Origin: Gracilaria domingensis
Lineage: Eukaryota; Rhodophyta; Florideophyceae; Gracilariales; Gracilariaceae
Direction of reading: 5' to 3'
Length of the DNA: 64,000 bases
NCBI GenBank assembly: GCA_022539475.1
Contig: VCMS01000181.1
Location: forward strand, 98,571 to 162,570
A program made the position numbers and the translations under genes. Below are positions 1 to 64,000 of the stretch, piece after piece. The notes under the pieces were generated by a model. The model had not been told where the DNA came from, did no database searches, and worked only from the letters and a program-made list of their open reading frames with translations. The stretch's first letter is position 1. Each line of letters begins with the position of its first letter.

Positions 1-146
1 TAGCACGCAGGAATGCACAGACATTTTGGAGCTCACAGAGTGCAGCAGCAGAATTACATTAAAGAACTATACTCTCCTTTCTCACGGAACTGCGTTCCCT
101 TATCACAACAACACCCAACCCCCCTATTTCCCTCTCTTTTCGTAAT

Positions 147-1841
147 ATGTCCAACAATAACCCCTCGCCACCACCAGCATCATCACAAGCATGCCGTTTT
201 CCGCTCTCGTCGCCAAATCACCCAAACGCTGCTAAAACGCGGTTGTCGCACAATCCAACTCCTCTCCAAGCCCCACGTCGCAGTCCCCGAAAGAATCACC
301 GAGAGCCAGTCGAGGGTCAACACAATGCCGCCGTTTCCCCATCAATTGTTCGACGTAGTCCTCGAAAGCATCCTTCTTCCGCCGCCGATACCCGACAGCG
401 ACCAACACCGAAGGTTTCTTCCCGAAATCCTGAAAATGATAGTGGGACTATTCTTGCGAGAAATATGGTAACAGCGGCACCGTCTTCTTCTGAAGTAACC
501 GTTGCTCCGTTTAACGTTCCTAAATTTCGAGAATCTCGAATGGCCTATCTGTATTCATTCTTGGTACGAAAAACAGTAGCGCAACTTCGCGAGGTATGTA
601 AACCGTACCACTTGGTGGTGCATGGACGAAAGCAAGCACAGCTGCTGGCGCAGATTGTGCTTTTCCTCCATGCCAAATCCCTCGAAGACATCAGTATTCG
701 AGACTGTATCTCGTTGAACACGAAGTTAATGCCCTTTTACACATGGGAAAGGAACTGCATAGCCAGCAGGGCAACTCTCACTGACCTGCCGGAGGTCGCT
801 GATTTTTTCCGCATGCTCCACAACAAGGATCGTGGGAAGTTTGAACGACTCCTCCGTATCCCTGAAGACCAGCACGGGGGTTCTGAGCAGTTCCCACTAA
901 CGCTCGAAGAGGAATCGGGCCACAAAAATCCTTGCTTTAGCCTAAATGAGTTTGCGCGGCTAATGGTAATTCTGCGTGATGATGAACAGGCCAAAACGGC
1001 CCTTGACAAGGCTATCGGTGAGATTTTGTCGAAGGAAGAATTGAACGCTAGGGTTTCACGAGACGCATTTTGGCTTATCATCGCTGATCGATTCAACGAC
1101 AACAGCGTGGAGTCCAAGAATTCCTTTGCGGGGAAGCTGGATAATGTTGATTCCAACCAGCGTCCACTTTGTTATAGGGGTGCTGCAGTTCTGCGAAAGC
1201 AGTTCGAGAACATTCGAGTTCTTGTGACAAAGGCGCAGGTTCGGTGGGCTGTCTCGGGTCAAAATGACACTACTAACATTTCCAGCTTTCTGCAGAGGTC
1301 CCCTGGTGGAGCCCTCACGGCGGAGTCAAAGCGGGCCTATGTTTTTTTTATTGTATCTCGACATGGGACTCCGAATGAATCGGAGCATTTGTTAAACAAG
1401 GCATCGAAACTAATTCATGAAGAGGGGGGAGGGGTCGAAGAAGGTCGTCTTGGAGGTGTGCAAAGTAACGAGGCATTCAGGTCTTTACAGAAAACTGTTT
1501 CGAGTGGAAGAAACAGTGGAAGCTACAAAGAGCTTGGTGAGATTTCGAAGGAAGTAAGTCGATCGAACAAAATATCAGAAGAGCAAACCGCTATACTGAG
1601 AAGGCACTTGGAGAGAGAGCAAGGGCCAAAGAAGTCTTCTGAAGAGAAGGACATGGACAGTATTGTCAATCGCACGAAAATTGCAACAATGCTAGCAGAA
1701 AGCTCTGCATCGCTCAAGAGAGCTCGGGAGCTCAATGACGAGGATGTAATTGAGGTATTGGAAGACAATCGGGTACAATTGCTCAAGAAATACAAATCTA
1801 TGTTGCACACAAGTTCTCGAGGCGACAATGATGGTTCTTAG
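147..1841 (+). CDS. Nuclear-type basic protein with SAP-like motif (564 aa)
   Basis: Single uninterrupted reading frame with ATG at 147 and TAG at 1839-1841. The first ~110 residues are Ser/Pro/Arg-rich and contain RRSPRK twice, a pattern seen in AT-hook-like, DNA-associated tails. Around residues 140-175 there is a segment of the form V-A-Q-L-R-E-V-C...H-G-R-K-Q-A-Q-L-L-A-Q-I, which resembles the helix-turn-helix SAP motif used for DNA or chromatin binding. The rest is helical and charged, with a Lys/Glu-rich C-terminal third that may form a coiled coil. No enzyme motif is seen. It is the only intact host-like gene in the first 6 kb. It could be a chromatin protein or a gene from a mobile element. 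The SAP assignment is by eye and tentative. Confidence 0.6.
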   Translation: MSNNNPSPPPASSQACRFPLSSPNHPNAAKTRLSHNPTPLQAPRRSPRKNHREPVEGQHNAAVSPSIVRRSPRKHPSSAADTRQRPTPKVSSRNPENDSGTILARNMVTAAPSSSEVTVAPFNVPKFRESRMAYLYSFLVRKTVAQLREVCKPYHLVVHGRKQAQLLAQIVLFLHAKSLEDISIRDCISLNTKLMPFYTWERNCIASRATLTDLPEVADFFRMLHNKDRGKFERLLRIPEDQHGGSEQFPLTLEEESGHKNPCFSLNEFARLMVILRDDEQAKTALDKAIGEILSKEELNARVSRDAFWLIIADRFNDNSVESKNSFAGKLDNVDSNQRPLCYRGAAVLRKQFENIRVLVTKAQVRWAVSGQNDTTNISSFLQRSPGGALTAESKRAYVFFIVSRHGTPNESEHLLNKASKLIHEEGGGVEEGRLGGVQSNEAFRSLQKTVSSGRNSGSYKELGEISKEVSRSNKISEEQTAILRRHLEREQGPKKSSEEKDMDSIVNRTKIATMLAESSASLKRARELNDEDVIEVLEDNRVQLLKKYKSMLHTSSRGDNDGS

Positions 1842-2103
1842 GGCGTTGGTGCATCTCCGATCAAAGGGTTTAGTTTAGTTCAGACATTCGGTGGATCTAG
1901 AAGTACTTCTTCACTTGTTTTGCGTTTTAAAGAGTTATGTTGACCAAGTCCAAAAAGGAGTTCGATAATGCGGCTGGCTATCTCAACAAATCTTGTGTAC
2001 GTCTCCTCTTAGTGACGACAAGCAATGCTGTAGCAGTACCTTCTTGTCTCACGGGAACCGACGGCGGAGACAGCGACTGCAATGATACCGAATAGTGCGA
2101 CGG
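1842..2103. other. Intergenic, nothing recognised
   Basis: No open frame or repeat that I can support between the SAP-like gene and the first helicase fragment. Confidence 0.5.
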
Positions 2104-2236
2104 CGAAGGCAGCTGCGACTTCGACAATGACAGGGATAGCGACTTCATAGACATGACGCCTGAGAAGTGGGACCGCGTGATTGACGAATTCCGGGCTGGA
2201 ACCACGCGGGTACTCATCACCACCAACGTGCTATGA
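2104..2236 (+). pseudogene. DBP5/DDX19-like DEAD-box helicase, C-terminal fragment
   Basis: A short open stretch reads M-T-P-E-K-W-D-R-V-I-D-E-F-R-A-G-T-T-R-V-L and then I-T-T-N-V-L before a TGA. This matches the stretch of the second RecA domain leading into motif V of DBP5/DDX19 mRNA-export helicases, where the family continues A-R-G-I-D. Here it stops just before the Arg-Gly-Asp part. It is preceded by an acidic Asp/Ser-rich run with an in-frame stop. The downstream 2240-2640 has no helicase continuation that I can read, although 2420-2560 is open in one frame. A fragment with the N-terminal signature of the same family lies at 4797-5338 on the same strand but in reversed order, so neither is an intact gene. 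Confidence 0.6.
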
Positions 2237-2579
2237 CATACCGGGCATACTTTCCCTGCAGTTGGACGAGAACTTGTAGACTGAAGAGCTGCTTGGAGCT
2301 CAGGGTGCTGCTGAAGATGATGCATTCCATTCATGATTCCGAAACATACTTGTTCGTCCTTGGCGGAATACTTGCAATCAGATCAGTTCATGTGAGGAGC
2401 AAGGGACAAGAGCAGTTTCTACGGCTACGCCAAAGAACTGAACGCCTCGTTCTCAGTGCAAACTTTTCACATCCCATATCCTTTCGGCCCCAAGACATAC
2501 AACGTCTCTGAGACGTTCTCAAAGGTGTGGCAAAAATCAATGGAGACAAAACAGCAACCCCTTAGGATAACAATAACCC

Positions 2580-3140
2580 TCACTCTTCCTCTTCGCTCGA
2601 AGTCTCAATCGCAAGATCTCTCGCGGCAGACTTCCAGGAGTTGATGGCAGAGTCATCAGCCAAGCGAGCTTTCTTTGACCCGCTGATACTCTCCGACGGA
2701 GCATCCGGTTGTCTCGCTCCGCCAGAGGCAACTTGCTGCGCCATATCTCGCCACCGATCGATATCACTCATGAAAGCACTACTCTTCTTTGGTCTGGAGT
2801 GCTGTGCTGTATCTTTTCGGAGCTTCCACCTTCCCTGCCGCGTAGTGGTATCCTCTCTTCCAGACGCACTCTCCCAAGCCTGCCAAGCAGAACGCTCAGA
2901 CGAGGTCTTCTTCCCCAACCGTGCTCCCCAGTCCGACGGTGTTTCCGACAGAGATGACAAATCACTGCCCCATCTCACTCTTGGCACCAATCCAGCCCGC
3001 ACCGTACGTCCCGCTTTGCATGTAGCGATTGCGCATGAACCGCGGCATAGAATTAGAATCCAAGAAATGCGGCGCTGTAGACTGATCAGTGTAGGTGCCC
3101 GTCTCCCAAAACCTGTTCTTGGATCTGCTCCTCATTAAAC
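2580..3140 (-). pseudogene. Unidentified gene, C-terminal fragment with acidic end
   Basis: On the minus strand a charged, Trp- and Ser-rich protein can be followed down to a stop at 2580, ending S-S-E-E-E-E. It is in two frames: the part from about 3135 to 2970 shifts at a GGGG run near 2962 into the frame 3002-2580. The upstream portion also joins the end of the M13-like frame (3086-3727) through another one-base shift near 3112. One-base shifts at homopolymers suggest either decay or consensus errors. No family recognised; the sequence is hydrophilic and probably nuclear. Confidence 0.35.
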
Positions 3141-3727
3141 GATCGCTGCTGTCTCCAACTTTCTCTCGCTGCCTTTTCTGCTTCTTCGTTCTTCTTGCGC
3201 AATTCTTGTTGGACGTCGAATCTCATCCAATCAACGTCAGGATTCCACGCCTGTCCCGCCTCTGCACCCTTGTCCATGAGGTTGACATACTTTGCGCGCA
3301 TCTCTATTTCGCTGTCGGTATCCTTGAGATAGTCATCGCGATGCGGCAGGCCCAGGCCGCCCTGCGACACGTACAGCGCGTAGCGGCTGGTGTTCTTCTC
3401 ATCCAGACTTGTGGATATGTCGAACAGGGCGGCCGACGACTGCAGGTGCAGGCGCGCCAGCAGGCGCAGCAGCTGGCGCGACGTGCGCAGCGAGTTGAAC
3501 TGGTCGCGAAACGGCTGGAGGTAGACGGTGTTGAGCGCGCCCACGCCCATCTGGTCGATGCACGACGCGTAAGACATGCCCGGCTTGGACGGCAGGCGGG
3601 CGTTTGGCAGGTCGACCTCTAGAATGTTCTTGACCATGAGCTGGATGATATCGTACACGACGCTGAACGACTTGGAGTACTCGGTCTTGTCGCTCGGGAT
3701 GCGCGCCGTGCGCAACCACGGCCCCAT
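3086..3727 (-). pseudogene. Peptidase M13 (neprilysin-type) N-terminal domain fragment
   Basis: The translation has the hallmarks of the M13 N-terminal domain: a W-L-R-T-A-R-I-P-S-D-K segment (family: G-G-W-L...I-P-D), then L-L-A-R-L-H with A-L-F-D-I, and the diagnostic Y-A-L-Y-V-S-Q-G-G-L-G-L-P-H-R-D-D-Y-L. M13 enzymes are zinc metallopeptidases. The catalytic C-terminal half with HExxH is absent here. After Y-V-N-L-M-D-K the sequence no longer looks like M13 and runs into a charged coiled segment continuing into the 2580-3140 fragment. The 5' side abuts the kinase-like fragment near 3727-3784. This is a truncated copy or part of a chimera. Confidence 0.65.
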
Positions 3728-3783
3728 ACGCTCTTGTTCACATTGTCGTAGCCAACCGTTTCACGCGCTTTCCAAAACTACGC

Positions 3784-4573
3784 ATGAAAACTTGCCAGCG
3801 CATCCATAGCCGCCATGCTTTCATCGTAATTATGCAGCCCGCTTTGATACCATCCATCTTCCTGTCCAAAGTATTCCAACAACAACATAAAACGACTGAA
3901 CATGGCAGGCACGTGTTCCGGCGTTGCGTTGGATTCGACGTAGTGTGCGGTCACAATCGACTGCGATCAGTTCGAAACCGTTTGCATTCGGCCGTTTCGC
4001 GAAACCCTGCATCGACCTTACACGAACGCACATCGCGTGACAATTTGTGCGGCAGCGTCTTCATCTTGTATCGTATGTGGTCAAGTTCATCCATTGCCAC
4101 TCGCTTTACAAACACGTTCCTCGGTCCTTCGGTGCCATTTTTGTACTTGAGCGACAGTCTGCATGCGTTGGAAGTCAAATGACGCACAGCTGGCATTCAC
4201 GTGCCTCAAAGCTCAAGACATGTGAGTCTAATACGATAGATAGCCATGCAGCGGTCATTTCCCTCCCTATCGTGTCCATGGCAATGTCTTTGGCCTGCGG
4301 ATCTCCGTTTACAATGAGCCCGCTATCCTTGAGTAGTTGGTCGAACACCATAGCTTTCCTCCACAAATGCGGCGCGGCGCGCGGCAGCGCCGCCGCGTCC
4401 GGCAGCTGCGCCGCCGCCGCCACGAACGCCGCCCAGTGCAGCCGCTGCAGCATGCGCCGGATGAACGGCAGCGAGAACGGCACCGCCACGTCGTCGCACG
4501 TCTCGGCGCGCAGCGTGAGCGAATGCGCGCGCGTGCGCGGGCATTGCAGCATGTTGTGCGTCAGCAGCCACAT
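3784..4573 (-). pseudogene. CHK/EcKinase-like small-molecule kinase, N-terminal half, frameshifted
   Basis: Three minus-strand frames can be chained. 4573-4180 ends in a W-L-S-I-V-L-D...L-S-F-E-A segment; 4196-3960 has S-L-K-Y-K-N-G and V-F-V-K-R, the usual ATP-binding beta strand and lysine; 3960-3784 has L-L-L-E-Y-F-G then W-Y-Q-S-G and ends A-L-A-S-F-H-A. This order (strand-Lys, L-L-L-E-D-like, A-L-A-x-F-H-A) is typical of ecdysteroid-kinase/choline-kinase-like phosphotransferases. The catalytic HGDxxxxN and DFQ region is missing because the fragment ends at F-H-A. At least two frameshifts. The 5' part is strongly GC-rich. Confidence 0.5.
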
Positions 4574-4796
4574 CGTGCCGCCGCCGCCGCGCGCTCTCGC
4601 CGCCGTCGCCGCGCGCGCCGCCGCCGCGCCCTTTTAATAATGTGCGCGCTTTTTCGCCGCTCCCCGCGCTCCCGCTGGCGCGCCACCGCCCCTCCAGCCG
4701 CGCTCCCCAACCCCCCCCCCCCCACAGCGCCCTCGCCGTAGCATCGACCCCCCCGCCCTTCCCGCCTTCCCCCCGCCCTCCCCGCGCCCTCCGCCC

Positions 4797-4907
4797 ATGG
4801 CTACCGAGCCCAACCACGGCGCCGACGCGTCGTCCCCCCCCCCTCCGATCCGGCCCACCACCTCACGGACGACCCCTCCGGCGAGAAGGCCGCCGCACCC
4901 CCTTCCA

Positions 4908-4948
<41 letters not shown>

Positions 4949-5338
4949 CGCCCGCCGCGCGAGGAGGAGGACTGGGCAGACGAAGGCGGCGCCGACGAGC
5001 TCTCGCTCTCCGTCGCCCCCGAGCTGTTGTCCGGCATCGACCAGGGCGACGAGACGTCGCGCATCCAGGTGCTGCAGGCCGACCCCTCCACGCCGTACTA
5101 CTCGGCAAACACCGCGGCGGTGTGCGGGGAAGCTCACCTGCACGAGAAGAACCATCTCGCAGAAATAGTGCAGCTATCGGTCTTTGAGCATGTTTGCGAG
5201 CACGCAGCGGAGATCAGCGGGGGCACGAAGATGGCCATCGATATTGCACTCACCGGCCATGGAGCTGTGGGCTCTGGTGGCATCGCGGCTGCGTTTGATG
5301 GAGTTCTGGAGGCGTGGCGAGCACCGGCGGCGTGCTAA
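4797..5338 (+). pseudogene. DBP5/DDX19-like helicase, N-terminal fragment
   Basis: ATG at 4797 opens a Pro/Ala-rich tail. After a one-base shift inside the C-run at about 4834 the frame gives an acidic stretch (E-E-E-D-W-A-D-E), then L-S-V-A-P-E-L-L-S-G-I, then R-I-Q-V-L-Q-A-D-P-S-T-P-Y-Y-S-A. The V-L-Q-x-D-P-x-S-P-x-Y-S phrase is characteristic of DBP5/DDX19 just before the helicase core. No Q motif or Walker motif follows; the frame continues with unrelated sequence to TAA at 5336-5338. The core may lie beyond an intron I cannot see, but the C-terminal piece upstream at 2.1 kb argues for a scrambled pseudogene. Confidence 0.5.
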
Positions 5339-5616
5339 GAGAAGCTTGACGATAACGGAGGAAACGGGATGTCTGTCCATGACACAACGCACTGGCAGCG
5401 TGCACAATGCTGCGTGTGCAAGGGGGAAGAGTTGCGGTGCGTCGATGAAGAAGAAGAGCGAGCCAGCACGGCTAATGTTATAACCTCTTATGTGTGTGTG
5501 CATGTGTTTTGGTAGGTGCTTTATTCACTCTCATGCAAAGTGAGCCAAAGGGCGGCAACGCACGCGACGGAAGCAAAAGTGGGCGCGGCGGCGGTAGCGC
5601 GCACGCAAGGCTTTAA

Positions 5617-5922
5617 GCGCGGTTTGGCAGCAGTAGTAACAGCAGGGAGACGGAAAGGAAGCAGCGATCGAGCGAACAGGCCGCCAAGACTTCAAGAGAG
5701 ATAGGAAACACTAGATCCGATTCAGAAAAGGCAGCAGCATCTGCTGCAAGCTTCAATCGAGACACGGCCGCCGCCGCCGAAGCTGCTGAGGACGCCGCCG
5801 CTTCTGCCGTATCACCTGCAACTGTCCAGGAACGAACCATGAAGAACGTTATTGAAATCCGAGGTCTTGGAGAACTACAGGAGACTATAATGGGTTCTCT
5901 GGAGAGGTTGATCAAGCAATGA
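5617..5922 (+). other. Ala-rich open segment, possible terminal exon
   Basis: Open from 5617 to TGA at 5920-5922 with no ATG near its beginning. Composition is Ser/Glu/Ala-rich followed by an ordered-looking helix (V-I-E-I-R-G-L-G-E-L-Q-E). The bases just before 5617 (ctttaag) could be a splice acceptor. No family recognised. It lies only 42 bp from the stop of the PIF/Harbinger transposase on the other strand, so it could be part of that element or of the flanking pseudogene block. Confidence 0.25.
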
Positions 5923-5963
5923 GAAAACAATTGCTCCACAATGCTCCGCAAGCGGAGATTCAT

Positions 5964-7286
5964 TCAAAGAGGCTCCGATGCACCTCTCAGAGGAGGACGG
6001 TGCAGTTCGCGCTGCCGTATGATCTGCACCATTTGGTCGCGCTTTGACGTTGAGGATAACGCGGATGAATCCAACTGGCCGTCACGAGACGTAGCTGCCA
6101 TGTCGGCAAGCCCATCTTTGCTGGCGCAGTACCAGGCCTTTATTTCCCGGTCGACATCTTCTTGTTCCGTAAAAGATAACCCACGCGTCTTCTGTTCGCC
6201 TTCGTCAATGCAGAAGTTTTGTAGCTTCATGCATAAGATAATTATGCTCGCATTGATACCAACCGTATAATTTAATTGACTCTGTAAAATCCTCCATCTC
6301 GCCACCAATCTCCCGAAAGCCTGCTCAACATGAATCCTCATAGAAGATAAGAAATAGTTAAAAGATTTCTCGTACCAGTGACACGCTTGAGACGCAGGAA
6401 TTGGCGTGATCAAATTGTCCGTACAAACGTAGGCTTCATCGCCAACAATCCAGAACTGTACTGGAAACCCCTGTTTGTTCAGAAACCACGACAATCTCGA
6501 TGCCGCGTAAGCTAAAGAATCATGAGTAGAACCTACACATTTTGCTGAGGCAAAAAGGAACCGACCAGCGTAGTCCACCACTGCCTGCACTGGAATAGCG
6601 TAGTATCCCTTGCGACACCAATATTTCGCCGCATTGCGACTCGGTCTTTTGATCTTAATAGTGATGCCATCTATAGCGCCAATGCAACCCGTCAAGGGGC
6701 TGGGCTTCTGGCGAGATGTCTTGAAGCCTTTTGATAGTGCGCAAAGGTCTTCAAAAGATGACGGAATTCCAGGAAGCTGCAGAACCTTCGACAGAGCAAC
6801 ACATGTTTCCAGAAAGACCTTGTAAACTGTGGAACGTTGTGTACGGAAGAGCTGGTGAATAGTGTCTACGTTACCTCCAGCCAGACGGTTTAGTGTAATT
6901 CCCAACCTCATTGACACAGAACGTGTCGGACGCCCAGATCGATTTCCCATTTCCACGTTTTTCTTCAGATGAGGGCCGAGAATGCGGACTAGTTTGTAGA
7001 ACGAAGCCCGACTCATGCGATATGCTCGCTGAAATGCGGAATCACTAAGGAAGTCTGTGATAGACTCGAAAGAGACATTCTCCCTCGTTTGAGATGGAGG
7101 GTGGTGCGACTTAGTGGATTTGCGTCTTCTTGATATAACCTCTTTCGCACGTTGACTTGCGGCGTTAATGACCGCTCTTCTTTGAGCGCTGTTGACAATA
7201 ATAGTGACAATTGGACTAAACGTCTCGTATGTCATTTTGAACAGAGTCGTAGAAACGAAAACAGTAGCAATTACAAAGGACTGCAA
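5964..7286 (-). CDS. PIF/Harbinger-type DDE transposase (440 aa)
   Basis: Intact frame on the minus strand. The catalytic DDE_Tnp_4 triad is visible: G-A-I-D-G (first Asp, ~residue 208), G-D-E-A-Y (second Asp, ~275) and H-V-E-Q-A-F-G-R-L with W-R-I-L following (Glu, ~320). Upstream is a helical DNA-binding region including S-R-A-S-F-Y-K-L and R-L-A-G-G-N. Length fits the family. It would cut and paste its element in the nucleus, normally with a Myb-like partner; I find no such partner here. I could not identify terminal inverted repeats or a 3-bp target duplication. The first 17 residues before the second Met are hydrophobic and may not be translated. Confidence 0.88.
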   Translation of the reverse strand: MQSFVIATVFVSTTLFKMTYETFSPIVTIIVNSAQRRAVINAASQRAKEVISRRRKSTKSHHPPSQTRENVSFESITDFLSDSAFQRAYRMSRASFYKLVRILGPHLKKNVEMGNRSGRPTRSVSMRLGITLNRLAGGNVDTIHQLFRTQRSTVYKVFLETCVALSKVLQLPGIPSSFEDLCALSKGFKTSRQKPSPLTGCIGAIDGITIKIKRPSRNAAKYWCRKGYYAIPVQAVVDYAGRFLFASAKCVGSTHDSLAYAASRLSWFLNKQGFPVQFWIVGDEAYVCTDNLITPIPASQACHWYEKSFNYFLSSMRIHVEQAFGRLVARWRILQSQLNYTVGINASIIILCMKLQNFCIDEGEQKTRGLSFTEQEDVDREIKAWYCASKDGLADMAATSRDGQLDSSALSSTSKRDQMVQIIRQRELHRPPLRGASEPL

Positions 7287-7646
7287 GGGAGCGTCGGTGG
7301 CAAATTTGGGAGTGCATGGTTGATAGTGTAGAGGAGTATTGGCATATGTTGAAGCGCTTGAAGAGTGATGGGGGCGAAGCAGCCATCGTAGACATTACTC
7401 ACGCAATGTCTTTGGGCTGCGTCGATGTTTGTTTGGGCTTTTATCGGCATACACTGTGTCACAGTGACTGCGGGAAGGCTGCAAACTGTGTTATTGATGC
7501 GCATAATACGGAGAGAGCAACTGGTCCACACTTTGGACCCATTCATTCTTCTGGAATTGGGGTGTTTCAAAATATACAAACCTTTTCTTTATTCGTTTAC
7601 TATATTAACGCGTGAACGCGTTCACGTGAACGCTTGTTTAGACACC
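7287..7646. other. Spacer between transposase and satellite
   Basis: No coding signal. Contains the perfect palindrome gtgaacgcgttcac at 7612-7625, just before the satellite array begins. Confidence 0.4.
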
Positions 7647-10600
7647 GCCTTACTTGGAAACCTTTCGAAAGCTCATCGGATCCATAAGCGCTTCACTTAT
7701 AATATAGAACTCGTGGCTCTGTCATTATTGTATTCTATTTTATGTGAGCAGTTTCCTGCGCACACAGTTTCTCAACGCCATTCTTTACTCTCGAAAGTGA
7801 CGTCCAGTACTCGCACAGGGTTACCGTCTAACTCGACCAAACTTCGATCTTGTGCCGACATCCTTGCAGCCTCTCCCGCTCCATTACTTATGCAGAAACC
7901 TCATGGCTCTAGGAATACGTTATAATATTCGTTTCGAGCAGTTTGGCGTCCCAGACGGCTTGTGCACGCCGTGTACAACGCTCGCAAAACAGACTGACTA
8001 CTCGTAAACCGTTTCTCTCCACAACGACCGACCTCCAAGCCCCTCCGAACATGTTTTGAGCTTTTCCGACCCGGTTGGCCATAAGAGCGCCCTGTGGCTT
8101 TTCAGACAGGTTTAAGTATACTATTCCAGCCGTTTGGGGTCCCAGTGAGCCTGTGCACGCCGTACAGAAAGCCAGAAACAGTTAGAGAACTCTCAAACGG
8201 ATTCTGTTCACAATGGCTGATGTCCTAGCGCTTTCTGAGCTCAATACAGCCTCCTGTGCTTGATTTGTTTTCTAAAAGTGTCCTGGATTTATACATATTT
8301 CATTCTATTTTATTTCACCAATTTGTTGTCCAGGAGAGTTTATGCACGCCGTTGAAAAGAACCCGGATCCATCTCAGGACACCGTATCCGATTCTTTCCA
8401 CCATCATGGGTACCTGAGCACCCCATTGCAGATTTTGCAATGCTCTGTAAGCTGAGTAAAAGCCTTCTGCGTGTTTACATATTTTATTCTATTTCGTGTG
8501 AAAGTGCATGGTGAGGGAGAGTTGATGCACGCCGTCCATAACTCTCGGGGACATTCTAGGGATTCATAATCCGGTGTGGTCGTCCACGGCTTACTTCGAA
8601 ACCCTTCGGAAGCTCATCGGATCCATAAGCGCTTCACTTATAATATATAACTCGTGGCTCTGTCATTATTGTACTCTATTTCATGTGAGCAGTTTCCTGC
8701 GCACACAGGTTTTCAACGCCATTCTTTACGCTCGAAAGTGACGTCCAGTACTCGCACAGGGTTACCGTCTAACTCGACCAAACTTCGATCTTGTGCCGAC
8801 ATCCTTGCAGCCTCTCCCGCTCCATTACTTATGCAGAAACCTCATGGCTCTAGGAATACGTTATAATATTCGTTTCGAGCCGTTTGGTGTCCCAGACAGC
8901 TTGTGCACGCCGTGTAGAACGCTCGCAAAACAGCCTGACTACTCGTAAACCGTTTCTCTCCACAACGACCGACTTCCAAGCCCATCCGAACATCGTTTGA
9001 GCCTTTCCGACCCGGTTGGCCATAAGAGCGCCCTGTGGCTTTTCAGACAGGTTTAAGTATACTATTCCAGCCGTTTGGGGTCCCAGTGAGCCTGTGCACG
9101 CCGTACAGAAAGCCAGAAACAGTTAGAGAACTCTCAAACGGATTCTGTTCAGAATGGCTGATGTCCTAGCGCTTTCTGAGCTCAATACAGCCTCCTGTGC
9201 TTGACTTGTTTTCTAAAAGTGTCCTGGATTTATACATATTTATTCTATTTTATTTCACCAATTTGTTGTCCAGGAGAGTTTATGCACGCCGTTGAAAAGA
9301 ACCCGGATCCATCTCAGGACACCGTATCCGATTCTTTCCACCATCATGGTTACCTGAGCACCCCATTGCAGATTTTGAACCGCTCTGTAAGCTGAGTAAA
9401 AGCCTTCTGCGTGATTACATATTTTATTCTATTTTGTGTGAAACGTGCATGGTGAGGGAGAGTTGATGCACGCCGTCCATAACTCACGGGGACATTCTAG
9501 GGATTCATAATCCGGTGTGGTCGTCCACGGCTTACTTCGAAACCCTTCGGAAGCTCATCGGATCCATAAGCGCTTCACTTATAATATATAACTCGTGGCT
9601 CTGTCATTATTGTACTCTATTTCATGTGAGCAGTTTCCTGCGCACACAGTTTTTCAACGCCATTCTTTACGCTCGAAAGTGACGTCCAGTACTCGCACAG
9701 GGTTACCGTCCAACTCGACCAAACTTCGATCTTGTGCCGACATCCTTGCAGCCTCTCCCGCTCCATTACTTATGCAGAAACCTCATGGCTCTAGGAATAC
9801 GTTATAATATTCGTTTCGAGCCGTTTGGTGTCCCAGACAGCTTGTGCACGCCGTGTAGAACGCTCGCAAAACAGCCTGACTACTCGTAAACCGTTTCTCT
9901 CCACAACGACCGACTTCCAAGCCCATCCGAACATCGTTTGAGCCTTTCCGACCCGGTTGGCCATAAGAGCGCCCTGTGGCTTTTCAGACAGGTTTAAGTA
10001 TACTATTCCAGCCGTTTGGGGTCCCAGTGAGCCTGTGCACGCCGTACAGAAAGCCAGAAACAGTTAGAGAACTCTCAAACGGATTCTGTTCAGAATGGCT
10101 GATGTCCTAGCGCTTTCTGAGCTCAATACAGCCTCCTGTGCTTGACTTGTTTTCTAAAAGTGTCCTGGATTTATACATATTTTATTCTATTTTATTTCAC
10201 CAATTTGTTGTCCAGGAGAGTTTATGCACGCCGTTGAAAAGAACCCGGATCCATCTCAGGACACCGTATCCGATTCTTTCCACCATCATGGTTACCTGAG
10301 CACCCCATTGCAGATTTTGAACCGCTCTGTAAGCTGAGTAAAAGCCTTCTGCGTGATTACATATTTTATTCTATTTTGTGTGAAACGTGCATGGTGAGGG
10401 AGAGTTGATGCACGCCGTCCATAACTCACGGGGACATTCTAGGGATTCATAATCCGGTGTGGTCGTCCACGGCTTACTTCGAAACCCTTCGGAAGCTCAT
10501 CGGATCCATAAGCGCTTCACTTATAATATATAACTCGTGGCTCTGTCATTATTGTACTCTATTTCATGTGAGCAGTTTCCTGCGCACACAGTTTTTCAAC

Positions 10601-11910
10601 GCCATTCTTTACGCTCGAAAGTGACGTCCAGTACTCGCACAGGGTTACCGTCCAACTCGACCAAACTTCGATCTTGTGCCGACATCCTTGCAGCCTCTCC
10701 CGCTCCATTACTTATGCAGAAACCTCATGGCTCTAGGAATACGTTATAATATTCGTTTCGAGCCGTTTGGTGTCCCAGACAGCTTGTGCACGCCGTGTAC
10801 AACGCTCGCAAAACAGCCTGACTACTCGTATATCGTTTCTCTCCACAACGACCGACTTCAAAGCCCATCCGAACATCGTTTGAGCCTTTCCGACCCGGTT
10901 GGCCATAAGAGCGCCCTGTGGCTTTTCAGACAGGTTTAAGTATACTATTCCAGCCGTTTGGGGTCCCAGTGAGCCTGTGCACGCCGTACAGAAAGCCAGA
11001 AACAGTTAGAGAACTCTCAAACGGATTCTGTTCACAATGGCTGATGTCCTAGCGCTTTCTGAGCTCAATACAGCCTCCTGTGCTTGATTTGTTTTCTAAA
11101 AGTGTCCTGGATTTATACATATTTCATTCTATTTTATTTCACCAATTTGTTGTCCAGGAGAGTTTATGCACGCCGTTGAAAAGAACCCGGATCCATCTCA
11201 GGACACCGTATCCGATTCTTTCCACCATCATGGGTACCTGAGCACCCCATTGCAGATTTTGCAATGCTCTGTAAGCTGAGTAAAAGCCTTCTGCGTGTTT
11301 ACATATTTTATTCTATTTTGTGTGAAACGTGCATGGTGAGGGAGAGTTGATGCACGCCGTCCATAACTCACGGGGACATTCTAGGGATTCATAATCCGGT
11401 GTGGTCGTCCACGGCTTACTTCGAAACCCTTCGGAAGCTCATCGGATCCATAAGCGCTTCACTTATAATATATAACTCGTGGCTCTGTCATTATTGTACT
11501 CTATTTCATGTGAGCAGTTTCCTGCGCACACAGTTTTTCAACGCCATTCTTTACGCTCGAAAGTGACGTCCAGTACTCGCACGGAGTTACCGTCTAACTC
11601 GACCAAACGTCGGTCTTGTGCCGACATCCTTGCAGCCTCTCCCGCTCCATTACTTATGCAGAAACCTCATGGCTCTAGGAATACGTTATAATATTCGTTT
11701 CGAGCCGTTTGGTGTCCCAGACAGCTTGTGCACGCCGTGTACAACGCTCGCAAAACAGCCTGACTACTCGTAAACCGTTTCTCTCCACAACGACCGACCT
11801 CCAAGCCCCTCCGAACATGTTTTGACCCTTTCCGCCCCCGTTGGTCATTAGAGCGCCCTGTGGCTTTTCAGACAGCTTAAAGTATACTAGTCCAGCCGTT
11901 TGGGGTCTCA
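7647..11910. repeat. 942-bp higher-order satellite array, type A (~4.5 units)
   Basis: The phrase starting ctgtcattattgta recurs at about 7714, 8656, 9597, 10539 and 11481, i.e. every 941-942 bp. Each unit contains five related blocks. Four carry a TGCACGCCGT core preceded by a TTTTATTCTATTTT-like and GTCC-like stretch; in one unit the cores are at 8904, 9095, 9283 and 9467. A degenerate fifth core is at 9639. The spacings are 191, 188, 184, 172 and 206 bp. This is a five-monomer higher-order repeat with ~188-bp monomers. Small reading frames of about 70 codons repeat with it but have no coding signature. Confidence 0.95.
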
Positions 11911-11922
11911 GTACATGGTATC

Positions 11923-14900
11923 GCCAAGTGTGGTGGATTAAGTTGAAAAGGTTACAATTAAAAAGCGGAAAATGTAATTGCAAAACGCGAGAAGTAGCTG
12001 AAATGCGAAAAAGAATAGGCTGTAGCGTCAAAACGGGTGGGATTTGGGGGCTAACATTAGACCACGAGGCAGATGTACTTGTTGTCTTTCGATTGCATGT
12101 TGCAAATAGGTCGTCGATGACGGAGGAGGCCGAGGGGTTTCGGGTGTTTGTATTGGGGTTTAATGTGAGATTTGTGATTTGACGCAGGTTAGGGGTTTTG
12201 AAAGATGCCTAGAGCGTGTGTAGGGGTCTTTGAGGACGTACTTAGATACGTGAATGGCTACACATCAGGGAGAAGGAGCCAATTTGTGATGGTGAGATGC
12301 TGAGGTAGGGTATGTGCTTTTCGGAAAGAGGGACGCACACTGTTCAATGTTTAAGGGTCCTCAGGAGGCCATTCTTATTCCAGTTCTCAATACAGTGCAC
12401 TAGGGAGGTCTGGTACTTTTTAAAGATGCGTTGGAAGTCGCGAAATGTCTGAGAACGGGATGGTGGTATTGGTTGGTACTAGGTGCGTCTGAATGTGTCC
12501 ATAGGGCATAATGCCAATGGAGCGCCTCGGTGCAGATTCATGAAGCATAGGAATGATGAGGTCTTTCAATTTGCATGGTATGTGAGGGGGGTTAAGTAAA
12601 AGTTGGAGAAGAGGTTTTCTGGAATATGGCCAAGGTTTCACGGACCACATCAGTTTCCAATGGCATAAACGTGACAGAAGAAGCACTGGAACTGGAAAAT
12701 GAGAACCTCGGCTAAGGGTTCAGGGCTCTAGATGTGCAGAGCAAGGCAATGAAGATGGTCGGAAACTTTTCGAGTGGAGATGCGATTGAGGGGCGTTACC
12801 GTAGAGGATTTTGTTAGTGGTAATTGAAATAGAGTGCAGGGAGACGCCAGTGAGAAGGTGAGGAGGATGTGGGGGGACCTTGGGCCAAGTGTGGTGGATT
12901 AAGTTGAAAAGGTTACAATTAAAAAGCGGAAAATGTAATTGCAAAACGCGAGAAGTAGCTGAAATGCGAAAAAGAATAGGCTGTAGCGTCAAAACGGGTG
13001 GGATTTGGGGGCTAACATTAGACCACGAGGCAGATGTACTTGTTGTCTTTCGATTGCATGTTGCAAATAGGTCGTCGATGACGGAGGAGGCCGAGGGGTT
13101 TCGGGTGTTTGTATTGGGGTTTAATGTGAGATTTGTGATTTGACGCAGGTTAGGGGTTTTGAAAGATGCCTAGAGCGTGTGTAGGGGTCTTTGAGGACGT
13201 ACTTAGATACGTGAATGGCTACACATCAGGGAGAAGGAGCCAATTTGTGATGGTGAGATGCTGAGGTAGGGTATGTGCTTTTCGGAAAGAGGGACGCACA
13301 CTGTTCAATGTTTAAGGGTCCTCAGGAGGCCATTCTTATTCCAGTTCTCAATACAATGCACTAGGGAGGTCTGGTACTTTTTAAAGATGCGTTGGAAGTC
13401 GCGAAATGTCTGAGAACGGGATGGTGGTATTGGTTGGTACTAGGTGCGTCTGAATGTGTCCATAGGGCATAATGCCAATGGAGCGCCTCGGTGCAGATTC
13501 ATGAAGCATAGGAATGATGAGGTCTTTCAATTTGCATGGTATGTGAGGGGGGTTAAGTAAAAGTTGGAGAAGAGGTTTTCTGGAATATGGCCAAGGTTTC
13601 ACGGACCACATCAGTTTCCAATGGCATAAACGTGACAGAAGAAGCACTGGAACTGGAAAATGAGAACCTCGGCTAAGGGTTCAGGGCTCTAGATGTGCAG
13701 AGCAAGGCAATGAAGATGGTCGGAAACTTTTCGAGTGGAGATGCGATTGAGGGGCGTTACCGTAGAGGATTTTGTTAGTGGTAATTGAAATAGAGTGCAG
13801 GGAGACGCCAGTGAGAAGGTGAGGAGGATGTGGGGGGACCTTGGGCCAAGTGTGGTGGATTAAGTTGAAAAGGTTACAATTAAAAAGCGGAAAATGTAAT
13901 TGCAAAACGCGAGAAGTAGCTGAAATGCGAAAAAGAATAGGCTGTAGCGTCAAAACGGGTGGGATTTGGGGGCTAACATTAGACCACGAGGCAGATGTAC
14001 TTGTTGTCTTTCGATTGCATGTTGCAAATAGGTCGTCGATGACGGAGGAGGCCGAGGGGTTTCGGGTGTTTGTATTGGGGTTTAATGTGAGATTTGTGAT
14101 TTGACGCAGGTTAGGGGTTTTGAAAGATGCCTAGAGCGTGTGTAGGGGTCTTTGAGGACGTACTTAGATACGTGAATGGCTACACATCAGGGAGAAGGAG
14201 CCAATTTGTGATGGTGAGATGCTGAGGTAGGGTATGTGCTTTTCGGAAAGAGGGACGCACACTGTTCAATGTTTAAGGGTCCTCAGGAGGCCATTCTTAT
14301 TCCAGTTCTCAATACAGTGCACTAGGGAGGTCTGGTACTTTTTAAAGATGCGTTGGAAGTCGCGAAATGTCTGAGAACGGGATGGTGGTATTGGTTGGTA
14401 CTAGGTGCGTCTGAATGTGTCCATAGGGCATAATGCCAATGGAGCGCCTCGGTGCAGATTCATGAAGCATAGGAATGATGAGGTCTTTCAATTTGCATGG
14501 TATGTGAGGGGGGTTAAGTAAAAGTTGGAGAAGAGGTTTTCTGGAATATGGCCAAGGTTTCACGGACCACATCAGTTTCCAATGGCATAAACGTGACAGA
14601 AGAAGCACTGGAACTGGAAAATGAGAACCTCGGCTAAGGGTTCAGGGCTCTAGATGTGCAGAGCAAGGCAATGAAGATGGTCGGAAACTTTTCGAGTGGA
14701 GATGCGATTGAGGGGCGTTACCGTAGAGGATTTTGTTAGTGGTAATTGAAATAGAGTGCAGGGAGACGCCAGTGAGAAGGTGAGGAGGATGTGGGGGGAC
14801 CTTGGGCCAAGTGTGGTGGATTAAGTTGAAAAGGTTACAATTAAAAAGCGGAAAATGTAATTGCAAAACGCGAGAAGTAGCTGAAATGCGAAAAAGAATA

Positions 14901-15609
14901 GGCTGTAGCGTCAAAACGGGTGGGATTTGGGGGCTAACATTAGACCACGAGGCAGATGTACTTGTTGTCTTTCGATTGCATGTTGCAAATAGGTCGTCGA
15001 TGACGGAGGAGGCCGAGGGGTTTCGGGTGTTTGTATTGGGGTTTAATGTGAGATTTGTGATTTGACGCAGGTTAGGGGTTTTGAAAGATGCCTAGAGCGT
15101 GTGTAGGGGTCTTTGAGGACGTACTTAGATACGTGAATGGCTACACATCAGGGAGAAGGAGCCAATTTGTGATGGTGAGATGCTGAGGTAGGGTATGTGC
15201 TTTTCGGAAAGAGGGACGCACACTGTTCAATGTTTAAGGGTCCTCAGGAGGCCATTCTTATTCCAGTTCTCAATACAGTGCACTAGGGAGGTCTGGTACT
15301 TTTTAAAGATGCGTTGGAAGTCGCGAAATGTCTGAGAACGGGATGGTGGTATTGGTTGGTACTAGGTGCGTCTGAATGTGTCCATAGGGCATAATGCCAA
15401 TGGAGCGCCTCGGTGCAGATTCATGAAGCATAGGAATGATGAGGTCTTTCAATTTGCATGGTATGTGAGGGGGGTTAAGTAAAAGTTGGAGAAGAGGTTT
15501 TCTGGAATATGGCCAAGGTTTCACGGACCACATCAGTTTCCAATGGCATAAACGTGACAGAAGAAGCACTGGAACTGGAAATGAGAACCTCGGCTAAGGG
15601 TTTCAGGGC
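11923..15609. repeat. 961-bp tandem array, nearly identical units (~3.8 copies)
   Basis: The phrase ccaagtgtggtggattaagt recurs at 11924, 12885, 13846 and 14807, exactly 961 bp apart. Units are almost invariant; one visible difference is caatgcac versus cagtgcac near 13355. It is unrelated to the 942-bp satellite and interrupts it: the switch lies near 11911-11923, inside a monomer reading gtttggggtc. It runs into the sequence gap at 15610. Frames of 87-90 codons recur on both strands but look like shadows of the repeat. Confidence 0.95.
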
Positions 15610-16058
15610 NNNNNNNNNNNNNNNNNNNNNNNNNNNNNNNNNNNNNNNNNNNNNNNNNNNNNNNNNNNNNNNNNNNNNNNNNNNNNNNNNNNNNNNNNNN
15701 NNNNNNNNNNNNNNNNNNNNNNNNNNNNNNNNNNNNNNNNNNNNNNNNNNNNNNNNNNNNNNNNNNNNNNNNNNNNNNNNNNNNNNNNNNNNNNNNNNNN
15801 NNNNNNNNNNNNNNNNNNNNNNNNNNNNNNNNNNNNNNNNNNNNNNNNNNNNNNNNNNNNNNNNNNNNNNNNNNNNNNNNNNNNNNNNNNNNNNNNNNNN
15901 NNNNNNNNNNNNNNNNNNNNNNNNNNNNNNNNNNNNNNNNNNNNNNNNNNNNNNNNNNNNNNNNNNNNNNNNNNNNNNNNNNNNNNNNNNNNNNNNNNNN
16001 NNNNNNNNNNNNNNNNNNNNNNNNNNNNNNNNNNNNNNNNNNNNNNNNNNNNNNNNNN
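15610..16058. other. Assembly gap (449 N)
   Basis: Run of N between the 961-bp array and the second block of the 942-bp satellite. The true number of repeat units is therefore unknown. Confidence 0.99.
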
Positions 16059-18838
16059 ATTTATTTTATGTGAGCAGTTTCCTGCGCACACAGTTTCTCA
16101 ACGCCATTCTTTACGCTCGAAAGTGACGTCCAGTACTCGCAGAGGGTTACCGTCTAACTCGACCAAACTTCGATCTTGTGCCGACATCCTTGCAGCCTCT
16201 CCCGCTCCATTACTTATGCAGAAACCTCATGGCTCTAGGAATACGTTATAATATTCGTTTCGAGCCGTTTGGGTCCCAGACAGCTTGTGCACGCCGTGTA
16301 GAACGCTCGCAAAACAGCCTGACTACTCGTAAACCGTTTCTCTCCACAACGACCGACCTCCAAGCCCCTCCGAACATGTTTTGAGCCTTTCCGACCCTGT
16401 TGGCCATTAGAGCGCTCTGTGGCTTTTCATACATGTTACAGTATACTATTCCGGACCTTTGGGGTCCCAGTGAACCTGTGCACGCCGTGCAGAAACCCAG
16501 AAACAGTTAGAGCCCTCTCAAACGGATTCTGTTCACAATGGCTGATGTCCCAGCGCTTTCTGAGCTCAATACAGCCTCCTGTGCTTGACTTGTTTTCTAA
16601 AAGTGTCCTGGATTTATACATATTTTATTCTATTTTATTTCAGCAATTTGTTGTCCAGGAGAGTTTATGCACGCCGTGCAAAAGCCCCCGGATCGATCTC
16701 AGGACACCGTATCCGATTCTTTCCACCATCATGGTTACCTGAGCACTCCATGGCATATTTTGAACCGCTCTGTAAGCTGATTAAAAGCCTTCTGCTTGTT
16801 TATATATTTTATTCTATTTTGTGTGAATAATGGATGGTGAGGGAGAGATCATGCACGCCGTCCATAACTCTCGGGGACATTCTGGCGACGCATAATCTAG
16901 TGTGGTATGCCATGGCTTACTTGGAAACCTTTCGAAAGCTCATCGGATCCATAAGCGCTTCACTTATAATATAGAACTCGTGGCTCTGTCATTATTGTAT
17001 TCTATTTTATGTGAGCAGTTTCCTGCGCACACAGTTTCTCAACGCCATTCTTTACGCTCGAAAGTGACGTCCAGTACTCGCAGAGGGTTACCGTCTAACT
17101 CGACCAAACTTCGATCTTTTGCCGACATCCTTGCAGCCTCTCCCGCTCCATTACTTATGCAGAAACCTCATGGCTCTAGGAATACGTTATAATATTCGTT
17201 TCGAGCCGTTTGGCGTCCCAGACAGCTTGTGCACGCCGTGTAGAACGCTCGCAAAACAGCCTGACTACTCGTAAACCGTTTCTCTCCACAACGACCGACC
17301 TCCAAGCCCCTCCGAACATGTTTTGAGCCTTTCCGACCCTGTTGGCCATTAGAGCGCTCTGTGGCTTTTCATACATGTTACAGTATACTATTCCGGACCT
17401 TTGGGGTCCCAGTGAACCTGTGCACGCCGTGCAGAAACCCAGAAACAGTTAGAGCCCTCTCAAACGGATTCTGTTCACAATGGCTGATGTCCCAGCGCTT
17501 TCTGAGCTCAATACAGCCTCCTGTGCTTGACTTGTTTTCTAAAATTGTCCTGGATTTATACATATTTTATTCTATTTTATTTCAGCAATTTGTTGTCCAG
17601 GAGAGTTTATGCACGCCGTGCAAAAGCCCCCGGATCGATCTCAGGACACCGTATCCGATTCTTTCCACCATCATGGTTACCTGAGCACTCCATGGCATAT
17701 TTTGAACCGCTCTGTAAGCTGATTAAAAGCCTTCTGCTTGTTTATATATTTTATTCTATTTTGTGTGAATAATGGATGGTGAGGGAGAGATCATGCACGC
17801 CGTCCATAACTCTCGGGGACATTCTGGCGACGCATAATCTAGTGTGGTATGCCATGGCTTACTTGGAAACCTTTCGAAAGCTCATCGGATCCATAAGCGC
17901 TTCACTTATAATATAGAACTCGTGGCTCTGTCATTATTGTATTCTATTTTATGTGAGCAGTTTCCTGCGCACACAGTTTCTCAACGCCATTCTTTACGCT
18001 CGAAAGTGACGTCCAGTACTCGCAGAGGGTTACCGTCTAACTCGACCAAACTTCGATCTTTTGCCGACATCCTTGCAGCCTCTCCCGCTCCATTACTTAT
18101 GCAGAAACCTCATGGCTCTAGGAATACGTTATAATATTCGTTTCGAGCCGTTTGGGTCCCAGACAGCTTGTGCACGCCGTGTAGAACGCTCGCAAAACAG
18201 CCTGACTACTCGTAAACCGTTTCTCTCCACAACGACCGACCTCCAAGCCCCTCCGAACATGTTTTGAGCCTTTCCGACCCTGTTGGCCATTAGAGCGCTC
18301 TGTGGCTTTTCATACATGTTACAGTATACTATTCCGGACCTTTGGGGTCCCAGTGAACCTGTGCACGCCGTGCAGAAACCCAGAAACAGTTAGAGCCCTC
18401 TCAAACGGATTCTGTTCACAATGGCTGATGTCCCAGCGCTTTCTGAGCTCAATACAGCCTCCTGTGCTTGACTTGTTTTCTAAAATGTCCTGGATTTATA
18501 CATATTTTATTCTATTTTATTTCAGCAATTTGTTGTCCAGGAGAGTTTATGCACGCCGTGCAAAAGCCCCCGGATCGATCTCAGGACACCGTATCCGATT
18601 CTTTCCACCATCATGGTTACCTGAGCACTCCATGGCATATTTTGAACCGCTCTGTAAGCTGATTAAAAGCCTTCTGCTTGTTTATATATTTTATTCTATT
18701 TTGTGTGAATAATGGATGGTGAGGGAGGATCATGCACGCCGTCCATAACTCTCGGGGACATTCTGGCGACGCATAATCTAGTGTGGTATGCCATGGCTTA
18801 CTTGGAAACCTTTCGAAAGCTCATGGATCCAATAAGCG
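16059..18838. repeat. 942-bp higher-order satellite array, type B (~3 units)
   Basis: Same five-monomer unit as at 7647-11910 but a distinct variant. It has, for example, gagagatcatgcacgcc instead of gagagttgatgcacgcc and cggacctttggggtcc instead of cagccgtttggggtcc. Units repeat at 941-942 bp (gtttctcaacgccattc at about 16092, 17035 and 17977). Units within the block are nearly identical. The array stops abruptly at 18838 next to a single N, where Ty3 element 1 begins. Confidence 0.93.
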
Positions 18839-19139
18839 NATAACCACTGGTTGACGCCAACAACAGACCACGAACCGTCATGGGAGCGCTTACCATAATG
18901 GTATTGATTGACACCATGAGGGTCCGAGTTCGCTTCATAGTTCGTTAACCAACTGGCAACAGACTGTATCCTCGGCACAACCTTTATAGACCAGCATTGT
19001 CAGGGCAATTTTTCCACGTTCTAAGACAGTTCTGTTCCCATAATGGCCCCGGATCGCCATTATTGGTAACCACAAGGGTGCCTCTCCGAAGAGAACCGCA
19101 CTCGACACCAACCGGTCCGGAAAACACACTCTCCAACAA

Positions 19140-22100
19140 GGTGCGATTGGGCAAAGCGGTAACAATACCGCCTATGAACCACTTGGTAGTGAAGGTCACA
19201 TGCCAACAACCTGGCCTGTTATCCGTTCAGAACCATTCACGGTTGGCCCGAACGACACATGACCTTAATGGCGAATGGTATAGTCGACAACATACCGACA
19301 AAACCGTTTCAGGTCTACCTGAGTAACTTCAGCAACCGCCCGGTCAAGTTGCCAAAACACACCGTAATTGGTCTTGCCTTACCGGCTCCCCGTACGATCT
19401 TTACGATTATACCACAATGGTCCCACGAGTTCGTGGATGCTAAGGAAGGGGGGCAGTGTCAATTCGTTGAATTCGTCGCGAACAGACCATATGGTGCAGC
19501 GACTAGCTGAGCGAGAAGACCAGAAACTGGAGCTCGACCCAGTGACCAATTGGAAGACGGAGGTGAATATAGGACTTGAAGGGGAAGAGCTCAGAGCTCG
19601 GATCCTTGGACTCCTGGAGCCATTCAGTACCATGTGGTCGGGTAAGCTGGGAGCCATTAAGGCCACCCAGCACAGGATTGACCTCAAACCGGACTCCCGT
19701 CCCATCCACCAACAGCCATACCGTGCGGGACATAAGGCCCGTGAGGTAGAGCTGGAGGAGGTAGAGCGGATGCTCCGCGAGGGGTTATAGAACCGGCAAA
19801 CTCGGAATGGGCTAGCCCTGTAGTGCTAGTCCAAAAACGAGGAGAGACCCGTATGAGGTTCTGTATTGACTACAGAAAACTTAATGCCGTAACGGTAAGG
19901 GACTCGTACCCCATCCCGAGGATGGATGAATGCATCGACTCCCTAGGAGATGCGAACATCTTTACCACACTGGACGCCAACTGCGGGTATTGGCAGATCG
20001 AAATACCAGAGGTGACCGTGATAAGACTGCGTTTACATGCCACGCAGGCCTGTATCGCTTCTTACGCATGCCGTTTGGTTTAAGAAACGCCCCCGCTACC
20101 TTCCAAAGGGCGTTAGACATTATACTGTCTAAAGTGAAGTGGACAACCGCATTGGTATACATAGATGACGTAGTCATCTACTCGAGGTCCATAGAGGAGC
20201 ACTTCTCACACGTCCAAGTGGTACTGCAGTTGCTACAAGAGGCAGGCGTGACCCTCAAACTACGAAAGTGTATGTTCTTCAACCAAGAGGTAGAGTACCT
20301 AGGGCATACAATAAGCCCCGGGAAACTCGAAGTGACCAAACGGAATATCCGAGCGGTACAGGAAGCGAAGCTCCCTACGTCGCAGACGGACATACGATCC
20401 TTTATAGGTCTATGCAACGTCTACCGGCGGTTCATCAAGGGTTTTGCAAAGATAGCCGCACCCCTGAACCGGAGGTTGCAGAACGGGCAGCCCACATACT
20501 TTGACCACCTGGAAGAGGACGAGGTAGAGGCGTTCTATACATTGAAAGCAGCGCTTCTCTCCCCACCGGTACTGGCATTGCCCAAAACGGGACTCCCGTA
20601 TACACTGGACACGGATGCGTCGGACGCCCAAATAGGTTGCTGCCTAATGCAGGAACAGGAGGACGGCAAGCTCGCACCAATTGGGTATTGGAGTAGAGCT
20701 CTTAACCAAGCGGAGCAGAACTACACCGTAACGGAGAAGGAATGCCTAGCGGTTGTTTGGAGCATGCTCATGCTACGTCCTTATCTATATGGTGTGCGCT
20801 TCACGCTCCGAACGGATCACGACTCCTTGAGGTGGATATTAGGCTTGGCGGACGCATCGGGTCGTCTGGCCCGATGGCGTCTGAGACTCTCGGAGTTTGA
20901 GTACGATGTGCAGTACCGCCCCTGGGTCAAGCACCGAGTGGCGGATGCATTGTCCCGGTTGAATACCGAAGGATTGGACACTGACCCAGTGGACGACGAC
21001 ATCCCATGCTTTACTATAGAACTAGCTAACCACGAGGTCAATGAAGTTCTGAAGGGATACTGGCATGATGACAGTACGCACCAAGTGGTAGTGGAGACCC
21101 TCCTTCCTGTGGAGGAAGGGGAACACGCTCCAATCACCCGTGAGGAATTCTTACGCGAACAATCGACCGATAGGCTGTGCAAAACGCTCGCTGACGTACT
21201 TGGAAGGAAGGATTCTCATTTCGACGTCGACCACAATGGGTACCTCATCAGACGCTCACCTTTAGACGGAGCTCTCCAGAAGGTCGTACCTGAGTCATTA
21301 AGACAAAGGGTGTTATATCTGTCACACAATCCACGGCTTTCGGGGCACCCTGGAGCCACGCGGTTGTACTATACCCTTCGGAGGCAATTCTACTGGCCGC
21401 ATATGGCTAACGATGTATATACCTATGTGGCGCAATGCAATTCGTGCATCAAGACCCGAGGTGGTGTGGCGAAGCACAGGAAGTACCTAAAGCTATTCCC
21501 GGCGGCGGGGCCCCTGGAATTCGTAGCAATCGACATACTGGGGCCCCTGCCCAAGACCTCAGAGGGTTATCGCTTTGTAGTAGTCATAACCGACAGGTTC
21601 ACAAAGCTCACCAGAGCCATACCTCTGAAGAACCAAACGGCAACGACACTAGCGACAGCCTTCCTGGAGAATTGGGTCTACCCGTACGGTGCTCCCATGT
21701 ACCTACTGACCGATAACGGTTCGAACCTAGCTTCTAAGTTCTTCGAGGCGGTTTGTACAATGCTAGGGGTCAAGCACTACTTTACCACGGCCTATCATCC
21801 TCAAACAAACGGCCAAGTGGAACGCTTCAATAAGACCCTAGTGGCACGCCTACGGCACTATGTCGAAGAGCACCAAACCACATGGTCGGAGTATGTCCAA
21901 CCATTGACAAATGCGTACAACCTCCAGGTCCACAGGGTCACTCAAACAACCCCATTCGACCTGGTACTTTCGCGAACACCACATGGTATTATCGTCCAGC
22001 CCGGACCTGACCGCTCGGAAGCGGCCGGGACACTCACACCGGCGAAGGTCAAGAGAGACATACTCCAGAAGTTACGCGCCGCTTTGGCTGCTGCCAAAGT

Positions 22101-22854
22101 TAAGATGACAGCAGCCCAAGAACGGTATAAAGCGGACTATGACCGAACGGTGAGCAAAGTGACCAAAGTGGTAGCAGGAGACATGGTCTTCCTTGACGTG
22201 CCACCAAAAGGTAAGCGACCAACCCCAGCGGAGATGGAAGAGGACATCCGCCTTGAGGAGGATATCAATTCTAAACTACTACCCAAGTCCACGGGACCAT
22301 ACAAGGTGATTCGCTCCGACGAGCATACCGCTACGGTCATAATGGAAGGTTTGGAGAACACGGTCTCCATCGACAGGATTGTCAAGGCCGCACAACCGAC
22401 GACAGCGAATGCACAACCAATAGGTGAGCCAACGCAGCAGGAAGCGGAGAGGGAGCAAACGTCTCCCATACCCCCTCCTATGATGAGTCAGCCGAGCGGT
22501 CAACCTTCCACCAGAGCCGTAACGGCTGACCCCACGACCCAAGCGGCACAGGAGATCGAGCCTCGGCAAGACCAACGGGTCACACCACCCACGGGGAGCC
22601 ACGCACCCCATGACCAAATGGAAGAGTCACACCCTCAAGTAGACACTCAGGAGTGCGCTATTGACACCATTGTAGGTCACGAACACACCACAAAGGGTAT
22701 GCGCTACCGGGTAAGATGGTATGGATGGTCGCCCGAGCACGACTCTATGGAACCACCTGGTCATATCCCTAACAACTTCATCATCCGATACTGGCGCAAA
22801 CAAGGGCGAACGCCCCCACCAACTGGTATTGCTTCGCGTGGTACGCGTCGCTAA
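19140..22854 (+). pseudogene. Ty3/gypsy pol, element 1 (RT-RNase H-integrase-chromodomain)
   Basis: Readable in order: linker after protease (~19140-19500), RT with F-C-I-D-Y-R-K-L-N (~19860) and Y-I-D-D at 20158-20169, RNase H with D-T-D-A-S (~20610), integrase H-H-C-C finger (~21320-21450), integrase Asp (I-D-I-L-G), Asp (L-L-T-D-N-G-S) and Glu (V-E-R-F-N), then a linker. The C-terminal chromodomain has the Y-R-V-R-W-Y-G-W signature (22680-22800). From about 20012 to TAA at 22852 the frame is open. Upstream there are one-base shifts near 19260, 19505, 19788 and 20010, so the copy is either decaying or carries consensus errors. The protease core is not recognisable. The chromodomain would direct integration to marked chromatin. 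Confidence 0.9.
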
Positions 22855-22868
22855 GGAAGGGGGGGGGG
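22851..22868 (+). promoter_or_regulatory. Internal polypurine tract, element 1
   Basis: ctaaggaa followed by ten G overlaps the pol stop codon and lies 139 bp before the 3' end of the antisense gene. A second copy of the ctaaggaaggggg motif is at 19440-19455. Polypurine tracts resist RNase H and prime plus-strand DNA; these would act as central tracts. Confidence 0.55.
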
Positions 22869-23006
22869 TTATCGAAGCCGTTGAACGCCACGCTACACGA
22901 AAAGCTAACTAACTAACCTCACAGGAAAACAAAAGAAGATCAGAGAACACAGTGCAAGACACTTTATTAGTCGAGAAGAATCCACGAGAGGGAACCACGA
23001 GGTGAC

Positions 23007-25784
23007 TTAGGAGGCCTTGGAGGACCCACGGCCACGTCCGCGTCCACGACTGGTTCCACGACCGCGACCACGTCCACGGGAGGTCCCGCGAGATGAAGCG
23101 GAACCTCCACGATCAGAGGACACCGACATAGGTCCGGCGGAGCTTCCGCCCCCGCCGCTAGCCGCGCTCGGTGGCGCACCACCACTTGGTAAGGGAGCAG
23201 AAGTACCAGCAGGTCCCGCAGGGGTACCGCTGCTGACTACCGGCATGGTATTCGCAGGACCAGTGGGTGGATGGAAGGAAGGCGGTAAGCTAGACGGAGG
23301 GATGCCACCAGAGGTCGGAGGAGCAAGACCACTAGACGGCCCTGCACCGGGGGTCAGACCAGTAGGCGGCCTAGGAGCACCGGACGTCGGCGGAAGCGGA
23401 GCCGAACGGAAACCAGTTGAGAAACCACTTGGTGTTCCTGTCCTAGTACTTGCTGGAGGAAGAGGAACGTTGTGAGGACCAAGCGGAGTATGGAAAGGTG
23501 CCGCAGGATCACCACCAGGAGGTCCACCAGGGAGTTGATACGTACCAAGGCCACCAAAGCCTACCATTGGGGTCGCAGGTTGCTGTGACGCAGGAGCGTA
23601 CGGGTTGAAACTTTCCACAGGGGGTCGATGTAACGGCGCGTGGCCTTCCACAAGGTTGCTCAACTGACCAACATAGGCTGTCACCTCACGGTAGAGATTG
23701 CGCTGGAAGTAGTCGCGGAACTGTCGCAGCTCAGAAGTGCGCCGCTCGTGGTGAGCAACCACGGGGAGCAAGTTGGTAAGAGTATCCACAGCGGTGAGGA
23801 TGTCATTGGGACCAGGACGGTTGAAGTGCACCATCGAGGCGTGGTTGAGACGAGCCAGAGCGCTCCGTATCGCGCCACTATCACCACCAGGGGGCACCGG
23901 ATTCACCGGAAGCGACTGGAAACCAACCCGAAGAGGCCCCTGGGCAGCCCGTCCGGGAGGGTGAGCAGCCGCCTGAGGGTTCGCCGGACCACTTGGAACA
24001 GGCGCAGCCACGCTGGTCGGAGGAGTAGCCTGTACAGGTGCCGACGGAGGCAATGCGGGGGACTCATAGTTCTCGGCAGCCACCATCACGGTATCGTCAT
24101 TACCAAATGGGTCTTCGCCAGCCATGTGCTGCTGTTGGAGAGGCACGATGCTATGAACCTCCGGGTCGTAGACATCCCAACCCTGTTCAGGCCCCCAATT
24201 GTGGTTACTTACCGCAGTGAGGTAGCCATCCAACTGCTGCGCAGTATATTTGGTGCCCTCCACGATGTTGGAGAGCCCCATGGCACGAATGTCGCCGACC
24301 ACATCGTTGGGAATATTGAAGATACGACCAACTGGTTGAGTTCCGCTGATCCCGACAGACTTGTCAGGGCAGCGCGTGTCCCAAGTCACACCTTCCACGG
24401 AAGCCTGAAGGGCGAGGATAGCCACCATGACGGCCCACTCGCTGCGCGCGACCGACCAAACGGCATATGCGTTGTTCCTCTCGAGGGAGATGCTACTACC
24501 AAAGTACGCAAGGACCGGCGGGGTCGGCACTTCCAGCCACTGACATACTTCATAGTGGTCCCACCAAGAGGGTCGATTGACATACCATGTCCGGCGGTTG
24601 TGGTCGCTCTGCGACCAATACTCAACGTTGTGGAACAGGAACATGGTCCGCGTACGGTTGTTACGGTGACGAACACGGCTCTCAGCCATCGCATCGGTCG
24701 CCCACCTCCCACGGTCAGTCCAATAATTGGTGTCTAAAGGGCGCTCAAACGCGACGTACTCCAGATCGACCTCGATGTGCGTAGCAGGTTCGTCCAAGCG
24801 GTGAAGGATATCTACCAAACGGCGGAAGTAGTGGACCTCCCTATCGCAGCGGATGAAGGGGAGATCCGACGGTACGGCCACGGGGATGTAGTATAGAAAC
24901 TTCGTGTGTCGCTGCCGCGCATGGAAACACTGTTGTCGACCGAACCGGCTCTGCTTCTCGCCCTTGCGTGGTGGAGGAGGTGCCATAGGCACCGCCTCCA
25001 ACCGGCGACAATCCCAACGGGCAATTGCGGTATACTGCGTGAGACCCATGTGGCGGAACCGCAAGGGACAGAGTGAGGAACTGATGTGGAAAGGCCAGTT
25101 CCCCAGAGCGACTAATTCGGCGGAGATATCGGCAAAGCGTGCACCATAGTGGGCATGCGGCTGCCCGTGCGTCCTATTAAGGTCATGAGGATTCAGCTGT
25201 TGAGCCTCCACCGTACCGGCCACCGCAAGAGGGTTAACGTTGCTCGGGCCCGCGGCGGCTGCGTAGGGATCATACCCACCGCGACCGTAAGGGTCTTGAC
25301 GAGAACGCGTACTCGACCGCGTGTTAGGCTTGAAGATGCCACCTCCGCGGCCGCGCGCTACCCCAGGGGTCTTGCCAGACATCCTCGACCGGGAGGCAAC
25401 AGTTTCGCGAACCGAACGGTTGACCTCCGCCGAGGGGGATACTTCAGAAGCCGAATATCCCTTTATAGGGTCGAAGTGCGGCTCCTCCAATACCAAGTGG
25501 TTGGCCTCCACGGGAGCCTCGGCGCCCGATGGAAAGGACACAGGTGTACCGGTCTGGGACGGCAGACAGGGCTGCGAAGAGTCAACCACGTGGTAATTCG
25601 ATTGAAACGGCGCCGTCTCACCCCCGGGGTCCACCACAACGGGAAGGGCGCGCGCGATGCCCTCCTCGGCACCGTCTTCACGGCGCTCGAACGTCATCGA
25701 CCACCCTGTTGGGGAAGCGGGTTGATCACCCATGAGGTATAAAAGGCGCGAGTTGGAGCGAGAGCGTGCCACGGAGGATACCAA
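23007..25784 (-). CDS. Antisense accessory gene of element 1 (925 aa), unknown function
   Basis: One unbroken frame on the strand opposite to pol, filling the space between pol and the 3' LTR. The first ~190 residues are low-complexity (a possible alternative start is Met18). Residues ~200-550 are ordered and rich in Trp, Tyr and Arg, including W-W at 407-408, F-G-S-S-I-S...S-E-W at 428-450, I-P-N-D-V at 491 and V-Y-D-P-E-V at 538. The remainder is Pro/Gly-rich with R-G-R-G-R-G repeats at the very end, a nucleic-acid-binding type of tail. The ordered blocks align with the antisense genes of element 2 and of the relic at 47-50 kb. There is no signal peptide or clear membrane span, so an envelope is unlikely, and no zinc knuckle. 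Codons are intact although pol has shifts. Confidence 0.85.
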   Translation of the reverse strand: MVSSVARSRSNSRLLYLMGDQPASPTGWSMTFERREDGAEEGIARALPVVVDPGGETAPFQSNYHVVDSSQPCLPSQTGTPVSFPSGAEAPVEANHLVLEEPHFDPIKGYSASEVSPSAEVNRSVRETVASRSRMSGKTPGVARGRGGGIFKPNTRSSTRSRQDPYGRGGYDPYAAAAGPSNVNPLAVAGTVEAQQLNPHDLNRTHGQPHAHYGARFADISAELVALGNWPFHISSSLCPLRFRHMGLTQYTAIARWDCRRLEAVPMAPPPPRKGEKQSRFGRQQCFHARQRHTKFLYYIPVAVPSDLPFIRCDREVHYFRRLVDILHRLDEPATHIEVDLEYVAFERPLDTNYWTDRGRWATDAMAESRVRHRNNRTRTMFLFHNVEYWSQSDHNRRTWYVNRPSWWDHYEVCQWLEVPTPPVLAYFGSSISLERNNAYAVWSVARSEWAVMVAILALQASVEGVTWDTRCPDKSVGISGTQPVGRIFNIPNDVVGDIRAMGLSNIVEGTKYTAQQLDGYLTAVSNHNWGPEQGWDVYDPEVHSIVPLQQQHMAGEDPFGNDDTVMVAAENYESPALPPSAPVQATPPTSVAAPVPSGPANPQAAAHPPGRAAQGPLRVGFQSLPVNPVPPGGDSGAIRSALARLNHASMVHFNRPGPNDILTAVDTLTNLLPVVAHHERRTSELRQFRDYFQRNLYREVTAYVGQLSNLVEGHAPLHRPPVESFNPYAPASQQPATPMVGFGGLGTYQLPGGPPGGDPAAPFHTPLGPHNVPLPPASTRTGTPSGFSTGFRSAPLPPTSGAPRPPTGLTPGAGPSSGLAPPTSGGIPPSSLPPSFHPPTGPANTMPVVSSGTPAGPAGTSAPLPSGGAPPSAASGGGGSSAGPMSVSSDRGGSASSRGTSRGRGRGRGTSRGRGRGRGSSKAS

Positions 25785-26726
25785 CCGAGAGGGGGAACAC
25801 CACCAATTGGATGACTAGATGAAACCTGAGGGGTCACAGAGAACGGGCACGCCGCTCGAGCGAGCTGACACACTGTGAAAATGACCAGGGTTGTGCGCCG
25901 GCTGGACGGGTTCCGTGAACCAGGGAGGGGACAACCACCCCAGAGGGAACCTAAGGGACGGAAGGAGACCGCGAGGAACCAGGTGGAGGGGCGCTGAACG
26001 CCACGCAGTCGGGTAAACCCCTCGGCTGGACCTGAAGCAAGCCTGAACACCCCGATGAGGCAGACCACTAGGTAGAAGCGGCGTCAGCACCGGTACGGTC
26101 ACGAAGTCTGAAGAGCCACGGGCAGGAGCCTCCTCGACGCGGCCGCCCAAGGCAACGACACCCCAGTGGCGCCCTCACTCAAGCGGAGAGACAGTACGTG
26201 TCGGAACCAACAAGGTATCACCTCAGTACGGCACAAGACCAAGTGGCCAACAGAGAATAGGAGCGACACCACGAGGGGGCGGTGTGCCGATCGGTTGACA
26301 ACTGCGAACCCCACCGAAGGGAGGCTCGAAACCAACTGGTAAGCCGGGACTAACCCGCCCAGGGGGAGGACGGACAGGGGAAGATGGAGTGACGGACTCC
26401 TCCGGGAGGGACCAAAGAGGCGAAGACAACCACGTGGTACCAGGCGCGCGACAAGATCAACCTGAATGGTCGCGGTTCGCGGTTTCGCGTTCCAATACCA
26501 CGAGGGACGTAAGGTACGATCGCACCTACCACAGAGGGGTACGGCGGCGTGGGTAATGGCGCTGCAGTGCATGTGGCGAACCGCGCCGTGCACCGCGCCA
26601 TCTTCGCGTCATCGCGAGACGCGCCGTGCGCCAGGCGATGCGCGCCGACGACCGTTTGGTGAAAAGGCGGCAAACGCCGTGGGACCTTCGCAGCCACGGG
26701 GCGTGCCTGTCGGTAGGAGGGGGGTC
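25785..26726. other. Leader/promoter region of the antisense gene, element 1
   Basis: About 940 bp between the antisense start and the 3' LTR with no supported gene. It holds five CCANNTGG sites (25803, 25979, 26239, 26332, 26430). Transcription of the antisense gene must start here or within the LTR. A plus-strand TATAAAAG at 25738 points the wrong way for this gene. A purine-rich run precedes the LTR (26715-26724). Confidence 0.5.
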
Positions 26727-27298
26727 TGTAGTATAGCTCGGCCAGATCAACGGGGGCTCTACAAGACCAAGTGGTGACGTCACGGGCTCCCGGGCACGTG
26801 TGTCTACTGTACCACGTGGGACGCGCCAGCGCAGGCTTGGACAGGACTAATTAGTCTATTCTCGATGATTTAGAATTAATAATTACTAGATAGTATAGAT
26901 ATGTGGCCGGGGTGGTGCACCACAAATGCACCTCCCGGTGGCCCACGTGGCACTAGGCCCGTGAGAGCCGGAGGGGCGCTCGGGTGTACTAAACCCCCGA
27001 GCCGCCAACCTCCCACACCAAATGGTAAAGTCAAGCACCAACTAGGCTAATTTGACACCAGTTCGGTTCTACAGTCACCAATTGGTAAGTCTAGTAGTCC
27101 TCTAATAGTTTTGCTGACCTCGAGGGTTATACGTGCCTGCCGCACACCAGTGCAGGCGTATTTACCACTTGGTCACCGTGCACTATAGGCAACGGTGGGT
27201 GCTGCCGACCTATTAGGTGTCACGTGTTTCACTCCTCCGCCGGGTCGAGCCCACGCAGGGCTCCCCACTAGCAGCTCGCACCGATCGGCTATACCACA
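26727..27298 (+). repeat. 3' LTR of element 1 (572 bp)
   Basis: Starts tgtagtatag after a polypurine run and ends gctataccaca, giving TG...CA ends. The right border coincides with resumption of transposase codons at 27299. It carries six CCANNTGG palindromes (26767, 26812, 26943, 27018, 27078, 27165). The start and a short internal block (taaag-caagcacca) resemble the solo LTR at 48840, so the two families are distantly related. Confidence 0.85.
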
Positions 27299-30014
27299 AT
27301 GACCGAAGTCTCTGACAATCTTTTCGTTTCCTGGCTCGGGTTCTGTTCTGGAAAGTCTTCGAATGATGCAAACGGGACTCTCTGTCATGTCAACAGCCAC
27401 GAAAATGGACTGAACGATACCTCTATGAGTTTCGTTTTCAATTCTGTACATTACAGCATCTCGTCGCTTTCCAGCCCGTGAACCGTCCCCAGCATGAATT
27501 TCATCAAAACAAGAAAACCCTTCCCGTCCATGCATCCATTCGTAGCGCACTTCTACTCTTACTTTTGATCTTTGCTTGTACAACGGATGAAAGGTCACTT
27601 TGTGAGTTTTGGATTTAACTGCGGCATCCGCAGCTTCGCATGTTTTTGCGGACTGTATCAGAGCATCGATCTGATTTAAAACTGTGGATCTGTTATTCTG
27701 CCCATGAGAAAGCTGGGCTTGTTGATTGCTATTCTGTTTGTCTGCCTCACTCGTTTTCGAAATGGGTTTTTTCGAGATAAAAATAATAATGGAAGCGCTT
27801 CACTGGTAGGAAACAAACCTTCGTTACCAACAGACGCTCTTGCTGCCAACAGTTGTGGTGCAATACTAACACGGTTATGATTTGTTGCTCTATAGGCCGC
27901 TTTCGTTGCCTTGTGCATACTTTCGTTCGTGTCCGTTGCCCCACGCCTTATGCATCCAAAATTGAGAATATGGGTACCAACGTGTCGCATCAAGCGATGT
28001 ATCTTTGTGTTAGGCTTCATCTTTAGATGTCTGCAAAGCATTTGGCCTAGTTCAAAGCATTCAAATTGGAGCTCTTCTATGTCCTCTCTCGTTCGAAAAC
28101 GCTTCCTGGGATCCAGATTCATACCCATCAATTTTCTTTGAACACTTGACGTTTTCAACGCAGTCTGAACAAGCATGTCTTCATCAGGGTTTACAAACTG
28201 TGCTATGCCCATAAAGGCGTACCAAATGAATGGGCAGAGCTCTCTTCTTATTCTTCCAGACATCCCAGCTTGTTTTTCCCCTGGACCTGAAACAAATGGT
28301 GCAATGCGAGGAAGTCTTGATGCTCTTGGGGCATCTAGAATTCTCTGGTTGGCAATTATTGCAACTTGGGCTGCAGAAAAGGGGCAGTCGCGACTACTTC
28401 CGAGAATCTCGCAGGCGCCATCAGATAGGGCTCGAAAAGGTCCAGAACATGTAATGTGTCGAAGCCAATAGACTCGTACAAAGCAAACGGCGCTGTGCCG
28501 AGGCCATGGAATGCGGCAAGGGCGGGCGGAAACTCTTGTGCACTCACTGAAATCAGCTCTTGCCGTGCAGATCTCACAGCATCCTTGTAATGCTTGTCTT
28601 GAGTTCTATAATTTTGCCGAGGCTCTCTTGCTTTCAACCCGAGAAGAAGTTGGTTTCTTACTATCTGCGAGACATTGCGAGCAGGTGCACCTTCAGGGCT
28701 CATTTGTATTTTCATAACCTCACCACTTTGCTCAGCGCCTTTATCAGCAACAGAGGTGCTCCAACTCGCATTCGAAACCTTTTCTGGGACTCGAGAAGGC
28801 ATTTCGCATAAGCTGCAGTCTTTAAAACTATCAGCGCTTTTAAGCGCAAAGAAAGCCCTTTCCTGTGGTTGATCAGCGACAATCATGCCAACACGGGGAA
28901 AGAGCAGACCGCGTTCAAAGGGGACCCCAACTGAAGACGCTCTAATCACATCTCGTAGGGCAATGAACAGAAATCTCTGAAACAGGTGAAGCCGTTCTCG
29001 CTTTAGCTCTACTTTCGAACATTCCTTTCCATGCGTATCTATACAGGGAGCTATTCCGATCTCGTGCCACTCTGTGGAGCGCCCGCGAATGTTTGAGAAG
29101 CGAACACGCATCGTATTCGCACTTTGTGATCCGGACTTTGACAGAGTCGTCCCGTCACAGTACAGATCGATGAGTACCACGCGAGCATTTCGTTGATCTC
29201 GGTGTTGCAAGTGATATCTCATCATTGCATTGGAATCCCATGGTGCGGAGAAAACTCTTTGTCTTAGATGATCATGAGATAATGTGAACGATTGCAATGC
29301 GCTTGAACCTCCAGCAGCTTTCAACTCATTCATCATTAGATCGAAAGCAGAGCGAAACACGCCCGTGTAATTGTCTCCAAGTGGAGAAGATATTTTAGTG
29401 CCCTGCCATCCTTCTCGCACAACAGCAGCTTTTCTTGCCTTCTCTACTAGATTGCAGAAGAGAACTGCCGTCGGGAACTGGTTGGTGACGAACCGAAACT
29501 GCTGGGGAACACGTAATTCGAGGCTGCTTACAAGATCCCACTCGGAAGCTATTTCTCCAGACGACATTTGATTGTTCGTGCAGTGGTTGAGCAAATCTTT
29601 GCACGATTCATTTAAGGAGGTAAGCAGCAATTGTTCATCTGGCTTTCGATTGTATAGTGGTTCTGATCGATCTTCAAAACTGTCGTAGAATTGGAACACA
29701 TCATTCGAGACATCTTCACCAACCGCAACAGAACTTTCGTACTGATCAACAAATCTTTCAGTATTTGCACCACCGTCTTGTACTGCAGGAGAAGACGCTA
29801 AGGGAGAGAAATATTCTTCGTCCGAATCACCACCCCAAGCATAGCTTCTTCCATTTTCCGGCTCTGTTTGACTTAAGACGTCATGAGCAACGTCTCCCTG
29901 AGTCACACTAAGGGTTGAACGTGCCTTATGGCGCTTCGGATGACATTTCTTGAAATGGCGGTGAAGGTTTAATTTGTTTGCGAACGATCGACTGCATATA
30001 CCGCACTTCAACAT
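27299..30014 (-). pseudogene. CACTA/EnSpm (Plavaka-like) transposase, spliced, 3' end cut off by element 1
   Basis: Starts at 30014 with a C2H2 finger (C-G-I-C...H-R-H-F-K-K-C-H), then acidic linker. The core has D-G-T-T-L-S-K-S-G-S-Q-S-A-N-T (first catalytic Asp region), V-A-D-Q-P-Q-E and C-S-L-C, then F-D-T-L-H-V-L-D-L. After a frame change near 28360-28400 (tiny intron or frameshift) the frame 28380-27820 has G-C-I-R-R-G-A-T-D-T-N-E-S-M-H-K. A clean 78-nt GT-AG intron (27818-27741, phase 1) joins it to a C-terminal domain containing W-M-H-G-R-E-G-F. Reading continues into the LTR at 27298, so the natural C-terminus is lost. Nuclear cut-and-paste enzyme; this copy is presumably dead. Confidence 0.75.
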
Positions 30015-30356
30015 CCTGGAATGCGTGGGGTACGTTTACCGGCCGGACAAAACCCAGAGACGGAATTGAATCCCAAACTAACAGTACTTTGCAATATGTC
30101 TAACTTTTGGATCTTCTCCAATAGAATCGCATACCATTTGTTCTCAACAGCGCAGGAGCTGTTGTGTCGTGAAGCGCAAAGTCTGCTAAACTCATGATCC
30201 ATATGAAACGAAAGTTCGGTGAGAAGAACATTTTGTTTCGCATTCTCATGAGAAGAGAAACCGGCGCTGTTTGACAAAGTCGTTCAGACTTCTCTCACAC
30301 CAAACTGAAGAAGAGCATTACCAGTGCGTTTGACCCCGATTATTTCTTAAACCGTA

Positions 30357-32252
30357 ATGACTCGCAAGCGCGTTGAGACCGTTACTCAAAGAGCCTCACA
30401 AGCTCGGAGAACAGGATTTCAGCAATCACCGAGTCAGTCTCAACGAAACAGGAGCGAACCCAATAATCTTACAGTCCGTGGTGCTTCTTTGAGAGGACCG
30501 CAGAACTCTCAGAATACGACACCCACAGCCTCAACGAACAGGGCTAGAGATGATCAAGGAATTCGAGCAACACTGTCTCGTACTATTCATGAAGACGATC
30601 TCCCAGTACTTTCCTCCTTTCGACACGCTCGTCAACATGGTTCTCGTCTGGGTATTGAACAGATTCAAAACGTAACCGGAGTTGACGGGGAGCGAAGCAA
30701 TGTTAGGCAGTGTCCTCCTGACGCAGCTCAAGAACATGTAAGTGGGTGCAGGACTCTTTCAGAAGAACCCCGACAACCGCAGAGTGGAAATGTTTCGAGG
30801 CAACCACCCACAGTGGTAAGGCGATCCGCTATTGTAGATGCAATTGAGAGCCTTTCAAAGACAAACCGGGAGCACCTTTCAAAGATTTACGAAACTTTGG
30901 ACAACTTCTGCAACTTATCCAGGCAGAGTTCAAACCGGTATATCAACGAAATATCACAGCTTCGAGTTGAGTTGCAACAGTTTAAAGAAGAAAAAAACCG
31001 AAACGTCAACAAAGGGTTTCAAGCCATTTTGAATAAGTTAAAAAAAAAACCTTTAAGCTCTCCAACAGGAAACAACACAGGAGCAGAAAAACTTCAAATG
31101 GTACGTTTAATAACTTTCGTGTTAGATTCGCGATGCGAACTTATCTAACGTTTTCAAATATTCTCGTTATGTGAAAGGATGCCGAGGCTTTATATGTACG
31201 TTGTTCATTATTGAATTGCAGTAACGACCACCAACTATCGCATGTCATTCTTACTTCTTCTTTTATATGGAAATACGTTCGATACCATTGCTGTCTGAAA
31301 TTCCTCGACCCAAGCAAGGGCTCAGAGATGTTCGCAATATACGAGAGTTTCTCTCTTTCTGGAAGCGAGGAAGCACATGGTTCTGTACTGTTCGATGGGG
31401 CGGCAGCAATTGTCGGTGAGGCGAACGTAACTGAATTTCTACAAAGAACTGTTGAGGTGAAGAAGAAGAAAGAAAATGTTTCTGTTTTGGTAGGTGCGTT
31501 CGCAGGCAGGGGACAAAGTCGGGCTCACGAAAACATTCGAAAGAATATGGTAAGTTGCGCTGTAAAGCGAAAACTTCTAACATTCTACGTGATGATACTG
31601 ACGTGGTACTAAAGTTTTCTGCCTTTTGTGGCGCTACGTCTTATGAATGTCCATTGAATCCACGCTTCGCATCTTCTATTGAAGCGAGGAAAGCCTCTAT
31701 GCCCGAGATCTTTTCAACGAAGGTACACATCGTGTTGACAATTCTTTCAAGGAAGCCTGGAAAGCTGCCTGTTTTGCTGCGCGTTTTGAAGCAGTAGCAA
31801 CAGCTCAGTCCTCAAAAGCAAACCTCACAGGACATGTTTTGTTCCACGACCTTCCCAATTTGGATGACCTCTATCAATCTACGGAATCTGCTCAAATAAG
31901 TTTGTTTTCGTTAGCATTTGTATCCATTAAGGTAGGTTAATCTACAGGGGATTGTACTTCAATAATTATACTAACACTTCTATGTCTCATATGAACGCAA
32001 AATGTGAGACTGCAGGTATCTAAGTCATTGCAGATGCTTGCTGGTCTGAAAGGGAGTGGAATCAATAAATCTCATGCATCGTTTTGGGCGCGTGAGGTTC
32101 TTGCCTTGTATAAAGCAGCGTCTTTCATTGAGTCAAGTAATCAAGAAGAAAACGATATCTTTCTTGATGATAATGGTGGTGTCGGATCAGGTTCGTGCAT
32201 GCTTGAAGCTGTTGAGACTAATCATGAGCTCTCCGATAGTACGAAGAAATAA
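30357..32252 (+). CDS. Spliced gene divergent from the CACTA-like transposase (~481 aa), unknown
   Basis: Four exons, all introns phase 0: exon 1 30357-31100 ending ...K-L-Q-M; donor gtacgt at 31101; exon 2 from about 31328 (or 31319) to 31549; intron 31550-31688 (gtaagt); exon 3 31689-31931; intron 31932-32015 (gtaggt...ctgcag); exon 4 32016-32252 ending TAA. The N-terminal 150 residues are basic and Ser/Gln-rich; residues ~165-230 look like a coiled coil; the rest is helical. Start codons of this gene and the transposase are 342 bp apart and divergent, so a shared promoter is likely. CACTA elements often carry a second DNA-binding gene (TnpA type); this may be one, by position only. Confidence 0.55.
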
Positions 32253-32850
32253 TGGATTCATTGGCGAAGATGTAGGGTAAAGAGGTATATCGTAAAGAAG
32301 TGAATGCGTATCTAGCTTTTGTGCTCGTATTATTGTAATCCTATTTTACGCCATTTGGAATTGTTTTGACATATCTTACGTTCTCCAATTGTGGGTAATC
32401 CATTACATGACTTTTGCTAAAGAAAAGTCTCATCGGCACGTACAAAGTTGCATGTACAAGATGCGGAAAGGTGCACTTCTACGGGGCGTACATCAGACAT
32501 GGTATGCTACCATGCCAAGATATGGTGCGCTATCGTGTCGACCACCTCTCGACGACACGTGCCAATTTGGCTTTTTTGGAGCCAGTTCTGTGTGTCTGGG
32601 AACAACGAAGTAAGCGCTGATGATGCAGGTGCACCTCCGCACAAGGAAGCACCGCACGCGCGCCGCCGCGCGCAGCGCGCACGGCGCTCAGTGACGCGCG
32701 CGCCACGCCGTACTTGTCCACCCGCTCCCCAACCCCCCCCGGCGGTAAGAAAGAGAGCCGAGGTGCACTCGTTCCAATTGCGTCGCGCGACGTGCGCCCC
32801 CCTTGTTGCCCGTCGCGCCGCGCTCCGCCGCCCGCCGCCCGCTTCCCGCG
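32253..32850. other. Spacer turning GC-rich
   Basis: The first ~370 bp are AT-rich with no gene. From about 32640 the composition changes abruptly to very CG-rich, leading into the Tudor-like gene. Confidence 0.4.
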
Positions 32851-33360
32851 ATGCCGCCGTCGCGCCGCGCGTCGCACGCCGCGCGCCGCGCGCGCGTGAG
32901 CATCTTCTGGCCGCGCGACCGGCGCTACTACACGGGTACGATCACGCGCACGCTGCCCAACCACCTTTGGGTGATCCTGTACGACGACCACGAGCAAGAG
33001 ACGCTCGACCTGCGTCAACAAAGCTTCCAAATCCTCGACGCCGCGCCGCGCTCGCCGCCCCCCCCGCCGCCGCGCAACTCGCGCGCCGCAAGCATCACGC
33101 ACATCCCGCCGCTGCTCCCGCTCCAAGAGCCGCCGCGCGCTCCCGCTGCGCCTGCGGCTGCGCGCGCCCGCGCCGCCGCGCAGGCGCCCGTGCGACTTGC
33201 TCTCCGACGTGTTGCACGCGCCATAGCGCCCGCGCATTCCCCCGCCCCACCCCCCGATGAACATGTACATCTTATTCACACACACCGTTACACTGTAATG
33301 CACTACAAGTACAAGTGGTTTAATAATTTTAATTATTTTCATATATTTCACAATCAGTGA
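32851..33360 (+). CDS. Small Tudor-like domain protein (~169 aa)
   Basis: ATG at 32851 in CG-rich DNA. Residues ~15-65 read R-V-S-I-F-W-P-R-D-R-R-Y-Y-T-G-T-I, then W-V-I-L-Y-D-D-H-E-Q-E-T-L-D-L. This is the beta-barrel pattern of Tudor/Agenet-like chromatin readers (family: Y-D-D-G-D-x-E-x-L-D-L). The tail is Pro/Ala-rich and then AT-rich sequence to TGA at 33360, which may be beyond the real end or include an unspliced intron. The domain binds methylated lysine or arginine in known relatives; the substrate here is unknown. Confidence 0.5.
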   Translation: MPPSRRASHAARRARVSIFWPRDRRYYTGTITRTLPNHLWVILYDDHEQETLDLRQQSFQILDAAPRSPPPPPPRNSRAASITHIPPLLPLQEPPRAPAAPAAARARAAAQAPVRLALRRVARAIAPAHSPAPPPDEHVHLIHTHRYTVMHYKYKWFNNFNYFHIFHNQ

Positions 33361-33726
33361 TTGGTGCAAAAGTTTACGTCTGTCAGTAGTCCGAAAATTT
33401 TGCGATTTCCCGGTCTCTCCCGTTTGAAAAATTAAAGCGCGCGCGTTTTGTTCTCGCCGAGTGCTCCTTCGCCGCGCAGCGAACGCAGCTGCCTGCGCGC
33501 GTGCGCCGCGCGCGCCGCGACGCGCGAGCGGCGCTGACGTGGCGGCGCGGCTGCGTGTCGCGCCGGCGCGGCGGGCTCTCGCGGGCTTGCGCGGGCGGGT
33601 CGGCGCGCGAGGCGCGCCGTCCGGCGGCCGCTCTTATGCGCGCGCGCGGCGTCGGCGGGCCGGCCGCGCTCCTTGGGCGCGCTGTTGCGTCGCGGTGTCG
33701 ATGTCGCCGGCTTCGTTCTCTGTGCA

Positions 33727-34178
33727 GCATGGGCGTTCGTGTCGTGGTGCCGCTGTTCTTGCTGCTTTGCTCGCTCTGCGCGCCGGCGCGCGCGACGCCG
33801 TGCGCTCACCCAGTGCCGCGCGCCTTCTTTTTTCGCCAAGCGTATGACGCCAATCTGCCGTTTGTTCGCAGGGGCGTGCCGGCGCTTGCGGTCGACTCTT
33901 TCTTTCGCCGCTTCGTCGTCCATGTCGTGCACAAGTGCTCTTGTAACATCTCCCACATCAGCTCGCTGTGTTCTCGCCTTCGCTTTCACGCCGACTACAC
34001 CGATCGTCCGCTACTGGCCGCCGTCACAAACAACGTGCACCACGATCAGAAAGTGGGCCGAATCCGCGTCTTCCCGCTGTATAATCCGAGTCATGTTCTC
34101 AGACCGCTCAGCCGTCAACTCGAGCAAATTGTGCAACAGTACTCGTGCGCCACGACGCCGCACGTGTCGCTTCAATAA
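33727..34178 (+). CDS. Possible secreted protein (150 aa), weak
   Basis: From ATG 33727 the frame starts M-G-V-R-V-V-V-P-L-F-L-L-L-C-S-L, a plausible signal peptide ending near A-R-A, and continues to TAA at 34176-34178. The opposite strand is also open over 33432-34150 with one stop, giving a Lys/Arg/Ala-rich product, so the coding strand is uncertain. CG-rich composition inflates open frames here. No family recognised. Confidence 0.2.
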
Positions 34179-34221
34179 ATCTTCTGCGTCCCTGGAAATT
34201 CCAATACTTCGTCCTTTTTTG

Positions 34222-34254
34222 GCAGACTGTATCTAGATTCTAGATACAGTCTGC
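34222..34254. repeat. Perfect 33-bp inverted repeat
   Basis: gcagactgtatctaga, one base, then its exact reverse complement. It can extrude a 16-bp hairpin. It lies 44 bp after the frame ending at 34178. Confidence 0.9.
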
Positions 34255-35049
34255 ACAGCAGACAACAGTGTGTTCCTTATTCGATGCTTCCATATTCGGC
34301 ATCTTGTTTAGCACAGCTGGTCACCGCGCAGAACATCGAAAGAGGTTCAAACCCGAGACTTCGTGTGGTAGAGCGTGTGTACACGCCATAACGACAGAAT
34401 AATCAGGAATCAAATATGAATACTAGCTAGAGAGTCAAATAGGCAGTCATTCTTCCAGCTATCCTTGGCGTTGGTGCGTATCTGGTGGGCAATATAAAAT
34501 GGTGCTCATGCTTTCTGCGTTATGCATTCTCAGTAGTCATGCCCCTTCTAGTTGCTGAGCAATTGACAAAACAAGTGCTGCAACCAGATCATCCATTCCA
34601 CGAACAGCTTGACCGCTCGATATTCTACCCCGTTTTGCGATACCTTTTTAACATCGGTCTTCTCAAATCCCGAATTGCCACATCCATGGTTTGGAAGGTT
34701 TAGCTTACAAATCACAATTCGTCCATCTCGCAGTCAAACCTTCCTCCAAAGTGAAGTATGACATTTTGCTACTTCAAATTGACCAAGCGTAACGAAGCTG
34801 TTATTGCTACGCAGCACCGCTCGATCGTGATCAACTACCCACGGTGTCTGAATAGATATCACGTCGTTCACACTCACAGCAAATTCTAAACTCTTGCCAA
34901 TGTCATCCTCAATACTTTCATCAGTAGCACGAGACTTTCGGAGAGCCTGGTGTCACCTTCTTCTAAGGCCTCGATTCCAGATCGTGACGTAGAATTGGAT
35001 GAAGATGCAGAGCGTTCCCTGAAAACGATGACCACCATATCCGCATAAG
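34255..35049. other. Intergenic, nothing recognised
   Basis: No supported gene or repeat; short frames only (for example 34485-34703). Confidence 0.45.
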
Positions 35050-36330
35050 TCACCGCAAAAACACCGGGCTCCCTCTCTGCGTAATTTCAACAGACTCATG
35101 TCTTCGTCTGTATGAGATGAGCGTTGTGCCCGGCAACGGCAAGGTCCTCGTTTCAGAACCAATCACCACCTGAACTTTTTCATCTTCAAACGACAGTTGC
35201 ACGATTCGCACCCACTTCAACCGTTGTCCCTTGTTTCTTGCATACCAGACTGTTACCGGCTCATTTAAACAAGGGCTAGTACACGCAACAATCCACTGCA
35301 GATCTGAACTCATCCCAAGGGCTTCAATTTGATAGCCCGGACCATGAGAGTACGTGCAACACCTTGCTGTGTGCCCTCATGTCCCACAGGCGAATCGCCT
35401 TGCTGAAGCACGCAGCACCTGCGCATGAGCCCTCCGCATAGAGTGTAACGCAGTTATGGTATCGTTGCTACATACTCCAGAAAAAGTGGAGAGAGGGGTT
35501 TCCTTCGTCAAGTCCCAGACGTGAACGGTTCATCCCATCGGCTCAATCCCGGCCGGTACTCACCTCATAGCTAAACAACGAATATCGCTTGGATCAATTG
35601 TCTTCTTCTTTGTCGCTCCTATATCGGAGCTCACTTGCCAGATCCGAGCGCTTCCACTACCGGATAAGGATGCTAAGAACTTTCCGTCACCACTAAACAT
35701 CAGGGAAGAGCCTCCGTCTTCATCCATGGAAGTTTTTTGCCAAGTACTGTACTTGTACATTGCGGATGTACGTTCCAGAACTTCACAGTTGATCCAAGAA
35801 GTAGAGGCCATCGGTTCCCATCAGCGCTGAATCTCAAGAATCGGATACCACTCGTGTGACCGGTTAAAATATGCGTCAAGTTGTTCTCGTGCCATTAACT
35901 TTCCATACTCGAATGGTCCTATCATCTGAACCAGAAACAACACGCATGCCATCTGGACTCCAGGTCACCTGCCTCACATTACTATTGTGTCCGGTGAGTG
36001 TTAACAAAAGCTCTCCATGATCGCCAGCCACGTCCCATATTCGCATCGTTCGATCGAAAGAACCAGAAGCCACTCGATTACCATCCTTACTCCAAGCAAC
36101 GCAAGACACGTCCCCTTCATGCCCCGTTAGAACCATTGCTTCCCTTCCTTCTCGATCACCGATTTCCCATATCCGAACGGTCTGATCATCTGAACCAGAA
36201 CGCTACCTTGATGCCATCGCCATTCCATGCAACACAATTAACTATTGCTTCATGTCCTGTGAGCACACAGATTGAAGTCTCGGGCACTTCTACAACATCA
36301 ACCTTGCACGCCTCTGCATGACCAGATCCT
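35050..36330 (-). pseudogene. WD40-repeat gene, frameshifted
   Basis: Minus-strand translation shows successive WD40 blades: V-L-T-G-H-E-A-I-V-N-C-V-A-W (~36265), then S-G-S-D-D-Q-T-V-R-I-W-E, V-L-T-G-H-E-G-D-V-S-C-V-A-W...R-I-W-D, L-T-G-H-N-S-N-V...I-R-V-W-K (36136-35876). Weaker blades follow down to V-H-V-W-D-L (~35520), I-R-L-W-D-M (~35385) and a last segment 35313-35050. At least seven blades can be counted. One-base shifts occur near 36195, 35880 and 35740, and others further down. It follows the TPR-like gene on the same strand and may have been its C-terminal part. The scaffold role cannot be specified. Confidence 0.7.
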
Positions 36331-37615
36331 GATGCAACGGAGTTGTTTCCTTGTTTATCGGTTTGTCATTCTGATGAAGCTCGTCTCGCAATTGGGCGGC
36401 GTAGAAATGAACAGCCATTCGCAAGCGAACTGAGAAACAAAGAAGCTCGCTGACCATATCACTAGCTTTGGCGCACGCCTCACCAAATACTTTCAGCCTG
36501 GGTTCTAGTTCGATTTCAGCATCCAGACGCTCCTCCCACTTCTTGTGTTCCATAGCAGTAGAGAACTCAGTGGCCAGATCGTTTTCATCCCACTCTTCGT
36601 ATTCTAGCGCTGTAGTGGACGCATTGACATAAGGTGCTAGAAGCGAAACGGTGCGTATAGCAGCCTGTTTATCACCTTGAGCAACTTTGGAGAGTTCAAC
36701 TTCAGCCTTTTCAAGATCACCAGCCCGCTTCAGACTTGACAATCTTTCCTTGATTATGTTTCGAAGAGAGTTGTAAGAGCAACCCGACAATTCCGGTCCC
36801 GCAGCTGCAGGGATGGAATGACTATTTCTCGTTTTCAAGGGTGTAAAGGAGATTGAAGGCCTCAGTAGCACTGTCGAACGCCATCTGCATCTTTCCACAG
36901 CATTCATTCAAGTTTGCCCGCACCCACATTAAACGAAGCTTAAGGAAGGCTGACTCTCTGCCGATGTCGAAGTTCATGGCCATTTGTGATAGCAACCGGG
37001 ATGCTTCTTTGAATCGACGTGCTTTCGCCTTTCCGGCTTTCTTTCCAGACAGAAGCATGGCTTCTATTACGAGAGAAGTTTTTGATACGGATCCGGGCAT
37101 GTGGAACTGCAATCTATCACGTAATGCAGTGACCATAGCAAGGCAAGGGAAGATGAATACTGAGCGACCTGAATCTCACAAAGTTTGTCCAGAGTTCTCA
37201 CCATTAAATCAGCAGGACCGCTGTTGTTCTCGGGAAAAGCGATTACGAAGTCGTGAACTTTTTTTGCTTCATCTCGCTCATCAATGACAGTGTCCCAAGC
37301 ACATGTGTGTTGTCTTTGATTTACGTTATCAGCGACGATGTTGCGCAAACATGTTTGATCTCCCTTTCTGAACTGATTCGCATCAATCGCTTCAGAGTTT
37401 TCATCTCTAAGTTTATCCTTACAGATATCCAAAAGCGTTCGTATGAGGTCGATATCCATTTGCGTACTGTCCTTAGCACCCGTTGCAGTTATAGTCCAAC
37501 GACGCTCCTCATCTTGGCTGTCCTGTTGATTTCTAGCACGGCTTGATCTGCGCAGTTCAGGTTTTTTGGGCGGCTCCGACTGGGGCTCCTTCCCTGATGG
37601 CAATACATCTTCCAT
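36290..37615 (-). CDS. Helical TPR-like protein, spliced; possible HIR3/CABIN1 relation
   Basis: ATG at 37615 behind a CT microsatellite. Exon 1 runs to 37169. A 62-nt GT-AG intron (37168-37107, phase 0) joins it to exon 2 (F-H-M-P-G-S...L-L-Y-T-L-E-N). A frame change near 36840 leads to a third segment ending near 36290. The N-terminus has R-R-S-S-R-A-R followed by a run of helices; a G-P-A-D-L-M-V-R-T-L-D-K-L segment recalls the HIR3/CABIN1 family (histone chaperone HIRA complex), but this is weak. The downstream helices resemble TPRs. The final codons overlap the start of the WD40 block in another frame. Confidence 0.4.
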
Positions 37616-37626
37616 CTTCGTGGATT

Positions 37627-37653
37627 TCTCTCTCTCTCTCTCTCTCTCTCTTT
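37627..37653. repeat. (CT)n microsatellite
   Basis: About 13 CT units, 12 bp upstream of the ATG of the minus-strand TPR-like gene, where it reads as a GAGA tract in the leader or promoter. Confidence 0.9.
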
Positions 37654-38708
37654 ATGGGTATAATAGCCTAATTCCGGCGTACTATATAACGTTTCTGTTC
37701 AAAGAAGCGTTCTCTCACGAGAAAGGCCAGAACCTTTTCAGGCCATGTTCTAATCATCTTATCAACAGCTAGACCTCGGCGATCGCGAAGCGCTGGCAAA
37801 CATAACCGCCTAGACGAGGTCCGTCTTGGGCATCGTAGAACGTAATGATCAACAGTATTTGGCACTCCTGTCGTGGATTTCATTTGCTAGTATTCTCAAT
37901 AGCTGCGGATCCATTTTCATTACGGGATGCTTTGTTTATTCCAATATTAGCAGCAGAAGAGCTCTCGAGCTGTGGTTGAAGCACATTTTCCGTAACTGCC
38001 TGTGTCGATGTAGCACAGTTGGATGTAACGCTTACGTTGTTCGACACATGCGGGGTTTCGCGACTTGCAGAAAGCTTTGCAGGTAGTTCGTCATCGTGTT
38101 GTAGTTCATCAGATTTGGACGTTTATATCAGATCAATAACTTCTCTTTCCGGAGAAGAGGGCACAACTACTACGGCGTCTTTGTAACTTGCGTTGTTAGA
38201 AGAACCTGGACAAAGTCGTTCATCAACGGCGAAAGCAATAGGGTGGGACACATCATGAGTCTGGTATGATGCGTTAGATGATAGACGGCTTTCTAACGGT
38301 TCATCCCACTATCTGTACACAACAGCACCTTCGTATTTCGCGGAACGATGAGTTTTTGAAGGGCTGAAGGCCGATACTCCAAAAAAGAGTATCCGCATCC
38401 GCTTGCACTGTGCAAACCGAGGAAGATCGTGGATCTAAGAGGAAGGCTCTCAAGAGAGCTGTAGATATTGGTGAATGAGGATGGCTGCGATCAAGACAAT
38501 CCAATATGAATGCCCTCACACGGCATATAATCGTAGGCTCTACACCCCGCGTGTCTTTCTGTCATATGAAGTCGTACACTACAATCGCAGGTTGGTGTTT
38601 GCCTTATTAGAATAGTTCAGAAATCGAAGACTACAAGAATAGTATGGACGAGTCGTTGAATAGAAACGACAGAATACAACCTCAAGAAATACTTCGCACA
38701 CATCTGTG
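37654..38708. other. Intergenic, nothing recognised
   Basis: Over 1 kb with only short frames and no repeat that I can support. Confidence 0.45.
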
Positions 38709-39737
38709 CTAACCGCCAACTTTGAAGTTAGCACTGCTCGACTGCTCGTTGGAGGGAACTTCCTCTCTTTCCTCTGCTGTAAGTTGTGGTCTCTTCTTGC
38801 CTGTGGGCGTATCACCGTCCAAAGCACCAACCACACCCTTGGCTACATCACTAACAGCGTCATTCTTGATAGCGTCATTAAAAGCACTTCAAGCTCTATC
38901 ACTTACTCGAAAGCTTTCATCCATCTCTCTTGCAACAACTCCCGCTGCACCACTGACATTGCTAGCCACCTTATTCACACCGTTCGAAATGCCATAAGTC
39001 TTATCAACGTCCTCCGCTGCCTCTTTACCCTTTCGAGCAACGTCGCTGACCGTCTTACTAACGCCGTATTGCTCATCAAGGTTTGCAATAGCATTCTTCG
39101 TTTGTTCCACCTTTTCGCTTGCATGCAGTCGACGCTCCAGGTCTTCACTAAGATCTCTGGTACCTTTTTCAAGTCGTTCCGCAACATTTCGCCGCAGCAA
39201 AAGCATTCCAGAAACCCGATTGCACCTCTTTTGTATCAGGGAATATTTTCTTAGGTGGCTGTTGAACGTGACGTGGGCTCTGTTCCGCATTACTTGCCTC
39301 CCATCGCTCATCAGTTGCATCTTTGACAGCAATAACGGAACCTCGAAAGTCTGCACCGTCCTTGTTGAGAGCTGCGGCAGCGGCGATAGAATCTGGAAAC
39401 AGGACACGTACTCGCAGAAGACCATCCTTCTCTAAACGGCGTAGGCGTACGTTGGTGATGAGTCAAGAAAGGCGTCAAGATCAGCGCGAGATGATGAGAT
39501 TGGTAGACCGTCAATGATCACAGAAGTTGGGGCGACTGGGGCGGGAAAGTTTGGGTCATTGTCTGTGGAGGAAAATGGTTGCTGCTGAGGTTCGGGAATA
39601 GTATCGTGCGTCTGGTGTTGGGCGTCTTTCGTACCTGACTCAGGTTCGGCATAGTGTCGACCGGATTGAAAAACAAGGACGTCTTTGTCCTCGTCTAGGC
39701 CTTCGTCCAGCACGAAATCTGCGGATGAGGACGCCAT
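38709..39737 (-). pseudogene. RRM protein resembling plant BPA1-like/VIP1 proteins, broken
   Basis: ATG 39737. An acidic N-terminal tail precedes an RRM: S-V-I-I-D-G-L-P (RNP2-like) and, after a frame change near 39440, L-L-R-V-R-V-L-F-P then G-A-D-F-R-G-S-V-I-A-V. A second shift near 39165 leads to a long Ala/Asp/Lys helical tail with repeated G-V-S-K/G-I-S-N-G-V segments and M-D-E-S-F-R-V-S. One in-frame TGA (38890) precedes the last ~60 codons ending at TAG 38709-38711. RRM plus this amphipathic tail is the layout of BPA1-like (ACD11-binding) proteins of plants. Two shifts and one stop point to a recent pseudogene or consensus errors. Confidence 0.55.
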
Positions 39738-40110
39738 GAGAAATGCTGAGGAGGGAAACTGTGCGGTTGTGGGTGGATTCGAAGCAGAGCTGTACCTTTG
39801 CCAAAGACGTGGTAGGTGCGACAACTTCGCAGCGAACGAAGGTAGAGGTGTTTGTTGTTACAAGGGCAAAAGGCTACCCTTGGTACACGCATTTTCTCTT
39901 CAGATTTGATCTTGATGATCAACTTTCCCAGTTTCCGTTTTCTGTTTTGGCAACGACTTCTGCAGATCAAAAGCAAAGCTCCTTACCACCGTGGCATGCG
40001 TGAACACGTGTACACCGTTCGAAACTGCAACTCGCTCATTCTCATTCCCTTTTCGCGCCATCCGCATGTCTGCAAAGATTCGACTGCGAATCGAAAGGCG
40101 TCGATCGGTG

Positions 40111-40192
40111 CCTACGAAGGGTAACCTTCGTAGGCTACCTTCGGTATCGAAGGTACAGTACCAAAGGTACCTTCGGTACCTTGGTACCGAAG
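40111..40192. repeat. Cluster of short perfect hairpins
   Basis: cctacgaagg/ccttcgtagg (40111-40134, 4-nt loop) and cttcggtacc/ggtaccgaag (40171-40192, 2-nt loop), with aggtacagtacc and several GGTACC/CTTCGGTA units between. Lies between divergent genes. Confidence 0.8.
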
Positions 40193-40897
40193 TTACCATC
40201 GAACTCCACAATGTGAAGCGCGAGCGTCGAAATCGCAACGCGACACATCCATCCCTGACGCGCCCTTGCGTGTCGACATGTGTTTCGCACCCATGCGCAA
40301 CCTCAGCGCGTCGGGACAACAACCAAACTGGCTTGACACAAAGCATTCCTGTGATGAAAATGCGCACGGGCGGACAGAGAGTGGTGCGTACAACCCACAT
40401 AAATCATCTGTTGAATGTGCTGGCCTCTGGCCTTTCTGAGGAACTGTCGTGTTACTTCTATCTTTTGTTTCCATTCACGCAAGTATCACGTTTTCTCGTA
40501 GTCATCAATTTTCAACTCATCTCATGCCCGTTTGAAATCGGTCCCTTCGTTTGCATCTTTAAACGTTGTTCTGTAGTGTTTATTGAGTGTTTATTGAACG
40601 CAAGGGGCAATTTCACGACCGTTGCTGCATGCCGGAATGTTGCCTGCATCTATTACAGAGTACTACAAAACCTGCATTGCGGTTGTAACTCTACTAGACT
40701 GTTGACAACTACATTTCTAGAAATAGGTTACCGCCGAATACGGTCAGGGTGCGCCGACCACGACGACTGCAAGCTTATCATAAATTCAAACTTGTCAGTG
40801 CGTTGTTCACCCCCATTCTACGTATCTGTCTCTATTCATTGTCGCCTACTCAGTGCTCTCACCCCTTCAAACACCTTTTCCTCTGTCAATCAAGCTC

Positions 40898-41682
40898 ATG
40901 TCTTCGGAACTAAACGATGTTCCCCACAAACTATTGTCACACTCTCAACTGTGTCCAGCTTGATCGATGCAAAAGTCGTCTGTCATACGTTGGCCTCTGC
41001 CTTCTTCCGCAAGAGTTCGCAACAAGAAATTGTAGAACGTGATGTCTCGGAGGCTGCAGAATCACTTTCAAGACTTCTGCATGTTGCTGATCTTCGCACT
41101 AATTCTCATCATGTTCGCCAAGACGCTGAGATTGAAAAAACCATTGATAACGCCATTCATAAACTAGAAGTTTTGCAACGAAGACTTGTTCGCCATAAAG
41201 AACTTGTTGGCCTAGTAGAAGTGTTCGAAAACGAAATAACAAAGAAAGCCGACGAAGCGAAGAAGAGAGAAAGTGAGCTGGATTGTCGAAGCAAACATGC
41301 AACGAGTAACCCTACTATCGCAAAAAGTTGAGATTGCGAATCAACTCGCGGTTATGAAGAGGAGATTCCAGGTAAGTATAAAGTCGCAATGCTGTTGAGC
41401 GAAGAGGAAGCAACGTCAGTCTCTCTAACTTTGTTATTTCGCTGCTGCTTTAACTATCCACTGGAGATCTTTTAGGAGCGGCAGGTAGAAGAAAATGCGG
41501 ATAGACAAGATGAAGAAAGGAACCGAAGAATCGCAAAGTTGCGTGAAGGCAACTGGGATGACGTGACGTTTGGCGGGAGCGTCGAAGCTCACTCCAAGGC
41601 TCGCTCCAAAGCCCTCACGTTGGCGGCGGCGGGAGCGGTGGTGTGGAAGGAGAGAGGAGGGCAGCCGGCAGCGATGAAATGA
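40898..41682 (+). CDS. Coiled-coil protein, spliced, partly frameshifted; unknown
   Basis: ATG at 40898; after a frame change near 40955 the frame reads through Q-E-I-V-E-R-D-V-S-E-A-A-E and E-K-T-I-D-N-A-I-H-K-L, a heptad-like coiled coil. Another shift near 41270 leads to an exon ending at 41371. An intron gtaagt...ttttag (41372-41475, phase 0) joins E-R-Q-V-E-E-N-A-D-R-Q to a stop at 41680-41682. A longer frame beginning at 39991 covers the same area, but its first 300 codons look non-coding. No family recognised. Confidence 0.35.
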
Positions 41683-42495
41683 GAGGGTGGGGAGGAAGTC
41701 GGGGCGGAAGACGGCCAGAGCTCGGTGCGTCGGTGGCGGTGGCGGTGGGCGCCGGCGTCGGCGGAGGAAGACTTATGTTTATCGGGCATCATGCCCGCCA
41801 GGTACAGTACTTACCATCATACCATCGCGTCGGTAACCTAGTCCCGCTGCCCCACCGACACCGCACCGCCGCACCCCCGCGCCACCGCCAGCTCTCCGCC
41901 TCCGCCGACCGCACCGCCGCAGCAACTCAACTCCCGCCCCCGCTCCTCCCACATCGCCACCGACGTCCCACCGCAACGGCGACGACAACGACACCATAAG
42001 TGCGCACGACGAGAAGGCGAGAACAGTTACAGATATTATTCCAACTATTTTGGAGCGGAGCCCTGCTTGGTGCAGGTTACTGGAGCGGTTGGTGATGCTG
42101 TTTACATCACTGAAGAGTGCGAGTGTTGGGCATGTGCTACGTGCAGTTTGTTGGAATTTGCTCGGGGAACCGACAGCCTGGTTATACTAATCGCGAACCA
42201 TCTACTATCGTGACCGTATTTATGCTTGATTGCTGGCAGAACGCGATCGAGTGCATTCCTTCGGAGGAGCGGTCTGCCCTTTTGCGGGCTGTTGATGAAC
42301 ACTGGCTAGGGTCGAAGCTCATGGATTAAGTACCAGTCGAAACAGAGCAAAGCTAGGAGCGCGTCAATTACAGCATGATAAAGAGATCAACAACTTTGTT
42401 GCTTACTCAAGCTAAATGCTCATCTCATTTACACATCTCTAGCAGCAGAAGTTCTTCAGGTTATACATGACTAAACGAAAATCCGATACTTCTTA
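41683..42495. other. Intergenic with a CG-rich island
   Basis: 41690-41990 is rich in ggcggt/ccgccg runs and open in several frames without family signal. 42000-42330 has short overlapping frames that I cannot choose between. Confidence 0.4.
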
Positions 42496-43185
42496 CTATT
42501 GATACCGCTTCCTTCTCTTCACTGATGACACAAGCTCTGCCCCTTGCCTCTTCGTGTGTCTTGCAAGACGATTCACATCAGCTCTCGGAGCCTCTTTTGG
42601 ACTTGTAGATGGAGAGAGAGCTCTCACTGCTGATTCGTTCCCCGTCTTGACTTGCTCGCTGTCCCCATGTGAACCTTCGTCATCCCCAAACAAGTCCATT
42701 TCTTCTATTACTTCAATGTTCGTGTACTCCATTCTCTTACCCCTGTGCTTTCTTGCCCTAGAGTCTTGAGTTCGTTTTCCCAACTCAGCACGTACGTCCT
42801 TTCTCGCCTCTGCGTCTCTCGTCACGTTCCGGAGTAGCAACTTCAGTGCATTTATCTCTGCCTCCTTTGCTTCGACGACCAATTCGTAGCTCACATTCTT
42901 CTGTTCCACTTTGGCATAATCCCTCTTTGTCAAATACAAAACCGTTCTAGCTACTTCTAAGTCATGATCCTTTTGCGAAAGCTCCTGTTTCATCCGCTCT
43001 TGCCGTAGCTGTGCTCTTTCTAGCTCTCCTTCCAAAACCTTTACCCTTTCCACAAAACGCTCCCTCTCCTGAACACCTTTGATCTGGTCGACCGGATCCT
43101 TGAAAAGGCGGTCCCACACAAATGCTTTCCACTTAAGAAACATAAGACAGGCTGACCTGAGAACGTAATGACACTTAAAGAACAC
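42496..43185 (-). CDS. Coiled-coil nuclear-type protein (~229 aa), possible 3' exon
   Basis: From about W-K-A-F-V-W-D-R-L-F-K a long heptad-rich helix (E-L-E-R-A-Q-L-R-Q-E-R-M) runs for ~110 residues. It is followed by a basic stretch (R-K-H-R-G-K-R), an acidic motif (E-E-M-D-L-F-G-D-D-E-G) and a basic C-terminus K-R-R-K-R. Codons before 43160 look like an intron ending ttacgttctcag, so the first residues of the open frame are probably not translated and an upstream exon is expected. No family recognised. Confidence 0.45.
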   Translation of the reverse strand: MFFKCHYVLRSACLMFLKWKAFVWDRLFKDPVDQIKGVQERERFVERVKVLEGELERAQLRQERMKQELSQKDHDLEVARTVLYLTKRDYAKVEQKNVSYELVVEAKEAEINALKLLLRNVTRDAEARKDVRAELGKRTQDSRARKHRGKRMEYTNIEVIEEMDLFGDDEGSHGDSEQVKTGNESAVRALSPSTSPKEAPRADVNRLARHTKRQGAELVSSVKRRKRYQ

Positions 43186-43284
43186 AGAAGATTAGAGCCA
43201 GAGCCAGAGTTAGAGCGAGAGTCAGAAAACAAAGGGATGAGAGCAGGAGGGATAGAGAAAAAGAGCACACGAGAGAGAGACAGC

Positions 43285-43356
43285 AAGAGCCAGAAAGACA
43301 GCGAGAGCCAGAAAGACAGCGAAAGCCAGAAAGACAGCGAAAGCCAGAAAGACAGC
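43285..43356 (+). repeat. 18-bp minisatellite (4 copies)
   Basis: Unit gagagccagaaagacagc, four copies, in frame as E-S-Q-K-D-S repeats on the plus strand within a purine-rich stretch 43180-43410. It sits just upstream of the minus-strand coiled-coil gene. Confidence 0.85.
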
Positions 43357-43819
43357 GAAAGCGAGAGAGCCAGAGCGAGCCAGAGCGAGCCAGAGCGCGA
43401 GAACAACGGGAGCACACGGGGGAAGGTTCCGGCGCGTCGGGAAAACACAGTAACTGTCCTGTCGAAACTTCTCTGAAATATTTTCAGAACTCTGTAAAAA
43501 TTAAATTAATGAAAATCAAATGTTCGCTTGTGCTGCGTACGAGTGCCGACAAACAACCCTGGAAGAAAATTACTGTAGTACAGTCTGCGAAATTTCCATA
43601 CCTCGGAAACAAACTCCGCTCCCTACAACGAACCTAGCCTCTCTCTCCCCCACAATCGGCCCATATAGTTTGGCAGTACTATCACTCATGCAGTGAGAAA
43701 TCTATCTAGCGCTAGGCCTACTGAAAGAAAAACAGTAAACAAAGTTTTCAACGAAACATTTATACCTCGCCAAACTTTTATACCATCAGAAGCAAGTAAA
43801 CTGTAATAACTCTTCACTA
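43357..43819. other. Intergenic, AT-rich
   Basis: No supported gene between the minisatellite and the MITE. Confidence 0.4.
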
Positions 43820-44277
43820 CACCCAGTGACTGCAATTAATGTGGGCTACATTAATTTTGCAAGCTTTTTTCAGGAGGAGGAAACTGGTATTAATGTGGCC
43901 CACAAAAAATTGGGTACCACATTGTTTAAGGTTCAAACTTAAATAATGTGGTCCACATTAATTAGAACCGGCAAAAATAATGTGGGCATCTAGCTGCATA
44001 AATTTAATTGACACATTACATAGGGAGAGATTGAGCTCGAAGAGAAACATATTTGTTTCTCTTACGGAACAAAATCTCTACAGAAAGAGTTGCTTTAGCA
44101 AATAATTATAAGACGAAGCTTAAAAAATGTCTTGCAAAGTCACTGCAATATCATATTTGACAATATTCTAAAAATATTTTAGAATCTCAACCAGGCCAAA
44201 AACCTGTTTTAATGTAAGCCACATTAAATCTATTACCACATTATTTTTGAACCCACATTAATTACAGTCACTGGGTG
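43820..44277. mobile_element. Tc1/mariner-type MITE (458 bp)
   Basis: Terminal inverted repeats cacccagtgactg...cagtcactgggtg, extending about 27 bp inward with one mismatch (c/t) to aattaatgtggg. TA dinucleotides flank both sides (43818-43819 and 44278-44279), the Tc1/mariner target duplication. The interior is AT-rich and repeats aatgtgg/ccacatt several times; no coding capacity. Confidence 0.85.
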
Positions 44278-44329
44278 TAGAAGCCAGTCATTCCACTCTT
44301 CTTCTACATCACTGTAATTAAACAATCTG

Positions 44330-44900
44330 GAATCAATATATACAGATTCTCCAGCATTATTTGCGGAATCTGGTTCCGAACCTGTTCCACCTTATCCACC
44401 AAATCCTCTAAGTTTCAAGCTGTCTATCCCTCTCATAAACATGCCTGGCTAGCCAAGTCCAGACATTTTGAATAGGATTCAGGCCTGGGCTCTTTGCCAG
44501 CTAGTCCAAAATATTTACAGAATGATTTTTGAGGCACTTTTTAATCACATTAGCACGATAAGGAGTGCCACCGTTGTTCATAAACTTCCAATTTACTTCC
44601 AGAGTATAAGCAGCAAATAGTAATAAATCCTTGTCAAGAACTTCAATATAATCTACTTAATTCCCTGCGCAATCAAAACCAGTGATAGATCCAGCACCAT
44701 ATTAGGATATACAGCTCCAAATCATTAAAGATTTTCTCCCCTGAACGCGGTTTGAGAATATCTCCGGCTCTTTCCTCCGATCATGTCAATACGATGCAAA
44801 ACTATTTGGAACATCCAAATAAAACTTTTTCTCGTCTGAAAGTATGACCTTCTCCCAGTTGGTAGAGTTTTACAAGAGCTGTTCTTTCACCCATAATGTC
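44330..44900 (-). pseudogene. Tc1/mariner transposase relic
   Basis: Minus-strand translation with several stops gives N-W-E-K-V-I-F-S-D-E-K-K-F (catalytic Asp region, ~44870), then G-G-T-P-Y-R-A-N, and I-L-D-stop-L-A-K-S-P-G-L-N-P-I-Q-N-V-W (~44470), matching the family's W-P-A-x-S-P-D-L-N-P-I-E-N-V-W. The stop replaces Trp, and the catalytic Asp of S-P-D is Gly. The N-terminal DNA-binding part is missing. It lies next to the MITE but the MITE repeats do not enclose it. Confidence 0.8.
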
Positions 44901-45639
44901 GTGCAACGCGTTTCGCGGGACTTAGTCACTATCGCGATTCATAATATACGCGTCGGTGCCAGACGTTGGTGATACACAGTATAAATAACATGTGAGGTTG
45001 ACCCATTCATGGGTGTACTATATATTAGAAATAATAGTTATGATGTGCACGTCATAGACGGTGCTTCACACACGTCTGGGAGCTTTGCACCCATTCTTTG
45101 CGGTATTTAGATATTTTAGTGTATAATATCTACTGCACCACACTTACAGTGGGCTGGCCTACTGCACTACTTCATAGGTTGATCTCGATCCAATGTTGGA
45201 GAAGTAAACAGACAACCGAGTGTTCGGCTCTAACTTACCACTCTTGGTATGTGATATCCTCCTTGCAAAAAGTCGCCAGCGTATGTCGGGTTCGTTGTCC
45301 GCCTTGTGGCATCTAAAGCACTACACCCGCTCTCGCGTGTTTTTTTGTGTGTGCGTCTTCTGTGGTTTTGTCACTGTTGGACAGGTATTGCTACTGCATA
45401 CCAGTAACTACCGTTCGCTCAATTGTTAACTCTTGTGGCTCTCTACCGCTAACACGTGTCGCCGCCACTCTCGTGAGTGCTACCGCCACCGCGCTCACGT
45501 CATCTACAGATATATGTTTCTGTTCTTATACCTCTGGACACGTGTCCTTGGCCGCTTTGCTTTCTTAGACATCGGGAAAGGTGAACGCGGGTCTTACACT
45601 GGGCCCAGCTGTGTCATCCTGGGAGCGCGCTCTACATCT
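44901..45639. other. Intergenic, nothing recognised
   Basis: No supported gene or repeat before the diverged satellite. Confidence 0.4.
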
Positions 45640-46860
45640 GTGCCTCTCCGAACATTTGTCGAGCCTTTTCGACCCCATTGGTCATTAGAGCGCTTTGTGG
45701 CTTTCCAAGTAGGTTTAAGTATACTGTTCGAGCCGTTTGGGGTCAAAATGAGCTTTTGCACGCCGCAGAGGAAGCCACAAACCGTTAGGGTCCTCTCAAA
45801 CGGATTCTGTTCACAATTACCGATATCCTAGCGCTTTATAAGCTCAATACAGCCTCTTGTGCTTGTTTTGTTTTCTGAAAGTGTCCTTGAGTTATACGTA
45901 GTTCATTCTATTTTATTTCAGCAATTTGTTGTCCGGAAGAGTTTATGCAAGCCGTGCAAAAGCCTCCGGATCGATCTCAAGAAACGGGATCCTAACCTTT
46001 TCACCATAATGCCTACCTGAGCACTCCGTGGCAGATTTTGAATCGCTCTGTAAGCTGATTAAAAGCCTTGTGCCTGGTTACATATTTTATTCTATTTTTT
46101 GTGAATAGTTTATGGGGAGGGAGAGTTCATGCACGCCGTGTATAACCCTCGAGAGCAATCTGGGGACTCATAATCCGGTGTGATCGACCATGGCTTATTT
46201 TGAAGCCCTTCGGAAGCTTATCGGATCCTTAAGCGCTTCATTAATGATATAGAACTCGTGGCTCTGTCAATCTTGTATTTTATTCTATGGGAGCAGTTTC
46301 CTGCGCACACAGTTCATCAACGCCATTCTTTAAGAGCAAAAGTGACGTTCAGTACTCGCACAGGGTTACTTTCTAACACGACCAAAATTCGATCTTGTGC
46401 AGCGCTTTGTAAGCGCAATACAGCTCCTTTGCTCATTACTAGTTAGTTTCTACGTTTCTCTCTTTTTTTTTTTTTTTTTTTGTCAGAGTTATCAGCCTTG
46501 TCGTAAGTCGCATGTATCTGAGCCCTCAATTCCTGATATTCAACCACATCCGAAGCTCATTAAAAGCCTTCGGCATTTATACATATTTTATTCTATTTTA
46601 TGGGAATACGTTCTGGTCAGGGAGAGTTCATGGACGCCGTGCATAACACTCGGGAGCAATCTGGGGCCTCGTAATCCGATGTCGTTCACAATGGCTCATT
46701 TTGAACACTTTTGGAAGCTCATCCGATCATTAAGCGCTTCAATAATAATATAGAACTCGTGTCTCCATCACGATTTCATTCTATTTTATGTGAGCACTTT
46801 CTTGTGCACACAGGTCATCAACGCCATTCCTTACGCTCGAAACTGACGTTCAGTACTCGC
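45640..46860. repeat. Diverged copy of the 188-bp monomer satellite
   Basis: Recognisable monomer cores at about 45755, 45945, 46130, 46298, 46630 and 46803 (variants of TGCACGCCGT and the gcgcacacag...caacgcc form), with tattctattttatg stretches between. It is clearly related to the arrays at 7.6-18.8 kb but more diverged and not in a regular 942-bp order; one monomer is replaced by a poly-T (46464-46482). It ends abruptly at ~46860 against retroelement sequence. Confidence 0.85.
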
Positions 46861-47257
46861 AGACGGAGTACGAGGAGGGCAGTGGCGCGAGTACTTGTAG
46901 AGATGAAGATGATGAAGAAGGCCGCGACTCTGCAGAGTACTCGGAAGACGACGACGAAGAGGTGTATAATGGAATGGCATTGTTCTAGGACGAGGTAGAA
47001 GAGGAGGAGGTTGGAGAGGGAACCCATGAAGGACATGGTGGTCGCGGCGGCGGCGGCGGTCGCGATGCAGTGTGTGAAGGGGAAGACTTCGAAGAAGACA
47101 ATGAGGAAGAAGACGAAGTGCAGCCGGTTCGCCGTCGCCGTCGCAGATCGTTGCCGAGAAGAATCCCTAACGAGGGCTAAGAAGAAAGCGCCACTAGCTG
47201 GCTTTACTCAGTACTACCTCAAGCTACTATAGAGGGGGGATAAGACCGCTAGGAGGT
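46861..47257 (+). other. Residual internal part of the Ty3 relic, with polypurine tract
   Basis: Plus strand encodes acidic segments, then a G-G-R-G-G-G-G-G run, an acidic stretch and V-R-R-R-R-R-R, interrupted by one stop. This may be the remains of the relic's pol tail. A purine run tatagaggggggataag at 47228-47244 lies 14 bp before the end of the antisense gene, the same arrangement as in element 1. The relic is cut off on its 5' side at the satellite junction. Confidence 0.4.
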
Positions 47258-49759
47258 TCAGCCGCTGGTCGGAGGAGCACCACTTCCCGCGTTGGGATTC
47301 TGCGAGAAGTACTCGCTCGCGAGGGCAGCTAGCCCTGCGATGGTGTTCACTCCCGGAGGGATTTGCACGCCATGAGCCTGAAGATCTGCCCGAAGGGAAG
47401 CCACACTTCCAGCCCAATTTGCCGGTTGTGCGGTGGGAGCTATCAAGGACCATCCCTCAGGGGCAGGAGCGCCCTCCGTCGGGACCGCAGTTGCGTTCCG
47501 ATCCGTGTTCGGAATGCCAGTGAGTTGTTCCGTTCTGGCAACGATCGCGATCTCATCATTACCCACCATTGGATCGGGGACATCCGAGGGCACGGCGTAG
47601 TCCTCAGGGGACATAAACCCAATTGGGTGACCTACCGGCATGGCGCGGGGAAGTGCGGCCATCGCGTTCGCTTGCTCTTGTGAGATGAGCTGGCGCTCCC
47701 ACGGGTCGTAGTACACCCAAACCCCGGAACGAGTAGAAATTCGCCCCGGAGATCGGTCTCGGAAGCGCTGTCGCCGGTCAGGTTGCCACGTCACCGGAAC
47801 CCGGTCCCAATCGACCCTGTCGATAACATCCAGTAGTTCCTCAACTTCTTCTTGGTTAGCTTCGGAACCCAATGGGGTATTCATCTCAATCCTTCGTAGG
47901 AGCCACCTCAGGTTAGGAGGGAGGTACTACAAGCGGTAATGGTCATAAGCATCCAACAGGAGGTGAACCGCTACGCGGGCAGCCCACTCGGCGAGCACCA
48001 AAGACCAATAGCCCGAGTGGGGATCGTCAATTAACCGCGAGCCGAGGTAATAGACGCTCGCCGCGAGCTGTGCGAAGCACCCAGCGGGTACCTCTACGCG
48101 ACTTCACCACGATGGAAGGGCCACATAACGGGAAGGCAGCGCATCGAAGCGCAAGCGGTCAACCTCCAGATTTGGATACGGAACAAGGAGTCCCCTGCGG
48201 GAGCGTGCGTTTCGCTCGAAGCTGACTCTTCTCTCGAACTCATAGAGATCCCTGTTGTGTCGCTGACTCCGTGAGAGGTATCGGAACTCTGCCCTGAGCA
48301 AGGGACGACTCCAGAGGAGGATGTCTGGATCAACTTCGCTGAAGTGATATCTGTGTTCCGCTTCCGGAAATGCCGCTAACGCGTCGCCATAGGACACTTC
48401 CCCGTATGTACGGTAATGAGACACGTCGAAGTCGTAAGAAGCCGGAATCGGATGATCATAACGTAACCTTCCAACCCTGGAATAGGCCAGACGGGCCATG
48501 TCACCACGAGCTTGGTCAAGGGACTCTCCGCGGTCGCCGCGAAGCAGATGAGGTTCCACCGCTATGCGGGTGCGCCATTCGCGAGAGCGCACGGCATCAC
48601 GAGGAAGCCCGCCAGGGAGGATTCCGTTCACGGCGTATGAGTCGATAAGGGCGTCATCGGTAACCACTGTCGGGTGATACCAAGGCGCTTGGGAGAAGAT
48701 CAAGCCTTCGCGGCGGATATCCCGATTCAGAAGGGACTCACGGCTGATCCACCCACGAGGGTTCACCGTTAACGGGACAGCTTGTTCAGCATTCCATGCG
48801 ATGGCATTCGGGTCGAACGCCTGTTGTAACTGCCGGAGGTGTAGTATAGTGGATCCGATATGTATGGCAGGTAAGAAGGGGTATACTAGAGACTGGCAGG
48901 AAGCGCAAGGTGTCCCACGTGTGCGGAGATGGCACGCCGTGCGGACTTGTATGATAGTAACTACACGTAGCATAGTTGTAGATAGATGGCACCCGCTCCA
49001 CGTCTGGATATTTTCGCCACGTGGGCAGGGTGCCGATTCGGACTGTACGCGGTGAGTTGCAGCGTCGAGGTGCTACTTATGCACCTCCGCTCCTCCCGTA
49101 CACCCAACTAGTAAAGGGCAAGCACCACCGTCCTGAACTATCTCTTCGCTAAGTCAGACCTGCGACTAGAACCGTGACGGACGACTACTAGATTCCCAGG
49201 CCGTTCGGACTCAACGCGCGTTTCTCGACCGCGCCTGACGCTCCCAACCGCCCAGTCTCCCTACGACCGCCCGGTGCTGGCGTTCGTTTCCACGCGTTAC
49301 ACTTATACCCGACCGGATCACTGGACTACACGCCCCGCTTACGAACTTACACGGATCGCGCCTCTAGGACTCTTTCGCCTGACGGCGCTATCTCACAGGA
49401 GGCGCAGGAGCGATCAGAAGAGGAACACTCGGATGGAGATACGCCTCATAGAAGTTAAGAGGAGCGGTCATCTGCGGGAGAGGTTGAACCTGCGGGTGAG
49501 GATGAAGGAGACCAGGATGGTAATTTCCCGCTATGGACTGTTGGTATGGACCCCCGTATGAATGCCCTTGAGAGAGGGGAGCTGATTGAAACCCGCCGAA
49601 GTAGCCGGAAGGTGCCACAGAGAGCTGTCCCTGTTGGCAAGCGCTACCCGAGGGTGCCTCAGACGCCGCCTGCGGAGCTGACGACGAGTTCCCCGGGAGT
49701 GGGTTGGTTTGGAACGGATTCATCCCTGTTGTAGGAGAGGCTGGAGAAGAATCAGACAC
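47258..49759 (-). pseudogene. Antisense accessory gene of the Ty3 relic, interrupted by a solo LTR
   Basis: Minus strand. 49759-49403 encodes a Gln/Pro-rich N-terminal tail starting M-N-P-F-Q (49723). A solo LTR occupies 48840-49397. 48834-48104 and then 48080-47890 encode the ordered region, and 47884-47258 the C-terminal part after a stop and frame change near 47935. Blocks shared with the antisense gene of element 2 include G-W-I-S-R-E-S-L, A-P-W-Y-H-P, N-G-I-L-P-G-G-L-P, R-T-Y-G-E-V-S-Y-G-D, R-A-E-F-R-Y-L, P-Y-P-N-L-E, G-S-R-L-I-D-D-P, E-W-A-A-R-V-A and D-V-I-D-R-V-D-W. By eye about half of the residues are identical over most of the length. Function unknown. Confidence 0.85.
48840..49397. 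repeat. Solo LTR (558 bp) with 5-bp target duplication
   Basis: Starts tgtagtatag and ends gctatctcaca, flanked on both sides by ggagg (48835-48839 and 49398-49402). Ends resemble the element 1 LTR. It has no internal region, so it arose by recombination between two LTRs after insertion into the relic's antisense gene. Confidence 0.92.
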
Positions 49760-50076
49760 TGTTGGCTGTTAGCGCCGAGGAATCGGAGGAGAGTTCGGTA
49801 CTGTGTCCGAGGTCGGAGAAGGCTGGGAAGTTGTTTGAGTAACCGGACTGCCGGTGGAAGCCATCGCGGCTGTTCTTTTTAAACACCCGAATGTCGGTAC
49901 TTCGTCGCCTCGCCACGTCACGCGTCGAACCTAAGAAGAGGAAGATGTGTAGCAATGGATTTACGCTATCAGATGAGTGATGATTCTCATATCGAGATGG
50001 AAAGCCGCCATGCTGACGTGGAGATGGTTATGAAAACTCCCGTTTATTTTTGGATATTTTGTGATGGTTTAAGTTG
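49760..50076. other. Upstream region of the relic antisense gene
   Basis: About 320 bp without a gene, up to the insertion site of element 2. It should contain the relic's antisense promoter and continues at 62018 on the other side of element 2. Confidence 0.4.
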
Positions 50077-50081
50077 ACCCC

Positions 50082-51055
50082 TGTAGAGCAACGCATTTTG
50101 CGTGGTTATCAGGATGATGCGTCTCATATACTCAGGGGAGTGATACGAGGATGCACTCGAAGAGTTATGAGTTGGACCCAATTTTGGCGGTTACTTTTGG
50201 AATGGCTTTCCCACAGTTACCTGTAATCAGGGTTGCCATTGCTGGCCAATACCGCTAGGTGGACGCGTGTACTACACCACCGTGTGTGTGCATATTACGG
50301 GACAATAGGTAGTGCACCTGAGGTGCCTGACACTGGGCTAGCCACGTGTACGGACCCCCGCGGGTGTGCACCACGTGTACATAGTTAGTTTAGACCTACT
50401 TAGGTGAGCTCGACCTCGTCGTCGCGAGCACCTTTGTAAAGTCAACCCGAGCACTTCTAAGTGAACTCTTTGTCGAGTAGCGCTCTTCTGAGTGGACTCT
50501 ACACGAGTGAGGCTCTGGCGCCAGCCGCCTACGTGGGTTATCACTCTCGCGAGTATAGCCACGTCTGGTTACGGTGGTCCTACCCTCTCGGTACCTTTAA
50601 GGAACATCTGTCGTTGATGTCGGGACCTGAGGGTCGTACCGAGGAGGTATAGGACTAGATTACGAAGTGATCCGACTCTGTATAGAGTTTTGCCGTGTTT
50701 ACGGAAACCCGTGCATTACCGTTGGAGGATCTCGCCCCGCTCCGGGCACAGTGCCGAGGAGGCCCTACCCGTCGCGTGTGGGTGTTGTTTAGTTGTTGTT
50801 TTCTGTTGCTTTCCCTCTCGGGACTACACCTGTCGTTGGTCGTGTTTCATCGTTGCCGATACCACCCCATCTCAGAAGTTTCTCATCGTTTCCTCACCAC
50901 GTGGCCTATCACCTCTGTAGGTATAGCCAGTTGCCACTTCGGCCTTACAACCGAGTTACGGTGGTACAGAGGGCTCTGTCACTGGTCTGCCCTCTCTCAC
51001 GAGAGCGGATCTTCGGACAGTCTGGTGGGTTTCACTCTTCCGAGTTTGCCCCACA
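50082..51055 (+). repeat. 5' LTR of element 2 (974 bp)
   Basis: tgtagagcaacg...tttgccccaca, near-identical to 61050-62017. It should contain the promoter; no clear TATA position can be assigned by eye. Confidence 0.96.
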
Positions 51056-51058
51056 AAG

Positions 51059-51078
51059 TGGTCTCCCGACCTAGAACC
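51059..51078 (+). promoter_or_regulatory. Candidate primer binding site
   Basis: Three bases after the 5' LTR, starts tggtctcccgac, as expected for pairing with a tRNA 3' CCA end. The matching tRNA could not be identified. Confidence 0.5.
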
Positions 51079-51299
51079 GTTTTAGGTCACTGTCGTGGAA
51101 TTGACTTGATTGTTGACGGATCACCGTTTTCTGACAACGATCAGGGGACTCTTTAGAGTTTTGGAGGTTGACAACTTTTGAACGTGAACCGCTGACGTGG
51201 TGGTTTACCGAGAAGGTTTATTGAGTTTTCTTGTTCTTTGGGGACTCGTGTACGAGTTTAACTGGATCATCTGGATCAGATTGCCTACTGGTTTCCAGT

Positions 51300-53369
51300 A
51301 TGCCGCAACCGCCTCGAGGTTCTCGAGCTGGTTCAGCGCGGTCGTCAGCTGCGGTTCCACCCGTTGCACCGACGTCCCGGTCTATCCCAGATGAGGCGCA
51401 ACCTCTTGAGGTCGTACCCCGCCCCCGGAGAACGCGCTCAGTTACGGAAGCACCTAAGGAAAACGTGGGTTCTGCTCAACCCGTCGTTGAGACACCATCC
51501 ATGGTTAACCCTAACGCTGCTACCGTAGCCGAGTTGGCTAGGTTGGAATCCCGCTTGGATATTAATCACGCTGCTCACGTGGAACTCCTACAGGATGTTA
51601 CCTCGTTGAGGACGCAGGTTGATAATGCCCAGGTGAGGGATGTCTCAGGAGACTTACGTCTTCTGAGAAGGGACGTGAATTCCATTATGGAAAATCTGGG
51701 TACCCCAGACGTCTTCGTCACGGAGTACCGGGCATTTGTCGAGGAAATGCGCACCGATATCGGTCGAATTCGTTCGCGCTTGGAAACGCTGGAGGATACA
51801 ATCCGTATGGATGAAGCTGTGGACGCACAGGTTCCTCAAGGAAATCCATCTGCGGATGACGACCATCGTTCGGTGAAGCAGAAACGTCGACACCCAAAAC
51901 GAGTTCACTATGATTCGGATTCATCGCGCTCTGACTCGAGCGGCATGACTGAAGACAGTTCGTCAGATTCATCTGATAGTGATGACAACCGTCATAGGTC
52001 ACGTTCGACACGGTCGAAAGCGACGCAGTCTACTCAGGCAGTGATGAGATCACGCGTGAAAGGACGGCGCCACTTGGGACTCAAAGAGTTAAAGCCGACG
52101 GATCCGCTCTACACAAAGCTGTTGTCGTACCGCTATTATCGGTTGGAGGATGTTACTTCGAATCGCTCCTCGCGAGGAACCGGTAAGGTGAAGGACTACA
52201 TTCGAAGGTTGAATGTTACCCTTGAAACAAGGAAGTTCTCGGGGACAGATCCTATCCTTGTCTTGGATTTCCTTGCCAGGTTCGTCCAGGAGGCCGATAT
52301 ACTCGGTATGAGTGAAGCACAGGCATATGTGGCACTGCCGTACTTCCTAACAGGGACTGCGGAAGATCAGTACAACTCAGTTCGAGGAACCTCGAGAGCC
52401 TCGGAAGGAGGAGTCACGTGTTGGCCGGAAGCCGTGAACTACCTTCTCAGGTCGTACGCGACTTCCAACGCGATTTACAGCGCTACTCTTGCTGTTCGCG
52501 ACACTAGACAGAAGAGTGGAGAATCTGAAACGGTTTATTCAACGCGGTTGAACAAAGCGTTTCACCGATGTGGTAATATGTATTCCGCACAGGAGCGGTG
52601 TACCATGTTTGTTGATGGTTTGGACCCCACCATTCGGTCGTTGGTGGCTCGCCGACGCGAGGAAAAACGCCGAATGACGTACTTAGAGTTGGTTAATTAC
52701 GCCCAGGCGGAAGGAGAGACGTATCGAGCCCGCAACCCGGGGCAGCGCCGCTCGAAAGCGCTACTCGCGGAGAGTTCGTCACCATCGATGTCGGTTTTGC
52801 GACGTGAAACCGCTGTCGGTGATGCTGATAACGTCCACTTCATCGGAAGTAACCCCGATTCTTACGGATCTACGGACCTGCCGTCAACCTCGATTCCGAG
52901 CACGGAAGAAGACCCCGCATTGTATGCCCAAGGTGTCCGGGTGCCTGCAGCCCCGCTGCCTTACGCTAACAATTCGTCGCGTCTGAACCGTCCAGGGTGG
53001 AAGGACACAGCACCACAACGTCGAGTGGACAATCGCCCTCGCGACAAACCGGCCTCGGTCATATGTTACCAGTGCTACCTTCCAGGTCACGTACCGACGC
53101 AGTGCGTATTTCCGCCGTCGCACAGGCCGAAAATTATTGCGTATTACGACGCCCTCACGCCCGAGGAAAAGGAATCTGTTCCACGAAAGGAATATGATAA
53201 GGCCAGAGCTGAACTGGGATTACCGGTTCCGGTCTATGCTCAGCCCTCCGTTCCGGCACAGGCACCTTCGAACCAGGTTCAAGGCGAAGTACCCACGCAT
53301 GGGGTTCAGTTAAGCCCCCCGAACGGAGTTCACGCACCGAATTCGGTGAGCCCCGTTCAGAAAAACTGA
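51300..53369 (+). CDS. gag: Gag of element 2 (~689 aa)
   Basis: The preferred start is ATG 51300 (M-P-Q-P-P-R-G-S); the frame is open from 51231 but the first 23 codons lie in the leader. N-terminal third is Ser/Pro-rich with a coiled stretch and an acidic Ser/Asp run (~residues 205-255). Residues ~300-500 form the capsid-like helical domain (Y-F-L-T-G-T-A-E-D-Q-Y, then E-T-V-Y-S-T-R-L-N). A canonical CCHC zinc knuckle C-Y-Q-C-Y-L-P-G-H-V-P-T-Q-C lies at ~residues 586-599. The product packages the element RNA. Stop TGA at 53367-53369 is followed by pol in the -1 frame. Confidence 0.93.
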   Translation: MPQPPRGSRAGSARSSAAVPPVAPTSRSIPDEAQPLEVVPRPRRTRSVTEAPKENVGSAQPVVETPSMVNPNAATVAELARLESRLDINHAAHVELLQDVTSLRTQVDNAQVRDVSGDLRLLRRDVNSIMENLGTPDVFVTEYRAFVEEMRTDIGRIRSRLETLEDTIRMDEAVDAQVPQGNPSADDDHRSVKQKRRHPKRVHYDSDSSRSDSSGMTEDSSSDSSDSDDNRHRSRSTRSKATQSTQAVMRSRVKGRRHLGLKELKPTDPLYTKLLSYRYYRLEDVTSNRSSRGTGKVKDYIRRLNVTLETRKFSGTDPILVLDFLARFVQEADILGMSEAQAYVALPYFLTGTAEDQYNSVRGTSRASEGGVTCWPEAVNYLLRSYATSNAIYSATLAVRDTRQKSGESETVYSTRLNKAFHRCGNMYSAQERCTMFVDGLDPTIRSLVARRREEKRRMTYLELVNYAQAEGETYRARNPGQRRSKALLAESSSPSMSVLRRETAVGDADNVHFIGSNPDSYGSTDLPSTSIPSTEEDPALYAQGVRVPAAPLPYANNSSRLNRPGWKDTAPQRRVDNRPRDKPASVICYQCYLPGHVPTQCVFPPSHRPKIIAYYDALTPEEKESVPRKEYDKARAELGLPVPVYAQPSVPAQAPSNQVQGEVPTHGVQLSPPNGVHAPNSVSPVQKN

Positions 53370-53370
53370 C
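53356..53370 (+). promoter_or_regulatory. Candidate -1 frameshift site at the gag stop
   Basis: The gag frame ends CAG AAA AAC TGA and the pol frame is exactly -1 and open across this point (GAA AAA CTG ACT). An A-run directly before the stop suits -1 slippage, though it is not the textbook X-XXY-YYZ heptamer. Confidence 0.4.
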
Positions 53371-56300
53371 TTCGGGAGTTTCCCCTACGGGAGAGGCGCT
53401 TTCCGAGCCGAAGTTAAAGGCGCCCGAGGCGTCACAGCTTCGCTCCCCAGCTGTTAGAATCCTTTCAAGGATAGCGGCTAAAACTGACGTGAGCTCAGAA
53501 CACCTTTCGGTTCTACGTCGTCCGTGGATACGGTCCCGTAATCTCCGTATTCCGGAAAGAGTTCTTGTGATGGCCAAGAGAAACTACAAAGTTTATGCCG
53601 ATCTTGGCTTGTCTAACCAGTTCATGGTTCGACAGTTGTCTGTGTTGGATACAGGAGCTGCACCGAACCTGATTCACCTTGAGTTGGTGCCACCCGCGCT
53701 ACGGGATGAAATTCGTCATGGTCCAGGTTTGGATATCGCGGATGCCAACAATAACCCGTTGCGTACTCTTGGGTACATACCTCTCATGGTACGATTAGGA
53801 ACCTGTATGGTTAAAGTGGATTTCATGGTTTGCAAAAGCATTGCCGCACCGGTGATACTCGGTTGTGACTTTTGTGATCGTTTTGTTGAAGCGATTCGAC
53901 CTCGAGCTCGAGTTGTTACCATGGATGATGGTTCCGAAATACCGATTGTAAGGAAACCGCTAAAGAGAGCTACACGCAAGCGCGTCCCGCTCCCTGCTGC
54001 ACAGGAAGTTCCAACCGTCGACCCGGTATCATCTAAGCTCCATGTGGCTCATGCCATCGCAATCCCTGCGCAATCCCAAGTTTGGGTCACCATAACTACC
54101 AAGCAGTCTGGTCTACGTGTGGTACAACCATTGCCATCATTGTATGATCAGAAGCAACTCGCTTTGGCGAACGGAGTAATCTCGGTGGAACCCGACAAAC
54201 CATTCAGAGTTTTGGTCGCCAACTTTGGCACAACCCGACAGTGGTTAGCTAAAAACCAAATCCTTGGTACCACTCTCCCACACCCTGCTGCTATCGTACC
54301 GACGAAGATACCCGTTGCGGATGTTCTCGGTATAACCGATGCTAAGGAGGGGGAGGGATCAGCGGAAACCGCTTTTACCGCATCGGTTACCCCGGCGAGC
54401 GAAGTTACCGAATCGCTGGCACCCACCGAGGGTAAAGCGTTGCCACCAGGAACGGAAGATACAGACCCTGTCAAGGAACTGGAACAGTTGAATTTTAATC
54501 ATGTACCTGAATCTCATAGAGGTAAGCTAAGAGAAATGTTGAGGGAGTTCACACCCATGTGGGATGGATCCCTCGGGACAATTGGAATCACGGAACACCG
54601 TATTGACCTACTTCCAGGTACTAGCCCCATTTCCCAACACCCATACCGGGCTGGTCCCAAAGCTAGGGAAGAAGAGCAATCTCAGGTTGAGAAGATGTTA
54701 CGCGCTGGCGTCATAGAGGCGGCTCAATCCGCTTGGGCCTCACCCGTGGTGCTAGTTCCAAAAGCGGACGGATCGTGGCGATTCTGTATTGATTACCGTC
54801 GTCTAAATTCGGTCACCGTCAAAGACGTTTATCCCATACCCAGGATGGACGAATATATTGACTCGCTTGGGAGTGCTACAGTGTTCACCGCCTTGGATGC
54901 CAATTGGGGATACTGGCAAGTTCCGATCCGTGAAAAGGATAAGGACAAAACTGCTTTTGTGTGCCACCAAGATTTGTACCGGTTTAAACGAATGCCGTTC
55001 GGATTAACCAACGCGCCGGCTACGTTTCAACGTGCTATCGATATCCTCTTGGCTCGATTCAAGTGGAAGACCTGCTTGGTGTATCTTGACGATATCATCG
55101 TGTTCTCCGATAACCTTGATGACCACTTAACACACGTCCGGGACGTCATGAGAGTCCTCAGGGACGCGGGCATTACGCTGAAACTCAAGAAGTGCGAGTT
55201 CTTCACAGATTCTGTCAAATACCTAGGGCATATCATTCGACCTGGACAGCTCTCAGTTGACGCAGTTCGCGTGAAGTCGCTGAATGAAGCGAAACACCCT
55301 ACGACACAAACGGAACTCCGCAGTTTTCTGGGTCTTTGTAATGTATATCGGCGTTTTGTCCCGAACTTCGCAGATATTGCGACCCCCCTTAACCACCTTT
55401 TGAGAAAAGGTCAACCAGTTCAACTGGAACCCCTAGGCGACGCGGAAGCGTCTGCCTTTTCGGCATTAATTGACGCAGTAACGTCACCGCCAATCTTGGC
55501 TTTGCCTAAGCTAGGACTTCCATTCGAAGTAGACACTGACGCCAGTGCACACCAGGTTGGTTGCGCCCTGTTTCAGGTCACGGAAGACGGCGTGAGACAT
55601 CCAATTGGATACTGGTCGCGATCCTTGAACGTACACGAACGTAACTACTCAGTTTCGGAGAAAGAGTGCTTAGCCGTTGTATGGCTCTAACTACACTGAG
55701 GCCATATCTTATGGGCAACCATTTTACGGTACATACGGACCACTCATCTCTCCGATGGCTCATGGAAATCTCGGAACCATCAGGACGCTTGATGCGTTGG
55801 CGCTTGAGGTTATCGGAGTTCGATTTCACAGTTACGTACAAAAAAGGAACGTTGAATCTGCAGGCAGATGCACTCTCCCGCTTGGGGACAGATGCAGAAG
55901 CGGCACCAGTTGACGATCTGGACATACCATGCTTTATGGTGGAAGAACAAGCAGGTTGGGTCGAATCCTTGTCGGATGACATCTGTGACGACATCCTGCT
56001 CACTTCTGAGAAGTTGGATCCCTTGACTGGATCTTTTGTACCCATCACTCCCGAGGAGATGATCCGAGAACAGCAAACGGATGAGTTTTGTACGCGAATT
56101 CGCGCTCGTCTCAATGGAGGAGATCGTATACCTTTTCAGGTTAACGATCAGGGGTACCTGGTTAGGTTAGTCGAAGCGTATACCCAAATTGTGGTCCCAT
56201 ACTCGCTGCAAAACCGTGTGTTGGTCATGACTCACTATGTGAAAGTAGGAGCCCACCCAGGAGGTCGAAAACTATACTTGACCCTGCGTAGGGATTTTTA

Positions 56301-57686
56301 CTGGCCGTCAATGGCATTGGACTGCTACGCAGTACGACGCTCTTGCACCGAGTGCGCTAAGAATAACGTGAAACTTCGTAAGTACTCGAAGAAGTTAACG
56401 CTGTTCCCAGCACGGTCTCCTTTGGAGTTTATCGCTATCGATATCTTAGGTGAATTGATCAGAACCGCAAGAGGTAATCGATACCTTCTGGTTATCACCG
56501 ATCGGTTCTCTAAGTTGGTACGGACAGTCCCGCTGAAACGGATTACGGCCACCGTGGTTGCACAAGCTTTTGTCACCCACTGGGTCTTTGTGTACGGTCC
56601 ACCGGTTCATCTATTATCAGATAACGGTTCACAGTTCACGTCGAAGTTTTTCCAGGACGTCTGTCGGATCTTGAGTGTCAAGAATCTATTTACGACCACC
56701 TACCACCCCAAACAAATGGTCAAGTAGAACGATTTAACCGTACCATGCTGAATGCATTAAGATCTTATGTGGCAGATCATCCTAAGGATTGGGATTTGTA
56801 TACGGACGCTATTACGTATGCGTACAACACCCAAGTCCACCGGGTAACGAAGCTAGCACCTTTTGAGTTGGTATTGTCAAGAGTACCGCCACCGGTTGCA
56901 ATCGAGGCTCAAGAAACGCTTTCTACGTACCCATCTGTTGGGTTATACAGGAACGCTTGGAAGGATTGGTTAACCAAAATGGTACCGGTCGCTCGCACAG
57001 CGATGGATAAGGCGCAGGCCGCTTATAAGCGCAACTTCGACGCGAAGGTTAAGACCCCATTACCAAAGGTCAAACCAGACGATATGGTATTTCTCCGCAA
57101 AGAATACTATAATCCGGAGAAGGAACGCCGCCACAAGCTCTCGCCTATCGCGGAAGGACCCTACAAGGTTATTTCCGTCACGGACGATACCGTAGTATTG
57201 GATATCAATAATCTCCACGAACGGATATCGTTAGACCGTGTCGCGCTGGCCCCACCACCCTACGTTCACGTTAACACCCAACTGGGTGAAGCTACAGGGG
57301 ACGAACAGGTCGTATCTTCGCGCCCTGCGACTCTCCGCCCTGATCGCGGCTTATCGGATCTACCGAAGTCAGAATCACCCACGCGGGTAGCACAACCCGT
57401 TGCGGGAGACGAAGAGGAAAACTCAACTAGAGTTGACCCCCCACCGGACGTCGTGGCTCCCGTGCCACCGCCTAAGGAGGGGGAGGAAAGTACGGAACCC
57501 GTTACACCGGCGTCGCACGGTCACACTGTGTCGCAAGGTACCGCCACCAATCTCGCGGTCTCTACCGATAGCGTTGTGGTGCGCCGAGGCGCTGTACCTC
57601 GTGGTGATACTCCGTCGAGTTCGTTGAGCAATGCGCTGGAAACGACACGACCCACCCAGGGGTACACACCGCTGTGGATAACGTAA
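53370..57686 (+). CDS. pol: Pol of element 2 (protease-RT-RNase H-integrase), two one-base breaks
   Basis: Protease: V-L-D-T-G-A with Asp at 53648 and V-I-L-G-C-D-F. RT: F-C-I-D-Y-R-R-L-N and Y-L-D-D at 55082-55093. RNase H: D-T-D-A-S, then Y-S-V-S-E-K-E-C-L-A-V-V-W. A missing base near 55682 breaks the frame, which resumes as L-R-P-Y-L-M-G. Integrase: finger ~56230-56360, I-D-I-L-G, L-L-S-D-N-G-S; a second missing base near 56710 hits the H-P-Q-T-N-G segment just before the catalytic Glu. The C-terminal integrase frame (56712-57686) ends with a Pro/Ser-rich tail. Both breaks sit in short homopolymers and could be consensus errors. The chromodomain is not in this frame. Confidence 0.93.
54342..54357 (+). 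promoter_or_regulatory. Internal polypurine tract, protease-RT linker
   Basis: ctaaggagggggaggg, encoding A-K-E-G-E-G. The same motif occurs at the equivalent point of element 1 (19440). Confidence 0.5.
57472..57490 (+). promoter_or_regulatory. Internal polypurine tract near the end of pol
   Basis: ctaaggagggggaggaaag, nearly the same as the 3' tract (61036) and comparable in place to 22851 in element 1. Confidence 0.5.
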
Positions 57687-58509
57687 CCCCGTCGGGAACA
57701 CCACAACTGAGTGAGGTCACCACCCGCAGAGCGGAGAAGACAGTATCTGTAGACCCGGGCTTCCCGGAGAACGCAGAGCCGCAAGCGGTAGATCAGCTCA
57801 ATGTTACCGACCGGTGTTAACCACGCCGTGGTATGAGGAAACGAGAAGTCGTACTTACCCGCGTATTATTTGGGAAAACAACCTTGGAAAGGTGAAGTAC
57901 GAAGTACGAGTTTGGAAACCGTCGATGGTGCACCCACGCCGCGTGGCAGAGGACTCATGACACACCCAAGTGGAGAGTAACACGTTGTGGACGTGGTGAC
58001 GTAGGAAAGCACCGCCGACGCGGGGAACTGCTGACAGTAAGTCGCGTGCGCGAGTACCACACGTGCACGTGCACGATGTACGGTCGCCAACCGTAGGCGA
58101 ACGGACACCTGTTAGGGTAACTCGTGGCTCACACGTGCCACCGCCTGGCCAACCAGAAGGCCGCGATATGCACCGTGATTGGTCAATCCGCCTCCATGGC
58201 GCACGAGCGAGACCCTGCCCGTTCTCCGTCGCACGGAAGATCCTTCTAGATAGCAAGAGGGAGCTCAGAATCCCGAAGCTACCGTTGGACGGTTGGAAGC
58301 TCAACCAAAACGAGCCGAAGCTCGTCAGACTCAAGAAGAGAGTACTTCAAGAAGAACCTTTCAGGTTGAAGATTGGACGCTCCTGGCGTAAGTTGTAGTT
58401 GTCGCGCAGCGAGGAACTCCTAGTGAGTCGTGACTGGTTAAGTCCAAGAGGAACCCCTCTAGAGGTTAGCCGGCCACCACCTCGCCACCCTCGAAGGTAC
58501 GAAACCACA
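57687..58509 (+). other. Broken linker between integrase and chromodomain, element 2
   Basis: About 820 bp with open pieces in different frames (for example a V-W-K-P-S-M-V-H-P segment near 57915 and a Lys/Leu-rich segment 58250-58395) separated by stops. Either a decayed long pol tail, an intron, or untranslated spacer before the chromodomain frame. Confidence 0.35.
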
Positions 58510-58752
58510 ATGGGTGAAGGAGAGCAGTCAAACACCGAGGTGTATCCGCAGGAATACGTGATCGAACGTATCGTACGTCATGTTGTAGACCCCGATGGGA
58601 CGGTACTGTACCAAGTGCGATGGTATGGCTACTCCGCCGAGGAGGACACCATGGAGCCGGTCGAGCACCTACCGAGGTCGAAGATCGTTTCATACCACCG
58701 TCGCACTCGGTCAGCCTTGCCGTCGAACCTGGACCAAGCCCAGGTGGGATAA
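58510..58752 (+). CDS. Chromodomain frame of element 2 (80 aa)
   Basis: ATG 58510, then Y-V-I-E-R-I-V-R-H and Y-Q-V-R-W-Y-G-Y with E-E-D-T-M-E-P, a full chromodomain (aromatic cage residues Y/W/Y visible), ending TAA at 58752. The upstream frame is open from 58399 without another good start. In element 1 the same domain is fused to the integrase; here it is separated by 0.8 kb. It should bind methylated histone tails and steer integration. It may be a separate protein, a spliced exon, or cut off by indels. Confidence 0.8.
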   Translation: MGEGEQSNTEVYPQEYVIERIVRHVVDPDGTVLYQVRWYGYSAEEDTMEPVEHLPRSKIVSYHRRTRSALPSNLDQAQVG

Positions 58753-59121
58753 GAACCGTTCCCGGTGAGGAGCTTTCAAATATACCGCGATGCGGAAGAC
58801 TCAGAATGGAGAGTTGACCCCTCCTGTGTGGGGATGAATGAAGGAAGAAGACCAATGAAGCGGTGAAGACTTAACTAGAGGAAGTGAGAAGAAAGAAAGA
58901 AGAGCATACCGAAATGCCGGTTGTACCGATTTAAAACGGTTAGAGTAGAAGAAGCACCAAAGAAGTGAAGTACACTTGAACACAGTGTGAGTGAAGAAGT
59001 AATCGAAGATCGATCAAGTTTGTGGAGAACAGGCAAAAGGGTGAAGGGAAAGTTACCACTAGATGGTTTTACTGTTTCTATCTTATACTAAGGACCAAGT
59101 CCTCCAGCCCTGCTGGTCATC

Positions 59122-60861
59122 TTACACCCCCGATGAGGGACCGGCACCGCCGCTACCGGAGAGACCCTGCGAAGGGTGCGGAACGGCGTAAGCCAGTATC
59201 CCTGCCATAGTGGTGAGATGATCGGGCACGATAATTCCAGCGTTCTGGAGACTGGCGCGCAACATCGCGATGTTCGCCGGAGAATCTCCCGGAGCGACCG
59301 GAGCTGTCGGGGCCGGAAGGACCGAAGGAACGGTAGCCGCTACAGGGGCCGGACCCACCACCGGAACACTCGCTTGAGTCGGAACATTCCAACCCACAGG
59401 AGCCTGGGGTACCCCGCCGCTGGCGTGCAACACCTGATTCGCCGCCGGTAGGTCGTTCACCAACTCCTGGTCCATCTCGACGAGTGCTCCCGCCGCCTCT
59501 CCACGGGTATCCATGTTCGGATCATCCAGATCTACTGGGGCGACCCAGTTGTCACTGAACATGAACCCAACGGGGTGACTGTCTGGAATCGACCGTGGCT
59601 GGTTCGCTGCCCACTCGGCATATGCGCTAGTCGTCATCGTACCCTCCCATGGGTCGTAATACACGAAATCTCCTGCGGTGGGATGTCTCCTACCGGGTGA
59701 GCGGTCGTAGTGACGACGAGGACCTTTCCCACGCTGCGAACGGGGCACCGTTTCCCAATCGACTCCATCGATAACATCCAAGATGTAATGGATCTCATCC
59801 ACGTTCTCTTCGGACCCCAAGGAGTGTGCAAATCCAGCGAGCGGATAATGTTGCGAAGCATCGGCGGAATATACCAAACACGGTATTGTCGTAAGCCTCC
59901 CAGAGGAGAAACGCTGCTACGCGTGCCGCCCACTCGCCGGCTACCAGACCCCACCATCCTGAACGCGGATCGCTGATCAATCGGGAGCCGATGTAACTCA
60001 AGCACGGAGGCAGTTCTGCAAAACACCCTTTGGGTACCTCCACATCACGCCACCATTCTGGTAGAGGAGGGAACCGTCCAACAAAGGCCTGCGGTCTGTA
60101 CCTCTCGGTCTCGATATTCGGGTACGGAATCAGATACCCATGACGGGAACGAGCTTTCCGCTCAAACCGAATGCGGTTGACGAACCCACCCTGGGAAGCG
60201 TTCTTGCGAAGATAACGGAACTCCGCTCGGAGTATGGGCCGATTCCAGCACAACATCAACCTCGATGTGGTCGGGCCATCGCCAGCGTACCGCGCATGGT
60301 CGAACGTCGCCAAGTTGTCTCCATATCGGACTTCACCGAAAGTACGGTAGAACGGAGTATCGAACCCATATGACGGTGGAACCAGGTGCTCGAGGTGCAC
60401 TCGACTGAGTCTCTTGTACGCCAACTTCGCGTGTTCCGCGCGCGCGGTGTTCAGATTCTCACCCTCGCGGGTATCGTACCGGAGGAGCATCGGGTCGATC
60501 GCTATACGAACTTTCCATTCTGGGGATTGCACTACCGCTAACGGCAGACCGCCCGGTAGGAAGCCGTTTTCGGCATACGACTCCAGGAGAGTGTCATCGT
60601 TAACAGCTACCGGATGAAACCACGGTGCACGGCTGAACGCAAACCCATCACGGAGTGGATCGCGTACTGCGAGAGATTCCTTCGATATCCAACCAGCTTG
60701 GTTCGCCATCAGCGGCATCGCTTGCGCTGAATCCATAACGGAACGTTCACCGGGACCATCGGTTGAGACTGAGGCAGTGGAGCCGTCGCAGAACCCGGCT
60801 GAGGGTAGTTCGACGCGCTCGCCTGACCCGTCGGGTGATGAGGAAACTGATTCGGGTTCAT
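59122..60861 (-). CDS. Antisense accessory gene of element 2, unknown function, frameshifted
   Basis: Minus strand between the chromodomain and the 3' LTR. ATG 60861 starts M-N-P-N-Q with a Gln/Pro-rich tail; the frame changes near 60740 to 60736-59895, which holds the ordered region. Two changes near 59870-59890 lead to the C-terminal part 59850-59122, Pro/Ala/Gly-rich and ending G-S-G-G-A-G. Conserved blocks shared with the relic gene include G-W-I-S-K-E-S-L, N-G-F-L-P-G-G-L-P, R-T-F-G-E-V-R-Y-G-D, R-A-E-F-R-Y-L, P-Y-P-N-I-E, G-S-R-L-I-S-D-P, E-W-A-A-R-V-A and D-V-I-D-G-V-D-W. W-W, E-W and Y-D-P positions also match the element 1 gene. No membrane segment, no zinc knuckle, no known enzyme motif. 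Confidence 0.82.
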
Positions 60862-61035
60862 CGGAATGACAGATGATGTACTGTGATCGAGTTCGGATAC
60901 TTGAATACTCTGTCGCTTGAGTGTGTATCGCGCTTGCGAGGTATAGAAACCGAGGAGTTGGTACCGCTCATGATTGTGACGTATTTACGTACTTGCGTTT
61001 CGCACAAAACTTCAGCCTCGAAGTCGTTCTCGGCT

Positions 61036-61049
61036 CTAAGGAGGGGAGA
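61036..61049 (+). promoter_or_regulatory. 3' polypurine tract of element 2
   Basis: ctaaggaggggaga directly before the TG of the 3' LTR; the normal primer for plus-strand DNA. Confidence 0.85.
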
Positions 61050-62017
61050 TGTAGAGCAACGCATTTTGCGTGGTTATCAGGATGATGCGTCTCATATACT
61101 CAGGGGAGTGATACGAGGATGCACTCGAAGAGTTATGAGTTGGACCCAATTTTGGCGGTTACTTTTGGAATGGCTTTCCCACAGTTACCTGTAATCAGGG
61201 TTGCCATTGCTGGCCAATACCGCTAGGTGGACGCGTGTACTACACCACCGTGTGTGTGCATATTACGGGACAATAGGTAGTGCACCTGAGGTGCCTGACA
61301 CTGGGCTAGCCACGTGTACGGACCCCGCGGGTGTGCACCACGTGTACATAGTTAGTTTAGACCTACTTAGGTGAGCTCGACCTCGTCGTCGCGAGCACCT
61401 TTGTAAAGTCAACCCGAGCACTTCTAAGTGAACTCTTTGTCGAGTAGCGCTCTCCTGAGTGGACTCTACACGAGTGAGGCTCTGGCGCCAGCCGCCTACG
61501 TGGTTATCACTCTCGCGAGTATAGCCACGTCTGGTTACGGTGGTCCTACCCTCTCGGTACCTTTAAGGAACATCTGTCGTTGATGTCGGGACCTGAGGGT
61601 CGTACCGAGGAGGTATAGGACTAGATACGAAGTGATCCGACTCTGTATAGAGTTTTGCCGTGTTTACGGAAACCCGTGCATTACCGTTGGAGGATCTCGC
61701 CCCGCTCCGGGCACAGTGCCGAGGAGGCCCTACCCGTCGCGTGTGGGTGTTGTTTAGTTGTTGTTTTCTGTTGCTTTCCCTCTCGGGACTACACCTGTCG
61801 TTGGTCGTGTTTCATCGTTGCCGATACCACCCCATCTCAGAAGTTTCTCATCGTTTCCTCACCACGTGGCCTATCACCTCTGTAGTATAGCCAGTTGCCA
61901 CTTCGGCCTTACAACCGAGTTACGGTGGTACAGAGGGCTCTGTCACTGGTCTGCCCTCTCTCACGAGAGCGGACCTTCGGACAGGCTGGTGGTTTCACTC
62001 TTCGAGTTTGCCCCACA
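61050..62017 (+). repeat. 3' LTR of element 2 (968 bp)
   Basis: Matches 50082-51055. Six one-base deletions relative to the 5' copy account for the length difference; about three substitutions. Confidence 0.96.
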
Positions 62018-62022
62018 ACCCC

Positions 62023-62844
62023 TTGTAGGTGCATCCTGCATAGGAGGTTATTTTGACAATTGTAGTAGTAGTCCACGTGGTGGATTTGGCAGTTAGATTT
62101 TTTGTGCCACGCCCGTTGGGAGGCTCGGCCCCCTGACAGTGGGTCGTCCACGTGTAGAACCTCATCGAGGTGTGCACAGTAGTACTGTAGTGTAGTATAT
62201 ATGCTCGGGTGATCTCAACCTTGAGCGTCTAAGTAAATAGACAGCTGAGTCGACAATCGTGTCGTATCCTGTTCAGGATTGGGTTCAAGTAACACGCTAC
62301 TTACGTAGCTTCACTACTCCTATAGGAGGGTAACCACGGTTGGTCTTAGCACTACTACCCTCAGGGTCATTTAGGAAGCATTCGTCTTGCCATTTCTGGA
62401 GTCTGTTGATATACTTACCGTTGCGTCGGTCTCTTTTTGTGCGTCTTTATTATTCTGTGTGCGTCGTTGTTTCTTGCTGTTCCACCTGGTTTAGGTACCG
62501 CTTCCGCCCCTGTATAGGGTTTATTTCGACCACTTGCCTTTGCGTCGCTGCGCCCTCAGACCTGTCTCCGCCGGTTGGTACTGTCCGTGGCTCCGCTCCG
62601 GTGGGTCTCACTGTGAGCTTTCATCGTTGATACGGTTTCCCTTTTCCTTTTATTTCTTGTTCCACTTCCACCTTTATCTTGGCTCTACACTGTTCTTTGT
62701 ATCTCGTCTTTGTAGGTATAGCCCGTCACCGTCTCCGGTCATACAACCGGCTTGTCTCTCGACTCGAGCACAGACAGAGGGCTCTATTGCTGAGTCTATC
62801 TCGTAAAGGGAGCGGTACTTGGCATTCGGGTGAATTTGTACCCA
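62023..62844 (+). repeat. Probable 3' LTR region of the Ty3 relic
   Basis: After the target duplication the relic resumes. The segment taggtatagcc...acaaccgg...acagagggctct near 62715-62790, ending ...tttgtaccca at 62844, parallels the end of the element 2 LTR (taggtatagcc...acaaccgag...acagagggctct...tttgccccaca). So this is a related, diverged LTR. The exact left border is unclear; tgtagtagtag at 62059 is one candidate. Confidence 0.55.
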
Positions 62845-64000
62845 TTGTACCTGTTGCATTCTTTTGCTCTACACAGAACACACAAGAATGTTTGTGATGG
62901 GTCATTTCGGCTGGTCAAGAGAAAGCTAGAGCAACAAAATGTAATACAACCATTGGAGATGATGAAGTAATTGAGCACAGTTTGAACATGCAAGGAGTCC
63001 TTTGGCGGTGATAGAAGTAGATGAACCGACTGGAAGAGGTTTTTAACTGAGTTTTTTTCTGTTCGAAGTTCATTCATCATTACAAGGTATCATATCTTCC
63101 AAATATCTGGAGCATAACGCGAATTTGGTGTCGTTAGAGAGGTTTCAAATTGTTCAGAGAGCTTGAGTATGAAGGTTTTAAAGAGAGGTGTTTTAGTCGA
63201 AAAAATTGTATTAAGGTCATCGGAGAACGACATTGGAACGTTTAAGTCGAAGCAAAAAAGCTTTGAAAGGTAGCATCACCTCAGGAAGGGAATAGAGAGA
63301 GCTATCTAACAAAGAACATATTGGATTCGTTATTATCTGCATGATGCAGAAGTTGCGAGCTTTGTACTTCTTTCGTGGATTAAACTGGGCCGATAGTGTT
63401 TAAAATGCTCTGGACATATCTTCGGAACTACTTACGCAATTTATGTCATGTAAAGTTTGTTTAGATCTGTTCAGCATGGTAAAGAAGATTCATTTTATGG
63501 CCCACAGAGGACCAAACGCAGTATTTGGGGTGTTTCTTCAGTTCCCCGTATTTGCAGCAGAGAGTTTTTGAAGTGGAACCAGACACATAATACAAACCAT
63601 ATAGCAATATGAAATAAAAACTTTTAACATATTACTATATGCAGTAAATGTATACGGCTTTTTCAATTTCTAATATACCATATGCATCGCCTTTACAGCG
63701 ATAACTTTCATCAATGAGCCTACTACATAGGGAAAAAAACGTAAACACTTCGTGAAGGATGCTATCCTATGACAAAAATGCTTGTGTAACTTCTCAAATT
63801 CTACTTATAATCAATAAAACTGTGATCTTTCATTTATTGTAGGTGCACAATGTAGACCAGAGCTATCTTCTAGTAACATTGCAAATCTTCTCATTTGGTT
63901 AAATCTTTCTCTTGACCACGCTGAATACTACAGGGTCGACTACGGCCAAATTTGTCTGACCTATTTTCTTTAAACCGCTGACTACAAGTAGTCCCAATAT
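62845..64000. other. AT-rich flank, nothing recognised
   Basis: No gene, repeat or element end that I can support in the last 1.1 kb. Confidence 0.45.

What the first reader, a model, noticed from the sequence alone, without database searches (positions are those of the whole stretch)
59122..60861. A conserved antisense accessory gene in three independent Ty3 elements
Element 1 (23007-25784), element 2 (59122-60861) and the relic (47258-49759) each carry a large gene downstream of pol on the opposite strand. The relic and element 2 proteins share at least ten blocks, including N-G-x-L-P-G-G-L-P, R-A-E-F-R-Y-L and E-W-A-A-R-V-A. Element 1 keeps the W-W, F/I-G-S, S/G-E-W, I-P and V-Y-D-P landmarks in the same order. 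Conservation of protein blocks despite divergent DNA implies selection. It is not gag (element 2 has its own) and shows no signal peptide or membrane span. Extra antisense genes are known in some plant Ty3 (Tat) elements, but I do not recognise this protein.
Basis: partly seen in the sequence, partly recalled or inferred. Interest (0 to 1): 0.9.

Follow-up and report, generated by a model that had tools for sequence, protein, structure and literature searches.

The report
Antisense gene shared by algal retrotransposons
Jumping genes in this red-algal genome carry an extra protein gene written backwards near their tail end; evolution has protected it and its protein family is uncharacterised, so it is probably a working part of these elements and not chance.

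Summary
Elements 1 and 2 carry a large minus-strand gene after pol/chromodomain. The relic is a decayed third copy, with no pol found beside it. The window's element-2 copy is frame-broken, but 53 of 121 genomic matches have no stop and >=600 open codons. Element 1's protein is a true remote homologue (profile score 113; 120 shuffles reach 26.8). dN/dS is 0.147-0.223 in five of six element-1 pairs and 0.417 in the sixth; pol tail 0.208. The gene lies opposite pol in 20 of 20 antisense-picked loci and opposite a chromodomain in five of five more. Integrases labelled Copia pair with it in 1 of 51 rows, others in 45 of 99; of six unpaired loci opened, four hold it. Relatives occur in Gracilariopsis chorda. 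No Pfam, NCBIfam, PHROG or PDB family matched. I read it as an ancestral accessory gene of red-algal chromodomain Ty3 elements, expressed from near the 3' LTR. Its biochemical role is inferred. A new variant of a known kind (antisense additional ORFs).

The parts
59122..60971 (-). Antisense gene of element 2 (broken frame in this copy)
   Evidence: ORF pieces 59122-59877 and 59795-60736; match to the intact L004 protein down to residue 1 at 60971
23007..25784 (-). Antisense gene of element 1, intact, 925 aa
47258..48856 (-). Relic of a third antisense gene (main part, two in-frame stops)
   Evidence: dN/dS 0.083 against L035
49559..49729 (-). N-terminal piece of the relic, about 700 bp away from the main part
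50082..51055 (+). 5' LTR of element 2
   Evidence: outer edge ACCCC
51231..53369 (+). Gag-position ORF of element 2 (a CX2CX4HX4C zinc knuckle read by eye)
   Evidence: no significant Pfam match
53489..57686 (+). pol of element 2 in three ORF pieces: RT, RNase H, integrase
58510..58752 (+). Chromodomain ORF of element 2
   Evidence: PF00385, E=1.3e-10
61038..61049 (+). Purine tract just before the 3' LTR (read by eye)
61050..62017 (+). 3' LTR of element 2, likely source of the minus-strand transcript (inference)
19930..22854 (+). pol of element 1 with chromodomain fused at its end
   Evidence: RVT_1, RNase H, H2C2, rve, Chromo

Best explanation
It is a protein-coding accessory gene belonging to a lineage of chromodomain Ty3 LTR retrotransposons of red algae, placed between pol/chromodomain and the 3' LTR on the opposite strand. 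Shown here: one homologous protein family with a ~300-residue core; the same position and orientation in the families opened; purifying selection on the minus-strand frame; divergence that runs parallel to that of pol. Inferred: a minus-strand mRNA starts in the 3' LTR or in the roughly 80 bp beside it, so it is made from integrated copies independently of the genomic RNA. The soluble protein of roughly 500-935 residues then acts in trans, most likely as a regulator that binds nucleic acid or chromatin, comparable in role to the antisense accessory genes of plant Tat/Retand elements and of some retroviruses. My estimates: selected coding gene of the element 0.95; own minus-strand mRNA 0.85; regulator of this kind 0.35.
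For: Homology. Position: opposite pol in 20 of 20 antisense-picked loci, chromodomain match in 19 of 20; chromodomain opposite in 5 of 5 further loci, IN/RT in 4 of 5. L032, picked by its integrase alone, carries it (HMM E=8e-16). Integrase rows with an opposite-strand antisense match downstream: 46 of 150; wrong side 2 of 150; Copia-labelled 1 of 51, others 45 of 99. Selection: 0.147-0.223 in five of six element-1 pairs, 0.152 for L009-L012 with third-position excess P=7e-8, 0.083 relic-L035. Start codon 78-80 bp from the LTR in 15 of 15 element-2-type copies with an LTR match. RG-rich tail kept in 4 of 4 element-1 relatives.
Against: No transcript data. A simple nuclear-signal pattern occurs in only 2 of 15 proteins. 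Young element-2 copies give dN/dS up to 1.93. Two of the six 'unpaired' loci opened, L033 and L034, lack the gene: L033 is an interrupted copy of a family that has it, L034 has a distant integrase and no chromodomain match.
Confidence: 0.5

Rival explanations
1. Silencing or defence antagonist: the protein shields the element from host RNA silencing or another defence, which would pay for the double-stranded RNA that convergent transcription risks.
For: Gene and chromodomain ORF converge with about 370 bp between them; the gene evolves faster than pol (F1-F2 dN 0.45-0.53 against 0.17-0.19), as antagonists often do. Chondrus crispus is said to have DCL and AGO (passage of PMC12026948).
Against: Fast evolution alone is weak evidence.
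Confidence: 0.2
2. Particle, transport or integration co-factor: the protein joins the virus-like particle or pre-integration complex or helps the chromodomain choose target sites.
For: Found beside a chromodomain in 19 of 20 and 5 of 5 loci; divergence parallel to pol.
Against: A particle component would more simply be translated from the genomic RNA; not related to gag by profile; no membrane span in six of seven proteins.
Confidence: 0.2
3. The antisense RNA itself matters, not the protein: the open frame is a by-product.
For: Antisense RNAs without coding capacity are described for other retrotransposons (PMC7264820).
Against: Selection acts on the protein frame: dN/dS 0.083-0.223 in diverged pairs with unsaturated dS; intact 610-935-codon frames in many copies; protein homology reaches across families where DNA similarity is patchy.
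Confidence: 0.03
4. Unrelated host genes or other elements happen to lie beside these retrotransposons, or the frames are chance shadows.
For: Shadow ORFs of 150-365 aa do occur opposite the genes.
Against: Same family, strand and side in the loci opened; recurrent integrase-to-gene spacings within groups (about 2121, 1498 and 3165 bp); the gene lies inside the LTR pair of element 2.
Confidence: 0.02

Closest known systems
Antisense additional ORFs (aORF-3R) of plant Tat/Retand elements: Grande GENE23, RIRE2, Retand with TRP28 PF04195 (PMC7264820, PMC11963269)
   Same: Large minus-strand ORF between pol and 3' LTR, present in most copies, role unknown.
   Different: No PF04195 match; these carriers have a chromodomain, while Retand is described as non-chromovirus; host is a red alga by inference.
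brtn of Boty/BcGypsy1 in Botrytis cinerea (seen in PMC7264820 and in passages of PMC8365987)
   Same: Additional antisense gene in an LTR element outside plants.
   Different: The brtn protein was not available for comparison; relation untested.
Retroviral antisense genes such as HBZ of HTLV-1 (from passages of PMC11963269 and PMC7264820)
   Same: Minus-strand gene near the 3' LTR; proposed analogy of role.
   Different: No sequence comparison made; nuclear-signal pattern rare in this family (2 of 15).
Hypothetical proteins BWQ96_10156 and BWQ96_03215 of Gracilariopsis chorda
   Same: Same protein family; a 610-codon family in this genome is 69-72% identical to BWQ96_10156 in its main matches, and other copies are up to 70% identical to BWQ96_03215.
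   Different: Deposited without function; their genomic context could not be fetched.

Membership tests
Chromodomain Ty3/Gypsy LTR retrotransposon (the carrier) | LTR pair with short target repeat | tested here: met
   Element 2: LTRs 99.08% alike, ACCCC at both edges. Element 1: no LTR pair found, 5' side at an N.
Chromodomain Ty3/Gypsy LTR retrotransposon (the carrier) | RT-RNase H-integrase order with chromodomain | tested here: met
   Pfam matches in both elements.
Antisense additional ORF between pol and 3' LTR (aORF-3R) | Large ORF opposite to gag-pol, between pol and 3' LTR | tested here: met
   the 3' LTR itself was located for element-2-type copies only.
Antisense additional ORF between pol and 3' LTR (aORF-3R) | Conserved in most copies of its families | tested here: met
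   53 of 121 element-2-type matches stop-free with >=600 open codons; 25 of 53 element-1 matches span >=874 residues without a stop (my count). Lists are capped.
Antisense additional ORF between pol and 3' LTR (aORF-3R) | Minus-strand transcript from its own or a 3' LTR promoter | not testable with these tools
   No RNA data held.
Tat/Retand TRP28 antisense protein | Transposase 28 domain PF04195 | tested here: not met
   Not among the matches for 6, 13 and 2 scanned proteins (very weak matches are dropped by the program's filters).
Tat/Retand TRP28 antisense protein | Carrier is a non-chromovirus element | tested here: not met
   Chromodomain in elements 1 and 2, 19 of 20 and 5 of 5 loci.
Envelope-like additional ORF | Same strand as pol, with membrane span | tested here: not met
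   Opposite strand; six of seven proteins below 1.5 in hydropathy, P0004 at 1.86.
Nuclear antisense regulator (GENE23/HBZ-like) | Nuclear localisation | tested here: inconclusive
   Basic-cluster pattern in 2 of 15 proteins; localisation itself needs an experiment.
Gag duplicate | Profile similarity to the element's gag | tested here: not met
   Score 18.6, within the range of the shuffles.

The most novel reading that the evidence does not exclude
A whole clade of red-algal chromodomain Ty3 retrotransposons is ambisense: besides gag and pol it has an obligate third core gene on the minus strand, encoding a protein family without known relatives. It would have arisen independently of the plant Tat antisense genes and would predate the split of this host from Gracilariopsis chorda.
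Probability: 0.55. Interest if true: 0.75.

Novelty: new variant of a known kind. Interest (0 to 1): 0.62.

Why it matters
Antisense genes in LTR retrotransposons are known from plants and a fungus, and their role is an open question. Here a protein family with no match to the plant TRP28 domain occupies the same position in chromodomain elements of a red alga, in many families, under selection similar to that on a stretch of pol. The same unusual layout in separate lineages suggests that a minus-strand gene gives LTR elements a general advantage. The many copies make comparative and transcript tests straightforward. It also gives annotators a signature for repeat-encoded 'hypothetical proteins' in red-algal genomes.

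Tried and rejected
Gag duplicate: rejected. Envelope-like: rejected by strand and hydropathy. TRP28 member: no match. Relatives in viral contigs and prokaryote genome contigs: none confirmed with the peptide patterns used. Nuclear signals: 2 of 15. Profiles against solved structures: three searches; best hits at chance level, RanGAP1 at E=0.9 and UHRF1 chain 6vee at E=0.07 over the most conserved motif; the latter is a lead only. A protein search with element 1 residues 200-700 found nothing; the profile search A3 returned the same 12 proteins. The stretch between pol and the chromodomain ORF of element 2 has no DNA match in the five loci compared; an intron was considered, not tested. Papers: ten searches listed no report of an antisense gene in red-algal LTR elements. 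Only listings were seen, except two of three parts of PMC7264820 (the rest unread) and passages of PMC11963269, PMC6338049, PMC8365987, PMC12026948, PMC12477816 and PMC5408684. The Bostrychia moritziana genome paper (Petroll et al. 2025), seen only as a citation, may treat red-algal elements and was not read. Genome-wide copy number is not settled: lists are capped, and the six lists gave 419 retyped entries, not de-duplicated.

Full report
WHAT IS THERE. The window lies in a 77.9-Mb, 680-contig genome. The only named relatives of the protein are from the red alga Gracilariopsis chorda, and one family here is 69-72% identical to BWQ96_10156 in its main matches, so I infer a related red alga. 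Element 2 is a full-length LTR element: LTRs 50082-51056 and 61050-62018, 99.08% identical, with TG...CA ends and ACCCC at both outer edges (read). It has a gag-position ORF, pol with RVT_1, RNase H, H2C2 and rve matches, and a chromodomain as a separate ORF at 58510-58752. Element 1 has the same domains with the chromodomain fused to pol; its 5' side meets an N at 18839 and no LTR pair was found.

THE GENE. Element 1 holds an unbroken 925-aa minus-strand ORF. The element-2 copy in the window is broken by frame changes, but many genomic copies are not: of 121 matches at >=80% identity, 86 have no stop, and 53 of these also have an open frame of at least 600 codons. For element 1, 53 matches are listed; by my count of the table 25 of 53 span at least 874 residues without a stop. 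The relic at 47258-48856 and 49559-49729 is the same gene with two stops and about 700 bp of extra DNA; no pol query matched beside it at E<=1e-4.

ONE FAMILY. Twelve database proteins match the element-2 protein: two from Gracilariopsis chorda and ten unnamed ones from other sources. With it they align with 20 invariant columns. With L009, L035, L032 and element 1 added (17 rows), eight residues stay invariant: R210, E214, Y217, R275, V313, P322, E347, R365, numbered on the L004 protein. Element 1 scores 113.4 against the family profile; 60 shuffles of the whole protein reach 22.4, 60 of its core 26.8, and six other window ORFs at most 23.9. The L032 protein scores 99.0, its 40 shuffles at most 24.5.

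POSITION. In 20 of 20 loci fetched by antisense match, the gene lies opposite pol and downstream of it; a chromodomain match is present in 19 of 20. In five further loci picked by antisense match the chromodomain is opposite in 5 of 5 and IN/RT in 4 of 5. Three loci were picked by integrase alone: L032 has the gene. L033 lacks it, but that copy is 98.3% identical to L035, which has it, only until about 100 bp past the chromodomain and then diverges, so I read it as interrupted. L034, with a distant integrase and no chromodomain match, shows none before an inserted element-2-type LTR. By coordinates, 46 of 150 integrase rows pair with a listed antisense match downstream on the opposite strand; 2 of 150 have one on the wrong side. 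After labelling by a neighbouring Copia RT, 1 of 51 Copia-labelled and 45 of 99 other rows pair; both source lists stop at 150, so some of the 99 may be unlabelled Copia. The antisense lists are capped as well, so 'unpaired' is not absence: of the six unpaired loci that I opened (of 54), four hold the gene, in broken frames (L041-L044), and two do not (L033 and L034, above).

SELECTION. Nei-Gojobori dN/dS for six pairs of four element-1-type sequences: 0.147, 0.223, 0.189, 0.161, 0.154 and 0.417; the pol tail of one of these pairs gives 0.208. L009-L012: 0.152 over 356 codons, third-position excess P=7e-8. Relic-L035: 0.083 with dS 0.675. Between F1, F2 and F3 the ratio is about 0.16-0.25, but silent sites are saturated, and one pair is undefined. 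Against: among nine young F1 rows the ratio runs from 0.37 to 1.93, highest where dS is very low. Two of 15 rows, with more than one stop, were dropped before that calculation. The gene changes faster than pol (F1-F2 dN 0.45-0.53 against 0.17-0.19).

CO-INHERITANCE. Identities of the RT/RNase H part and of the antisense protein broadly fall together across F1, F2, F3 and element 1, as expected if the gene entered once and stayed. The agreement is rough: by pol F1 is the nearer to F2 and F3, by the antisense protein F2 and F3 are nearest each other. In the 17-row tree, F1, F2, F3, the relic and P0001 form one supported group (100/98), and element 1 is a very long branch whose place is unsure.

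MECHANISM. The start codon lies 78-80 bp from the LTR in 15 of 15 element-2-type copies that have an LTR match, with the purine tract between. A minus-strand mRNA must therefore begin in the LTR or in that short leader. The antisense and chromodomain ORFs converge with about 370 bp between them. Such a gene can be read from an integrated copy without genomic RNA, which fits a regulator or protective factor better than a particle component; this is inference. No domain, consistent membrane span or consistent nuclear signal was found. The RG-rich tail in 4 of 4 element-1-type proteins is mild support for nucleic-acid binding in that group alone.

KNOWN AND NEW. Antisense additional ORFs in this position are known in plant Tat/Retand elements, where 97% of Retand clusters carry TRP28 (abstract and passages of PMC11963269), and in the fungal Boty (PMC7264820; passages of PMC8365987). 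This family did not match TRP28 in the scans here, and its carriers have chromodomains. I therefore call it a new variant of a known kind. That no paper reports it rests on the ten searches of an open-access library listed under Tried and rejected.

Noticed in passing
window 57687-58752: In element 2 the chromodomain is a separate ORF about 820 bp after pol, while in element 1 it is fused to pol; the stretch between has no DNA match in five other loci. An intron or a separate gene is possible.
   Followed up: partly
L029 against window 19930-25784: The pol tail of the pair L029/element 1 has dS 0.22, but their antisense genes dS 0.75, which hints at exchange of the 3' part between elements.
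   Followed up: no
window 7560-18850 and 45546-46909: Tandem arrays with periods of about 941 and 961 bp; the 941-type repeat recurs next to the relic.
   Followed up: no
window 27676-30014: Two minus-strand ORFs, one starting with a C2H2-like finger; no Pfam match at 0.001 for the larger. From recall they resemble a CACTA/Plavaka-type transposase; not tested.
   Followed up: no
G000, many contigs: Copia elements are also abundant: the list of 150 RVT_2 matches was filled.
   Followed up: no
L028: Carries an element-2-type antisense gene but no element-2-type LTR beside it; a different LTR or a rearranged copy.
   Followed up: no
C-terminus of the protein family: After a low-complexity stretch several members share a short helix-like motif around LRxFLRxxG; by recall it resembles SAP/HeH motifs, but no library model matched.
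   Followed up: no
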